This document shows, piece by piece, positions 1 to 64,000 of a DNA stretch of 64,000 nt (the stretch's first letter is position 1; each line of letters begins with the position of its first letter). The notes beneath the pieces were generated by a model, which worked only from the letters and a program-made list of their open reading frames with translations, made no database searches and was not told where the DNA came from. Position numbers and translations under genes: made by a program. Source of the DNA: Diphasiastrum complanatum (lineage: Eukaryota; Streptophyta; Lycopodiopsida; Lycopodiales; Lycopodiaceae); assembly GCA_029204225.1 (NCBI GenBank), contig CM055104.1, forward strand, positions 54,168,538 through 54,232,537, written 5' to 3'.

Positions 1-789
1 TGAGCAGATGGCGAATAACCAGGTGCAATAGTTCTTAAGTTTCACAGGAAAAAAAGTGAATGGTTCTATCGAACAATTTGCAAGCTCAGTAGCATACAGT
101 GCATATTGAACCCTGCCTTAATTGTTTTCGAGTCCCTGTAATGGGAGTTTTGATGGTGGTGAAATGGTAGCATTGCCTTTAGTTCGTTTGGGTATGTGGA
201 ATCCAAAATTTTGTCTTGATAGAATTTTTCATTACCGTATTCTAAAAGGCATTTTCTGGTGCATCATTATGGGGGTGATGAAACAGTTTAAAACGTGTCT
301 GCCTGATGTGTGTCAAGTCAGTAAGTTGTTATTTATGTCTGGATTGTGTGATATAGTATTGAGCAAGTAGATGTGCACAAGTTGATTGCAAAAAGTGAGG
401 GAAAGAGTTCATGCCACTGAGTTGCCTTGAAGATCACTAGCCATGGTAAGTGAAAAAGAAAGTGCTTCTGTATTTTCATCATTTTCTTGCAAGGATTCTT
501 AAGATGCAAGCTTGGCTCTTGTGCAAGAGCTTTGAAGCATCTATACACTGGTGGTTGTAGGCATAACACATCTCCTTCCAGTCTATCTGGTCTTGGGTTT
601 CGAACAGACCCCAAAGTGTAGTTTGTTTGTATGCTATGGACATCTATGTTCAAACTAGGCATATACTTCAAAAGTGCATTTATTCAAAACTAGTTTTTTT
701 TTTCATTTTCATAAATTCAATCTAGATTATCATAACATAGATTTTTTGTGCATTCTTTAGTGAGTTCTGTGTGTATTTGTGCTCTCAGA
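1..789. other. No gene recognised; AT-rich flank
   Basis: Short open frames occur here but none shows a recognisable domain or codon pattern. The stretch lies directly upstream of the kinase exon relic and may include the intron before it, since a pyrimidine-rich stretch and CAG precede position 790. I see no repeat or RNA gene. Confidence 0.4.
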
Positions 790-1158
790 TCTTCCTCCTG
801 ATAAAGAACCTCGATTGGACGACCAGCATGAAACATGTTGCCGGTTCTGCACAGGGTTTGGAGTATTTGCATGACCAAGCAAATCCGCCTGTTATTTATA
901 GAGACTTTAGGTTGTCAAACATTCTTCTAGATGAAGCCAAAGTTGTCTGATTTCCGGCTTGCCAAGCTTTGTCGTGTAGGAGATAAGACACATGTGACGG
1001 GGACTCATGGATACTGTGCTCCGGAGTATGCCATGACAGGACAGTTGACACTGAAATCAGACGTTTCCAGCTTTGGAGTTGTTTTACTTGAGCTGATAAC
1101 TGGGAGAAAAGTGATTGATAATTTGAGGCCTGCAGGAGAACACAACTTTGTTGCTTGG
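790..1158 (+). pseudogene. Receptor-like cytoplasmic kinase (RLCK-VII/PBS1-like) exon relic
   Basis: The translation matches the catalytic-loop to activation-segment exon of plant RLCK-VII kinases, soluble serine/threonine kinases that signal at the plasma membrane. Visible in order are [74 protein letters not shown] and [18 protein letters not shown] acceptor precedes the exon and a GTATGT donor follows AW at 1158, so one exon was copied or kept with its introns. It is dead. The frame changes near 811, a TGA lies near 947, the catalytic-loop Lys is Arg and the Gly of DFG is Arg. About four residues are missing between HV and GT in the activation segment. No other kinase exon was found nearby. 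Family assignment is firm; the exact paralogue is not. Confidence 0.85.
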
Positions 1159-1839
1159 GTATGTGATAATTATTACATTTTTAACTAGTTTAATCTAGAT
1201 GAAGATATTGTTGTTTTATAATATGATGTCTCTCACTGTGTTGAGGAATATTTATTTCAAGAACCAATACCATGTTTTGAGCTATTATTCAATCTATATA
1301 TTCATGCATACCTGAAAGATGTGCAATTCTAAACCTCAAGGCAAGGAAAAGGATTGCATTGCCAATAGTCCCTTTATCGTTAGATATTATATTTTGTTGT
1401 TGGACATGCTTCGAGATTTTTAGAGAAGTGTGCCTTTTGCACATTTGAATAAAGATCAGCTCACCTTAATCTGCATATAATTTTTTGAGCTGTAGTTTAA
1501 CTTTGTGAATTCAAAGTCAACTTTTTGTTATCCCAACTGTTTGTGTGATGTCTTAATTTGCTTTGAGCTTCCAACAGGTGTGTGTCTGGAATTCTCTTCG
1601 TCTACTTTAAGGTTGTGCATAATGCTAGTCATTTGAGCTCCAGGCATAGTGCACTAGAAGACATATGTAGCATATCAGATTGAATGTTCCAGAACATGAA
1701 CATTCTTCTAGCCCCAATGATCCAATCAAAGGCTGATTCAAGACACCCTAGCGAGGTTGATTGGTCAGAACATGTCAGCAGGCAGGGAGAGACGGAGAGC
1801 CAAAGTAAGGGATATGGAGCACTTAAAAGACTAGGATAG

Positions 1840-2425
1840 CATTTTTACAAGATATTTTGAGTGCTTACTAGCCTTGTGTGGAGGATGGAGAAAGATAAAC
1901 AATTAATGCATGTAATGGAAACTAAGTTTCTAGGTCCTTATCGAGGAATTGTAAGAACTTGATTCAACAAAGGCAGTAGCATCTAAATGCATCTAATTGA
2001 TAATAGGTTGGGAGGTGATAAAAACTCAGTTCGTTTGGTCTGATGCACAAACCACAAGAAATCTTATATGGATAAAAGTTTGGGCATGTGATTTTGCACT
2101 TTAAAAGAGTAGGAAGCGTTTGATCTTTGCTACAAAAACAAATTTATACATAAGAGTTTGAATATTTATTAGCTTTGTGTGGTGTGGAGGATTTAGAGTG
2201 AAGCAAATGTATTATGCTCTGATACAAGTAATTGAAAGTTTCTTGGAAGTGATAATAATCCGGTTCAAGGGTCTTTTGCACAAATTCATAAAAGCCTACA
2301 TGGATGAATGTTTTGGGCATGTGACTTTGCACTTAAAGGAGTGGGAAAACATTCAATCTTTTTTATATTAGCAAATTTTTAAGAGTTTTAGTGTTTACGA
2401 GCCTTGTGCCAAGGATGGAGAGAGA
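1840..2425. repeat. Degenerate direct repeats, ~242-bp period
   Basis: Segments around 2067-2190 and 2310-2425 share a run of similar phrases, such as TTGGGCATGTGA followed by TTTGCACTT, then AAGAGTTT and AGCCTTGTG with GGAGAG. They are offset by about 242 bp. A third partial copy ends near 1930 (TTACTAGCCTTGTG then GGAGGATGGAGA). The copies are clearly diverged. No coding capacity is visible; this may be an old tandem duplication inside a transposon. Confidence 0.55.
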
Positions 2426-4414
2426 AAATAAAGGCACTAGGTTCTCAATGCATGTTAATACAAACTAGGTTTTATTTTCTATTATATTGCAATTGCACTG
2501 GGCAAAGCTTCAAGAGTACATGGCGCCTGGAAGAATGTCTACAGGGAGCGGATTTGTAAAAGGACTCAAAATCCTTGATTTTAAATGCAGAAATTTGTGT
2601 GTTTGTTGATATGTGGTGGTCGAATTGAAGATTAAGCTACAGGATCCCAAAACACAGGTGTGTAACTAGTGCTATGTGGGTGTCAATATTGACAGCTAAA
2701 GTGTTAGTGCATAAAAGAATCTGTGACTCAACAATGCAGCCTGAATGTTTTGCATTTTCAGATGAAGTTAATGAGATCCTTCTGGATGGTTGCCAAAAAC
2801 AGTACCAAATCATGTTGATCAGGTCGGTGGCTCTTTCATCTCACTGATACTGCTAAGACATTCTGTTTCTTACTTTGAAGAGAGAATTTGTTAATTGTGA
2901 GTCTTACTCTCTATTTGAATGCTGTGTTTGCAGTGTCAGACAACAGTTCTTGAAAAGGTCCCATTACTCTTGGCGAACTTGAAGACTGTTCTCGATCCTA
3001 ACGTTCTCTTGTGCAAAATTAGGAGCTTGTCTTGCAGTCCCTGGAGCTTTTTCTACTACGAGTCAAGATTCCCAGACCCATTTGTAGGATTTCTACAATC
3101 CTCATAGGCTTTCCATATTAAATATGGTATTATGTGATTCTTCCAGTTGATTGCCAATAGTGAATAATTGTTTTGGACATCTTTCTGATTTGTGTCCTGT
3201 AAAATTGTCTAGATATGTGTAATTCTTCAATTGATTAGATCATTTACAAGAAATAGTGCTATCCAGTAAACTTTTCTCTTGTTGATCTTTATTGGTTTAA
3301 GGTCAGTAGCTAGCTATAATTTACTGTCTATTTTTGTGGAGAATTAATTTGGCACAGCAGAGACTTACATGTCTCATCATTTCTGCTCTATGTATTTTAT
3401 GTGCGAGTTTTGTGCGTTGTGGTTTGTCATTTAATATGATTGGATTGCTAATATAGTTCCTTTCCTGATAATTTTCAAATTTTGATGAATTAACTTGGTC
3501 TCATGATGTGCTTTATTGTGGAAACTTTGCTGCATGGAAACATTCCAATAATTCATGAGACATTTGTTGAAACGTAAGAAAATAGCTTCAAACAGTTTTT
3601 ATAACTTGGTTATTGTTGAGATGTGCAAAATACATGTGAAGTACATTCATATTTGCATTTTTTGGATGGAAGTAAAGACAACCCTCAGCTGCAATGCGGG
3701 GAGGATTGTAACTTTAGCTATCAATATGCACATCAATTGAAATGTTGCAGAAATCTGCAACCCCATGTTATCAAGCTGAACACTCCCTACTTATTGGACT
3801 ATGCATCTCTAAGAACACAAGTTATACAAGCTAGAATTACCATGCTACTTTATAAACTAACAAGATTACACTAATGTAGTTCATGTTATTTCAATAGATT
3901 TTTTCTCTCTTTGAATATTTATAATTAGAGTGCACCTGTTATCGGGCAATGATGGCTTCATAATGTTGATGGCAATGGCAATAAAGCTAACACTGCTCAA
4001 GATAGTTACTTGATTGAAGTACAAGGGTCTTAGTACAATACCCCCTTCAATGTAATTTGTACTTTCATTTGAAGGTACCTACTTTTCCTCTACATTTTCA
4101 AAGTTCATTTGTTACTCCATTAAGGGTATCTTTGAATCTTCAGAGTTCAAAATTTTCAGTGGCAAACATCCACGTGTTTGCTTTATCTTTTCTACTTATA
4201 TATGGAATATTATAATGCTTCTTGTGTTCCTTTCAATACATGGATTCATATTTGACCAAATGCGAGTTCATTCACAATCTATCTGCCCAAAGCCTTGTTT
4301 TACAATTGAAGGGTTCATTCAATAATTGATGTTTACTACATTAATGTTGGAAAGAATGATATTATACGAGGACTACATACTCTCTCAATAAGAAAGAGAT
4401 GCTTTCCACGAGAA

Positions 4415-4418
<4 letters not shown>
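2426..4418. other. No gene recognised (possible exon remnant 2919-3107)
   Basis: An open stretch of about 60 codons at 2919-3107 is preceded by a TGTTTGCAG-like acceptor and ends in TAG, which is exon-like, but I recognise no family. The rest is AT-rich with short open frames only. Confidence 0.3.

Positions 4419-4490
<72 letters not shown>
4419..4490 (+). repeat. (CT)36 microsatellite
   Basis: An uninterrupted CT dinucleotide run of 72 bp. On the minus strand it is (GA)n, the same class as the large arrays near 24-26 kb. Confidence 0.98.
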
Positions 4491-4493
<3 letters not shown>

Positions 4494-4814
4494 GCATCAT
4501 CAATATTGCTAGTTCTAGTCACGAGTATGATGTACTAAAATCACACAAGATCTTCTTTCGATGCCCATTATGTGATTGATTTCAGTGCTTAGAATCGGTT
4601 GCATATTTATTTCGGTATGCCAAAACATTCAATTCCTTATGAACCCAAGTCATTATTGCCTTTAGAAACCGCGGTGCATTTGAAGAAGTTACTGAAGGAA
4701 GTCATGTATGTATGACAGACAACATAGCATGGACCAAATCATGTACAATATATTCGCTATACATCACGCACTAAGGTCAAACTCAACTTATTGCTTGTAT
4801 TAGACTTCCAGACT

Positions 4815-5000
4815 CGCCAGATCGTTAGCAGGGCAAGAAAAATTGCCCTACCATAGAGCAAAATTTGTTTGCCCTGCCAACTATTTGTCAGGGCAAATTT
4901 TTTTGCCCTACAAGTGAGCTATAGGGGGGTTTTTTTTCGTCGACAAATTACTGGTAAGGCAAAAGAAAAGTTGCCCTACCGTAGGGGAAATTTTTTAATG
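4815..5000. repeat. Cluster of short hairpins built on AGGGCAA/TTGCCCT
   Basis: AGGGCAAGAAAAATTGCCCT (near 4831) and AGGGCAAATTTTTTTGCCCT (near 4889) are near-perfect dyads. Further half-sites TTTGCCCTGCC and GTTGCCCTACCGTAGGGG follow. This tandem arrangement of GC-rich stems around A/T loops resembles subterminal repeats of plant CACTA or related DNA transposons. It abuts the broken end of the copia element that starts near 5188. I found no clear terminal inverted repeat. Confidence 0.5.
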
Positions 5001-5189
5001 GGGGGCTCAAACACGTTTTTGTGTCACAATACCATCATATGTGCTAAAGTTAGCATCATATGAAAATTAGAAAATTGGACATTAGAAACAATCACTTCCC
5101 TCAAATGCAGTCACATGACTTGAGGCATGCTATTTTGTTGAAGAACCTTGAGAGGTTTGATTTGCCAATTCGTTGGAGAGAGAGAAACA

Positions 5190-6773
5190 ACTTGAACTTT
5201 ACAAAAGTATCAAATACTTGAAACTTGAAGGAAAGTAAGAACACCCAACAATATCTTGAGTAGTCATCAATGAAGGTTAAAAACATGGATGAACCTCCAT
5301 TAGATTTGGTGCTAGCAATGTGCACATCCGAGTGTATGAGTTCAAGAGGATGAGGTGACTTTGTGATGGAGTTAGGAAACACCTTCTTATGTGTCTTGGA
5401 TAAAGCACAAGCTTCACAAACCTTGTCTTCCTTCCCAATAGACATTGGTAGGCCTAAAGCATACTCCTCCTTGATCATTAGCCTCCATGGAAACCGAGTT
5501 GACATGTCCAAGTCTTTTGTGCCATAAAGTAAAGGTAGATATCTTGCTCTTCTCGGCCAACATGACAACATTAGTATCCACAAATGCATCCAACTTATAA
5601 AGTTTGCCAAGTCTAGTGCCCCTTAGCCACTATCTTACCATTCTTCTTGATGAAACATTCATTCACCTTATATGTTGATCTTTTTGGAAGATCCTAAGCA
5701 AAGGGGAATGCTACCAACTCCTTCAATCTTACAAGCTTCATCATTTGCTGTATAGATAGACTTTATAGGTCCATCATAAGATAAGAGAGAAGAGAAAAAC
5801 TCCCTTTTGCTAGTCATGTGTGAACTAGCACCCGAGTCAATCCACCAAGGACCTTCTCCTTTGAAGCTTGTTGAAGAAAATATGGACATCATGAGAGAGT
5901 CCTCCTGTGAACTCTCCTCCTCCTCTTTTCTCATGTTGGCTTGACTTTTATCTTGCTTCCTCTTGAAGCATTTCGAGGCATAATGCCCCATCTTGCTACA
6001 ATAGTAGCACTTCACCTTTGATTTGTCCTTCTTGACTTTGGTGGTTGATGGAAATGCCTTTGAGGGTCCTTCTTGATCCTCAAGCTTTGAAGACTTCTTG
6101 AATGTTGATCCTTTGCCTTTGGACTTGCCTTTGCCTTTGGTGAAGAGAGCTTGGTCATCTCCACCTTGGATGAATAGCCTATCCATCCTCTCTTGAATTT
6201 GGCTATTTCTTGATTCCTCGGCCATGAGTGTGCCTTGGAGTTCTTCAAGTATGGGTAGCTTACCCATAATTGCATATCCCTAAACCAAATTGTCAAATTC
6301 AAAGTTAGTCCATTCAATATGAGTTGAACAAGCTCTTCATCCTTGATAGGATCACCTATGAAGGCTAGCTCTTTGTTCAATTCCTTTACTCTTAGGACAA
6401 AAGTATGTGCACTCTCTCCTTTCTTTTGATAGCTTTTATAGATTTGATTCTTCAAAGCTAACATTCTAGTTTGGTTCTTGGATTCATAGACCTTTTGCAA
6501 AGTCTCCCAAGCATCTTGAGCCGAAGTGCAATCTCCTACCTCTCTTAAGAGTTCATTTGCAACATTCATTTTTATGCAATGTAGTGCAACATTGCACCTT
6601 TTGATGTATTTGGCTTTTTCTTGAGGATGAATAGGTTCACCCTCCTTACCATTTACAATTTCCATCAGATCTTGCATGATCATGATGGATTTTGTTCTAA
6701 CTTTCCATATGGAATAGTTAGTTTTGTTGATCCTTTCATTAGTATCCAAAAGATATGCATTTATAGATGCCAT
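5190..6773 (-). pseudogene. Copia gag-protease-integrase fragment (family 1)
   Basis: Starting at the ATG at 6773, the reading frame encodes the copia gag (start MASINAYLLDTNERINKTNY), with a frame change near 6280. The zinc knuckle CYYCSKMGHYASKC is near 6000 and the protease motif WWIDSGASSHMT near 5840. The pre-integrase zinc region (KVCEACALSKTHKK) and integrase start (LIHSDVHIA, TFIDDYSRYCWVF) lie at 5420-5240. A deletion removes the segment between the residues GSSKKINI and NECFIKKK of the intact copies. The last ~30 codons (5101-5188) do not match the family, so the element breaks there. It makes no functional polyprotein. Confidence 0.9.
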
Positions 6774-7584
6774 CTAGTCTCCTAATCAAGGACTTGACAC
6801 AAATGAAGGTTACTTCTATTGATTTGATTGAAGATCTACCTTGTCCCACTTCTTAGGGACCTGAAAAGATCAGTAATAGACTTCCTATAAAGATCTAAGA
6901 ATGATCTTTAACAAAATCAAATCATAGAATACTAGAAACAATGCACTTGCTTGATTGAAGTAGACAATACTAGTAGAATTGCCCCTCTTTCTATAAAAAA
7001 CATAAAAGCTTCCAAATGATCTGATCAAGAGTGAATTTCAGCAACCTAATATACTTCCAAAATCACTTGTAAAATATCTAAATGGAACTTAATGTGGATG
7101 CAACACAATCTACTATCCAATCACAAGCAAAAATTGATCAAAATTGATGAAAAATTGATCTAATTTGATGCATAAGTCAAGCAATGGTTGGACTGAACCT
7201 AAATCACTTTAGGAGGTGTCCTCTACACCTTAGAACAGCCTTTAAGAGTCCCCAAAACTTTTATCTTCCCTATCCTTGAATGCTAGAAAGCCTCCTCTAT
7301 GAAATCGCCTCCAAAACTCGCTTAGAAATCAATGCTTGGAGCAAGCAAAACTTGCTATCTTGGTAATGTGAATTGAATTCAACTTTGCCTATGGTTTTAG
7401 ACACCTAAACACCTACAAATGAAGTCACACAACACCAATCTCCAATGTATTTGACACACTTTGAGTTCTAGAATCAATGCTAGATGCTAAGATCCAATCT
7501 ACACAAGATTTGGATAAAAAATTGTGATCAAATTGAATGAAAACCAAGGATTTAGCTCATTTCAGCCTTTAGGCTCTGATACCA

Positions 7585-8252
7585 TATAAAAATTATAGCA
7601 AATAAGGATCCTAAAACACTTGAAATGATGAGGAAAACAATAGATTATGCTCTCATAAGATTAGCACAAGTTGAGCCATCAAAATCCATAAAAAATCTAT
7701 GCTTGAACCTCACTAAATGGCCCAAATCCTTGAAGAAGGCTTCACACGTGTGAAAGTACAGCCTCCCACAGTCTGAGTACTGTACACAAGACCTACATTC
7801 AATCCTATAATCATTAGTAATCACAAGAACTCAAACAATTATGAACATAGAGAGCAATTGCACCATTATGAGAGAAAAATCATAAAATTGCTTGATTGAT
7901 TTTGGTGAGATATCATCACCTATATATACATGATCCATCACGGTTTTGGGCAGGTATGAGTAGCCTTAAACCTATCCCTAATGCTAATTTTGGTGGATCT
8001 TTCATCCCTACCAAGCTAGGGTTGGAATCTTGAAGATCCCTCAACAATGCAAAAATTACCCAAATAGCTCCTATTTTTTTTCTCTTGTATCTAAGCATTC
8101 CAAAGGTTCTAACACTTAGGTCTACTTGAGAACATCCTTATGAATGGAATCCTATGCTATTTGGCACGTGTGACAAGCCACATCATGACTATCTAACTAT
8201 TTACAAGTCATATGACCAAAACTAGTCAAGCTAGAATTGTGAATTTTTAACC
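7585..8252 (-). repeat. 5' LTR of the truncated copia element
   Basis: It is homologous along its length to the 682-bp LTRs of the intact elements. The outer end is GGTTAAAAATTCAC where the intact LTR has TGTTAAAAATTCAC. The inner end is TATA in place of TACA, immediately followed on the minus strand by TGGTATCAGAGCC at 7584-7572, the initiator-Met primer site. Confidence 0.88.
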
Positions 8253-8283
8253 GTTTTTTAATAAAGAGGCCTCCTATTATCAT

Positions 8284-8375
8284 GTAAGAGGTGGAACCCA
8301 AATCTTTATAGAATGGGGTTCACTCAGTTGTAAGAGGTGGAATCCAACTTATGATAGAGTTGGATTCACCAGCTC
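8284..8375. repeat. Two 46-bp tandem units with internal dyads
   Basis: The units at 8284-8329 and 8330-8375 both begin GTAAGAGGTGGAA. The second contains the perfect inverted repeat GAATCCAACT / AGTTGGATTC (about 8341-8368). The first holds the weaker GGAACCC / GGGGTTC. It lies 32 bp outside the copia LTR and resembles the hairpin repeats at 4.8 and 16 kb. Confidence 0.7.
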
Positions 8376-9784
8376 ATGGGTATACATAGCACGAATTTCA
8401 AAGAATGTGTAATGTGCTGAAATGCTGTTGCTTTTTGAATTGAAGATCCTACTACTTCCACTTCCTTCCATGCTCCATCTTCATGCATTTAGTTTGGGTA
8501 TTGATGTATGAATGTGCTTGTTCATTCTTTTCTTAAAAATTGATTTGGGATTAGTATCAGGTAGATGTGCAGGACTTGGAGACTGATCCATCATTGCACT
8601 TAGTTAAGCTCCTTGAGGAGTTTTTGTTACAAGTGTTGAGTGACAGTTGTAGCAAGCACTTTGTAGGATTTTCATTGCTTCAGTTTAGAGTTTGTGTTGT
8701 TGTTTTGTGATTCCAGTAGATTAGATTTGATTATATTCCATGTTTCTTGTGTAAATTAGATTAGGAATAATCTACATTCTGTAAAAATAAAGAAATAACT
8801 AAAACCGTTTGTAAAACCATAGAAAAACGAGTTCTTGACAGATCTTATAACCAAGATGAGTTACCATTGTCAATTAAAGATCGAAATCAGGTCATAGGTG
8901 TGCCAGTCGACAGGCGGGACACACTACCATTATACTACAAAACAGAACCCGTGACTGAGCCATAGCCAAATAGATTTGTAGTAACATGAACCATTGCCGA
9001 GCTAAAACTCTATCATGCAGAGAATAAGCGCAAACAGAGAAGTAGAATCAGCGCTAGCATTGGCTCGTTGTGAAGCAAGTTCTGTGTCAAATGGAAGCTC
9101 AGGAATGGTGGCGCTAATTGAGAAGTAGAATCCCAACAAACATTAACTAGAAAAGCGCCAAACACTTGACAATCGATATGTTGGTTCTTATCTATATTTA
9201 CTTAACTATTTCTAATGAATTAGAAAATAACACGTGTACAAGTCTTATGTGGCATCCTAGTCACACGACTTTGTTCCAATGAGAAACAAGCACGTGGAAG
9301 CTTGCAACGTTTTCATGAGGTGTGAACAAACTGAATCATTAGGAATATTCTCTTTTAGGGTTAGCCTTCTATTTAAGGTGTGTGTCATTTCATAACTGCC
9401 CTTTGTTTAATGGTCCTTCCTTTAGATTCATTTAGTTGCATATCTTTTCTTCAATATATCATTGAATAAGATTATTTTTGCTACATCCATTAGATATTTC
9501 TTCTTATTCGGATGTTGCCTTCAACATTTGAATAGGTTAAATGGGCTTCTGGATCATAATAATAACAATTCACAAAAAAATGCCTGTAATAGGTCATTAC
9601 AACTAAATTACAATTTTGAAAAAAACAAGGGTTATCTAGATATGCATAGCCAAAGCCAAAGTCAAAGGCCACTCTACAGTATGCAGAAAAATTTATCCTT
9701 TGGTCTTGATACATTAATGTGCTTATATATAGCAACTTCAAGAAAATCAAAGAGACAATTTTTCATTAAACTAAAAGTGAAGGT
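8376..9784. other. No gene recognised; possible LTR-like promoter 9180-9480
   Basis: No convincing coding region. Around 9230-9390 there are CACGTG-type boxes (AACACGTGTAC, AGCACGTGG) and a CTATTTAAGG TATA-like site. This could be a solo LTR or old promoter, but I could not find matching ends. Confidence 0.3.
9773..9776 (-). terminator. Pol III T4 terminator of tRNA-Ser
   Basis: Minus-strand TTTT nine bases downstream of the tRNA discriminator base, the usual place and form of a plant Pol III stop. Confidence 0.7.
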
Positions 9785-9866
9785 CGTCACTTGAGAGATT
9801 CGAACTCTCGTGGGGAAACCCCATGTGCTTAGCAAACGCACGCCTTAACCACTCGGCCAAAGTGAC
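9785..9866 (-). tRNA. tRNA-Ser (anticodon GCU)
   Basis: Read on the minus strand this 82-nt sequence folds as a serine tRNA. The acceptor arms GTCACTT / AAGTGAC pair, with discriminator G. The A box is TGGCCGAGTGG, the anticodon arm is GTGCG-TTTGCTAA-GCAC with anticodon GCT (reads AGC/AGU), and the long variable arm TGGGG-TTTC-CCCA is typical of Ser. The B box is AGTTCGAATCT. No CCA is encoded, as expected for a nuclear gene. A T4 run on the minus strand at 9776-9773, nine bases past the 3' end, fits a Pol III terminator. All stems are intact, so it is probably functional. Confidence 0.96.
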
Positions 9867-10339
9867 CTTCCTTTGTATCAATTGCTTTACTCATGCAAGA
9901 GATAACATTCATATTAACAACCACTATAAAATGATCAAAATAAACTTCTGTAAATTACATGTTTTAACGTTTTATGTTTACAAAATTTTGACATGACATC
10001 ATTGTAATAATATCCTTAGGAATGTTATAGTTATAATTTGAAATCAATGGTTGTGATGATAAGGAGCAACTTATGTGAGTATTGTGAAAAAATAGTTTTG
10101 GAAAAAAAAAAAAAAGAAGGAATGTCAAGATATAGTATTATACCCAACTTGTATGCTCGATTTCATAAATGAAACCAACATCAAGAAGCTTCTAAATATC
10201 TTCTTGTATCTTCTCAAAATATGTTGGATTGGTGCGATAAGGTTTTGCGCAGATAGGTAGGGCACCATCTTGCAATGGGATTTGCTAATTGTTGGATCTG
10301 AATGTTATTGAGATTGTATGTTCTTATGCTTTTTGTGCG

Positions 10340-10449
<110 letters not shown>

Positions 10450-10779
10450 GCATCGAGGACCAGATCCAGACCTTCTTAAAGCAACATCTGCATGAGTCCT
10501 CTCGTGGTGGATGAGTTCTGAAATTTAAGACCTCGGAGATCGAGGCCGACAAAGAATTGGACAAAATACCTGCACTGGGAGAGCAGCCTGTTGGTTTAGG
10601 CATGTCTCAAAGTGGCTCATGTGATGATGGGTGGGGGAAGGCAACAATAGCTACAATAGAACCAAGCACAGAAGGTTAAAAAAATAAAAGATTATTCAAC
10701 TCAACATGTTGAGGGGATCACTACTATTGATGACAATTTTTGAAATGTTAATGCTCTAATTAATGCATTGTTAGCTATT

Positions 10780-12342
10780 CATGATATGTGGCTTCAGCTA
10801 GTTTTAGCATAGATTTTGATAGTACTCCAAGTGATGTTATATGCTTCATAAACAAGTCCTTTCCCAATGCTTTGGTGAAGATATCAGCCACACACTTCTT
10901 TGATGAGACATGCTGTAGCTCCACTTCCTTTGCCATGACTTGATCTCTCACAGAATGATAAGCCACTTCGATATGCTTGCTCCTTGCATGAAAAACAGAA
11001 TTGCTTGCTGAAAGGTTACCAGAAAAGATGATTGGACACTTTTGAAAATCCAGCAAGTTGAGATCCATTACCATTCTTTTGATCCAAAGCATCTCCTTTG
11101 TGCATGAAGTCAAGGCTTTGTACTCAACATCACTAGAAGATAATGAGATTGTTGCTTATTTCTTCGACATCCATGAGATAGTCCCATCACCTATAAAAAT
11201 AGCATGAGCATTTCTGGATTTCCTATCCATTTGATCTCCAGCAAAGTCCGAATCTGAAAAACCATACAAGTTAGGTGATGATCCTCTATAAACAATGCCA
11301 AAGTCTCTAGAATCTGAGATCTACCTCAAGACTCTCTTGCCTAGCTTTCAATGCTCCACACTAGGATCATGCATAAATTGACTTTATCTATCAACACAAT
11401 AGCTAAGATCAGGTCTTGTGATGGTTAGATAAATGAGTGAACCAACTAGCTTCCTAGAGAGAGTAATGTCCTCGAAGGATCTTTCACTACCTCTTATAGT
11501 GAGCTTTACATTTGACTCCATTGGCGTATCAATAGACTTTGCATTACCATATAAAATCTTTCTAGAATAGAATAAACATACTTCTCTTGACAAATGAAAG
11601 TAAATTGAGAAGTTCCAAATACCTCTACTCCCAAGATATAATGCAAAAGGCCAAGATCATGCACCTCAAACTCCTTTTTGAGTGTTATCTTGATATCATG
11701 AATATCTTGATTGTTGCCTCCACTCAAAATGATATCATCCATATAGATTACAAGAATGGTAGCATCATTTCCAACAAATATGTAGTAAAGTGAATGATCA
11801 TACTCACTCATTATGAATTTATGAGAAAGTAGAAAAGTGTTAAGCTTAGCATACCAACTCCTTGGTGCTTGCTTAAGCCCACACGAACTCTTTTTGGAGA
11901 AAACACACATGATTTGGCTTGCCATGAGAAATGTAGCCCTCAGGTTGCTCCATAAAAACTTCTTCCTCAAGATCTCCATTAAAGAATGCATTAGTGATGT
12001 CCAATTGCCATAGATCCCATCCATAAAGTGTTGCAAGAGAAATAATGAATAACCAACAAATATACCTTTCTTTGAATATGGATCCTCCTTTGTCCTCATC
12101 AAGAGTAATGTTGATATATCAAATGCATCCAAAAGTTTTGAAAAACTTGAGACTCGGACTCCTACCAAACAAGACCTCAAAAGGTGTTTTCTCATCCAAT
12201 ACAACACTTGGCCATCTATTGCATAGAAAATTGTCACACAACAAAGCTTGGTCCCAAAAAGATTTAGGAAGATTTGCACCTAACCTCATTGCTTTGGCTC
12301 CTTTACATAAGGTTCTATTCTTTCTCTCGACCACTCCATTTT
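10780..12342 (-). pseudogene. Decayed copia pol fragment (family 2), integrase to RNase H
   Basis: The minus strand carries, in order, the end of integrase (VERKNRTL near 12330, LPKSFWDQALL, FEVLFGRSP), a reverse-transcriptase core with MDDIILSGG near 11740, then SYCVDR (11390) and RNase H/C-terminal sequence (LWIKRMV, FHARSKHIE, KCVADIFTKALGKD) to about 10780. Frameshifts and stops separate the pieces, and the 5' part (gag, protease) and both LTRs are missing. It is a different, more diverged family than the intact elements. Its 5' end stops where plastid 16S sequence begins. Confidence 0.88.
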
Positions 12343-12350
12343 TTTGTGAT

Positions 12351-12533
12351 GATCAGCTCGTGCCATAAGGTGTTGGGTTAAGTCCCGCAACGAGAGTAAC
12401 CCTCGTGTTCAGTTGCCATCACTAGGTTTGGAACTCTGAATAGACTGTCAATGATAAGCCGGAGGAAGGTGAGGATGACGTCAAGTCAGCATACCCCTTA
12501 CGCCTTGGACAACACACGTGCTACAATGGCCGA
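12351..12533 (+). pseudogene. Plastid 16S rRNA fragment in nuclear DNA (NUPT)
   Basis: The plus strand reads CAGCTCGTGCCATAAGGTG, GGGTTAAGTCCCGCAACGAG, CCCTCGTGTT, GATAAGCCGGAGGAAGGTG, AGGATGACGTCAAGTCA and ACACACGTGCTACAATGGC. This is the conserved 3' third of a plastid/bacterial-type 16S rRNA in the right order. Plant mitochondrial 18S differs strongly here (it lacks GGGTTAAGTCCCGCAACGAG), so a plastid origin is most likely. Mismatches to the conserved sequence look mostly like C-to-T or G-to-A changes, as expected for a methylated, unselected nuclear copy. It starts and ends abruptly and cannot work as rRNA. Confidence 0.9.
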
Positions 12534-12555
12534 CCTAATTGGCAATAAACCAAGT

Positions 12556-14889
12556 GGAGGGCCTCATCAATTTTTTGATAGCCTTTCCAGTTGACCACAC
12601 TAGAGGCCACATCCTCCAAGGGCAAGCCAAAAAAGACCATGCATGAAGATAAGGACTAGAAATAGACAGTCCCCAATGTCTTTCAATCCAATCAGTGGTA
12701 CAAGCCACACCCAGCTCACCTCCTCAAGATTTTTCGGCTCAGCTGAAATCCATATTATTGGAAGAGGCTTCCACCCCATATGTGTCGTCTGTTAATATCG
12801 CGACCATCCCTTCCAAAAAAAGCAGCTGGATACATGACTTACTCAAAAGAAAGCCATCATTCAAGCTTCCATCTGCCACAGATACCAGAGGCAATTATCT
12901 CACCACCAAGAGACACAATAGAAGGGGGCCAACAAAAGGATCAACTAGCTACCACAACAGATCAAGGGGCACATGACATTCAAGGGGGCAAAATAATCAT
13001 CTTGTCGCCAAGGTGAGCATACGTCAAGTCATCTTGTCGCCACAACACACATATACGACATACCCTGATGGAGTCCATTTCTCAAATGTCTATGACAAAG
13101 GGCCATCTCTCAACACAATAGCCCAAGAGTAGTTCGCATTGCCAGATACCGCTACGGGCCCTTCATCCTTGCGCATTCCAGTAGTGCCAGATTTTGCCGG
13201 AGGAAGTGGATATCCCCACATCCAACGCCCTTTCACATGCCCATGACCTCCTCAAAGATTTAAAATGGCTGCTTAGGGATTGGCTTCATCACCATCACTT
13301 GTCCATAAAATAGAAACAAGCCAAGGAAGCAGCAGATCTCCAGAACACACGATTGCGACAAGAAGCTAATCAAGCCAAGCAACAAATAGCAAATATGAAA
13401 CAAGAAATGGATGTCATTAGGGCTATCATCCAATCCTATCAAGACATGGTCCCTACTCTACAACATTATCAAAAGTACCTCCAAGCCCAACTCCATGTAG
13501 AGAAGCAGAGGAAAGAGCGACAAATCAACGTAATGCTCGAAAAGGAGACGATCATCAAGGCCTGGCAGGAATGGTGTGCGGACCATCAGAAGACAATTGA
13601 ATTCTATCTGGACATTCCACCACTACCAGACTCATCTCCTGTCTCCATGGAAAAGTATAATGTAGTCATCGCCAAACTCAAAACCTGTAAAAAGATGTTG
13701 CAAGAGTTTGAAGCAAACTTGCAAGTCGAGTATACAAAACCTTTTATCGATGTAATCAACAAGCTAGAACAATAGAATGACGAGTTGAAAAAAAAATTGG
13801 ATGACTTGTTAGCAGCTCGAGAGCCTCCAACTACTACTCAAGGCATCCAACCGACCACCACAAGCAAAGGGGACCAGTTCAAAATTGCTTGCACGCAAGC
13901 CTCCATTCCGGCCGAGCTTGAGTTCCGCACCTCTTTTTCCATAGAACAGATGGACTCTTACACGGTGAGTCATATGGTGCTGCCACTTCACAAGAAATCC
14001 CGTCCCCCAGTGAATCATGCTCAAGGGAGCCAAGAAAAGGCACAACCACACCAAGTGCCAAAACCATCTTCAAAAAGATGAAGACTCTTGAGCCAGCAAA
14101 GAAGAAGGCAAAGTATGAAGGCAATCCAACAAATGAAAATATTGATACACCACCAAATGGAGCTCTCCTTATCGCAAATGGATTAACACCAAATGGAGAT
14201 GCTACGATCCATAATGGTGTAGTATCAAACTAAAATTCAGCCGTACGCAAATCTGGCAATTGCGAATGGCTATCTCACAAATGGGATAATACCCTTACCG
14301 ACAACTATTTGCAAAATAGAAATAATTATGCTACCAAATCTACAGCCTATGATGGCTATTCCTTGACAAAAAGCAATGGTTACACGATGATTGGAAACAT
14401 TGCTGAACAGATAAATCCTACTGAGAGAGGCAATTTTATGCTGGGTAACAGCAACGTTGCCCCATATGACGACGCTTGGATGCTTAGAGAAAGAAACAAA
14501 TCGATACATAATGGAAATTTCAGTGCACCTATGACTAATATCGTCCACAATGGAGGAGAGCAGCTGATTAATAGCACAAAATTTGTGCACCAAATGGCTA
14601 CGTGTCGAATGCAAGTCCTCTATGCAAGAATTATTTTGCACCTTATGTGGATCCCGCGACTGCCACCTGTTATGAACAGATTGTAGATCCAAATGCGCTG
14701 GCCTCGCAACAATAGCAACAACGATCGCCATCTGGAATCGTCCACGAAAATGAATGTCATCATATCCTTGAAGGCTACTCCTATGGAACAAACTGCCAGT
14801 TAAAAAATGGCACTGCTGGTTCTTACTATTCCTTAACGTTGAGTTCTTTGCACATTAATCTTAGCATAGACGATGAGAAACGTAACTGA
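12556..14889 (+). pseudogene. Decayed gene of unknown function: coiled coil plus Asn/Gly-rich tail
   Basis: One reading frame is open from about 12780 to 14081 except for a TGA at 13017 and four TAGs (13119, 13182, 13311, 13773). It then continues one frame over from 14078 to about 14610 with a single TAA, and one frame over again to a stop near 14889 with one TAG. Random sequence of this length would hold many more stops. The central part (13320-13830) is a long Gln/Lys/Glu-rich coiled coil (RLRQEANQAKQQIANMKQEM, KLEQ then NDELKKKLDDLL). The tail is rich in Asn-Gly pairs (PPNGALLIANGLTPNG, TIHNG, KSNGYTMIGN, NIVHNGG) and Tyr, a low-complexity composition. The N-terminal part is Pro/Ser-rich. 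I recognise no family. It could be a transposon gene or a dead host gene. Confidence 0.55.
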
Positions 14890-14922
14890 TACTCTTTCTA
14901 CTAACTACTAAGCTCCAAAACA

Positions 14923-15847
14923 TCAAGCAAACAACTTCTCAGCAAATGAGTGATCCAAAGATCGTTGGTTCGTGAAAAGTGAGGTGCGTTGGATATTTTT
15001 ACTCTCTATCCAATACATAGTATTTTTGCCCCAAATGTACCCGATGTCATCAATTACAAAATTGTCGAGATTCACTGCATCACCCTCAAACTCAAGGATT
15101 TGCTCTTGGTTGACCATATGCCCTTTGTCGTCTGAGACATCATAATAAGAACCAAATTGCATTCTCGATCGATCCACTCTCAGCTCCAAGGGCCTTTTTC
15201 CGGCTGTCCCAACAGCTTTTGCAGTTTCTCTTCCAATTTGAACCTCACGACTTTCTCTTCTAGGTCCTGAAGTAGTTACTTTTTTCCTTCATTTCAAAGC
15301 CTATTTTTTTGGTTCTTTTGGAGGGATTTGTTTCTATACATAGAACAATTTCCATTCATGTTACATCTTCAATCATAGAAGCAACACAAGACCCAATAAT
15401 TGCAACATCAGAAAAAACACTTTCTATTCATCCATCAATAGCTTATGTTTGCTACAGAGGGCCATCAAGCCATTGAAGAGAAAACCCTCGTAGTTCAGAA
15501 TAACATCATTTGATTCGTGAGTTGGTGGGTCAGCAATAAAATGTGTGGTGTCCGCACAAGACAAAATAACATGACATTTAGAACCATCTTGGTTGCGAGT
15601 CATAAACTCAGCTTTGTCGAAAGCAAATTCGTCTTGAAGGTAGATACTGCGGATGATACTAAGACTTTCAACATTGTCCATGGAGAATTCAGGATCGCTA
15701 GTTGATTTAGTGGATATTACCACAAAGGCTTTCACATGAGGTCCACTTGAGCTTGGTTTTTGAAGTATCTTCCAACCTCTACTAAGATATAATGGAGAGG
15801 CATTATCGGAGGGCCTGAAAACGGTCTGGTCAACAGTGTAAAAGGCC
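14923..15847 (-). pseudogene. Unrecognised minus-strand gene relic, at least two exons
   Basis: On the minus strand a TGTATTTTTTGCAG acceptor opens an exon at 15847 (start AFYTVDQTVFRPSDN). It contains HVKAFVVIST, DNVESLSIIRSIYLQDEF, DGSKCHVILSCADTTHF and NYEGFLFNG and stops at 15424. A second open block (about 15290-14923) contains RRESREVQIGRETAKA, LELRVDRSRMQFGSYYDVSD, NQEQILEFEGD and IDDIGYIWGKN. Base composition and amino-acid mix look coding. I do not recognise a domain. It lies downstream of the 55-bp hairpin repeats, so it may belong to the same DNA transposon. Confidence 0.45.
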
Positions 15848-15929
15848 TGCAAAAAATACAGTTCAAATATAAAATCAAATAACGTATCAAAAAAGTCTTA
15901 ATGCAATCTAAGTTTGAGGGCCTAACATT

Positions 15930-16300
15930 AGAGTCCTCCTCCGGCCGTGCCGGGAGGAGAAGCCCAAAAAATAATTGTATGTTTTTTGAGTTTTTAGATT
16001 TTATTGGTTCTTGTAAGTCTTCCCAAAAACATGATAATAAATCTGATCAGTTTTCATTTTGAAGACACCTCAGAACCTCCCGCCGCGATGAGAGGTTCTG
16101 ATCAGTTTTCATTTTGAAGGCACTTCAGAGCCTCTCACCATGGCGGGAGGTTCTGATTAGTTTTCATTTTGAAAACACCTCAGAACCTTCCGCCACGACG
16201 GGAGGTTCTGATCAGTTTTCATTTTGAAGACTCATCAGAACCTCCTGCCGCGACGGGTGATTCTAACCAGTTTATCATTTTGAAGACACCTCAGAACATT
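15930..16300. repeat. 55-bp tandem repeats, each a GC-rich hairpin
   Basis: Four full units (16045-16099, 16100-16154, 16155-16209, 16210-16264) and a partial fifth each begin GATCAGTTTTCATTTTGAAG or a close variant. Each carries the dyad AGAACCTCCCG / CGGGAGGTTCT. A related hairpin (CCTCCTCCGG / CCGGGAGG) precedes them near 15932. Arrays of hairpin repeats like this are typical of subterminal regions of plant DNA transposons. Confidence 0.85.
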
Positions 16301-16601
16301 GGTGGAAAAATACCATTGAAAACTTTTCTTAGGAAGAAAATTGATGTTTGTAAATTTTGTTGATGGGGATAAGCATACAAAATTCAAAATTTAAATTACA
16401 ATGTGAAATCTAGAGAGGGGACGAGGTTTACTTATACTTTTTTTGATGAAAAAAATACACTGTACGTATGGGATTTACAATTACATATGAAATGATGTTT
16501 CTTCTAGTAGTTTTATAAGCGATACACTAAATTTATATATAAGAATTTAAAATTGAGTGCATTTAAATATGTGGTCAATGTGGAAGCAAATTTCATTTCC
16601 A

Positions 16602-16604
<3 letters not shown>

Positions 16605-16674
<70 letters not shown>
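16605..16674 (+). repeat. (GA)n microsatellite
   Basis: A GA run with one AAAG interruption, followed by a G-rich stretch. Confidence 0.97.
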
Positions 16675-16734
16675 AGGGAGGGGGGGTGGGCTAAATCCTA
16701 AAAAAAGTCCAATTGTTTTGCCAAAGTCCAAAAT

Positions 16735-17195
16735 TAATTGGTACTATGTTAAAGGTGTGTTTGTTGGCTATACTTAGGTAAGCAAGGCTTACAAAGTTTT
16801 TATTCCTTCAACTAAGAAAGCGGTCATTGGAAGAGATGTCATTTTTTAGGAGGAAAACTTTCCAAAAGTGTCTTCAAGTGGTAATGTGGATGTTGGATCT
16901 AACATTCTTGATGATGGAATTGTTGATGATACTTTGGATGTTGTTGTTGAAGAGCCTACTTCAAATCAAAATCCAAGGAGTATATCAAGGCAAAGGGAGC
17001 AACCTTTGAGACTCACTTATGATGATAAGGGTAAACAAGTGGAAGTTACTCATTTTGCATTTCTCACATATTTTGGTGAATTTTTTTGTGTAGATGATGC
17101 TATGCAAGTGGATGGTGGTTTTTATTGAATGGATGCAACTAATGGATCTGGAAAAAAGTTTTGTTCAATGGCTTTGATGGTAAGCTAAAGATCAA
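16735..17195 (+). pseudogene. Copia integrase C-terminal/linker remnant
   Basis: The frame reads GVFVGYT, then a TAG, then VSKAYKVFIPSTKK and VIGRDVIF, another TAG, then a low-complexity acidic linker and REQPLRLTYDDKGKQVE. This is the order seen between integrase and reverse transcriptase in the intact copia elements of this window (GIMLGYASSSKGYKVYLPS, VVSRDVIFDE, SRLTYQGKGQQVE). The catalytic integrase and the RT are absent. It belongs to an old, rearranged element with the pieces that follow. Confidence 0.8.
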
Positions 17196-17242
17196 AGGTT
17201 GATCTCAAAGGGCTTCAACAACACAAAACAAAAGGTGACAAT

Positions 17243-17968
17243 TTGGAGCTAATCAAGAGCATAAAAGAAAAGTCAAGTGGCAAAGATACTTTGAATATGT
17301 TTTTGCAAGTTATTGAAGACTCAAGTAAGGTCAAGGGAGAGTCTAGGAAGTGTTTTTCAAGTTTACTTTACTTTTTCTATATCACGTTTGAGCAATTTCA
17401 TGTGAGTGTGTGCAAATTGTCAAGATATGGTGAAGCTAGCTACATTGTTTTGCATCATTTTGATGTCGGAGTGGTACTAGCATTCTTGGATGGTTTTGCT
17501 GATGGAAATGAAGCTAAAGGACGCTCATTATATCACTCATTCATGATCAAGTCATCAAGGGTTGATGATATCTTATGGCAAGATGGAAATGGAGGCTCAT
17601 TCATTGATTTTCATGGTGAAGACATATCAAGAAAGGACAAAGATGGAAGAGATATGCAAGCATTGGTTGATTACTCACATTTATTGTTTGGTTGCTGTTA
17701 TTTTCTTGAGAGTTTAAAGTTGGAAGCATGGATGAATCATTACATTTATATTCTATTTGATTCTTCATGTTCTAGTTACATCTTGATATGTAAAATTGAT
17801 GTAAGAAATAGTGAAGCATTGAATTTGGACACCATTATCTATATCATTTATGAAAGTTACTATAAAACCATAGAAATGAGGTCTACACTTAGGATGGAGA
17901 TCATTCTTAAGATGTATCAAAGTAGTGTGGTTAAATCTATGCTAAAATTAGTTGAAGAGGGAGTGTGA
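17243..17968 (+). CDS. 241-codon open frame in copia debris, unknown
   Basis: This frame is open for 241 codons, unusual for decayed DNA. The last residues, SVVKSMLKLVEEGV, resemble the tail of copia pol (compare SKSMLKLAEA in the 10.8-kb relic). The body (for example GEASYIVLHHFDVGVVLAFL, GGSFIDFHGEDISRKDKDGR) matches no reverse transcriptase or RNase H motif that I can see. It is followed directly by a purine-rich tract and a probable LTR start. It could be extra coding sequence placed before the 3' LTR of a copia element, or a chance open frame in a rearranged copy. I do not assign a function. Confidence 0.35.
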   Translation: MELIKSIKEKSSGKDTLNMFLQVIEDSSKVKGESRKCFSSLLYFFYITFEQFHVSVCKLSRYGEASYIVLHHFDVGVVLAFLDGFADGNEAKGRSLYHSFMIKSSRVDDILWQDGNGGSFIDFHGEDISRKDKDGRDMQALVDYSHLLFGCCYFLESLKLEAWMNHYIYILFDSSCSSYILICKIDVRNSEALNLDTIIYIIYESYYKTIEMRSTLRMEIILKMYQSSVVKSMLKLVEEGV

Positions 17969-18429
17969 AATATTGTCAACTAGTTTGGTTCTTATTTGGT
18001 ATTTTTGGAGGCCAAAATGGAATCTCAAGTTAGATATAGTTTAATATTTGTCAATAAAGGCCTAAATAGTGGTTTTACTATTTTTGGCAAGGAGATAAGT
18101 GGATGAGGTCATTTTTGGACCCATTCTAATTGGCTAATTTTAGTACATTGCATTTTGGAGTAGTTTTTCTAGGTTTTTGGTTAAGTACCTAGAAGTTGCC
18201 ATTTTAGGGCATACTATTGGCAAATGGCCAAATGACATTTTGGAAGCTATAAATAGTAGTATCAGCATGGAGAAAATATCATTTTATTCCCATTTCATAT
18301 GGAGAATTCATCTCTTGATATTTTGATTTTCTATGTGTAGAATGTTGAGTCCAAGTCTACATCTAGGGTCCTAACCCTAAGGAGGCAAATTTTTTGAAGT
18401 CTTCAAAAGAAAGACGAAGGTAATCAACT
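17964..18429 (+). repeat. Probable copia LTR (3' end not defined)
   Basis: A purine-rich tract GAAGAGGGAG is followed by TGTGAAATATTGTC, the usual polypurine tract to LTR junction. A gag remnant starts about 460 bp later. I found no primer site of the TGGTATCAGAGC type and no second LTR, so the right edge is approximate. Confidence 0.45.
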
Positions 18430-18555
18430 TTTGTTTTGAGAGTTAAAGCTTTGAGTGATGAACTATCATGCATTAGTAAAATCATTAAGGATGTAGAGCT
18501 TGTTCAAGTTGTTCTTAATGGCTTGTTGGATGATCACACTAATTTGGTACACTAG
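18430..18555 (+). pseudogene. Copia gag remnant
   Basis: A short frame reads LRVKALSDELSCISK, IIKDVELVQVVLNGLLDD, HTNLV. It aligns with LRVKELNKELAFIGD and IKDEELVQLILNGL of the intact copia gag in this window. Everything downstream is lost. Confidence 0.75.
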
Positions 18556-21440
18556 CTTTGCTACTACCTACTCTAAAACGAATTACAATCAGATCCTAAA
18601 CATTCTACACTGAAGCTACACCTGCATTAATCCATAGAACTTAAACAAGAAACTAATCTACAACATTTTAGAAGTCCAAGAATCAAGAAAACAACCAGTC
18701 TTTTGATTCTTGGACATCCCAAGAACATCAAGAACAGGGTTATAAGAAGATATGCAAGAACTACACCACAAACCCAGTCTATTTAGTTTACCTGAATGCT
18801 AATTCCTACATTAATCCACAAACAAGAAATGAAATCTAATCCACTCTACGAACCACAACCACACACAAAGGAGGGAAGGGCAAGATCATGAATGCATTCA
18901 CTCAAGAAACAAGCATGATCAAGGAGCTCAATGGATGCACCAAAACTCATGGAGGCTCTTCTCATTTCAGCATGGAGTAGGTACATTTACAAAAAGCTCC
19001 TCTTCACAAAGAGGGAGTCTCTTAAATAAGCAAGAGAGCTCCTTAGGTGTCATCCTAGTGGCATTTCCACATTACACGAACTACAAGTGGATTAATGCTC
19101 TCCACTAGAGGCCCCATCAAAAGGTGGCTCACTCTACTTTCTTCAAGAGGGGTCTACTTGCATTTATTACTTTGCCTAGAAATACTAGTTCCTACATGGT
19201 CATTCCATCTTTCAGGATTCACCATGAGGCTTACACAGTTTCTACTTGATAGTACTGACTAGTATTCCTTGGCTCTCATACTCGGCTCTCAGTCTTCGTT
19301 CGTCTCATCTTCTCAGAGACGTCCTCAGTCTAAGGTGAGAGGTGCTCTTAGGTAGCTCTAGCCGAGCATCTTGGGGATTCGTCAGAATCAGCCAACATCA
19401 TCCCACCCCTAATGTGTTGCAGGACCCACTGCAGCTGATATTGAATGATGTCGCTCTACTTTGCATTGACATTTTTGATTGTCACTTGGAAAAGTGTAGA
19501 TCCTCGTTCGCTTGCATAAAACTAAGTGTTTATTGTTGCCGGTCTTTATCAAAAACTATTTTTGCAACTTGCTACAATGTAATCAGAATGTCTTATTGCT
19601 GCAAGTGTTTGACATTCTCAAAATTGGAGAGCTCCCGACAGCTTCACAACTTGCATGCTCGAGTGCTTTCCATGTATCTCTTTGTTTTATCACTTATATT
19701 TGCCATGGATGGTTTCACTTTTAATTTCTGGACAGATTCTAACTTCTGGGAGGTCTGTATTCTCCATTTGCTTCAGTCTCAAGGGGATGGACTCATCAAG
19801 AAATTGTTGGTAGGAATAGATTGGGGTGGACTGCTTGGTAATGGTAAGGAAACATGATGAACGCTTGGTGGGTGGGTGAAGGAACTGATAGTTCTACAGT
19901 TGCAGCCTTGGACCCTTGCAACGTCGAGCTTTGACCATCACTTGTTGGGTGAAGAGCTCACTTTATTTACAGGTTCACGGTTGTCTTCATCTTTTGTTTT
20001 TCTGCAGCTCTTTCTTTTGTTCCATTACTTTTGGATCTCTTTGGGCTTCATAAGAGGGGATTCAACTATCATTGCTCCAGAGAGTCTCTTTTGATCAAGA
20101 TCAATTTGACTTATCTGTTGTTTAAGTTTTGTCCTTTCCTCCTCAGCTTTTTGGATTTTTCTCTTTATTTCTTCTAGCTGCTTTGTTTGCTTCTTAGATC
20201 TTCTTTTGGCTGATTAACCATTGTAGGTGGTAGTTAGTCTCCACAAGACATTTACAATGATCTTTTAGCTATTTCGGTAAGACTATAAAAAACTGGGAAT
20301 TTCACAGAAGAACAGTAAAATGATGATAAATAAATAGATGGAAGGTAGGGTGGAGGTGGTGACATCTACAGATGCTATGAATGATAGGCATGGGGATGGG
20401 TGCAGATGTATGACAAGAGGCTGGTTGAAGAAGGAGACTGATTTTCCAATGCTTGTGTTTATCTTTTCTGAAGGATTTTCATCGTGACTGAGATACTTCT
20501 TCTAATTGAGTTATTTTGGATTGCCCATATGCTTGCTTAGCCTTGTCTTTCTCCTCTTTGATTCGTGACCTTGGTTGTCAATCTTGTTGATGGTGTTGCT
20601 GGTAATGTGGCTATTCCAATGGATGCCTGCATATCCACTCTCTCCCCTCCCCAAAATCTGTTGGAATGTTGTTGCTGGTAACTATTCATGCTCAAGATTG
20701 GATCGACGTGTGGAACACGTAGTTGAGACACATTGAACATGCGACTGGACTAAAGATTGAACAAATTTTAACTAAATTTGTTTCGATCTTGCTGTAGTTG
20801 CCTCGAAAATGAATATGACGATGAGATGCAGGAATCAACTCTAACATGATATGTACTTTGCAGATTTTCAGTATGCTCAAAGATCGTAAACTCTGTGCAA
20901 GTTGAGCTGAAGATGGATAGGTGAATGAAATGTGTCCTAGAGATGCTCTACGGAGGACTCTCGTGCAATAGCTATTTCTCATACAAAAATCAATCACACA
21001 AAATAGGTGAAGAGAAACAAGGAAATAAACAAAGGGTACAGAGAGTGAGAACTGTATGGCACCTGTCGAGAACAAAACTTGCATTCATCAACATTGATAA
21101 TTTGTCTTGACAATTGCAATTTTCCATTTGTTTTGTAGAGTAATGAGACTTACTCTGATATGCCCTTGTAAAAAACAAAGCAGGTTTGTTGACACTAAGT
21201 CTACCATCGTTGATAGTAGATGTTGTAAGATATAGCTTAAGATGCAATTATAGTTGAGGTACTATGTGCTGAGTACTTCTTTGAGCCAGAGATTCAGAAC
21301 TGAATCTCAATCTGAAATTCCGATTGCTAGATTTATTGTGTATTGGCACATTGGAAATCTTATCAACATGTGGAAAGACAAATAGATTTGAGGTTGTAGA
21401 AGAGAAGAAAAACTGTCAATTCTCTGTGGAGGTTGCTCTT
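18556..21440. other. No gene recognised
   Basis: Open frames of up to 171 codons (19342-19857) are Cys/Leu/Ser-rich without recognisable motifs and look like chance frames. No repeats with clear borders or RNA genes were found. The segment is probably old transposon or intergenic DNA. Confidence 0.35.
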
Positions 21441-21442
21441 GG

Positions 21443-23379
21443 TTGGACATTGTAGCAGATGACGGAATATCGATTTCACTTTCTTTCTACAAGGACTCAT
21501 TTTATATTAGTGTCTTTTTGCATTATAGAGCTCGTGTATTGTGCGATGATGTAGAAGTTTGCAAAAAACTTCTCAATGAGCAGCAGGTTGATCGGTTGGG
21601 TGCTATAGTGCTCGTGTTGTGTTGTCGTGAGGATCCTATCGGGAGTGATAACTAACGTGACGGACAGATAGGATCTCAGTTGGTTGCTTTGGACAGTCTT
21701 TGAAACTGTGTTTTCTGATATAGTCAAGACACTCAGCATGGTACTGTGTCTTAACTGAACAATCAACCATGAAGTGACCGGTCTCACCATAGATAAAACA
21801 TCTGGTGTGCAATGGCCCTTGTATAACAGCATAACCATCTTGTATGGCTAGTGGTTCTGGACTTTCAGATGGATGGATATACATGATAAGACAAGGCATT
21901 TCCAGACTATGATGGTTGTTCTTCATATTGTTGAACTGTATGTGCTTGGATAAGTCGATATGAAGGACAAGCATCAATCGGATGTGTAGCCCTATAGTGT
22001 GGGCACCATATTGTTTTTCGTTTATAAGGTACCTATGCAGGGTTTGGCTGACCAGACATACTGCTTTGGATAGACTTCAAGGTAGTTTGAAACTCATTGG
22101 TGAGTTTCTCCATCTGTAGCTGATGTTGCTTATTAAGCAACTCTAACTGGGATTTCCAAAGCTGATCTCTGGTGTCCTCGATGGGCTTCGACTCATGGAT
22201 AGGAGCATGTGGTGCTCGCCTTTCCCTGGATTCGTCAACATCTGATCCCTCATCTTTTTCTTTGATGGCGTCAGACATAACTAATTTGAGGCTAATTTAG
22301 ATTGGTGTCTTTTTGCATTATGGAGCTGGTGAATTGCGTGATAATGTAGAAGTTTGCAAGAAACTTCTCAAGTGAGCAGCAGATTGAGCGGTTGGTTGCT
22401 ATGGTGCTCATGTGGGGTAGTCGTGAGGATCCTATCAGAAGTCATAAATGACGTGTTGGGCAGGCAGGTAGCCCGAAAGTGTGGGCACCATATTGATTTT
22501 CGTCTATAAGATACATGTGCAGGGTTTGGCTGACCAAGCATACTTCTTTGGATAGACTTCAGGGTAGTTTGAAACTCATTGGTGAGTTTCTCCATCTGTA
22601 GTTGATGTTGCTTGTTAAGCAACTCCAACTGGGATTTCCAAAGCTGATCTTGGGTATCCTTGGTTGGCTTCGACTCATGGACAAGAGCACGTGGTGCTCG
22701 TCTTTCTCTGGATTCATCAAGATCTGATCTTTCATCTTCCTCCTTGATGACATCAGACATAGCTAGCTTTAGGCTCATATATTCATCATTGAATTTAAGC
22801 TCTCGTCTGATCCATCTTGGAAGGCCGACTAAAAACCAGATGATGAGCATTTGTTTAGAGGGTTGTTCTTGTACTTGACTTTTTGAGGTGTTTGAAATGC
22901 TCGATATAGTCTCGTACACGTTCATCTTTTGCCATTTTGATGTTACTTAATTTGACAATAGGACTCTCGATCAAGCAAAAGAGCTTAAGACGCTTGATAA
23001 AGGACTCTTTCAAAATTGACCAGTCTGTCTTATTTTCATGATCAAGGTTGAAAAACCAATCACGTGCTTTAGCGATCATGGTCATCGAAAATAGTTGGAC
23101 CATAGCGTCAGGAGATGTTTCGCCATACATATCACATGCATTCTCAAAGATTTGCAAACATCTTTGAGGGTCCGAACTACCGTCAAACTTGAGAAGATCT
23201 AGCTTGGGTGTTCTCTTCTCAAGATGAGCTCCGTGAGTGGCAGAAGCTCCATTCAAGTGTGTTCTGACGTGTGATGCTTCAACACCAGAAAATTGGGCTT
23301 GTGCTCGTGACGACTCGACTATATCAAACTTTTGTTCCTCGAATGGGTTTGCGGATGATCCATGTATTTGGGCCCGCAT
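21443..23379 (-). pseudogene. Ty3/gypsy gag relic with internal tandem duplication
   Basis: The minus strand from 23379 encodes a gypsy-type gag: TPKLDLLKFDGSSDPQRCLQ, MTMIAKARDWFFNLDH, DWSILKESFIKRL and ERVRDYIEHFKHL. A frame change near 22880 follows, then the gag tail (QPSKQMLIIWFLVGLPRWIR, QLWKSQLELLNKQHQLQMEK, LTNEFQTTLKSIQ). The tail occurs twice, at about 22309-22770 and again at 21520-22283. The second copy keeps about 310 bp lost from the first, including a degenerate zinc knuckle (CFIYGETGHFMVDC, second Cys replaced by Tyr). No protease, RT or LTR was seen next to it. Confidence 0.85.
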
Positions 23380-23512
23380 TCAGTAGAACTTGTGACATTT
23401 GATTTGTTCAGCTATAGGGGACCTGATCTCGTATGGATAATCTTCTGGAATTTTAAAATCTGTATGTTGGTGTATTGGGTATTGTTGTGTCTTTTTTGTG
23501 TTGTGTATGAGT

Positions 23513-23602
23513 TTTTGGTGTTTTTGGATTTTTTAGGATTTTTTTAGGTTTTTGGTGTTTTTGGATTTTTTTTAGGATTTTTGGTATTTTTGGATTTTTT
23601 AG
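23513..23602 (+). repeat. T/G-rich minisatellite
   Basis: About three imperfect copies of a unit like TTTTTGGTGTTTTTGGATTT with AGGA spacers lie next to the gypsy gag. Confidence 0.7.
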
Positions 23603-25815
<2,213 letters not shown>

Positions 25816-25818
<3 letters not shown>

Positions 25819-26320
25819 GTGTGTGTTTGTGTTTTGATTAAGATTTATAGTAGTAGATGACTAGATAGTGTTTGATGGTAATTGTATGTTTGAATTTGTT
25901 TATAAAGATGGTTCAATTGTGTAATATAATGTTATTTTGTAATTGCTTGTGCATGTGACAATAATATTCAAAAAAAAGAGAACAAGTGTTTAAAGAGCGA
26001 GCAATTGCACGTTTGCACTTAAGCTTTGAGTGAGTTTACTGGTGAGTTTGTGTTGTTTCAACTTGTTTTATTATTAGAATATGTTATCTAACATAGTAAG
26101 AAATTAAATGTAATTCATAATTTTCATTTTGTTCAAAGCAATATCGTATTCTATTGCATACACTAGCAATTAATTAATATGCAAAGGTGAAATGTAGATA
26201 ATTAAAATTCCCAATTCTAGGAAGGTGTGTAGCCCTTACTTTTCTCCCGTTAAAGGCGAGGTTCTAATCTTTCCAACTTGCATGGAAAAACCTACACGCC
26301 GCAGGGAGGGAATATGTGGC
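25816..26320. other. Left flank of copia element 1; no gene
   Basis: AT-rich sequence without coding potential. The last bases, GTGGC at 26316-26320, are the left target-site duplicate of copia element 1. Confidence 0.6.
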
Positions 26321-27002
26321 TGTTAAAAATTCACAATTCTAGCTTGACTAGTTTTGGTCATATGACTTGTAAATAGTTAGATGGTCATGATGTGGCTTGT
26401 CACACGTGCCAAATATCATAGGATTCCATTCATAAGGATGTTCTCAAGTAGACCTAAGTGTTAGAACCTTTGGAATGAGTCCAAATTATGCTTAGATACA
26501 AGGGAGAAAAAATAGGAGCTATTTTTGGTAATTTTTGCATTGTTGAGGGATCTCCAAGATTCCAACCCTAACTTGGTAGGGATGAAAGATCCACCAAAAT
26601 TAGCATTAGGGATAGGTTTAGGGCTACTCATACCTGCCCAAAACCGTGATGGATCATGTATATATAGGTGATGATATCTCACCAAAATCAATCAAGCAAT
26701 TTCATGTTTTTTCTCTCATAATGGTGCAATTGCTCTCTATGTTCATAATTGTTTGAGTACTTGTGATTACTAATGATTATAGGATTGAATGTAGGTCTGG
26801 TGTACAGTACTCAGACTGTGGGAGGCCGTACTTTCACACGTGTGAAGCCTTCTTCAAGGATTTGGGCCATTTAGTGAGGTTCAAGCATAGATTTTTGATG
26901 GATTTTGATGGTTCAACTTGTGCTAATCTTATGAAATCATAATCTATTGTTTCCCTCATCATTTCAAGTGTTTTAGGATCCTTATTTGCTGTAATTTTTA
27001 CA
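26321..27002 (+). repeat. 5' LTR of copia element 1
   Basis: Starts TGTTAAAAATTCAC and ends TTTTTACA (TG...CA). It contains a G-box (CACACGTGCC near 26401), a TATA box TATATATA at 26659-26666 and a 14-bp palindrome TTCACACGTGTGAA near 26832. Confidence 0.95.
26659..26666 (+). promoter_or_regulatory. LTR TATA box, element 1
   Basis: TATATATA about 340 bp into the LTR, the only strong TATA box in it. The same site is at 57157-57164 in element 2. Transcription would start about 30 bp downstream. Confidence 0.65.
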
Positions 27003-27015
27003 TAGTATCAGAGCC
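27003..27015 (+). promoter_or_regulatory. Primer binding site, element 1 (one mismatch)
   Basis: TAGTATCAGAGCC directly after the LTR. The plant initiator-Met tRNA 3' end calls for TGGTATCAGAGC, so the second base is mutated. Element 2 and the truncated copy keep the consensus. Confidence 0.85.
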
Positions 27016-27813
27016 TAAAGGCTGAAATGAGCTAAATCCTTGGTTTTCATTCAATTTGATCACAATTTTTGATCTAAATCTTGTGTAGATTGGATCTTAG
27101 CATCTAGTATTGATTCTAGAACTCAAAGTGAGTCAAATACATTTGAGATTGGTGTTGTGTGACTTCATTTGTAGGTGTTTAGGTGTCTAAAACCAGAGGC
27201 AAAGTTGAATTCAATTCACATTACCAAGATAGCAAGTTTTGCTTGCTCCAAGCATTGATTTCTAAGCGAGTTTTGGAGGTGATTTCATAGAAAAGGCTTT
27301 CTAGCATTCAAGGAGAGGGAAGATCAGAGTTTTGGGGACTCTTCAAGGCTGTTCTAAGGTGTAGTAGACACCTCCTAAAGTGATTTAGGTTCAGTCCAAC
27401 CATTGCTTGACTTATGCACCAAATTAGATCAATTTTTCATCATTTTTGATCATTTTTTGCTTGTGATTGGATAGTAGATTGTGTTGCATCCTCATTAAGT
27501 TCCATTTAGATCTTTTACAAGTGATTTTGGAAGTATATTAGGTTGCTGAAATTCACTCTTGATCAGATCATTTGGAAGCTTTAATGTTCTTTATAGAAAG
27601 AGGGGCAATTCTACTAGTATTGTCTACTTCAATCAAGCAAGTGCATTGTTTCTAGTATTCTATGATTTGATTTTGTTAGAGATCATTCTTAGATCTTTAT
27701 AGGAAGTCTATTACTGATCTTTTCAGGTCCCTAAGAAGTGGGATAAGGTAGACCTTCAATCAAATCAATAGAAGTAACCTTCATTTGTGTCAAGTCCTTG
27801 ATTAGGAGACTAG

Positions 27814-30800
27814 ATGGCATCTATAAATGCATGTCTTTTGGATACTAATGAAAGGCTCAACAAAACTAACTATTCCATATGGAAAGTTAGAATGGAATCT
27901 ATAATGATCATTCAAGATCTGATGGAAATTGTAAATGGTAAGGAGGGTGAACCTATTCATCCTCAAGAAAAAGCCAAATACATCAAGAGGTGCAATGTTG
28001 CACTACATTGCATAAAAATGAATGTTGCAAATGAACTCTTAAGAGAGGTAGGAGATTGCACTTCAGCTCAAGATGCTTGGGAGACTTTGCAAAAGGTCTA
28101 TGAATCCAAGAACCAAACTAGAATGTTAGCTTTGAAGAATCAAATCTATAGAAGCTATCAAAAGAAAGGAGAGAGTGCACATACTTTTGTCCTAAGAGTA
28201 AAGGAATTGAACAAAGAGCTAGCCTTTATAGGTGACCCTATCAAGGATGAAGAGCTTGTTCAACTCATATTGAATGGACTAAGCTTTGAATTTGACAATT
28301 TGGTTCAGGGATATGCAATTATGGGTAAGCTACCCATACTTGAAGAACTCCAAGGCACACTCATGGCCGAGGAATCAAGAAGGAGCCAAATGCAAGAGAG
28401 GATGGATAGGCTTTCCATCCAAGGTGGAGATGACCAAGCTCTCTTCACCAAAGGCAAAGGCAAGTCCAAAGGCAAAGGATCAACATTCAAGAAGTCTACA
28501 AAGCTTGAGGATCAAGAAGGACCCCCAAAGGCATCTCCATCAACCACCAAAGTCAAGAAGGACAAATCAAAGGTGAAGTGCTACTATTGTAGCAAGATGG
28601 GGCATTATGCCTCAGAATGCTTCAAGAGGAAGCAAGATCAAAGCCAAGCCAACATGAGCAAAGAGGAGGAGGAGGAGAGTTCACATGAGGACTCTCTCAT
28701 GATGTCCATATTTTCTTCAACAAGCTTCAAAGGAGAAGATCCTTGGTGGATTGACTCGGGTGCTAGTTCACACATGACTAGTAAAAGGGAGTTTTTCTCT
28801 TCTCTCTTATCTTATGATGGACCTATAAAGTCTATGTATACAGCAAATGATGAAGCTTGTAAGATTGAAGGAGTTGGTAGCATTCCCCTTTGCTTAGGAT
28901 CTTCCAAAAAGATCAACATAGAAGGTGTTTTGTACATTCCTACAATAACAAAGAATCTACTAAGTGTTGGCCAAATGGTAGACAATGGTTTCAATGTTGA
29001 CTTTGCTTCAAATGAATGTTTCATCAAGAAGAAGGGTAAGATAGTGGCTAAGGGCACTAGACTTGGCAAACTTTATAAGCTGGATGCATTTGTGGATACT
29101 AATGTTGTCATGTTGGCCGAGAAGAGCAAGATATCTACCTTTACTTTATGGCACAAAAGACTTGGACATGTCAACTCGGGTTCCATGGAGGCTATGATCA
29201 AGGAGGGGTATGCTTTAGGCCTACCAAGGTCTATTGGGAAGGAAGACAAGGTTTGTGAAGCTTGTGCCTTATCCAAGGCACATAAGAAGGTGTTTCCTAA
29301 CTCCATCACAAAGTCATCTCATCCTCTTGAACTCATACACTCGGATGTGCACATTGCTAGCACCAAATCTAATGGAGGTTCATCCATGTTTTTAACCTTC
29401 ATTGATGACTACTCAAGATATTGTTGGGTGTTCTTACTTTCCTTCAAGTCTCAAGTATTTGATACTTTTGTAAAGTTCAAGTTGTTTGTGGAAAAGCATC
29501 ATAATCATAGCATCAAGATTCTTAGAAGTGACAATGGTGGAGAATTCATCTCCAATGAGTTCAAGGCCTTTTGTGAGGAGGAAGGGATCAAGAAAGAGAC
29601 TTCTTGTCCTTACACTCCTCAACAAAATGGAGTTGCTGAAAGAAGGAATAGAACATTATGTGAATGTTCTAAGGCTTTAAGAATAGATGCTTGTTTGCCC
29701 AAATCCTTTTGGGGTGAGTCTCTTGTATGTGCAAACTACTTGATGAATAGGGTGTCTTGCAAAGCAATTGAAGGCAAAACTCCTTATGAGATGTTGTATG
29801 GAAAGAAACCCAATCTTAATCACTTGAAAGTTTTTGGGTGTATATGTTATGTGCATGTGCCATTGGAAACAAGAACCAAGGAGGATCCATCTTCCACAAG
29901 AGGGATCATGCTTGGATATGCAAGCTCAAGCAAGGGCTACAAAGTCTATCTCCCATCCTTGAACAAATTTGTTGTTTCAAGGGATGTCATCTTTGATGAA
30001 CATCATATGCATATGCTTGAAGAAGGCTCAAGTGCTCCAAAAATCAAGAAGAAGATGGCCGAGGAGCAAGATCTTGGTTTTGAGGAGGAGCTCATGGAGG
30101 AGCAAGCACCAAACCCACCTATCACACCAAGGAAATCTTCAAGGGCAAAAGTGGAGCCATCAAGGCTCACATATCAAGGCAAAGGACAGCAAGTTGAGGG
30201 TATCTCATCCACTTCTTATGCTTTATCTAGTTTTGAAGAACCGTCTAATGTTGAAGATGCATTGAACTCCAAAGAATGGTATAAAGCTATGTTGGATGAG
30301 TATGATGCCTTGATTGAGAATGAAACTTGGTTGCTTGTTGAGAGACCTCAAAGGAATGTAATAGGATGCAAGTGGGTCTTCAAGCTTAAGATGAATACAA
30401 ATGGGAGTGTTAACAAACATAAAGCAAGATTAGTTGCAAAAGGTTATGCTCAAGAGAGAGGGATAGACTATGAGGAAACTTTTGCACCCGTGGCCAAGAT
30501 GGTCACAATAAGACTAATCATTGCACTTGCATCACATTTTGGATGGATTCTATGTCAAATGGATGTCTCTAATGCTTTCTTGAATGGTTTTTTGGAAGAG
30601 GATATCTATATGGAGCAGCCACAAGGGTTCATCAAGCATGGAATGGAGAACAAAGTATGCCATCTCCAAAGAAGCATCTATGGCTTGAAGCAAGCCTCGA
30701 GATCTTGGAATTCAAGACTACATTGCTATCTTATTTCACTTTCTTTTGTTCAAAGTGAATATGATCCCACTCTTTACATTAAGTTTGATGATGTTGGTAT

Positions 30801-31782
30801 TGTACTTTTACTCATTTATGTAGATGACATCATCATTAGTGGAAATAGTGTTGATGGTATTGAAAAAATCAAGATAGATCTATCCTTAGAGTTCAAGATG
30901 GTAGATCTAGGGTGTCTTCACTTCATCTTAGGCATAGAAGTACTTAGAGGGTCTGATTTTATCTTTATAAGTCAAGTAAACTATGCTCAAAGTCTTTTGA
31001 AGAAGTTTAAGATGGAAGTATGCAAAAGTGTTGACACACCAATGGAGCAAGATGTAAAAGTGCCAAATGAAGATGATGAAAGATCCTTCATGGACATCAC
31101 TTTGTTTAGGCAGCTTATAGGTTCCTTAATGTGGATCACTATAACTAGACCAGATCTTAGCTTTAGTGTATGTAGGTTGAGCCAATCCATGCAAAAGCCA
31201 TTGAATATCCATTGGAAAAAGGCTAAGAGGATTCTAAGATACATCTCGGGTACATTGGATTTTGGGATTCTATATAGAGGAGATGTGATTAACCTTCATG
31301 CATTTAGTGATTCAGATTTTGCAGGGGACAAGAGGGATAGGAAATCAACAAGTGCCTATTCAACTTTCATAGGAGAAGGTGTGGTTTCATGGCTTTCAAA
31401 AAAGCAAGAAACTATATCTCTATCTTCAACCGAGGCCGAGTACAAAGCTTTGACAACCACTACAAAGGAGGTACTTTGGATCAAGAGATTATTGGTGGAA
31501 CTAAATATCATGGATTCAGAGGAGGCACCAATCATCTACAATGACAATATATCAGCCCAACACCTTGCATCTAACCCAATCTTCCATGCAAGATCTAAGC
31601 ACATTGAGATATGCCATCACTTTGTGAGAGAAATGGTGCAAGCCAAGGAGATTGCTTTGGAGCATGTTCCAAGCAATGAATGTGTAGCTGATCTACTTAC
31701 TAAACCACTTCAAAAGACACCTTTTATGAAGTTCAGATCATCACTTGGAGTGATTAGTAAAGCAATGATTGAACCAAGCTAG
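27814..31782 (+). CDS. Copia gag-pol polyprotein, element 1 (1322 aa)
   Basis: A single uninterrupted frame encodes gag, protease, integrase, reverse transcriptase and RNase H, which package, process, copy and insert the element RNA/cDNA. The zinc knuckle CYYCSKMGHYASEC starts at Cys256. The protease motif WWIDSGASSHMT has Asp314. The pre-integrase HHCC zinc region starts at His447 (HKRLGH). The integrase triad is Asp511 (HSDV), Asp573 (RSDNGG) and Glu609 (NGVAERRNRT), with 35 residues between the last two. RT has YVDD at 1002-1005. RNase H shows SDSDFAGDK and STEAEYKAL, and the tail is HARSKHIEICHHFV. I chose the first ATG of the frame, shared with both related copies. All catalytic residues are present, and the TAG stop lies 15 bp before the 3' LTR. 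It differs from the element 2 protein at roughly a dozen residues. Confidence 0.97.
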   Translation: MASINACLLDTNERLNKTNYSIWKVRMESIMIIQDLMEIVNGKEGEPIHPQEKAKYIKRCNVALHCIKMNVANELLREVGDCTSAQDAWETLQKVYESKNQTRMLALKNQIYRSYQKKGESAHTFVLRVKELNKELAFIGDPIKDEELVQLILNGLSFEFDNLVQGYAIMGKLPILEELQGTLMAEESRRSQMQERMDRLSIQGGDDQALFTKGKGKSKGKGSTFKKSTKLEDQEGPPKASPSTTKVKKDKSKVKCYYCSKMGHYASECFKRKQDQSQANMSKEEEEESSHEDSLMMSIFSSTSFKGEDPWWIDSGASSHMTSKREFFSSLLSYDGPIKSMYTANDEACKIEGVGSIPLCLGSSKKINIEGVLYIPTITKNLLSVGQMVDNGFNVDFASNECFIKKKGKIVAKGTRLGKLYKLDAFVDTNVVMLAEKSKISTFTLWHKRLGHVNSGSMEAMIKEGYALGLPRSIGKEDKVCEACALSKAHKKVFPNSITKSSHPLELIHSDVHIASTKSNGGSSMFLTFIDDYSRYCWVFLLSFKSQVFDTFVKFKLFVEKHHNHSIKILRSDNGGEFISNEFKAFCEEEGIKKETSCPYTPQQNGVAERRNRTLCECSKALRIDACLPKSFWGESLVCANYLMNRVSCKAIEGKTPYEMLYGKKPNLNHLKVFGCICYVHVPLETRTKEDPSSTRGIMLGYASSSKGYKVYLPSLNKFVVSRDVIFDEHHMHMLEEGSSAPKIKKKMAEEQDLGFEEELMEEQAPNPPITPRKSSRAKVEPSRLTYQGKGQQVEGISSTSYALSSFEEPSNVEDALNSKEWYKAMLDEYDALIENETWLLVERPQRNVIGCKWVFKLKMNTNGSVNKHKARLVAKGYAQERGIDYEETFAPVAKMVTIRLIIALASHFGWILCQMDVSNAFLNGFLEEDIYMEQPQGFIKHGMENKVCHLQRSIYGLKQASRSWNSRLHCYLISLSFVQSEYDPTLYIKFDDVGIVLLLIYVDDIIISGNSVDGIEKIKIDLSLEFKMVDLGCLHFILGIEVLRGSDFIFISQVNYAQSLLKKFKMEVCKSVDTPMEQDVKVPNEDDERSFMDITLFRQLIGSLMWITITRPDLSFSVCRLSQSMQKPLNIHWKKAKRILRYISGTLDFGILYRGDVINLHAFSDSDFAGDKRDRKSTSAYSTFIGEGVVSWLSKKQETISLSSTEAEYKALTTTTKEVLWIKRLLVELNIMDSEEAPIIYNDNISAQHLASNPIFHARSKHIEICHHFVREMVQAKEIALEHVPSNECVADLLTKPLQKTPFMKFRSSLGVISKAMIEPS

Positions 31783-31796
31783 ATAGTGAGGAGGAG

Positions 31797-32478
31797 TGTT
31801 AAAAATTCACAATTCTAGCTTGACTAGTTTTGGTCATATGACTTGTAAATAGTTAGATGGTCATGATGTGGCTTGTCACACGTGCCAAATAGCATAGGAT
31901 TCCATTCATAAGGATGTTCTCAAGTAGACCTAAGTGTTAGAACCTTTGGAATGAGTCCAAATTATGCTTAGATACAAGGGAGAAAAAATAGGAGCTATTT
32001 TTGGTAATTTTTGCATTGTTGAGGGATCTCCAAGATTCCAACCCTAACTTGGTAGGGATGAAAGATCCACCAAAATTAGCATTAGGGATAGGTTTAGGGC
32101 TACTCATACCTGCCCAAAACCGTGATGGATCATGTATATATAGGTGATGATATCTCACCAAAATCAATCAAGCAATTTCATGTTTTTTCTCTCATAATGG
32201 TGCAATTGCTCTCTATGTTCATAATTGTTTGAGTACTTGTGATTACTAATGATTATAGGATTGAATGTAGGTCTGGTGTACAGTACTCAGACTGTGGGAG
32301 GCCGTACTTTCACACGTGTGAAACCTTCTTCAAGGATTTGGGCCATTTAGTGAGGTTCAAGCATAGATTTTTGATGGATTTTGATGGTTCAACTTGTGCT
32401 AATCTTATGAAATCATAATCTATTGTTTCCCTCATCATTTCAAGTGTTTTAGGATCCTTATTTGCTGTAATTTTTATA
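31797..32478 (+). repeat. 3' LTR of copia element 1
   Basis: 682 bp, nearly identical to the 5' LTR. It ends TATA instead of TACA, then GTGGC, the right target duplicate. Confidence 0.95.
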
Positions 32479-32714
32479 GTGGCGACATTCTGAAATAGGA
32501 CATAACCGCAAGGTTCGGGTATTATAATTATCAAATTCAACTCTATCTATAACAATATACATAAAAAATATTGCGATGAATATAAAAAAAAGAATGATAG
32601 ATAATCATAGATCATTCTCATCATTTACATCATTTTCGTCATCACACAAGTCTTGACACTCATCTGAATCTAGGTCTAGGTATAATCGTAAATTTCCGAT
32701 CATGTCTCTTTCAT

Positions 32715-35700
32715 GATGTGAGTTACCCTCATTCAATCTCCTCTTCTTCTAATTCTATTTCATCCAAAAGTGGGGACCTCAAATTACCCCCAATTTGGTC
32801 TTGTATGATCGTAGGAATCTCATCATTTTCATTTGTACTTTCTTCTCCCATCATTTTGACATCATTTCGAGTTTGGATGAGTGGTTTAGGTTCTTCCAAA
32901 ACGTCGCCAAAATTGGGTGGTGGTTCGTCGTGTGTATCCAATTCAACAATATCTTTTCTTTCAAACACGCGTCGTTTTCTTGCATTAAGTTGGATCACAT
33001 ACCACCATCTTGGGTCTATTCGATCTGGATGGAATATAATTTGCCAAAGAATTTAAAAAAATTAAGTTAGTATTATAAGATTGATACATAAATAATTGGA
33101 TTGCGAATATTAATGACATTGAAATTTTAGAGTCTTACTTGTTCGCAATGTCGTGGCAATACTAAAGTGTCAGGAGAGTCCATCGATATACATTTTGTTG
33201 AGTCAATTTGAGAAAACTTTGAGTTATCATTTCTAATTGTGGCGTTGCTTCCATGATAGATGACCTTAAACCATTTTACGTCAAAATTAAAGTATTTGCC
33301 GTTAGTCTCGTAATCGACTTCATAAATATGTTGCAATGTGCCGACATAGTCTAGGTCATCCGAAATGACATTAGGGTCTCTCGCACTAGAACGACTCTCT
33401 TTTTGAAAGTTGGCCATTATACCACAATCATATGTACGTCGCTTGTTGTCAACTCTCTCAACACGGTAATGGTGTCCATATGCCCACATGGCAGTGTATG
33501 ATGTATACTAAAACACAAAAAAACAAACAAACGTGTGTAATTAGAAATACTATTCATATATTGAGTAGTACAAAAATAAAACTTTACATAAACAATATTA
33601 CACTAACCTTTCATCTACATCCGCGAACAAATTTCCATTCTAATTCGGTCACTTCTTCTCCTTTTTTGGATGCTTTTAGCATTGTATCAAAAATCCATTC
33701 ACGAGAGCATTTTGAAGGTAAAGGCTCCAAAGGTTCGTCGTTCTCAAACGCCCTTCTTCTTCTTCGATTGATATTTCTTCTTCATTTCAATGTTATGTTT
33801 CTTTCCTTTTTGGCTTCTTCATACCTTGAAATCCAATTTTCCATTTGTCCAAAATTATATAATATAAATGTGTCAATTTTCTCTTTTAATTGAGGTGAAA
33901 GTCTTTTTTGCACACCATTTCCTTGTGGTACTTCACCCTTAACACGTTCATCTTCTTCTTCACACCACATCTTTGGACTTGCAGGATGCAATTGTGAGAT
34001 TATTTCGGTGATATAAAACAAAGATTCCTGTACAAGCCAACTTTCTGCAATGCTACCTTCTAGCCTTGCCTTTTGTCTCACAAAGCCCTTCAAAACTTTC
34101 ATAAAGCGCTCGAGGTAGAACATCCATCTCGTGTGCACAGGTCCTGTAATTGATACTTCTTCGACCAAATGCACTAGAAGATGAACTTGTCTATCCAAAA
34201 AGGAAGTTGGAAAATCTCTTTTCAACAAACATACCATTTCAATCATTTGGATTTTCATAGAATCCAATTCACTATTTTTTATTTCTTTTGAGGAAATCCA
34301 CCTGCAAGATTGATAGTACATTAGGTTGTTTAACACATACAAAAATTGAAATATGACATATTTATACAAGTGCTTAAAAAAATATACAAACCTAATCATT
34401 GATGACAAATTGTAAAACGTATTTCATACGTCATCATTGAAGAAACCTCGAATAGAAAGTGGAAGTATGAATTGCAACATCTTATGCCAATCATGTGATT
34501 TCAATCCACTTAATTTACCATATTTGGTAAATGACTTGCATAAAGAATGTGCATAGCCTGTTGGAGTTCTCATTTGTTTTATGATATGTTTAACATATGA
34601 GAGTTGCTCTTTTGTAAGAATCCACGGCACGCTAGGTAGAATCTCATCTCCACCTTCGGTGTATTGAATCCAATAGGGTCTTTTCACATCGGCCGCTTGT
34701 AGATCTTTACGAGCTACGAAGTTGTCTTTTATGCCAATGATGTAGTTCCATAGGGATTCACCAACATTTTTGAATATGTGCATAGGATCCAATAGATGGT
34801 TTATCAATAAATTCCTCCATTACGGTAATTTATGAAAAATAGACAACCGTTTCATACCATCAATGGATTCATTCCATGAAGAATTAACGTCGTGATGTTT
34901 AAGCCATTCACCATGCCATTCTGCTACTCCCATGCTTGGGGGTGGTGGTGTAGTTAGAGGATTATCTCCTCGCCGTCCAAAAACTCGCCTATTCAACCTT
35001 CGAAAAGGATGATCAGGCGACAAGTATTTGCGATGATTTTTGTACACCACTTTTTTTAACATATTTGTGCTATGTCGAGCCTCCAAAAGTGGTCCACAAA
35101 TATAACATGTGTTGTACCCGATGTGGTTAAACCTGCATAGTTCATAAACCAAATTAAACATAAGCTTAGTTAAATATACTCAAACGTCAAACCCTAAAAT
35201 GGATTAGATTCATTATATAGATATCTGAACATTCGCTTAAACCAGGGTAGTCATGCATCGTCCACATTAGAATTCCACGAACAACGAAGTTTTGTTGTTG
35301 TAAAGGTCTTGAGATGTCGTAAGCATGAATACCATTCCAAAGAATGCACAATTCATCGATCAAAGGTGCAAGATACACATCCATGTTTTTGGCCTTGTAC
35401 TTTTCTGGAATCAATAAAGCCAATAACAAGTGTCCCGTTTTAATATTCAACCATGGAGGTATGTTGTAATTAACGAGCACAACTGGCCATGTGGACCAAT
35501 GTGAGTTGTCAGAAAAGAGCAATGTGAGTTGTTAGAAAAGAAATTAAATCAACTTAATGTAAATATGCTATAAAGTATAATAATTGTGTTATGCGTTAAG
35601 TACTCGAATAAAGATTTCACACTACAATCACTCCATTTGTATGTTGCTTGAAGGTTTAGAATAAGAATTGATGTAGCTAGTCTCAAAATGGATGCCCCAA

Positions 35701-36424
35701 GATATAGATGAGTGTCTGTCTCTTTGCGCAATAGGATCTTGTCTTCATCCATCTCAAATTGTTCGTGATCTTCGTTTTCATTAGAAGATGCATGCATATC
35801 ATCATTCCCATTTGTTTCAAAGTAAGATTCAAAGATGTTATGCATTGCTTCATCGTGTTGCACCTCATAATCATAATCATTAGAATCAAGTTGATTATTC
35901 TCTTTTCCAATTGTGTTTGTCTCTTCAATTTGTTTCATTCTTTGTTTTCTCATGTCTATCAAAACTTGACGTTGATTGTAACTAAACACAGATGGATCAA
36001 TTCTGTGGAATGACATTCGATGTATTGGCTACACACGTGAAACAAATTTCATAAGTGACATATATAGATTGACGAAGATTATAATAAAAAACAATCATAT
36101 AACAAACCTCAACGTCTTCCAAATTCGATGGTTGACCTTCTTCTTTTCGTCCATACTTCCACAAATGATTTTCAACAATACGTCTTTCACGCATCTTTTG
36201 TCCATCACACTTGAAGCATGTGCACCATATTTTATTTTGAAAATAATTTCTCTACGAGAAACAAAAATCAAGTACATGTCACTTTAGCACAATATTTTAA
36301 CTTATAATAACAAAGTTTTTATGAACAAGAACACATGCATGTTTATTACTTACCCTGTTAACTTGAGTACTTCTTCATCGCTAGATTGATCTGAATGTAA
36401 TTCATCTCGTTGTGATAAACTGCA
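32715..36424 (-). pseudogene. CACTA (En/Spm) transposase TNP2-like gene, multi-exon
   Basis: Minus-strand exons give the full domain order of plant TNP2 transposases, which bind and cut CACTA ends. The N-terminal part has WCTCFKCDGQK and ENHLWKYGRKEEG near 36240-36108, then an acidic stretch (36016-35549). The Transposase_21 core is next: STWPVVLVNYNIPPWL and DVYLAPLIDELCILWNG at about 35480-35330, TTPPPPS at 34945, and LLDPMHIFKN at about 34800. A DUF4218 region follows (FPTSFLDRQVHLLVHLVEEV, GPVHTRWMFYLERFMKVLKG; 34300-34060), then DUF4216 (GIMANFQKESRSSA, DVKWFKVIYHG; 33430-33240) and an acidic end near 32730. Several exon joints look plausible, but stops (for example near 35549 and 35161) suggest decay. 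CACTA termini were not found. Confidence 0.87.
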
Positions 36425-36708
36425 TATATGCACAACTACAAAACACAAATAACATAAAATTACTGTATGATTCTAATGTTTTAATTTTTAGATATACCTA
36501 TTCTTATACATTGTCGCTTACATGATTCTTATGCCAATCTTGGTGCAGGTTCGAGCTCTACATGCATATCTCTCTCTTTTTGTTAACACAGCTATGAAAG
36601 TTTCACTTCAATATGCATTAAAGTTCTGTAATCGATTTTCTTTTCTACTTCATTTCAATATATTAGCGTTTATTGTAATGTATTGTATGTTTATGAATGT
36701 AGTAATCA
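36425..36708. promoter_or_regulatory. Intergenic region between divergent CACTA genes
   Basis: About 285 bp separate the first recognisable TNP2 exon (minus) from the ATG of the TNPA-like gene (plus). It would have to hold both promoters if the head-to-head arrangement is original. I see no strong TATA box. Confidence 0.35.
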
Positions 36709-37702
36709 TGTCGAGGTCAGGCAGTGGTGAAAGCTCGAGAGACTTTGTAAAAAATTTATATGAATTATCAACTCCCGAGCAAAGAACACAACTGCAAAAT
36801 ATGCTTAGCCAAAATAAGGGTGGTCCCTCACAAGAGGCCGCGGCTCCCACCCCCATCGAAGAGTCATCCACAAATCCTTATTATGACGTGGATCCTCAAG
36901 ACAATATAATTGCCAATAGAAAAGAAAGGGTGGTTTTGGACCGACTCTATTATTAATGCCAACGTCATTTTGGCGACAGATTATTTAGTAAATGGTCCGA
37001 ACAACCTGGCACCGATAAACGACAGGTTATTGGTACTCTTTGTGACGAATTCCAACAAAAAGAGGAATTCGAGGAGAAGCAAATTCATAAGAATATGAGC
37101 TTATGGATTAGGCATCGTCATGATATGGCATGACAAGCTTATAGGGACGGGAAATCCAAGCCTTCTTGGTGTTCAAGAAGTGATTGGAACCGTGTAAAAG
37201 CGGATGAACGAACACCAGATAAATACAAGATTCAGAAAGATGCTGCGGCCGTTAGGATGCATGGGATAGGCAACCCTAGGCTGGGCTCGAGCAGAAAGAC
37301 GGGATTGCAAGCAAGTATGGTAAGTTAATTTACACTACTCTTATAGTTTATCTTTGATTTTATATGCTTTTATTATTTAATATGCATTATGACTAGCTGC
37401 TTCAACGTAGCCCTAAATTAATTTCAACTTCAATTGAATGCATGGATAATTGGCGGACTATGGACGTCTGCCAACTAAGGAGGAGTACGAATTTGCCTTC
37501 AGGGAATCGTACGACGCATTAGTCGACAAACTAAAGAGCGAGGGTCATCCTCCAAATATAAATACTAGTTTTTGTATTTATAATAATGTGGTTTGTATTT
37601 CGACATCAATTTTATTTAATTTAATATGATCAAACATTAAATATTAATGTAGTTTGTTTGCTTGTGTTCATGCAGACTGGACGTCACAACGACGATGAGT
37701 AG
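36709..37702 (+). pseudogene. CACTA second-gene (TNPA/Ptta-like) relic
   Basis: From MSRSGSGESSRDFVKNLYEL the frame has an acidic/Gln-rich start. After a frame change come QIHKNMSLWIRHRHDMA, then a TGA, AYRDGKSKPSWCSRSDWNR, DERTPDKYKIQKDAAAVR and GNPRLGSSRKTGLQ. An exon near 37454-37560 (YGRLPTKEEYEFAFRESYDA) and a last short exon ending TGRHNDDE at 37702 complete it. The layout resembles the plant transposase family Ptta/En/Spm (Transposase_24), the DNA-binding partner of TNP2. It is broken by at least one frameshift and one stop. Family assignment rests on pattern and on its place beside TNP2. Confidence 0.6.
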
Positions 37703-38246
37703 ATTAGGTTTATAAGTTTTAGTTGATGTTAGATCTAGAAAGACTCGTGCGATATTAAAACACCAATTTTGTAATACATTAATTCATATCATCAAAAATA
37801 TTATTATTGAAAATGATCGTGCTATATTGCCATTGTTTTTATATGTGCAATGTTTTTTTTTTCAAAAATTGCAATGTCAAATTTAGGGATGTGGATTGAC
37901 CTAATAATCAACTAAGAAATGTCGGATTTTAAAACAACAATCAATATTATATCTAAAAATCTAAATGAAATTATGATGTGCATAAAGCAATGCAATAAAG
38001 TATTGTCATTCATAATGAACATGAAGTAATGCAATAAAATATAAAATGAAAAGTATTTTAAGAATGAAAAGTACCTCATGCTTAGTTTGTTGTTTGATCC
38101 AAATGTTGAATGCAACTCAAAAATATTGTTTTAAAAACAATTCATGAACATCGCTTCTCCAAGAACTCAACTCCAAGAATAGTCCGAGAAAAATGCACGC
38201 GCTGTTTTTCTACGCATTTTTTTATTTTTTTTACCTAATTTTGGAC
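37703..38246. other. No gene; probable edge of the CACTA element
   Basis: AT-rich, with several ATTATGATGTGCATAAAGCAATG-like phrases (37970-38040). I expected a CACTA inverted end here and did not find a convincing one. Confidence 0.35.
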
Positions 38247-39062
38247 GTCGGAATTAAATTTGTAAATGACTTTGTAGTTATTCTTCTCATCTATATAGAT
38301 GATATCATTCTTAGTGGAAACAATGAGGAGCTAGTTGAAGGAACTAAACATGCACTTGATAGTGAATTTAAGATGCAAGATCTAGGAGTTCTTCACTACA
38401 TTTTAGGTCTAGAAATTTTGGAAAGATCATGCTTTCATAAGTCAAAGTAGATATGCACTTTCCATGCTTAGGAAATTTCAAATGGAAAACTGTAAAGGCA
38501 TAGATACACCAATGGAGCACATTGTAAAAGTTCCTATAAAAGATGATGAAAGATCCTTCGAGGACATCACTCTTTATAGGAGTCTTATTGGCTCCCTTAT
38601 ATGGTTAATTGTGACAAGGCCTGATCTAGGCTTTAGTGTGCATAAGCTAAGTCAACACATGCAGAATCCAAAGATATATCATTGGAATTAGGCTAAAAGA
38701 ATTTTGAGATATGTATCTTCTACCTTAGACTTTGGATTGATCTACAAAGGAGAAGATCTAACTTTGGTTGCTTTTTCAGACTCATATTTTGAAGGAGACA
38801 GGTTGGATAGGAAATCCACAAGTGCCTATACAATTTTTCTTGGAGGGAATCTAGTTTCTTGGCTATCAAAGAAGCAAGCAACTATATTCCTATCATCCTG
38901 TGAAGCTGAGTACAAATCTCTTACAACCACCACAAAGGAAGTTTTATGGATCAAGAGGCTACTATTGGAACTAAAGTGTTTTGGAGATGAAGACCTTCCA
39001 ATTATCAAGAATGATAATATCTCGGCTCAGGCTCTTGCAAACAATCCTGTGTTCATGCATGC
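38247..39062 (+). pseudogene. Copia RT C-terminus and RNase H fragment
   Basis: Starts in the RT active-site region (VILLIYIDDIILSGNNEE, with YIDD), continues through KMQDLGVLHYILGLEIL and, after a frameshift near 38440, MENCKGIDTPMEH, SLIGSLIWLIVTRPDL and the RNase H motifs VAFSDSYFEGDRLDRKS and SSCEAEYKSLTTTTKEVLWI. It ends abruptly at NNPVF near 39055. An internal TAG interrupts it at about 38690. Gag, integrase and LTRs are missing. It is related to, but clearly older than, the intact family. Confidence 0.9.
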
Positions 39063-39484
39063 AACATGCAAAGTAGCTTACTTGATCTACACATGTCTAG
39101 GTAATTTTGAGAGTTGACATGCAGTACATGCAATATCCATGCATGCAGTTTTACATGTGGATCCTTGATAGTTGAGTTAGCTAAGTAAAGTGGACTTTCC
39201 ATGCAATTCGAACCTCTTTGATATAGGAAAACTTTGGCTTGTTTTGCCACATTGTGAATATTGAGATTTTGGTGATTTTGGCTCATTCTCTCTCTAATTG
39301 AGTTTTTGGTGTTGATTTTCTCTCTCTACCTGAGAGCAAGCTGTTTTCTCCATAGTGAGCACTTAGAATATTTTCTGCTATCCATTTCTCATCGTAAAGA
39401 GTTAGTTTTCTCAGTCTGTTGTATGCCATTGTGCTTTTGACTTGGAAATTTCGAGTAATCTATTCATTGGTCAATCTTGTACAA
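39063..39484. other. No gene recognised
   Basis: Contains repeated ATGCATGCA-type phrases (39055-39150) and CTCTCTCT stretches near 39290-39320. Nothing coding. Confidence 0.35.
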
Positions 39485-41094
39485 TCATAACACCTCATAA
39501 AGATCCAGTAAGGTGTGGTGAAGTTCACACATGCTAAAAACTTCACAAAGAGTCCAAACATGCACATTTTTCAAGGGAATAGACAATACTGGCTTCCAGT
39601 TTGGATTTGCATTTTCTCTAGTAATTTTTGTATTTCTAGTTACATCTTTTGTCATTTTCATGCAGTATAAACAAGGATGTTTAGATGTAGCACTGTGAGA
39701 GACATTATACATGTATTTCAATGTTTTTAAATTACCTACTAAGTGCCATTCAACTTTGAAGTCTCCAACTCCTAGAACATTGAGAAATCCTCCTTCCATA
39801 TGGTCCTTGATGATCCTAGGGTAAGATGTCCTAGAGAATATATCGTGATTCTCCTTCAGTACCTGTCCAATGAATAAAACCAACTTAGTTAATAAACCTA
39901 GGTAAGGAATAAAACTTAGTTAATAAAGAAAATAATTACCTGAAAAGCTGCCAACCACCATATATCATTTTTGGACTAGACACTAAATCTGAAGTCTCCT
40001 TGTTCCACTGTTTGTGATAGTGCACCATTCATGAGAGTTATACTAACTCTCTCCATCTTTTGCCCTTTCACAATCTCTGACTCATCTAACTTAAGTACTA
40101 TGATTATTTTACCATTCACCTTTTTTAAGGTTATATCATAAAATGTGACCATGTATTTTAACAAATGATTTAGATCAACAAAGAAGTTGTTTGATGAATT
40201 ATATGATATGGATCTTCCATCAGTTTCATACACTTCCTCAATATGAAATGGAGTACCAATGCTTTTATGCATACTTAAGTTTAATGTATTTCTCTCTGTC
40301 TTCAAGTGATATGACCTAGAGATAGGGACTTTTCTAATTTGAACTTGCTTAAAAGCATCCCTAATAAGTTGAAATATTGTTGAATATGCTTCTTTGCTAA
40401 TACTAGCAAAATCACAGGCACCCTGAACTATAGTCTTATCTAAATTTTTTTGAATGTCTAGCATCAAAGACTCTGGAATTTTGGACTTTACATTGGAACT
40501 CCTATTGTTCATCATGATACACTCAATGGATTTGCTTATCAATATTGAGCCCAACGACATTCCAATTGATGCATTGTCCTTTATATTCTGATGAGCTACT
40601 AATGCAAATCTAGAAAAAAAACAAGATAGTGAGCATAATAGCACATTAGTAGATATAAAACCATATGTCATTAATCAAGTTACAAAAAATCAGAGTATGC
40701 TTGAATGTTTAAATTCTTCTATTTTGATAACCTCCTTTTGAAAGGGTCTGAATATCCTTGCAACTTTGCTGCTTTCGCTTCTTACTCCTAGTCTCCTTCT
40801 TAGCCTCTTCCACATCCTTCAATAATTGCAAGTTTTCCATATGCATAGATTGTAAGATTAATTGCATTTGATCTAGTTATGATTTGATATCAAACATTGT
40901 TTTCTATGATGATTCATTATTCTTCTGTAATGATTCATTATTTTTTTCCAGTTACGATCAGCAGTAGATATTGGAACTCCTTTGCCTCCTTGTTTTTGTA
41001 TAGGTGCCAAATCATTAGGGATATCCATATGTAGATGATACAATATCGTCATTAGATAAAACAAGACAAAACAAATCAGTACAAAACAAAACAA
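39485..41094 (-). pseudogene. Unclassified transposase-like gene, copy 1
   Basis: Minus-strand exon 1 (41094-40690) is basic (IPNDLAPIQKQGGKGVP, KKETRSKKRKQQSCKD). Exon 2 (about 40620-39957) contains ISKEAYSTIFQLIRDAFKQV, FHIEEVYETDG, IIIVLKLDESEIVKGQKMER and VSITLMNGALSQ, ending WWLAAFQ at a GTAATT donor. Exon 3 after TTGGACAG contains VLKENHDIFSR, IIKDHMEGGFLNVLGVGDF, VEWHLVGNLKTLKYMY, SKHPCLYCMKMTKD and PNWKPVLSIPLKNVHVW. Copy 2 at 54.4-56.15 kb matches residue by residue with the same intron. The strand-Asp-strand pattern (VLKLDE), the G-D/N-LK motif and a CxxC finger suggest an RNase-H-fold (DDE) transposase; this is inference. The second Asp is Asn here, a TAG breaks exon 2, and the C-terminus is missing after NVHVWTLC. 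Confidence 0.6.
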
Positions 41095-41146
41095 TACAAA
41101 ACAAACTACTTGTCTTTAATTATATTATATACTTTGTTTGATTCAA

Positions 41147-41350
41147 ATTTGGAGATGGCGCTTATATTTTCAGTTCAATGTGGAGATGACATTCATATTT
41201 GGAGATGACGCTCATATTCTCAGTCCAATGTGAAGATGAAGTTCATATTTGGAGATGGCGCTCGAATTTTCATTCCAATGGAGGGATGCTTTTTTTTTTT
41301 TGATTTGAATTTGGGGATGGCGGTCATATTCTAGATCCAATGGATGGAAT
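41147..41350. repeat. Four ~50-bp tandem repeats upstream of transposase-like copy 1
   Basis: Units start ATTTGGAGATGGCGCT or a close variant at 41147, 41197, 41247 and 41309. The first two are exactly 50 bp and the third is lengthened by a poly-T run. Each includes CAGTYCAATG or similar. They lie about 50 bp beyond the first exon of the minus-strand transposase-like gene, on its 5' side, the position expected for subterminal or promoter repeats. Confidence 0.82.
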
Positions 41351-41699
41351 GTAGTTTCTAATTTTGACAAATTAGATTGTGAACACAGTTTAGAGTTGTT
41401 AACTATGACTATAGACACTATGGTTAGATCATTGGGAGTTGGAGAGGCCTCGGGAGTGGTGGGGGCAAGCAAATAAGCATTATTCTTTTTTTTATTTTAT
41501 ATTTTTCTTTATCCTACATGGCATTCCTTAAACGGTCTTTTTGATATTGAGAACTCCTCTAATGCTCATTTATTTGAATTTATTTCTTGCACTTATTACC
41601 TCAACAGGGTTGCATTTTCTAAAAATATCTTTTATTGCTTGCAGCAATTATCCCAATCATATCCTCAATGTCTCGTGACACATCTCCAAGTCACAAATC

Positions 41700-43244
41700 T
41701 GAATGCAGTCGTGTGTCATCCCGTTTTCATCCATGAGTGAAGATGAGGTCCTCAGTTATATGGATGGGATTTCTCCCTTGCGTGCAGACAAAATCATGGA
41801 GAGACTACGTGCTCATTGGGATACACAGAGTTCTAGTAGGTTGTCCACATCATCTCATTATGAAGAGATCCATTCCCCACAACTCTCCGACCGAGGTGTT
41901 TTCCTCTTTCACGAGGGTCTATTCGGCGAGAGTCCCTCTCCCACACACTCTAATGCTAATGCCTCTTCTTGACATTTCGGCCAGGAAAAGAGAGATCGTA
42001 GGAGGAGTCACCTCAGCGGCAGCTCTTGTTGTGGCAATGACACCGATGGCTAGGCTTCACACCTCTTGTGTATCCGCTATCCTTGATAGTGGATCAGGCT
42101 TAAACAAAATTGCTTTGTCACTAGCAAAGTCATGGGGGTTCCATACCTTAAATCAGCCATGTTACAAACTTCGTATGGCCGATCAACGAGTCATAGACCC
42201 TACAAGTCACTTATTGAATATACCAGAGTGCATTGTAGGTGTCAAATTTATCATCGATTGCATCATTCTTGATCTACCAAATGATGCAAATACTTATAAA
42301 CTCCTTCTTGGTACACCCTGACTACAGATGACAAGTGTTGTCCAAGATTGGAAGAGAAACAAGATAACCTTCAGCAATAACAAAAAATGAGTCACTGTTG
42401 ACTCGACTGGCCATATCAAGCCTGCCAAGGTTTACGATGATTGGTCATCAACAACTTATGATGAATCAGATAGTGTCCCGATCCAACCAAAAGGTCACTA
42501 TACGAGATCAACTGATATTATAAATTGGGGTCAAGCACTAGCCACTGTGGACTGTGCTGATTCTGACAGATGTCGTATTGAAACCACTGTCGAAGAAGTG
42601 TATCTTCTCCCAACTTCTATGGACATTGATACACCCATCATTCCCCTTATGATGATAGACCCAATTCCCATAGCTTGGTGCCCAGGAGAACCTAGTGTCT
42701 CTGTCGCACAAGTTTCGGAAGAAGATATTCTTTCGATGAATGATGTTGAAATGACAGATGAACATGTGCTCCTTTATCTAGATAACACACGTTATCTGCC
42801 AAAATCGATTCCACAATAGATCAAGTCATCAGGGCCTTTGGCTCATATGCAACTGAGCTCCAAAGTACCCAACACACCAACATATAAGCCCAAACCCAAA
42901 GTATACACATGAGACATGTATCCAGACGAAGTCTGGGATACAATAGATGAAGACCTAATTCGAGAGGCAACCACACCGCCTCCTCAAAATCATAAAATCT
43001 CAGTCTCAAAAAAATTCCATACTTGACAGAAAATTAACCGAGCGACAAAAATAGGTGTGCGATAATCTTAAGCAACCTATTAAGCCACTGTTTGAAGAGA
43101 CAAAGGACAACCCATCCGATCAAGCTTTCACATCTAGTAGCGCATCCACACAAGTGATTCCCAAAGTTTTGGAGAACTTTGTGGCACCACCTTTTGATCT
43201 ACCAAGCAAGTTTAAGGACTTCGCACTTGATGACGTAGTCATCC
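41700..43244 (+). pseudogene. Ty3/gypsy-type protease region relic
   Basis: The frame with SCVSAILDSGSGLNKIALSL at about 42070 has the DSG active site of retroviral-type aspartic proteases. It is followed by GFHTLNQPCYKLRMAD, LNIPECIVGVKFIIDCII and YKLLLGTP, the gypsy order up to the flap and the conserved LLG(T/R). Sequence upstream (SEDEVLSYMDGISPLRADK) and downstream (acidic, with DMYPDEVWDTIDEDLIREAT) is open but broken by stops. No RT is present; the sequence is cut by the copia element that begins at 43245. Confidence 0.8.
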
Positions 43245-44260
43245 TGTTGGATTAGTCTCCTTCTTGCTAATCGACTAATCGATTTAATCTTCATCCATTG
43301 TTTATCCAGTTCTACGGATTTTCCCGTGTTCTTTTACAATCTGCATATTTACAAGTGTTTTTACATAGTCTGTAGAAATACACGAAGTTTGACTACAGTG
43401 TGGCATTTCATTTTCTCTCACTTCAGCTTTTTCGTTTGTTAAGAATCTCGTGTAAAATCACAGTGTCATATTTTTTGCATTTCTGCGACACTGTCACTTG
43501 TGGCTGTTTTAGTTCATTTCTATAGAAGTGACAGTTTGGTTCATTTATATAGACAGACTGTTTACGGCCAATTTCCACCACTTATCAAGCAATCAATGAC
43601 AAGGAACCAGATGGATGTCAGCGGACACCAGCCAACGGGCAATCATAATTGATGACCTAAGTTTTTAGTATAAATAGCTGTCCATATTCATACATTTTTA
43701 TTATCAGAAGAAGCATTTGAATAGTTAGTTCTCTCTCTCTCAAGCCTGCGAGCTTGATACTCCTGAGCATTCTAGCTCACTTCTTAGAGTTGTTTTAGAG
43801 ATTATTGCGCTAGTGGTTATCATCATTGCGCTTAATTCAGACTCAGTCGTTTAGAGATAGCATAGAGTATGCGACTTCGATCTGCAACTTACAGTACCCA
43901 TTTACTTCTGTTTCGTTTTTCATACTGAATCAATACTATCTTTTATTGCGTTCAACTTCGTCTCAGAATGTATGTGTTTTTGTAGTTCTTCGTGACAAAT
44001 TATTTGTCTGATAATTCAATGCATTATTGTTTGGCTACGTAATCACTATAGTACTGATGATTTCAAAGTTAGTTATATAAGATCAAACATGATTTCTATC
44101 ACTATTGTTTTGTTTGAAATTGGTAGGTGTAGTCATGCATAGAGAAAGAGGAAGATAGTTTATTCTACCACACACAAAAAGTTTTTCTTTCTAGACACTC
44201 GAATTATTTTCATTCATTTCTTTTCGAGTTTGACCTTCTTCTGCACACCTCTTTCCGACA
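43245..44260 (+). repeat. 5' LTR of copia family 3
   Basis: Begins TGTTGGATTAGTCTCC and ends CTTTCCGACA immediately before TGGTATCAGAGCC. 1016 bp. A TATA-like AGTATAAATAG lies near 43668. Confidence 0.9.
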
Positions 44261-44273
44261 TGGTATCAGAGCC
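44261..44273 (+). promoter_or_regulatory. Primer binding site, copia family 3
   Basis: TGGTATCAGAGCC, a perfect initiator-Met tRNA complement, directly after the LTR CA. Confidence 0.92.
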
Positions 44274-44424
44274 AAATCTCTAATACTTGATATATTTTGT
44301 GATATCAAGTTGATAATGATACTCTTCAGTTCTTTTTCAACCTTTCAGTATCATAGAATTGATTTCCTATTGTTGGCATTATTGCTTCTTAGCGTCATCG
44401 ATACAATCGACAGACTAAGTTCTA

Positions 44425-47400
44425 GATGGATTCTCAAAGTAAACCTGGTCTTGTCGCAGACAAGCTGCATGGATCCAATTATCATTTGTGGATATTTAAG
44501 ATGAAGACCTTTCTAATCACCAATAAATTATGGGATGTTGTTATAGGTACAGAAGTAAAACCTGAAGACGATGACTCAAAGTGAAAATAAAAAAAAGTTA
44601 AAGCTTTCGCGCTTATTATCCTCAATATATCAGATACACAGATTGGACACATACAATCACATTAGCCAATTTAAGAATCTCTTGCAATAGATGGCTACTA
44701 TCGGATCAGTCATAGATGATCAAGACACAATTATGACATTGCTTTCAAGCTTGTCCTCTACATATGAGAACTGGGTGATGATTATATAAACACACTCAAA
44801 TCTATGATCTCTTACTAGAGTTATCACTATGTTGCTACAAGAAGATAATCGAAGAAGTCAGAACATTTTGTCTACTTTCTTCTCTCAGGCTCTATATGTC
44901 AACAAGGGCTCTAAGCAACAGAAGCAGAAAAGCTCCAAGAAGGCTGCAACGAATTAGAAGCAAACTCAAAGTCAAGCACAATCATCAGATCCACAATCGA
45001 AAAAGATGTTTTGCAAGTATTGCAAGCACAATAACCATGAGATCAAGCATTGCCGAATTCTCCAAGCAAAGAACACAGCCAAGCAACCTGATCAACAATC
45101 AAACACAGTTTCATCATCTACCCAAGTCGAAGTGGACAAAGGTGCATTTATGGTCAACAATCAAAGCCCATTTTTGGATGATTCATGGTTTCTGGATTTT
45201 GGAGCAACTCAACATATGACCAATCAATGTGAGATTTTCAACTCCTACATGCCTTACAGCAAGAAGAAATTTGTTCATCTTGGTGACAATAGTACTCACA
45301 TAATTGAAGGTTAAGGTACTGTAAGATTGCGATTTCAACATGATCAATTCAAATTACTATCAAAGGCCTTATATGTTCCTTAACTCTCTACAAATCTGTT
45401 ATCAGTAAGTAGAATTACAAATTTAGGTCGTAAGGTAGAATTTGAATATGATCAATGCAAAATTAGTGATAGGAGTAATCAGATCCTTGCACTCGGTAAG
45501 AGGCGGAGTTACTTATATAGATTGGCACATTGTTATTCTGAGTTTAGTCAAGCATTGAAAATCTCTGTTCTAGTCAATAAAGCATTACTATGGCATCATC
45601 ACTTAGGACACTTGAATTATGCATCTGTTTTGAACATGTCCAGACAATCCATGGTTCTTGATTTCGACTATCCTTCTGGTAAGGTCGATCTCCCTGTCTA
45701 TCATAGCTGCATCTTTGGAAAGCAGGCTAAAATTCCTTTTAGATCAAACCATAGGCATGCAGCAAAAGATCTGTTAGATGTTGTTCATACAGATATATGT
45801 GGATCTATGAAAACCCCTTCATTGCTAGATGCAAAGTATTTCATTACTTTTATTGACAACCAGAAGAACAGTTGTTTATTTCAGACAATTCAAAGAGCAT
45901 GCTGAGAATCAAATTGGCAAAAGAATCAAAGCACTAAGGTCAGATAACGGGGGAGAATACATCTCCACCAAATTCAAGGAGTATTGCCTTAACAACGACA
46001 TTGAGCAACAATACGTTACCTCATATTCGCCTTAGTCAAATGGTCTTGCTGAGAGAAAGAACATAACCTTAGTTGAATCGACAAAGTGCATGTTATCAAA
46101 TGCGACACTTCCAAAGTCCTTCTAGGCTATAGGTATTTCAATAGCAACCTATATTCAGAATAGATGTCCTACTAAAGGCCTCTCAGACAAAACACCATTC
46201 GAAGTTTGGACAGGTACCAAACCTTCTTTATCAAACTTACGAGTTTTTGGATGTACTGCTTTTGCACAAATTCCTCGCGATCTCAGGATAATGCTTGACT
46301 TCCAAAGTATAAAATGTGTTTTCATCAGCTACACTACTTCAGATCAAGCCTACAAGTTGTTTGATCTCATCGAGTCGAAGATGTTCACTAGTCGGGATGT
46401 CATCTTCATCGAAGATCAGTTTCAAGACCTCAAAAGAAAGGGCAGTCCCCATGTAGCCGACCTATTAGATTCTCCTGACACATTGAACTTTCCAGTTCCT
46501 CAGTCGACTATTCCCATAGAATATTCAAGCTCTTCTACTTCCGACGAACAACACAAATCAACGGCAAATCAGAAAATGATATTGTTGCAGTTCAACAACT
46601 ACAATATGATGGAAATGATCAACCTCCTCTATTATCCAGAAGATCATCAAGATCTAGCAGACCACCTCACAGGTATATCGACGAATTTGTAGCCTACCTT
46701 GTTCAGGAACCCACGTCTATCCAAGAGACACTCAGTCAACCTGATTCAGATCTCTAGAAAGAAGCTATGGATAAAGAGTATTCATCTCTTATCAAGAACC
46801 AGACATGGACAATTGTCAAATTACCTGCTAGCAGAAATGTAGTTGATTGCAAATGGATTTTTAAAGTCAAGTACAATGAAGATGGAAGCATCAACAAAAG
46901 AAAGGCACAACTTGTCGCCATAGGATTTTCTCATGTATACAACGTCGATTACACTGAGACCTTTAGTCCTGTGATCAAACATTCTTCTATTCGACTTTTG
47001 CTATCATTTGTCGCTGCATCAGATTTGGAAATATATCAAATGGATGTACAGACACATATCTCAATGGAGTTATCGAAGAAGACATTTACATGGTGCAACC
47101 TGAAGGTTATATTATCGAGGGTAAACACAATCATGTGTGTAAACTCCATAAGGCACTTTATGGCTTGAAGCAATCTGCTCGAGCATGGTTTCAAAGGATC
47201 AATACGTTCCTCATTGATCAGGGCTACATAACTAGCTCTTTAGACTCAAACGTTTACTTCAAAGTAGTACAACAATCTTTTATCTTTATCACTTTATACG
47301 TGGATGATATATTACTTTTCAGCAAAAGTACCGATCTGATGAAAGAGGCCAAGACAATGCTATCTTCCGAATTCGACATGGCTGATCTGGATGAAGCTCA

Positions 47401-48293
47401 TTTCTGCCTCGGTATACAAATCCACAGAGACAAAATAAAAAGTGGTTTACATTACACAACATAGGTACATCTACAACATGTTAGTCAGATATAATTTAAT
47501 TAATTGCAAGTTAGCTCTCTCACCAATGGAACTAGATCTCAAATTGTCAAAGGACTAGTGTCCCCAAACAATTCATGAGAAACAACAGATGCGTGAGTAT
47601 CCTTACCATTATAGTATAGGATATCTTATGTACGCCATGATCTGTACCAGGCCAGACATAACTTTTGCAGTCAGCTCTCTCAGTCAGTTTATGACTAATC
47701 TTGGTGTTACACATTGGAAGGCTCTTATCAGAGTCATGAGATATCTTCGAGCTACTATGGACTTTTTCATTTGTTATGGAGGAGTCAGCAACGACAAACT
47801 CAATTTACATAGTGGTTACACAGACGCAAGTTGGGCAGGAGAGGTAGACACTCGTAAATCTACTTACGGATTTACATTCTTCCTCAACAATGGTCCAATT
47901 TCTTGGAACAGTCGTAGGCAACCTTCAATAGCTCTGTCTTCCACTGAATTAGAGTATATCGCAGCCTCTCAAGCTACAAAGGAAGCAATTTGGTTGAGGA
48001 ATTTGCTCTCAGATATCTGTTTGAATCAATATGCCCCGACGACATTATTTTGTGATTATCAAAGTGCCATCGCTTTATCAGCCAGCCCTAGATTTCATTC
48101 TAGGAGTAAGCACATTGAAATGAAGTATCATTTCATCAGAAGCAAAGTTTTCAATGAAGAAGTCAGATTGCAGTACTGCAAAACACAAGATATGACAACA
48201 GATATATTTATCAAAGCATTAAGTTTGGATACACACAAAAGATTCTGTGTAGAAATAAGTTTGAAGGTCAAGGCATTCAAGGATTCAGATTAA
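44425..48293 (+). pseudogene. Decayed gag-pol of copia family 3
   Basis: Gag starts MDSQSKPGLVADKLHGSNYH at 44425. The zinc knuckle CKYCKHNNHEIKHC is near 45009. In the protease the DSG Ser is lost (WFLDFGATQHMT near 45190). Integrase has WHHHLGHLNY, VHTDICGSM and LRSDNGGEYIS. RT has CKWIFKVKYNEDGS and LYVDDILLF (near 47300). RNase H has GYTDASWAGEVDTRKS and SSTELEYIAASQATKE, then FHSRSKHIEMKYHFI. At least six stops (for example TAG near 46036 and TAG near 46126) and several frameshifts break it. Domain order is complete, so the element was once autonomous. Confidence 0.92.
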
Positions 48294-48300
48294 GGGGAAG

Positions 48301-49255
48301 TGTTGGATTAGTCTCCTTCTTACTAATCAAGTAATCGGTTTTAATCTTCATCTATTATCTATCTAGTTCTGCAGATTTTTTTATGTTCTTTTACAGTCTG
48401 CAAATTTACAAGTGTTTTTACACAGTCTGCAGAAATACACGGAGTTTGACTATAGTGTCGCATTTCATTTTCTCTCACTTCGGCATTTTCGTCTGTCAAG
48501 AATCTTGTGTAAAATGACAGTGTCGTATTTTTTGCATTTTAGCGATACTGTCGTCTATCAAGATTTCCTAGCAAATATGCAAAGTCACATTTTTTGTTTT
48601 TTTCAAAGTGCATATTAAGGAAATGACTCTGGCAAAGTGTAGGGCTACTCTAAATGGGATTTAAGGACACTGTCAATTTTTTCGCAAAAAAACCAACACT
48701 ATCACTTTTTGCGACACTATTGCCTATGGCTATTTTACTTCATTTCTGCAAAAGTGACAATTTGGTTCATTTATGCAGACAGACTGTTTACGACCAATTT
48801 CCACCACTTATCAAGGAACCGGATGGATGCCAACGGACACTAGCCAACTGGCAATCACAATTGATGACCTAATTTCTTAGTATATAATAGTTGTTCATAT
48901 TCATACATTTTTATTATCAAAAGAAGCATTTGAATAGTTAGCTCTCTCTCTCAAGCCTGCAAGCTTGAACACTCACGAGCATTCTAGCTCACTTCTTAGA
49001 GTTGTTTTAGAAATTGCTATTGCGCTACTGCTTTATCAACATTGCGCTTAATTTAGACTTAGTCACTCAGAGATAGCATAGAGTACGCGGCTTCGATCCA
49101 CAACTTACACTACTCATTTAGTTTTGTTTTGTTTTTCATACTGAATCAATACTATCTTTTATTGCATTCAGCTTCTCTCAAAATGTATGCATTTCTGTAG
49201 CTCTTCGTGACAAATTATTTGTCTAATAATTCAATGGATTATTGTTTGGCTACGT
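48301..49255 (+). repeat. 3' LTR of copia family 3, rearranged
   Basis: Starts TGTTGGATTAGTCTCC after the purine tract. Compared with the 5' LTR it has about 160 extra bp near 48551-48710 and stops matching after TTTGGCTACGT at 49255, lacking the last ~220 bp of the 5' LTR. Confidence 0.82.
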
Positions 49256-49924
49256 TGAAGAAACAAAATGTTTCTAGTGCCAAAGCTTTGCTAGCTTTCA
49301 ATCTTGAGTTTTTGACAAAAGATGACACGACACGAAATCAGTCGTGCTCCATGAACAACTAAGAAGGTCAGCCAAATACCATAGGGTACAAATATTTGAT
49401 CAAATATCATGACATCAACAGAAGTACTCTAGATCATGGCTAATCTGTCACTCTTGTAATTCGTGATTAGTTGCAGATGTTTAATCTTTCTAATCTGTAA
49501 GTTACACGACACGGTAGAAAAAATTCGCAAACTATATACTTTTTGTTTGATGCATAATACTAAGCTAGTAAGAAAGACAAGAAGTCAGAAGACGAAAAAT
49601 ACAGAATACATGTCCGTCTATGAGCGAGACAATTTTGTAGAGGATCTGTAGATCTAGAAGTCCGCTAGTAAGCAAGACATTATTCGTGAGATAACTGTAT
49701 TTCTCTCATGCCAATGCACTGCGTGGATTTGTCATGCAGTGCTTGAAAAATAAAAAAATCAATAGATAATATTGTAACTGTTATGCACATATTAATCTTT
49801 ATGATTGTATGATCTCGAATGTATTTTTGTCTGTTACTATTCGTGTGTCTGATTCACTTGTTCATTCAATTTCGCACATTGGTTTGATATTGTTGAATGT
49901 TATATTAATCTGTTAATGTAGATC
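49256..49924. other. No gene recognised; 3' flank of the H3-like gene
   Basis: Several ACACGACACG and CTAGTAAG(C/A)AAGAC phrases recur (49330-49680) without forming a clean repeat. No coding region can be supported. Confidence 0.35.
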
Positions 49925-51956
49925 AGCAGTGTCTATCTACTATAATCTCGCCTTCCTCTGTTTCGGGAAGGGCCTCAATGCCTTTTAAGACAAGAGGACT
50001 CTCTGTTATAATATCACCTTCCCAGTGTATTAGGAAGGACTTCTATTCCTTTTTTATCATATATAATAAGATCTGCATCCTGAGCAATCTGAAAGGCTGT
50101 TAAAGTAGGAGCAGCTTGCCTTTGAGGGCCCTCGATCTCAAGTGCAACGCTTACACCGTTCTGGGCATAGGTTCTGATCAACTCTTGCCGAAATATATAT
50201 ACATCGTCAGGAGTATACGCCTCAAGAGTGAACTGTCAACACAAAACACGAGAATCAGCAAATTACAAACAATGATAGTAAAAAAATATGAATCAGAATG
50301 AAATGAACTACAAATGAGCAGAATATCACATTTTTAATATCTACATCCACTTGTAAATTATACCACTCAAAAAATAACTTTGTATTGTATAGGACGAACC
50401 ATGCAAAACTAAAAATGTTTTTTTGTTGTACACACTGCATATATAGAACAAAAACTAGTAATATTATATTAGAAAATTTATTTATGCTATGATGATAGAT
50501 TTGAACTAAAAAGAAATACATGCATATCAGAGATAAATTGAATATACCTTGAGAGATCTAATGGTTATCTCTCCAATTGAGGTTGCCGTTGTTGGTATCC
50601 CAAACAACATTATGAAGTAGAGAATCAAATTCTCTGTGTATTTGCAGCTGAGTTTAATTTTACACATAAAAAATTTGATACTCCCTCCTTATTTATCTTT
50701 ACAGAAAGAATGTTCAGGCTCCAATGCCGACTACAACAACCAAAATACAAATATCAATAAATCCATACTTATAAAAGCAATGCTGCATGCAACAATCCAG
50801 ATTAAAGCAACAAAAATAAAAGAGCAATCCTTACTTATTTTCATATGGAATCAAATAAAATTTCGCCATAGGTTTGCATTCGATAAAATATACAGCCTTC
50901 TCAAAATTGGCTTCTTTTGCCTTTATCGCTCCCATGAAAAAAGGACTAACAACAAAAACTATACCATGGGAATCGGAACTAATACTATTCTGCAAAAAAG
51001 ATACTTCGGCTTCTACTATTACATTTTAATTTATGAAGTTTTACCTTTTAGCTCGGCACAAAATTTGGACCTAATCTAAAGCTTTTACGTGAATTCGGAA
51101 GAAAAAAATCAAAAAAATTGTTGAGAAGATCAATTTTATTAGCTAGGTAGGCCTCGTACTGGTTATAATGGTCAGAATCAAAATAAACTTCGACATGATC
51201 GTATGGAATTCTTACAACAAGATTATGTAAAGGAACAAAAGAAGTAGATACAATATTTATAGATTTCTCTGTTATTTTGTCGAGCTCCTCTTGGGTAATC
51301 AACACTTTTGGTGAAGAAATCTGCTGAGGAGCTAGACGAATAACAGGAAGAGGAAGGGGCAAAGATTCTCGATCTGAATCAGATTCTCCAACATCTGACT
51401 CAGAGCTCAGAACGATCCGGGGTCTCTTGGCTGGGATAACTCTAGGAGGAAGGGAAGCAACTGGCCTTTGAGATCCAGCCTTCTTGGGGACAGGCTGCTT
51501 CCTCTTCCTCCTAGAGGTAGTCAACAAGTTGGTTCTATTTAGAGGCATGTCTTTTGAAGTGTTGGCGTTATCAACATGTAGACTAGAAAAACGGTCCCTA
51601 AGTCTTCGAAGAATGACGAAATCTTTTGGCATGATGGTGACACACTTACCATGCATTGTCAAAAGACAAGTATCCTCAAAAAACTGGGATACAAAATCTT
51701 CTGCAGCACTTTGTAAGGCCTGTATGGCTGTCACGGCAAACCGAACATTCAGCCCAAGTGACAGAGTGACATTCCTTACAAATCGGCTGAAAGGTGCTCT
51801 AGGGATCAACAGTTCAGTTGATCTCTGAAGTTTTCTAATCTCCCTCAGCCAAACCTGCTTTCTGCCATGTCTACGGCCAGTACCAGGGGAAACACGAGCA
51901 TGGGATAGCTATACAGTGGTTATGGCATGGGTAGTGGATTCTGTTCTGGCCATCAT
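49925..51956 (-). pseudogene. Histone H3-like protein with long C-terminal extension, multi-exon
   Basis: From ATG 51953 the minus frame reads MARTESTTHAITTV, TAG, then LSHARVSPGTGRRHGRKQVW and an H3 fold without indels: LREIRKLQRSTELLI (alphaN), PFSRFVRNV (alpha1), NVRFAVTAIQALQSAAEDFV and SQFFEDTCLLTMHG (alpha2), KCVTIMPKDFVILRRLRDRF (alpha3). H3 histones pair with H4 in the nucleosome core. His113 and Asp123 of the H3-H3' contact, Arg83 and the MPKD loop are kept; Arg116 is Cys and Cys110 is Leu. The tail lacks K4 (Glu) and any ARKS. Loop 1 has canonical H3 length, unlike CENH3. A ~179-residue extension follows with basic patches (TSRRKRKQPVPKKAG, AKRPR) and SSESDVGESDSDRE. After a TAA at 51050, splice-like exons (50989-50835, 50730-50548, 50232-49925) stay mostly open, for example FTLEAYTPDDVYIFRQELIR. 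The TAG at codon 15, the TAA and a phase mismatch suggest decay. Confidence 0.75.
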
Positions 51957-52022
51957 TCTGAGAAGAAAAAAATAACAAATTTTTTTTAAACAAAAGCGTA
52001 GGGAATAAATACCAGAATTGAA

Positions 52023-52696
52023 TATCGGTTTCGAGCGCAAGATATACACAGAATATTTTAAGAAATGAGATGCGCGCTCGAAAGCAATATTGGACTATCA
52101 GCGGTATCGGTCTCGAGTGCACTATGAGAAGGCAGACGATTAAACGGTGAGAGGGCATGTTTGAGAGCGATATTGAGAGCAAAAACCAAAAATCTTGCGA
52201 AAAAAATTGAAAATTCTGAGGTCTTCTATATACGAAATTTTTGCACGTGTGAAAAGACGGTCGAAGACACGTGTCGTCATCTGATTGGTCCATGTGGAAT
52301 GTCCGTATTGACAATGATGACCTGATTATGAGGCCACGTGGGTTGGAACGCATGCACGAAGCCTTTTCGACGCGTGTCATTCTCGCACGTGACAGATGTC
52401 AGATCAATCATTGTCTGTATGACGTATCAATTCTGACCAATCATACGTCAACATGTGTTCCTTTGTAACTCCTCCACACGTGCAAATTTTTTATAAACAG
52501 GTCATTTTCGGCTAGGATTTTCATGCAAAATTATGATTTCTTGGCCGAATATCGATTTCAAGTGCGCCATTTGCACTGATTACCCTTTGTTGACTAACTT
52601 GCATCTGGAACCGATACTGCCTCGGCCGGATCACATTCAGACGTGCCTTACATCTGGTTTCTTGTCTGATTTTTGTCACGCGCTCGGAGCCGATAC
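52023..52696. promoter_or_regulatory. Palindromic divergent promoter (H3-like gene / plus-strand gene)
   Basis: The region is an imperfect dyad centred between 52362 and 52363. Mirrored pairs are GACAATGAT 52310-52318 and ATCATTGTC 52407-52415; ATTGG 52284-52288 and CCAAT 52437-52441; TTTGCACGTGTG 52240-52251 and CACACGTGCAAA 52475-52486; TATATA 52227-52232 and TATAAA 52492-52497. All four pairs give the same centre within a base. Each half is a complete core promoter pointing outward: CCAAT, then ACGTCA/CATGTG-type boxes, CACACGTGCAAA, then TATA. The left half faces the H3-like gene and the right half faces the gene at 53011. Both would be expressed together. Confidence 0.8.
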
Positions 52697-52780
52697 TCTA
52701 ATTTTTAATATCTCTTTCGAGCACACATTGCCTTGAGTTTCTTGTTTGACCTGCAATTTGCGCCTGAGAGCGATATTTGG
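52023..52780. repeat. Array of a ~17-bp motif, consensus TATCGSTTTCGAGCGCA
   Basis: Copies in plus orientation: 52023-52040, 52105-52122, 52550-52568, 52709-52726, and a weak one at 52629-52647. In minus orientation: 52072-52090, 52156-52173, 52601-52617, 52677-52696, 52759-52780. Typical forms are TATCGGTTTCGAGCGCAA, TATCGGTCTCGAGTGCAC and, reversed, CGCGCTCGGAGCCGATAC. They lie downstream of each TATA box and most pair up across the palindrome centre. Such dispersed, two-orientation motif clusters are how En/Spm-type transposases mark their own DNA, but the binding factor here is unknown. Confidence 0.75.
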
Positions 52781-53010
52781 AATTTTACATTTGTATTTTT
52801 TGTTTGAAATATCTAATTTGGATTCTAGTTTGCTTTCTTTTTTTCATGAATTTGGTATTACTGATAGTTTGGAGTATTTCAAATCTCTTTTTTCTCCTTT
52901 TCTTTTTATTTTTCCTTCTATTAGGGTCCTGGTGTGGAGGCATTTTTTGAAATAATCTCAAATTTAAGTCCCTGCTCAGTACTCCATTATTCAGATCTCA
53001 AAATAAGGAC

Positions 53011-54313
53011 ATGATTCATTATTAGGACCTGGTGGCAATCGACAAGCATATCTATAAAGCTAAGTTTGACAGAATGTTCACCAAGTTACATAATAATTTC
53101 AAGTCTGTCAATGAGTGCCCAATTCACAATAAAAAATGTAGATTTGTTGATTTTCAGTCTACATTTGTTTTTTTTCTTTTGTTAAATATTTCTGACGATT
53201 TAGAAGCTGTCCCTTCAACTTTTGAAGTTGCTTCTTCCAGTGGTACAAAGTCTAAAAAGTCAAAGATTGTAAATATAGATACTTTTTTTTTATTGATACG
53301 AGTATTAATTTAGATGATTGTTTAGATTTTAATCCTGCTCGACATAGGGCATCGTTTATAGGCCCTAGAACACCCACTACCCTTTCTCCTTCTGATAAAT
53401 CTTTAATCACTTTGCCTACTTATAATATAGATAATAATTCTTTTTTGACAATATCAGATCTTTTTTATTCCATTGAAGGTGAGACTCTTTGCATTTTGAG
53501 CAAAGAGCTTGATGAATTTTTGGATATAATTGATTTTGATGCTGATGATCTTCTCCTTGGTGTTGACGCTGTACATAATGATAAGTTTTATTCAGGGAAA
53601 GATTGCTTGAAAATGGCTGTGGAGGAGATGCGCAACAAAGAAGATGATCTACCTTCTAAGGAGGAGTTTCTCAGAATCCAAAGTAAACTTGGTTTTCCAC
53701 AACCAACTGTCTATTCACCAACAATATTGACATCGAAAGGTGGACATAATATTGATGGAGAGATAGGTAATCAGGGAAGACAAAGCCGAATGCGTAAGTT
53801 TTTGTATCTTATCATGTACTAGTACATACGTTATGTCAGATTATATACTGGATCTTACTTTGTTTTTTATCATTTCAGAAAATAATTTTCTTTGATGATT
53901 TCGCAATTCGTCGAGGAGGACAGGGATCTTCTATTGGAGACTTTTCAAGAGATCATGCACTGGAGCATCTGAAGTTCTTCAAGAATAATGAGATAAGTGT
54001 TGCCCATTCAAAGTTTCATCAACATGGTGAGACTATGATTATGGCAATCAAGGCACTATCTCATTTTCTTGGAGGACATAATTTCAATAAGGTGCATAAA
54101 ATAATTTTTGTAAAGAAAACCATTGTGGTTAGAATTTTAGGATATGGACCAGTGAAATTCATGTTCAGATAATCTCATTTTGTATTATATGCTGCTTACG
54201 TTGATCCGAGTAAGCATGGAAACTATGAGCTGTTGGATCCATACAAAAGAAAAATATTGTTGCATGATTCTAAGTTGCAACTTTCATTGGAAAAATTATC
54301 GGAAGCAATCTAG
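53011..54313 (+). pseudogene. Unrecognised gene divergent from the H3-like gene
   Basis: From ATG 53011 the frame reads MIHY, TAG, DLVAIDKHIYKAKFDRMF, then VNECPIHNKKCRF (a CPxHxxxC patch). It shifts one base at a T-run near 53290 and continues DTSINLDDCLDFNPARHR, RTPTTLSPSDKSLITLP, then acidic sequence ELDEFLDIIDFDADDLLLG and SGKDCLKMAVEEMRNKEDDL to a GTAAGT donor at 53794. An 85-nt intron ends at TCATTTCAG (53878). The second exon has FFDDFAIRRGGQGSSIGDF, MAIKALSHFLGGHNF, a TAA, then HFVLYAAYVDPSKHGNYELL and DPYKRKILL, ending at TAG 54311. The HFV...LLDP block looks like the His/Asp half of a papain-fold peptidase; that is only a resemblance. Joining the exons costs one frame step. It ends about 60 bp from the convergent transposase-like gene. 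Confidence 0.5.
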
Positions 54314-54373
54314 ATACTGCTGAATTGTACTTTGTAAATATTTTTATTTAATATACAAAATTTTATTGTGTGT

Positions 54374-56155
54374 CTATTGCCTACTAGCTTGTATAAATTT
54401 GCATGTTTTTTGAATTTTTTTATAATCCGTCGATTTTGTATTATGACGAATTTGGATTCTTTTGTAAGACCATTGAAAAAGTTGTAGTATATAGCTGTTT
54501 TTTATGCTAGTCCCACCATGTTGTGTACTTTTATGAAATGCCGCGCTTACTTGCCAATGAGAAATTTCCATTCCTTGTGATGACCATATCCTAAGACTTT
54601 CACTATGTCTTGCAAAGAATGTCGAATGATGTCGTAATATGTGTTGCATGTCATAAAAACATAATCTAAATCAGTACCAAAAGTGTCTAATTTAATTGCA
54701 CATATTTGTCTATCGTAGTGTAACATCGAAATCTTACCATATAATGTGTTATATGATCAACACCCCATGCACTTTGAACTGCATCCAAAAATTCACTGGT
54801 TGTTTCCTGTATCATTTGTACATCAGCATTTGAAGATTTATTTTTTCTCAAGTATTTCACCATGTTGTCTAACTTTTTCCAAACTTCTACTTTGTGTATA
54901 CGAGTAGAACCTTTTTCTTCAAAATCTTGAGTTGCTGCAATAATTTCTTTCCAAACCGTGTATTGAATCTTGGATTGTTTGCCAGAATAATTTGATAAAA
55001 ATCTTTGAGCTTTTGGATCCTCCAATGCTTGGCTTGCATGAAATATTTCCCGTTTTACCTGATAGCTTGTCATCTTTTTAACGTGGCCTTTATGTAAGTC
55101 TATTTTGGACAACACATCCTCTAATATGAAAATAGCTTCCTTCGTAGAACCCTTTGACTCGGAATTCCATGCAAACAAGATGTGAAGATATATTATTTTT
55201 TCTATAATATGCACCTCCGCATGCAATGTACAGATATGAACATTTCGAAGAGGAATCGGTAGTAGAGGTTTCCAATTAGGATCTTCTCGATCTCTTGATA
55301 TTCTTGTACTCCTTGTCATGTCTTTTGCTATTTTCATGCAGTACAGACAAGGGTGTTTAGAGTTAGCGCCTCTAATGCACAGAACATATATTTTATGGTC
55401 TTCAGATCTCCTCCTAAATGCCATTCAATGTTGAAAGTGCCAATTCCAAGAATATTGAGTGGAACTCCCTCCATGTGATTTTTTATGGTGGCAAGATATG
55501 ACATTCTATTAAATATCCATGAGAGAATGTCATGGTCTTCTTTCATCACCTATAAGAGAATACAAAAACGTGATTAGCCTCATAATATTAACATAGAGAA
55601 GATTTCCCAAATGGAATCCATATTCAAATGATTATCCCTATTTATTATGTGAAGGAACTGCTATACTTGAAATGCTGCCAACCACCAAATCTCATTTTCT
55701 GATTGAACACTGAAATTGAGGCCTTCTGAGTCTTCTGAATTTGAAAGTGCTCCATTCATGATCGCAAGACTGACTCTTTCTATTTTTTGTCCTTTTATAA
55801 TTTCAAACTCATCTAACTTGAGAACAACTATCAACTTGTTATTGACATTCTCATTTGTAATACCGTAAAAATTTATGATGAATGTTAGTAACTGATTAAT
55901 GTCAATAAATAAACTGTTGGAATTCTTATAAGCTAGACTTTCTCCTTTTGAGCAATACACTTCATTGATATGAGATGGATTACCAACTATTGTCTACATA
56001 ACTTGGTTTAACATGTCTTTTTTTTTTTTTAAGATGAAATGGTCATGGGATTGGAAACTTTTTAATATTTACCTATGCAAATGTCTCCTTTATCATCTTA
56101 AACATTGTTGCATATGCTTCCCTACGCACCAGTGAAGTTTGATGTGACTAAACTA
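54374..56155 (-). pseudogene. Unclassified transposase-like gene, copy 2 (5' end cut off)
   Basis: Minus-strand sequence from about 56155 parallels copy 1: RREAYATMFKMIKETFA, then PSHINEVYCSKGESLAY, LIVVLKLDEFEIIKGQKIER, VSLAIMNGALSNSED and WWLAAFQ at a GTATAG donor. The acceptor CTCTTATAG is in the same place as in copy 1, then VMKEDHDILSW and IEWHLGGDLKTIKYMF (Asp kept). A frame change follows, then SKHPCLYCMKIAKDMTRSTR, PNWKPLLPIPLRNVHICTL and a long alpha-helical region. After another shift come LRIWSSQGMEISHWQ and AAFHKSTQHGG near the end, where the Glu is a candidate third acidic residue. So D-D-E candidates are all present, as inference. Stops include TAGs near 56080 and 56010. The 5' part is removed by a copia insertion at 56140. 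Confidence 0.6.
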
Positions 56156-56670
56156 AGGTGCATTCATTTACATGGAAAGTAGTGGAGACAGATGCGTAAA
56201 AAAGCTAGAAAATGATATTATAACTACTTTATAGTTATTTTCTCTCTCCTGCATGGCATTTATTTTACGGTCGTCTTTGGGCCCATATTTTCTCTAATGT
56301 TTGTTTCGTTTCATCTTGTCTCGTTGGAGAGGCTGATTGATCTTGTCGTGAATTCTTTCACTTTGTTTCACGATCTCTATGCTCCCAACATGAATCAATG
56401 TCAGAGCTCATTTAAGTTTCGCTTCGCTTCGCTTTGTTTCATTTTCATCTAGATTTTGTCTCGTTTCATTTCGTTGTGTTACAGAGCCTGATTGATCTCA
56501 GAGGCTCCCTTCAGTGTGATAAATGGAACCAAATCCAACATGATTTTTTTCTCGAACAGAAATAATTCAAGTTTTGCAAAACTGTTGGTGAATCGTTCGA
56601 GAGACCTTTCATCAGTTTATCACCAGAGTTCTAGCTAGAATTTGCATTTTTGGGCGTATTTTTTGCATCA
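56140..56670 (+). repeat. 5' LTR of interrupted copia element (family 4)
   Basis: Begins TGATGTGACTAAAC and ends TTTTTTGCATCA; the ends TGATG/CATCA are a perfect inverted repeat. It is 531 bp and is followed by TGGTATTAGAGCA, a primer-site variant, at 56672. It interrupts transposase-like copy 2. The partner LTR lies outside the window. Confidence 0.72.
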
Positions 56671-56818
56671 GTGGTATTAGAGCATACCTTGTCATAATAT
56701 GACATAGCCAAAAAGCTATCAGATCCAAGGGGCTAAGCATTCAAACAAACAATCATCAACAAATGAACACAAATTCAGAAGCAATGGCTTCAATCAGCAA
56801 CATACAATCCAAGATCTG
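56671..56818 (+). mobile_element. Leader and gag start of copia family 4, left of the nested element
   Basis: Primer-site variant TGGTATTAGAGCA at 56672-56684, then leader, then gag ATG at 56784 (MASISNIQSKI). After 11-12 codons it is broken by intact copia element 2. The last five bases, ATCTG, are the target duplicate. Confidence 0.8.
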
Positions 56819-57500
56819 TGTTAAAAATTCACAATTCTAGCTTGACTAGTTTTGGTCATATGACTTGTAAATAGTTAGATGGTCATGATGTGGCTTGTCA
56901 CACGTGCCAAATAGCATAGTATTCCATTCATAAGGATGTTCTCAAGTAGACCTAAGTGTTAGAACCTTTGGAATGAGTCCAAATTATGCTTAGATACAAG
57001 GGAGAAAAAATAGGAGCTATTTTTGGTAATTTTTGCATTGTTGAGGGATCTCCAAGATTCCAACCCTAACTTGGTAGGGATGAAAGATCCACCAAAATTA
57101 GCATTAGGGATAGGTTTAGGGCTACTCATACCTACCCAAAACCGTGATGGATCATGTATATATAGGTGATGATATCTCACCAAAATCAATCAAGCAATTT
57201 CATGATTTTTCTCTCATAATGGTGCAATTGCTCTCTATGTTCATAATTGTTTGAGTACTTGTGATTACTAATGATTATAGGATTGAATGTAGGTCTGGTG
57301 TACAGTACTCAGACTGTGGGAGGCCGTACTTTCACACGTGTGAAGCCTTCTTCAAGGATTTGGGCCATTTAGTGAGGTTCAAGCATAGATTTTTGATGGA
57401 TTTTGATGGTTCAACTTGTGCTAATCTTATGAAATCATAATCTATTGTTTCCCTCATCATTTCAAGTGTTTTAGGATCCTTATTTGCTGTAATTTTTACA
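56819..57500 (+). repeat. 5' LTR of copia element 2
   Basis: TGTTAAAAATTCAC to TTTTTACA, with a TATA box TATATATA at 57157-57164 and the palindrome TTCACACGTGTGAA near 57330. Confidence 0.95.
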
Positions 57501-57513
57501 TGGTATCAGAGCC
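57501..57513 (+). promoter_or_regulatory. Primer binding site, element 2
   Basis: TGGTATCAGAGCC, perfect to the plant initiator-Met tRNA end, directly after the LTR. Confidence 0.93.
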
Positions 57514-58311
57514 TAAAGGTTGAAATGAGCTAAATCCTTGGTTTTCATTCAATTTGATCACAATTTTTTATCTAAATCTTGTGTAGATTGGATCTTAGCA
57601 TCTAGTATTGATTCTAGAACTCAAAGTGAGTCAAATACATTGGAGATTGGTGTTGTGTGACTTCATTTGCAGGTGTTTAGGTGTCTAAAACCAGAGGCAA
57701 AGTTGAATTCAATTCACATTACCAAGATAGCAAGTTTTGCTTGCTCCAAGCATTGATTTCTAAGCGAGTTTTGGAGGTGATTTCATAGAGGAGGCTTTCT
57801 AGCATTCAAGGAGAGGGAAGATCAAAGTTTTGGGGACTCTTCAAGGCTGTTCTAAGGTGTAGTAGGCACCTCCTAAAGTGATTTAGGTTCAGTCCAACCA
57901 TTGCTTGACTTATGCACCAAATTAGATCAATTTTTCATCAATTTTGATCATTTTTTGCTTGTGATTGGATAGTAGATTGTGTTGCATCCTCATTAAGTTC
58001 CATTTAGATCTTTTACAAGTGATTTTGGAAGTATATTAGGTTGCTGAAATTCACTCTTGATCAGATCATTTGGAAGCTTTAATGTTCTTTATAGAAAGAG
58101 GGGCAATTCTACTAGTATTGTCTACTTCAATCAAGCAAGTGCATTGTTTCTAGTATTCTATGATTTGATTTTGTTAGAGATCATTATTAGATCTTTATAG
58201 GAAGTCTATTACTGATCTTTTCAGGTCCCTAAGAAGTGGGATAAGGTAGACCTTCAATCAAATCAATAGAAGTAACCTTCATTTGTGTCAAGTCCTTGAT
58301 TAGGAGACTAG

Positions 58312-61300
58312 ATGGCATCTATAAATGCATATCTTTTGGATACTAATGAAAGGCTCAACAAAACTAACTATTCCATATGGAAAGTTAGAATGGAATCTAT
58401 CATGATCATGCAAGATCTGATGGAAATTGTAAATGGTAAGGAGGGTGAACCTATTCATCCTAAAGAAAAAGCCAAATACATCAAGAGGTGCAATGTTGCA
58501 CTACATTGCATAAAAATGAATGTTGCAAATGAACTCTTAAGAGAGGTAGGAGATTGCACTTCAGCTCAAGATGCTTGGGAGACTTTGCAAAAGGTCTATG
58601 AATCCAAGAACCAAACTAGAATGTTAGCTTTGAAGAATCAAATCTATAGAAGCTATCAAAAGAAAGGAGAGAGTGCACATACTTTTGTCCTAAGAGTAAA
58701 GGAATTGAACAAAGAGCTAGCCTTTATAGGTGACCCTATCAAGGATGAAGAGCTTGTTCAACTCATATTGAATGGACTAAGCTTTGAATTTGACAATTTG
58801 GTTCAGGGATATGCAATTATGGGTAAGCTACCCATACTTGAAGAACTCCAAGGCACACTCATGGCCGAGGAATCAAGAAGGAGCCAAATGCAAGAGAGGA
58901 TGGATAGGCTTTCCATCCAAGGTGGAGATGACCAAGCTCTCTTCACCAAAGGCAAAGGCAAGTCCAAAGGCAAAGGATCAACATTCAAGAAGTCTACAAA
59001 GCTTGAGGATCAAGAAGGACCCCCAAAGGCATCTCCATCAACCACCAAAGTCAAGAAGGACAAATCAAAGGTGAAGTGCTACTATTGTAGCAAGATGGGG
59101 CATTATGCCTCAGAATGCTTCAAGAGGAAGCAAGATCAAAGCCAAGCCAACATGAGCAAAGAGGAGGAGGAGGAGAGTTCACATGAGGACTCTCTCATGA
59201 TGTCCATATTTTCTTCAACAAGCTTCAAAGGAGAAGATCCTTGGTGGATTGACTCGGGTGCTAGTTCACACATGACTAGTAAAAGGGAGTTTTTCTCTTC
59301 TCTCTTATCTTATGATGGACCTATAAAGTCTATCTATACAGCAAATGATGAAGCTTGTAAGATTGAAGGAGTTGGTAGCATTCCCCTTTGCTTAGGATCT
59401 TCCAAAAAGATCAACATAGAAGGTGTTTTGTACATTCCTACAATAACAAAGAATCTACTAAGTGTTGGCCAAATGGTAGACAATGGTTTCAATGATGACT
59501 TTGCTTCAAATGAATGTTTCATCAAGAAGAAGGGTAAGATAGTGGCTAAGGGCACTAGACTTGGCAAACTTTATAAGCTGGATGCATTTGTGGATACTAA
59601 TGTTGTCATGTTGGCCGAGAAGAGCAAGATATCTACCTTTACTTTATGGCACAAAAGACTTGGACATGTCAACTCGGGTTCCATGGAGGCTATGATCAAG
59701 GAGGAGTATGCTTTAGGCCTACCAAGGTCTATTGGGAAGGAAGACAAGGTTTGTGAAGCTTGTGCCTTATCCAAGGCACATAAGAAGGTGTTTCCTAACT
59801 CCATCACAAAGTCATCTCATCCTCTTGAACTCATACACTCGGATGTGCACATTGCTAGCACCAAATCTAATGGAGGTTCATCCATGTTTTTAACCTTCAT
59901 TGATGACTACTCAAGATATTGTTGGGTGTTCTTACTTTCCTTCAAGTCTCAAGTATTTGATACTTTTGTAAAGTTCAAGTTGTTTGTGGAAAAGCATCAT
60001 AATCATAGCATCAAGATTCTTAGAAGTGACAATGGTGGAGAATTCATCTCCAATGAGTTCAAGGCCTTTTGTGAGGAGGAAGGGATCAAGAAAGAGACTT
60101 CTTGTCCTTACACTCCTCAACAAAATGGAGTTGCTGAAAGAAGGAATAGAACATTATGTGAATGTTCTAAGGCTTTAAGATTAGATGCTTGTTTGCCCAA
60201 ATCCTTTTGGGGTGAGTCTCTTGTATGTGCAAACTACTTGATGAATAGGGTGTCTTGCAAAGCAATTGAAGGCAAAACTCCTTATGAGATGTTGTATGGA
60301 AAGAAACCCAATCTTAATCACTTGAAAGTTTTTGGGTGTATATGTTATGTGCATGTGCCATTAGAAACAAGAACCAAGGAGGATCCATCTTCCACAAGAG
60401 GGATCATGCTTGGATATGCAAGCTCAAGCAAGGGCTACAAAGTCTATCTTCCATCCTTGAACAAATTTGTTGTTTCAAGGGATGTCATCTTTGATGAACA
60501 TCATATGCATATGCTTGAAGAAGGCTCAAGTGCTCCAACAATCAAGAAGAAGATGGCCGAGGAGCAAGATCTTGGTTTTGAGGAGGAGCTCATGGAGGAG
60601 CAAGCACCAAACCCACCTATCACACCAAGGAGATCTTCAAGGGAAAAAGTGGAGCCATCAAGGCTCACATATCAAGGCAAAGGACAGCAAGTTGAGGGTA
60701 TCTCATCCACTTCTTATGCTTTATCTAGTTTTGAAGAACCGTCTAATGTTGAAGATGCATTGAACTCCAAAGAATGGTATAAAGCTATGTTGGATGAGTA
60801 TGATGCCTTGATTGAGAATGAAACTTGGTTGCTTGTTGAGAGACCTCAAAGGAATGTAATAGGATGCAAGTGGGTCTTCAAGCTTAAGTTGAATGCAAAT
60901 GGGAGTGTTAACAAACATAAAGCAAGATTAGTTGCAAAAGGTTATGCTCAAGAGAGAGGGATAGACTATGAGGAAACTTTTGCACCCGTGGCCAAGATGG
61001 TCACAATAAGACTAATCATTGCACTTGCATCACATTTTGGATGGATTCTATGTCAAATGGATGTCTCTAATGCTTTCTTGAATGGTTTTTTGGAAGAGGA
61101 TATCTATATGGAGCAGCCACAAGGGTTCATCAAGCATGGAATGGAGAACAAAGTATGCCATCTCCAAAGAAGCATCTATGGCTTGAAGCAAGCCTCGAGA
61201 TCTTGGAATTCAAGACTACATTGCTATCTTATTTCACTTTCTTTTGTTCAAAGTGAATATGATCCCACTCTTTACATTAAGTTTGATGATGTTGGTATTG

Positions 61301-62280
61301 TACTTTTACTCATTTATGTAGATGACATCATCATTAGTGGAAATAGTGTTGATGGTATTGAAAAAATCAAGATAGATCTATCCTTAGAGTTCAAGATGGT
61401 AGATCTAGGGTGTCTTCACTTCATCTTAGGCATAGAAGTACTTAGAGGGTCTGATTTTATCTTTATAAGTCAAGTAAACTATGCTCAAAGTCTTTTGAAG
61501 AAGTTTAAGATGGAAGTATGCAAAAGTGTTGACACACCAATGGAGCAAGATGTAAAAGTGCCAAATGAAGATGATGAAAGATCCTTCATGGACATCACTT
61601 TGTTTAGGCAACTTATAGGTTCCTTAATGTGGATCACTATAACTAGACCAGATCTTAGCTTTAGTGTATGTAGGTTGAGCCAATCCATGCAAAAGCCATT
61701 GAATATCCATTGGAAAAAGGCTAAGAGGATTCTAAGATACATCTCGGGTACATTGGATTTTGGGATTCTATATAGAGGAGATGTGATTAACCTTCATGCA
61801 TTTAGTGATTCAGATTTTGCAGGGGACAAGAGGGATAGGAAATCAACAAGTGCCTATTCAACTTTCATAGGAGAAGGTGTGGTTTCATGGCTTTCAAAAA
61901 AGCAAGAAACTATATCTCTATCTTCAACCGAGGCCGAGTACAAAGCTTTGACAACCACTACAAAGGAGGTACTTTGGATCAAGAGATTATTGGTGGAACT
62001 AAATATCATGGATTCAGAGGAGGCACCAATCATCTACAATGACAATATATCAGCCCAACACCTTGCATCTAACCCAATCTTCCATGCAAGATCTAAGCAC
62101 ATTGAGATATGCCATCACTTTGTGAGAGAAATGGTGCAAGCCAAGGAGATTGCTTTGGAGCATGTTCCAAGCAATGGATGTGTAGCTGATCTACTTACTA
62201 AACCACTTCAAAAGACACCTTTTATGAAGTTCAGATCATCACTTGGAGTGATTAGTAAAGCAATGATTGAACCAAGCTAG
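58312..62280 (+). CDS. Copia gag-pol polyprotein, element 2 (1322 aa)
   Basis: One unbroken frame collinear with element 1 without gaps. The zinc knuckle is at Cys256, the protease DSG at 314, the integrase triad at Asp511, Asp573 and Glu609, and the RT YVDD at 1002-1005. RNase H motifs SDSDFAGDK and STEAEYKAL are present. Differences from element 1 are single residues, for example Tyr7 for Cys, Asp for Val in the NGFN(V/D)DFAS segment, and Gly for Glu in SN(E/G)CVAD near the C-terminus. Expression would start from the 5' LTR TATA box. Copia elements usually make extra gag by splicing or from a shorter RNA; I see no frameshift site because gag and pol are fused. Confidence 0.97.
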   Translation: MASINAYLLDTNERLNKTNYSIWKVRMESIMIMQDLMEIVNGKEGEPIHPKEKAKYIKRCNVALHCIKMNVANELLREVGDCTSAQDAWETLQKVYESKNQTRMLALKNQIYRSYQKKGESAHTFVLRVKELNKELAFIGDPIKDEELVQLILNGLSFEFDNLVQGYAIMGKLPILEELQGTLMAEESRRSQMQERMDRLSIQGGDDQALFTKGKGKSKGKGSTFKKSTKLEDQEGPPKASPSTTKVKKDKSKVKCYYCSKMGHYASECFKRKQDQSQANMSKEEEEESSHEDSLMMSIFSSTSFKGEDPWWIDSGASSHMTSKREFFSSLLSYDGPIKSIYTANDEACKIEGVGSIPLCLGSSKKINIEGVLYIPTITKNLLSVGQMVDNGFNDDFASNECFIKKKGKIVAKGTRLGKLYKLDAFVDTNVVMLAEKSKISTFTLWHKRLGHVNSGSMEAMIKEEYALGLPRSIGKEDKVCEACALSKAHKKVFPNSITKSSHPLELIHSDVHIASTKSNGGSSMFLTFIDDYSRYCWVFLLSFKSQVFDTFVKFKLFVEKHHNHSIKILRSDNGGEFISNEFKAFCEEEGIKKETSCPYTPQQNGVAERRNRTLCECSKALRLDACLPKSFWGESLVCANYLMNRVSCKAIEGKTPYEMLYGKKPNLNHLKVFGCICYVHVPLETRTKEDPSSTRGIMLGYASSSKGYKVYLPSLNKFVVSRDVIFDEHHMHMLEEGSSAPTIKKKMAEEQDLGFEEELMEEQAPNPPITPRRSSREKVEPSRLTYQGKGQQVEGISSTSYALSSFEEPSNVEDALNSKEWYKAMLDEYDALIENETWLLVERPQRNVIGCKWVFKLKLNANGSVNKHKARLVAKGYAQERGIDYEETFAPVAKMVTIRLIIALASHFGWILCQMDVSNAFLNGFLEEDIYMEQPQGFIKHGMENKVCHLQRSIYGLKQASRSWNSRLHCYLISLSFVQSEYDPTLYIKFDDVGIVLLLIYVDDIIISGNSVDGIEKIKIDLSLEFKMVDLGCLHFILGIEVLRGSDFIFISQVNYAQSLLKKFKMEVCKSVDTPMEQDVKVPNEDDERSFMDITLFRQLIGSLMWITITRPDLSFSVCRLSQSMQKPLNIHWKKAKRILRYISGTLDFGILYRGDVINLHAFSDSDFAGDKRDRKSTSAYSTFIGEGVVSWLSKKQETISLSSTEAEYKALTTTTKEVLWIKRLLVELNIMDSEEAPIIYNDNISAQHLASNPIFHARSKHIEICHHFVREMVQAKEIALEHVPSNGCVADLLTKPLQKTPFMKFRSSLGVISKAMIEPS

Positions 62281-62294
62281 ATAGTGAGGAGGAG

Positions 62295-62976
62295 TGTTAA
62301 AAATTCACAATTCTAGCTTGACTAGTTTTGGTCATATGACTTGTAAATAGTTAGATGGTCATGATGTGGCTTGTCACACGTGCCAAATAGCATAGTATTC
62401 CATTCATAAGGATGTTCTCAAGTAGACCTAAGTGTTAGAACCTTTGGAATGAGTCCAAATTATGCTTAGATACAAGGGAGAAAAAATAGGAGCTATTTTT
62501 GGTAATTTTTGCATTGTTGAGGGATCTCCAAGATTCCAACCCTAACTTGGTAGGGATGAAAGATCCACCAAAATTAGCATTAGGGATAGGTTTAGGGCTA
62601 CTCATACCTGCCCAAAACCGTGATGGATCATGTATATATAGGTGATGATATCTCACCAAAATCAATCAAGCAATTTCATGATTTTTCTCTCATAATGGTG
62701 CAATTGCTCTCTATGTTCATAATTGTTTGAGTACTTGTGATTACTAATGATTATAGGATTGAATGTAGGTCTGGTGTACAGTACTCAGACTGTGGGAGGC
62801 CGTACTTTCACACGTGTGAAGCCTTCTTCAAGGATTTGGGCCATTTAGTGAGGTTCAAGCATAGATTTTTGATGGATTTTGATGGTTCAACTTGTGCTAA
62901 TCTTATGAAATCATAATCTATTGTTTCCCTCATCATTTCAAGTGTTTTAGGATCCTTATTTGCTGTAATTTTTACA
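62295..62976 (+). repeat. 3' LTR of copia element 2
   Basis: 682 bp, TG...CA, followed by ATCTG, the right target duplicate. Confidence 0.96.
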
Positions 62977-64000
62977 ATCTGTACAGTTCTAGATTCATCA
63001 GGATCTAACTTTCTAGCATGGAAAGCTTCAATCAGCAACATACAATCCAAGATCTGTACAGTTCTAGATTCATCAGGATCTAACTTTTTAGCATGGAAAG
63101 TTAAGACCTCGATGATACTAAAGGCTGAAAGATTATTCCCCTGAGTAGATGGCACTGAGGAAATGCCTACAACAATAGGCAAAGAGCTACGCAAATGGAG
63201 GGAGAAGAATGACAAGGCAGTAGCCTTGTTATTGTCATCCATCGAGGATAGCCTCACACTTGACCTAGCTACACTCTCCAAAGCAAAGGAGATGTGGGAT
63301 ACACTACTTACAAGATTTCAAACGAAATCACGTAGTCAAATAATGATTTTGGAAGATCAGCTGACAAACCTACAGTGGGATGGCAAAGACCTCACTTCTT
63401 TTGTAAGGAAGATGAAGGATCTATTCCTTTCACTACACAATTCTCGAGTAGAAAATGTAGTGTCAACGGAAAATCATCTCACTTATCTATTGAGAGCCTT
63501 ATGTAGATCTTTCCAGACAACCACAACCCTGCTAGCAAAGGATCCTACAATGACTCTCAAAAAGGCAATTGTCGAGATTCGAGAGGAAGTCCAGGCTAGA
63601 GAGCACCTTGATCACAAGGATGCTTCTGACCAAGCCCTCTACAGCAACAAAGAAAATTCAAGCCTAAGAGAGAGTCAAATCGAAAACATGATCATGATCA
63701 ACAAGCAGAAGGGACCAGCAAAGGCAAATGGAAGAACAAAGTGAGGTCGAAACAGCAAAGTGGAGACAAGAAGACCTGCGTGAGATGCAGACACAAAGGT
63801 CACACATTTGATTTGTGCTGGCTCAATCCAAAAATTGAGTGTATCCACTGCCACAAGAAGGGTCATGCAACCATGGACTATCACCTAAACCAAAGAAACA
63901 AATCAGCACAAAGCAGACAGGAGAACAACAGTAATTCGTCCTATGTTGAGCAGCTAGAGAGCTCAAAAATGGGCGAAGAAAGATCGAATAGAAATAATTC
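62977..64000 (+). pseudogene. Copia family 4 gag, continuing past the nested element
   Basis: Gag resumes at 62982 and first repeats its own N-terminus (63025-63099). It then reads KELRKWREKNDKAVALLLSS, KAKEMWDTLLTRFQTKSRSQ, FVRKMKDLFLSLHNSRVE and AIVEIREEVQAREHLDHKD, the UBN2-type copia gag. A TGA near 63141 and a one-base shift near 63740 interrupt it. Past the shift are two zinc knuckles, CVRCRHKGHTFDLC and CIHCHKKGHATMDYH. The window ends before protease. It is the 3' continuation of the element whose LTR is at 56140-56670. Confidence 0.85.
63025..63099 (+). repeat. 75-bp in-frame tandem duplicate of the gag N-terminus
   Basis: Identical but for one base to the 75-bp unit made by joining 56787-56818 and 62982-63024, which flank nested element 2. 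It encodes 25 residues (ASISNIQSKI then CTVLDSSGSNFLAWK), including the substrate-like SNFLAWK motif at the start of copia gags. The length keeps the frame open. Confidence 0.88.

Follow-up and report, generated by a model that had tools for sequence, protein, structure and literature searches.

A histone H3-like gene with a putative Ulp1-type domain carried by a DNA transposon family of Diphasiastrum complanatum

Does a plant mobile element carry its own histone H3? The question is raised by a locus in the window analyzed here (a 64,000-nucleotide stretch of Diphasiastrum complanatum DNA), where a preliminary description reported an H3 fold running into a long C-terminal extension within transposon DNA. 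We conclude with high confidence that the locus belongs to a four-gene element with inverted ends, one gene of which joins an H3 fold to a C48-like domain and is partly constrained. The parts of the window copy are collected in Table 1. The preliminary description had overlooked three of its features, namely the transposon ends, the Ulp1-like domain, and a stop (TAG) at codon 16.

Table 1. Parts of the element copy in the window
Feature	Position	Strand	Remark
Truncated element copy	49934..56299	-	Lacks ORF D and the 3' inverted repeat
5' terminal inverted repeat, CATTAGAGAAA...	56269..56299	-	Sharp boundary, the same in L041, L061, and L065
Transposase-like gene remnant	54690..56129	-	Motifs D...D-CxxC...HxxxxH...E, assigned by eye
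ORF B	52957..54320	+	Strand opposite to H3-Ulp; homologues of its C-terminal part occur in family B repeats
H3-Ulp exon 1, from the H3-like tail through fold and linker into the Ulp1-like domain	50835..51956	-	
Histone fold, alphaN to alpha3	51597..51854	-	Within exon 1
H3-Ulp exon 2, HW motif (catalytic His)	50548..50730	-	Frameshifted in window copy
H3-Ulp exon 3, QQ....C motif	50330..50434	-	Cys to Phe in window copy (FSFAWF)
H3-Ulp exon 4	49935..50232	-	Truncated and frameshifted in window copy

The histone fold and its C-terminal extension

The minus-strand frame starting at position 51956 matched Pfam PF00125 (86.5 bits, E 2.2e-24). Among the best 60 of 178 PDB matches, the fold of another copy (L015) retrieved H3 chains at an E value of ~1e-20, with H3 and CENP-A chains scoring nearly equally (77.0 versus 75.8 bits). 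An AlphaFold model of a stop-free exon 1 (L035) was of modest confidence (mean pLDDT, 45; fold blocks, 55 to 83) and yielded a histone fold only, with helices at residues 33-50, 56-66, 75-104, and 110-126; elsewhere, confident structure was scarce. Foldseek searches with this model placed nucleosome entries at the top (best 50 of 150 matches). The earlier assignment to H3 is thus upheld, as are several of its details: loop 1 is of H3 length in the family to which the window copy belongs (family A; one residue longer in the diverged copy L053), K79 is replaced by Gly, and His113 (25/25 copies) and Asp123 are kept. Sequence comparison likewise agreed that the canonical tail is absent, both ARKS sites (K9 and K27) being missing. 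Because the first 8 residues alone are H3-like, we refer to the protein as an H3-like variant.

The commonest N-terminal residues over the copies are MMARTKSTARAITTVQ, and the H3-like start ARTKSTAR is widely kept. Residues were counted over 25 copies (30 read copies minus 5 near-duplicates), in which Lys occupies position 4 in all but three (22/25), the exceptions having Glu (2) or Arg (1); the change of K4 to Glu described earlier is therefore real in the window copy but not a feature of the family. The same holds for Arg116 to Cys, which is present in the window copy, while across the family this position is Arg in 16/25 copies and Cys in 3.

A long C-terminal extension, in which basic and Ser/Asp/Glu-rich parts occur, follows the fold without interruption. 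When the genome was searched with the 286-residue frame at 51048-51908, 136 of 8,533 candidates were scored, and all 136 share the extension, which is therefore real; most matches span residues 2 to 284, and those outside the window are 73 to 84% identical. A chance fusion or a single-copy pseudogene, the outcome that the preliminary description had set against its own proposal, is rejected on these counts and on the presence of the H3 part in 3/3 elements defined by their ends (see below). No stop occurs in the matched part of 21 of the 136 rows, the window included (counted from the table). The suggested search for intact copies with the extension thus recovered the extension throughout, but no H3-Ulp gene was intact over all four exons in the 30 copies read with 1.5-kb flanks. 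The largest stop class among copies is CAG to TAG (26), a pattern that fits the decay of methylated CHG sites. As the noncoding 3' flank of several copies is itself 89 to 100% alike in most pairs, likeness between copies does not by itself show constraint.

The gene, referred to here as H3-Ulp, is split into four exons at GT-AG junctions. Its product of ~585 residues is the sum of the 467 residues from L015 exons 1 to 3 and the 118 from L021 exon 4, which ends ...KLIE before the stop. In L015, exons 1 to 3 join in phase across GTAAGG...GCAG and GTATAT...GCAG, and exon 4 follows GTAATA...GACAG. Three introns had been proposed from the window sequence. The junction 50835/50730 fits the boundary between exons 1 and 2, and both sites of 50548/50232 fit as well, but the exon between them (50434-50330) had been missed. 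The proposed intron 51045/50989 does not hold, as other copies read through it in frame, and the window copy therefore carries a frameshift there. The expectation that the gene runs on into further exons was borne out by three more, which lead through the Ulp1-like domain.

The encoded protein thus comprises an H3-like tail end, the histone fold, a basic/acidic linker, an Ulp1-like cysteine-protease domain (the end of exon 1 with exons 2 and 3), and a C-terminal tail. With the splice of L015 itself, the sole Pfam match up to an E value of 1 was PF02902 (E 0.0048, 17.2 bits), which covers the His and Cys motifs; at 17.2 to 17.5 bits, this copy does not reach the gathering cutoff of 20.7 bits. 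A mosaic row scored 19.0 bits against the same cutoff, and PF02902 matched 4/11 alignment rows (best E, 0.0039). A profile built from the 11 rows gave 6 PDB matches up to an E value of 10, all of them SENP2 or SENP8 except for 1 match to RAP1; the best was SENP2 (E 0.0095), in an alignment that ends just beyond the His motif and leaves the Cys outside.

Among copies with letters at the respective positions, the catalytic His is kept in 21/22, the first Gln in 18/19, the second Gln in 19/19, and the Cys in 19/20, the single loss of Cys being that of the window copy. The spacing of 70 residues between His and Cys and of 6 between Gln and Cys is what we take to be that of SENP2 numbering. At the position of the catalytic Asp, as placed by our own alignment, 21/23 copies with letters have Asn (LNS versus the expected LDS). 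Because His, Gln, and Cys are kept but the acidic residue is replaced, we call the domain C48-like and its activity putative; judged from these sequence matches, assignment to C48 (Ulp1) is likely. A diverged homologue (~30% identity) of the N-terminal half of this Ulp1-like region lies at L040:2052-2390 on the minus strand, and no H3 was found beside it.

The window copy of the H3-Ulp element is dead and decayed, and a working gene at this locus is not supported. Its TAG at codon 16 (51911-51909) falls between MARTESTTHAITTV and LSHARV; across copies this codon encodes Gln in 18/25 and is a stop in 5/25. Frameshifts occur in exon 1, exon 2, and exon 4, the Cys of exon 3 has become Phe, and the gene is truncated.

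The element and its relatives

Comparison of flanks gave sharp element ends, ...GGGCTCTAAGTTTCTCTAATG at the 3' side and CATTAGAGAAAATATGGGCCC... at the 5' side, the latter at 56299 in the window. The ends form imperfect inverted repeats (25/31 bases alike between the 5' end of the L041 type and the inverted 3' end). With up to 3 mismatches, the genome contains 1,274 left (5') ends (639/635 by strand) and 1,197 right (3') ends (601/596 by strand), and reversed controls gave 0 in both searches. The family is thereby identified as a DNA transposon with inverted ends, since many copies terminate sharply in these repeats. At least 14 exact 3' ends lie within ~1.8 Mb at C1:48.4-50.2 Mb, a possible cluster.

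Elements were also delimited by their ends only, as pairs of exact ends among those listed, on the same strand and within ~12 kb, picked by eye. One pair (C2:45465672) had been found before, whereas the other three, of 8.9, 9.3, and 10.7 kb, were new. All three new elements contain the H3 part at the expected place; the extension could be read in two, and in the third the stretch ends inside the fold. Conversely, three copies were selected for having H3 and an exact 3' end; in two of them a left end lies 8.5 or 10.6 kb away from the right end, and in the third (C4) none was seen within the 2.8 kb examined. Element length is thus 8.5 to 10.7 kb over 5 end pairs. The earlier suggestion that a mobile element with a transposase-like gene carries the H3 is supported by these end-defined elements. 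With the H3 gene forward, the gene order is transposase-like gene, ORF B, H3-Ulp, and ORF D, of which ORF B and ORF D lie in reverse and the other two in forward orientation.

A target-site duplication of 2 to 12 bases was found at 0/5 end pairs, and no known superfamily is therefore assigned. Recombination between copies could hide such duplications; 0/5 is nonetheless notable. The transposase-like gene, ORF B, and ORF D have no Pfam match above the cutoff (only subthreshold matches of unrelated kinds), and a profile of the transposase-like gene matched nothing in the PDB up to an E value of 10. Known groups were considered by scanning the broken gene pieces. An hAT element is rejected for lack of a match to the hAT dimerization domain or DUF659 and of an 8-bp duplication; CACTA is rejected because Transposase_21 was not matched and the ends read CATTAG; MULE/VANDAL is rejected, with neither a MULE transposase domain nor a duplication of ~9 bp.

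Of the element, the window preserves the left end, ORF B, a transposase-like gene with an internal deletion relative to other copies (junction 56125/56127), and H3-Ulp in truncated form. Similarity to other copies ends at ~49934, within exon 4, and a different repeat adjoins at 49934-49940. A copia-like element (recognized by eye) at ~43245-49255 also adjoins the region; it is merely a neighbor, and an origin of the H3 locus in an LTR retroelement is rejected. Further copia-type elements (also by eye), with unbroken frames of 1,322 residues, lie at 56787-63057, where identical 300-base repeats flank the frame, and at 27814-31782. The window also contains a related, diverged transposase-like gene (39485-40674, minus strand; 50 to 67% amino acid identity in aligned pieces) and, at 34820-35179, a fragment of a CACTA-type tnp2 transposase (PF02992, E 1.4e-4, under the cutoff).

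Diverged relatives occur in the same genome. L053 represents a diverged subfamily with a transposase piece, H3 fold, Ulp1-type extension, and ORF D; its extension has DHW at the start of exon 2, the middle piece of its ORF D is 63% identical, and the frame ahead of its fold reads MDRRKQTRRD, which is likewise like the start of H3. The association of H3 with the extension and ORF D thus predates the present copies. In a second repeat family (family B, eight loci: L044-L047 and L049-L052), an H3 fold ends a proline-rich protein, and a homologue of the C-terminal part of ORF B lies on the opposite strand at 8/8 loci (33 to 38% identity; E 2e-9 to 0.002). Several frames at these eight loci are long and open. 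A third type, L048, has diverged H3-like stretches at 411-698 and 2462-2800; the broken frames of the latter, near the end of the locus, include ARAKQTTRAD. A tree of 15 rows joined L053 to family A (97/94) and L048 to family B (89/81). Its split of transposon rows from H3 and CENH3 was weak (77/86), and four reference rows were typed from recall; judged from these sequences, the H3 tree appears too weak for deciding the origin.

Selection and the possible role of the protein

dN/dS was estimated from 24 of the 30 copies with 95% codon bootstrap intervals and neutral values from one simulated set; all values include decay after insertion. The fold (0.33 [0.21-0.50] versus a simulated neutral value of 0.61), the linker (0.50 [0.35-0.71] versus 0.88), and residues 301-369 (0.36 [0.25-0.52] versus 0.63) are constrained by this comparison, and the histone fold is under purifying selection. 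Residues 236-300 gave 0.47 versus 0.59, without bootstrap. The tail (0.52 [0.28-0.96] versus 0.75), exon 2 (0.64 [0.40-1.15] versus 0.58), exon 3 (0.30 [0.14-0.66] versus 0.46), and exon 4 (0.83 [0.61-1.12] versus 0.88) are each, taken alone, not distinguishable from the neutral simulation with 24 copies. Pieces of ORF B gave 0.42 (12 copies), 0.47 (7 copies), and 0.32 (4 copies), and one transposase piece gave 0.35 (3 copies), all without a simulated neutral value.

We see about an even chance that H3-Ulp is a transposon-encoded H3 variant and deSUMOylase that would act on chromatin for the element. The histone fold would pair with H4 and place the protein in or on nucleosomes, and its ARTK tail end may be recognized in the manner of H3K4. 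SUMO or a related modifier could be stripped from nearby silencing or repair proteins by the Ulp1-like part, so that the chromatin of the element would stay open or transposition would be helped, much as the VANC/KIU proteins of VANDAL elements counter silencing. Such a role would probably be directed against silencing. Few transposons are known to encode anti-silencing proteins, VANC being a plant example.

Two other explanations appear unlikely. According to the first, the element took up H3 and ULP genes as passengers and copies them unused, as Pack-MULEs do. The lack of an intact copy among those read, the prominence of CAG-to-TAG stops, and the neutral appearance of exons 2 and 4 agree with this, and an hAT-borne H3 was amplified and inactivated in Pseudocercospora fijiensis, according to the cited part of that study (PMC6710886). 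However, passengers would not be expected to show a fold dN/dS of about half the neutral value or to keep the catalytic His and Cys; nor does unused capture sit well with the co-occurrence of H3, extension, and ORF D in the diverged subfamily or with a second family in which an H3 fold and a homologue of ORF B occur together.

The other, which we likewise consider improbable, is that H3-Ulp would dock on nucleosomes as a factor of the transpososome or of target-site choice and so act in transposition proper, not in anti-silencing. Binding through the histone fold would supply the chromatin contact, and integration may be unusual given that target-site duplications were not found; the Ulp1-bearing VANC genes, however, act on methylation, as stated in the cited part of a 2026 review (PMC13317346). 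Least credible is a decoy in which the protease fold is an inactive scaffold and the protein titrates away H4, chaperones, or H3K4 readers: the replacement of the acidic catalytic residue by Asn (again by our own alignment) and an ARTK end kept despite loss of the remaining tail would suit it, but an inactive scaffold would need none of His, Gln, and Cys, all of which are kept.

Returning to the chromatin-acting enzyme, a broader proposal can be offered tentatively, at somewhat less than even chances: plant DNA transposons without target-site duplications made an H3 variant a core gene, and one lineage fused it to a deSUMOylating protease, kept an H3K4-type tail end, and would thereby build a nucleosome-bound anti-silencing enzyme. 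If so, incorporation into nucleosomes, deSUMOylation, and escape from silencing would come together in a single protein; it would offer a natural tool for local chromatin change and a new view on the origins of histone variants. The family makes it testable whether a parasite can place its own histone in host chromatin.

Comparison with known elements

H3 has already been described in hAT elements of fungi, and Ulp1 in elements of plants. Among the open-access papers listed in our searches, no report was found of an H3-Ulp1 fusion or of H3 genes in plant transposons.

Plant elements of the MULE and CACTA types contain Ulp1 domains (PMC2528002), and Ulp1-carrying VANC genes are reported to lower the methylation of related Vandals (PMC13317346); anti-silencing by VANC has been reported elsewhere (PMC5735166). 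The KI-MULE/VANDAL elements with VANC (KIU) and the CACTA/MULE elements with ULP are, like the present family, plant DNA transposons with an Ulp1 domain in a captured gene, KIU being one of three genes in its elements. They differ in transposase and ends, and no histone fold is mentioned in the cited parts of these sources (PMC13317346, PMC2528002); the word "histone" occurs nowhere in the 2026 review (PMC13317346).

Other elements carry histone sequences. A Culex Helentron resembles the present family in carrying pieces of histone genes (H4/H15), but these are fragments with stops and frameshifts, the element is rolling-circle, and H3 is not among them, as far as the cited passages describe it (PMC4067079). 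Closer is the hAT element of P. fijiensis, which captured H3 and shares inverted ends and H3-like copies (784 in all), with a full-length set of 9.5 to 9.9 kb (PMC6710886). It differs in its 8-bp target-site duplication, in capture through a transcript or retrocopy, in truncation of 90% of its H3 copies to 71 to 100 residues, and in inactivation by RIP, and the cited part of the study describes no extension (PMC6710886).

The hAT element of Pyrenophora tritici-repentis, with 26 copies in the reference, differs in its fungal host and its hAT dimerization domain, and no protease fusion is described in the cited part of the source (PMC3538342). It is alike in its inverted ends, transposase, central ORF, and H3-like gene, the last represented by ESTs (PMC3538342). 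Its H3L was called neither H3 nor CenH3 (PMC3538342).
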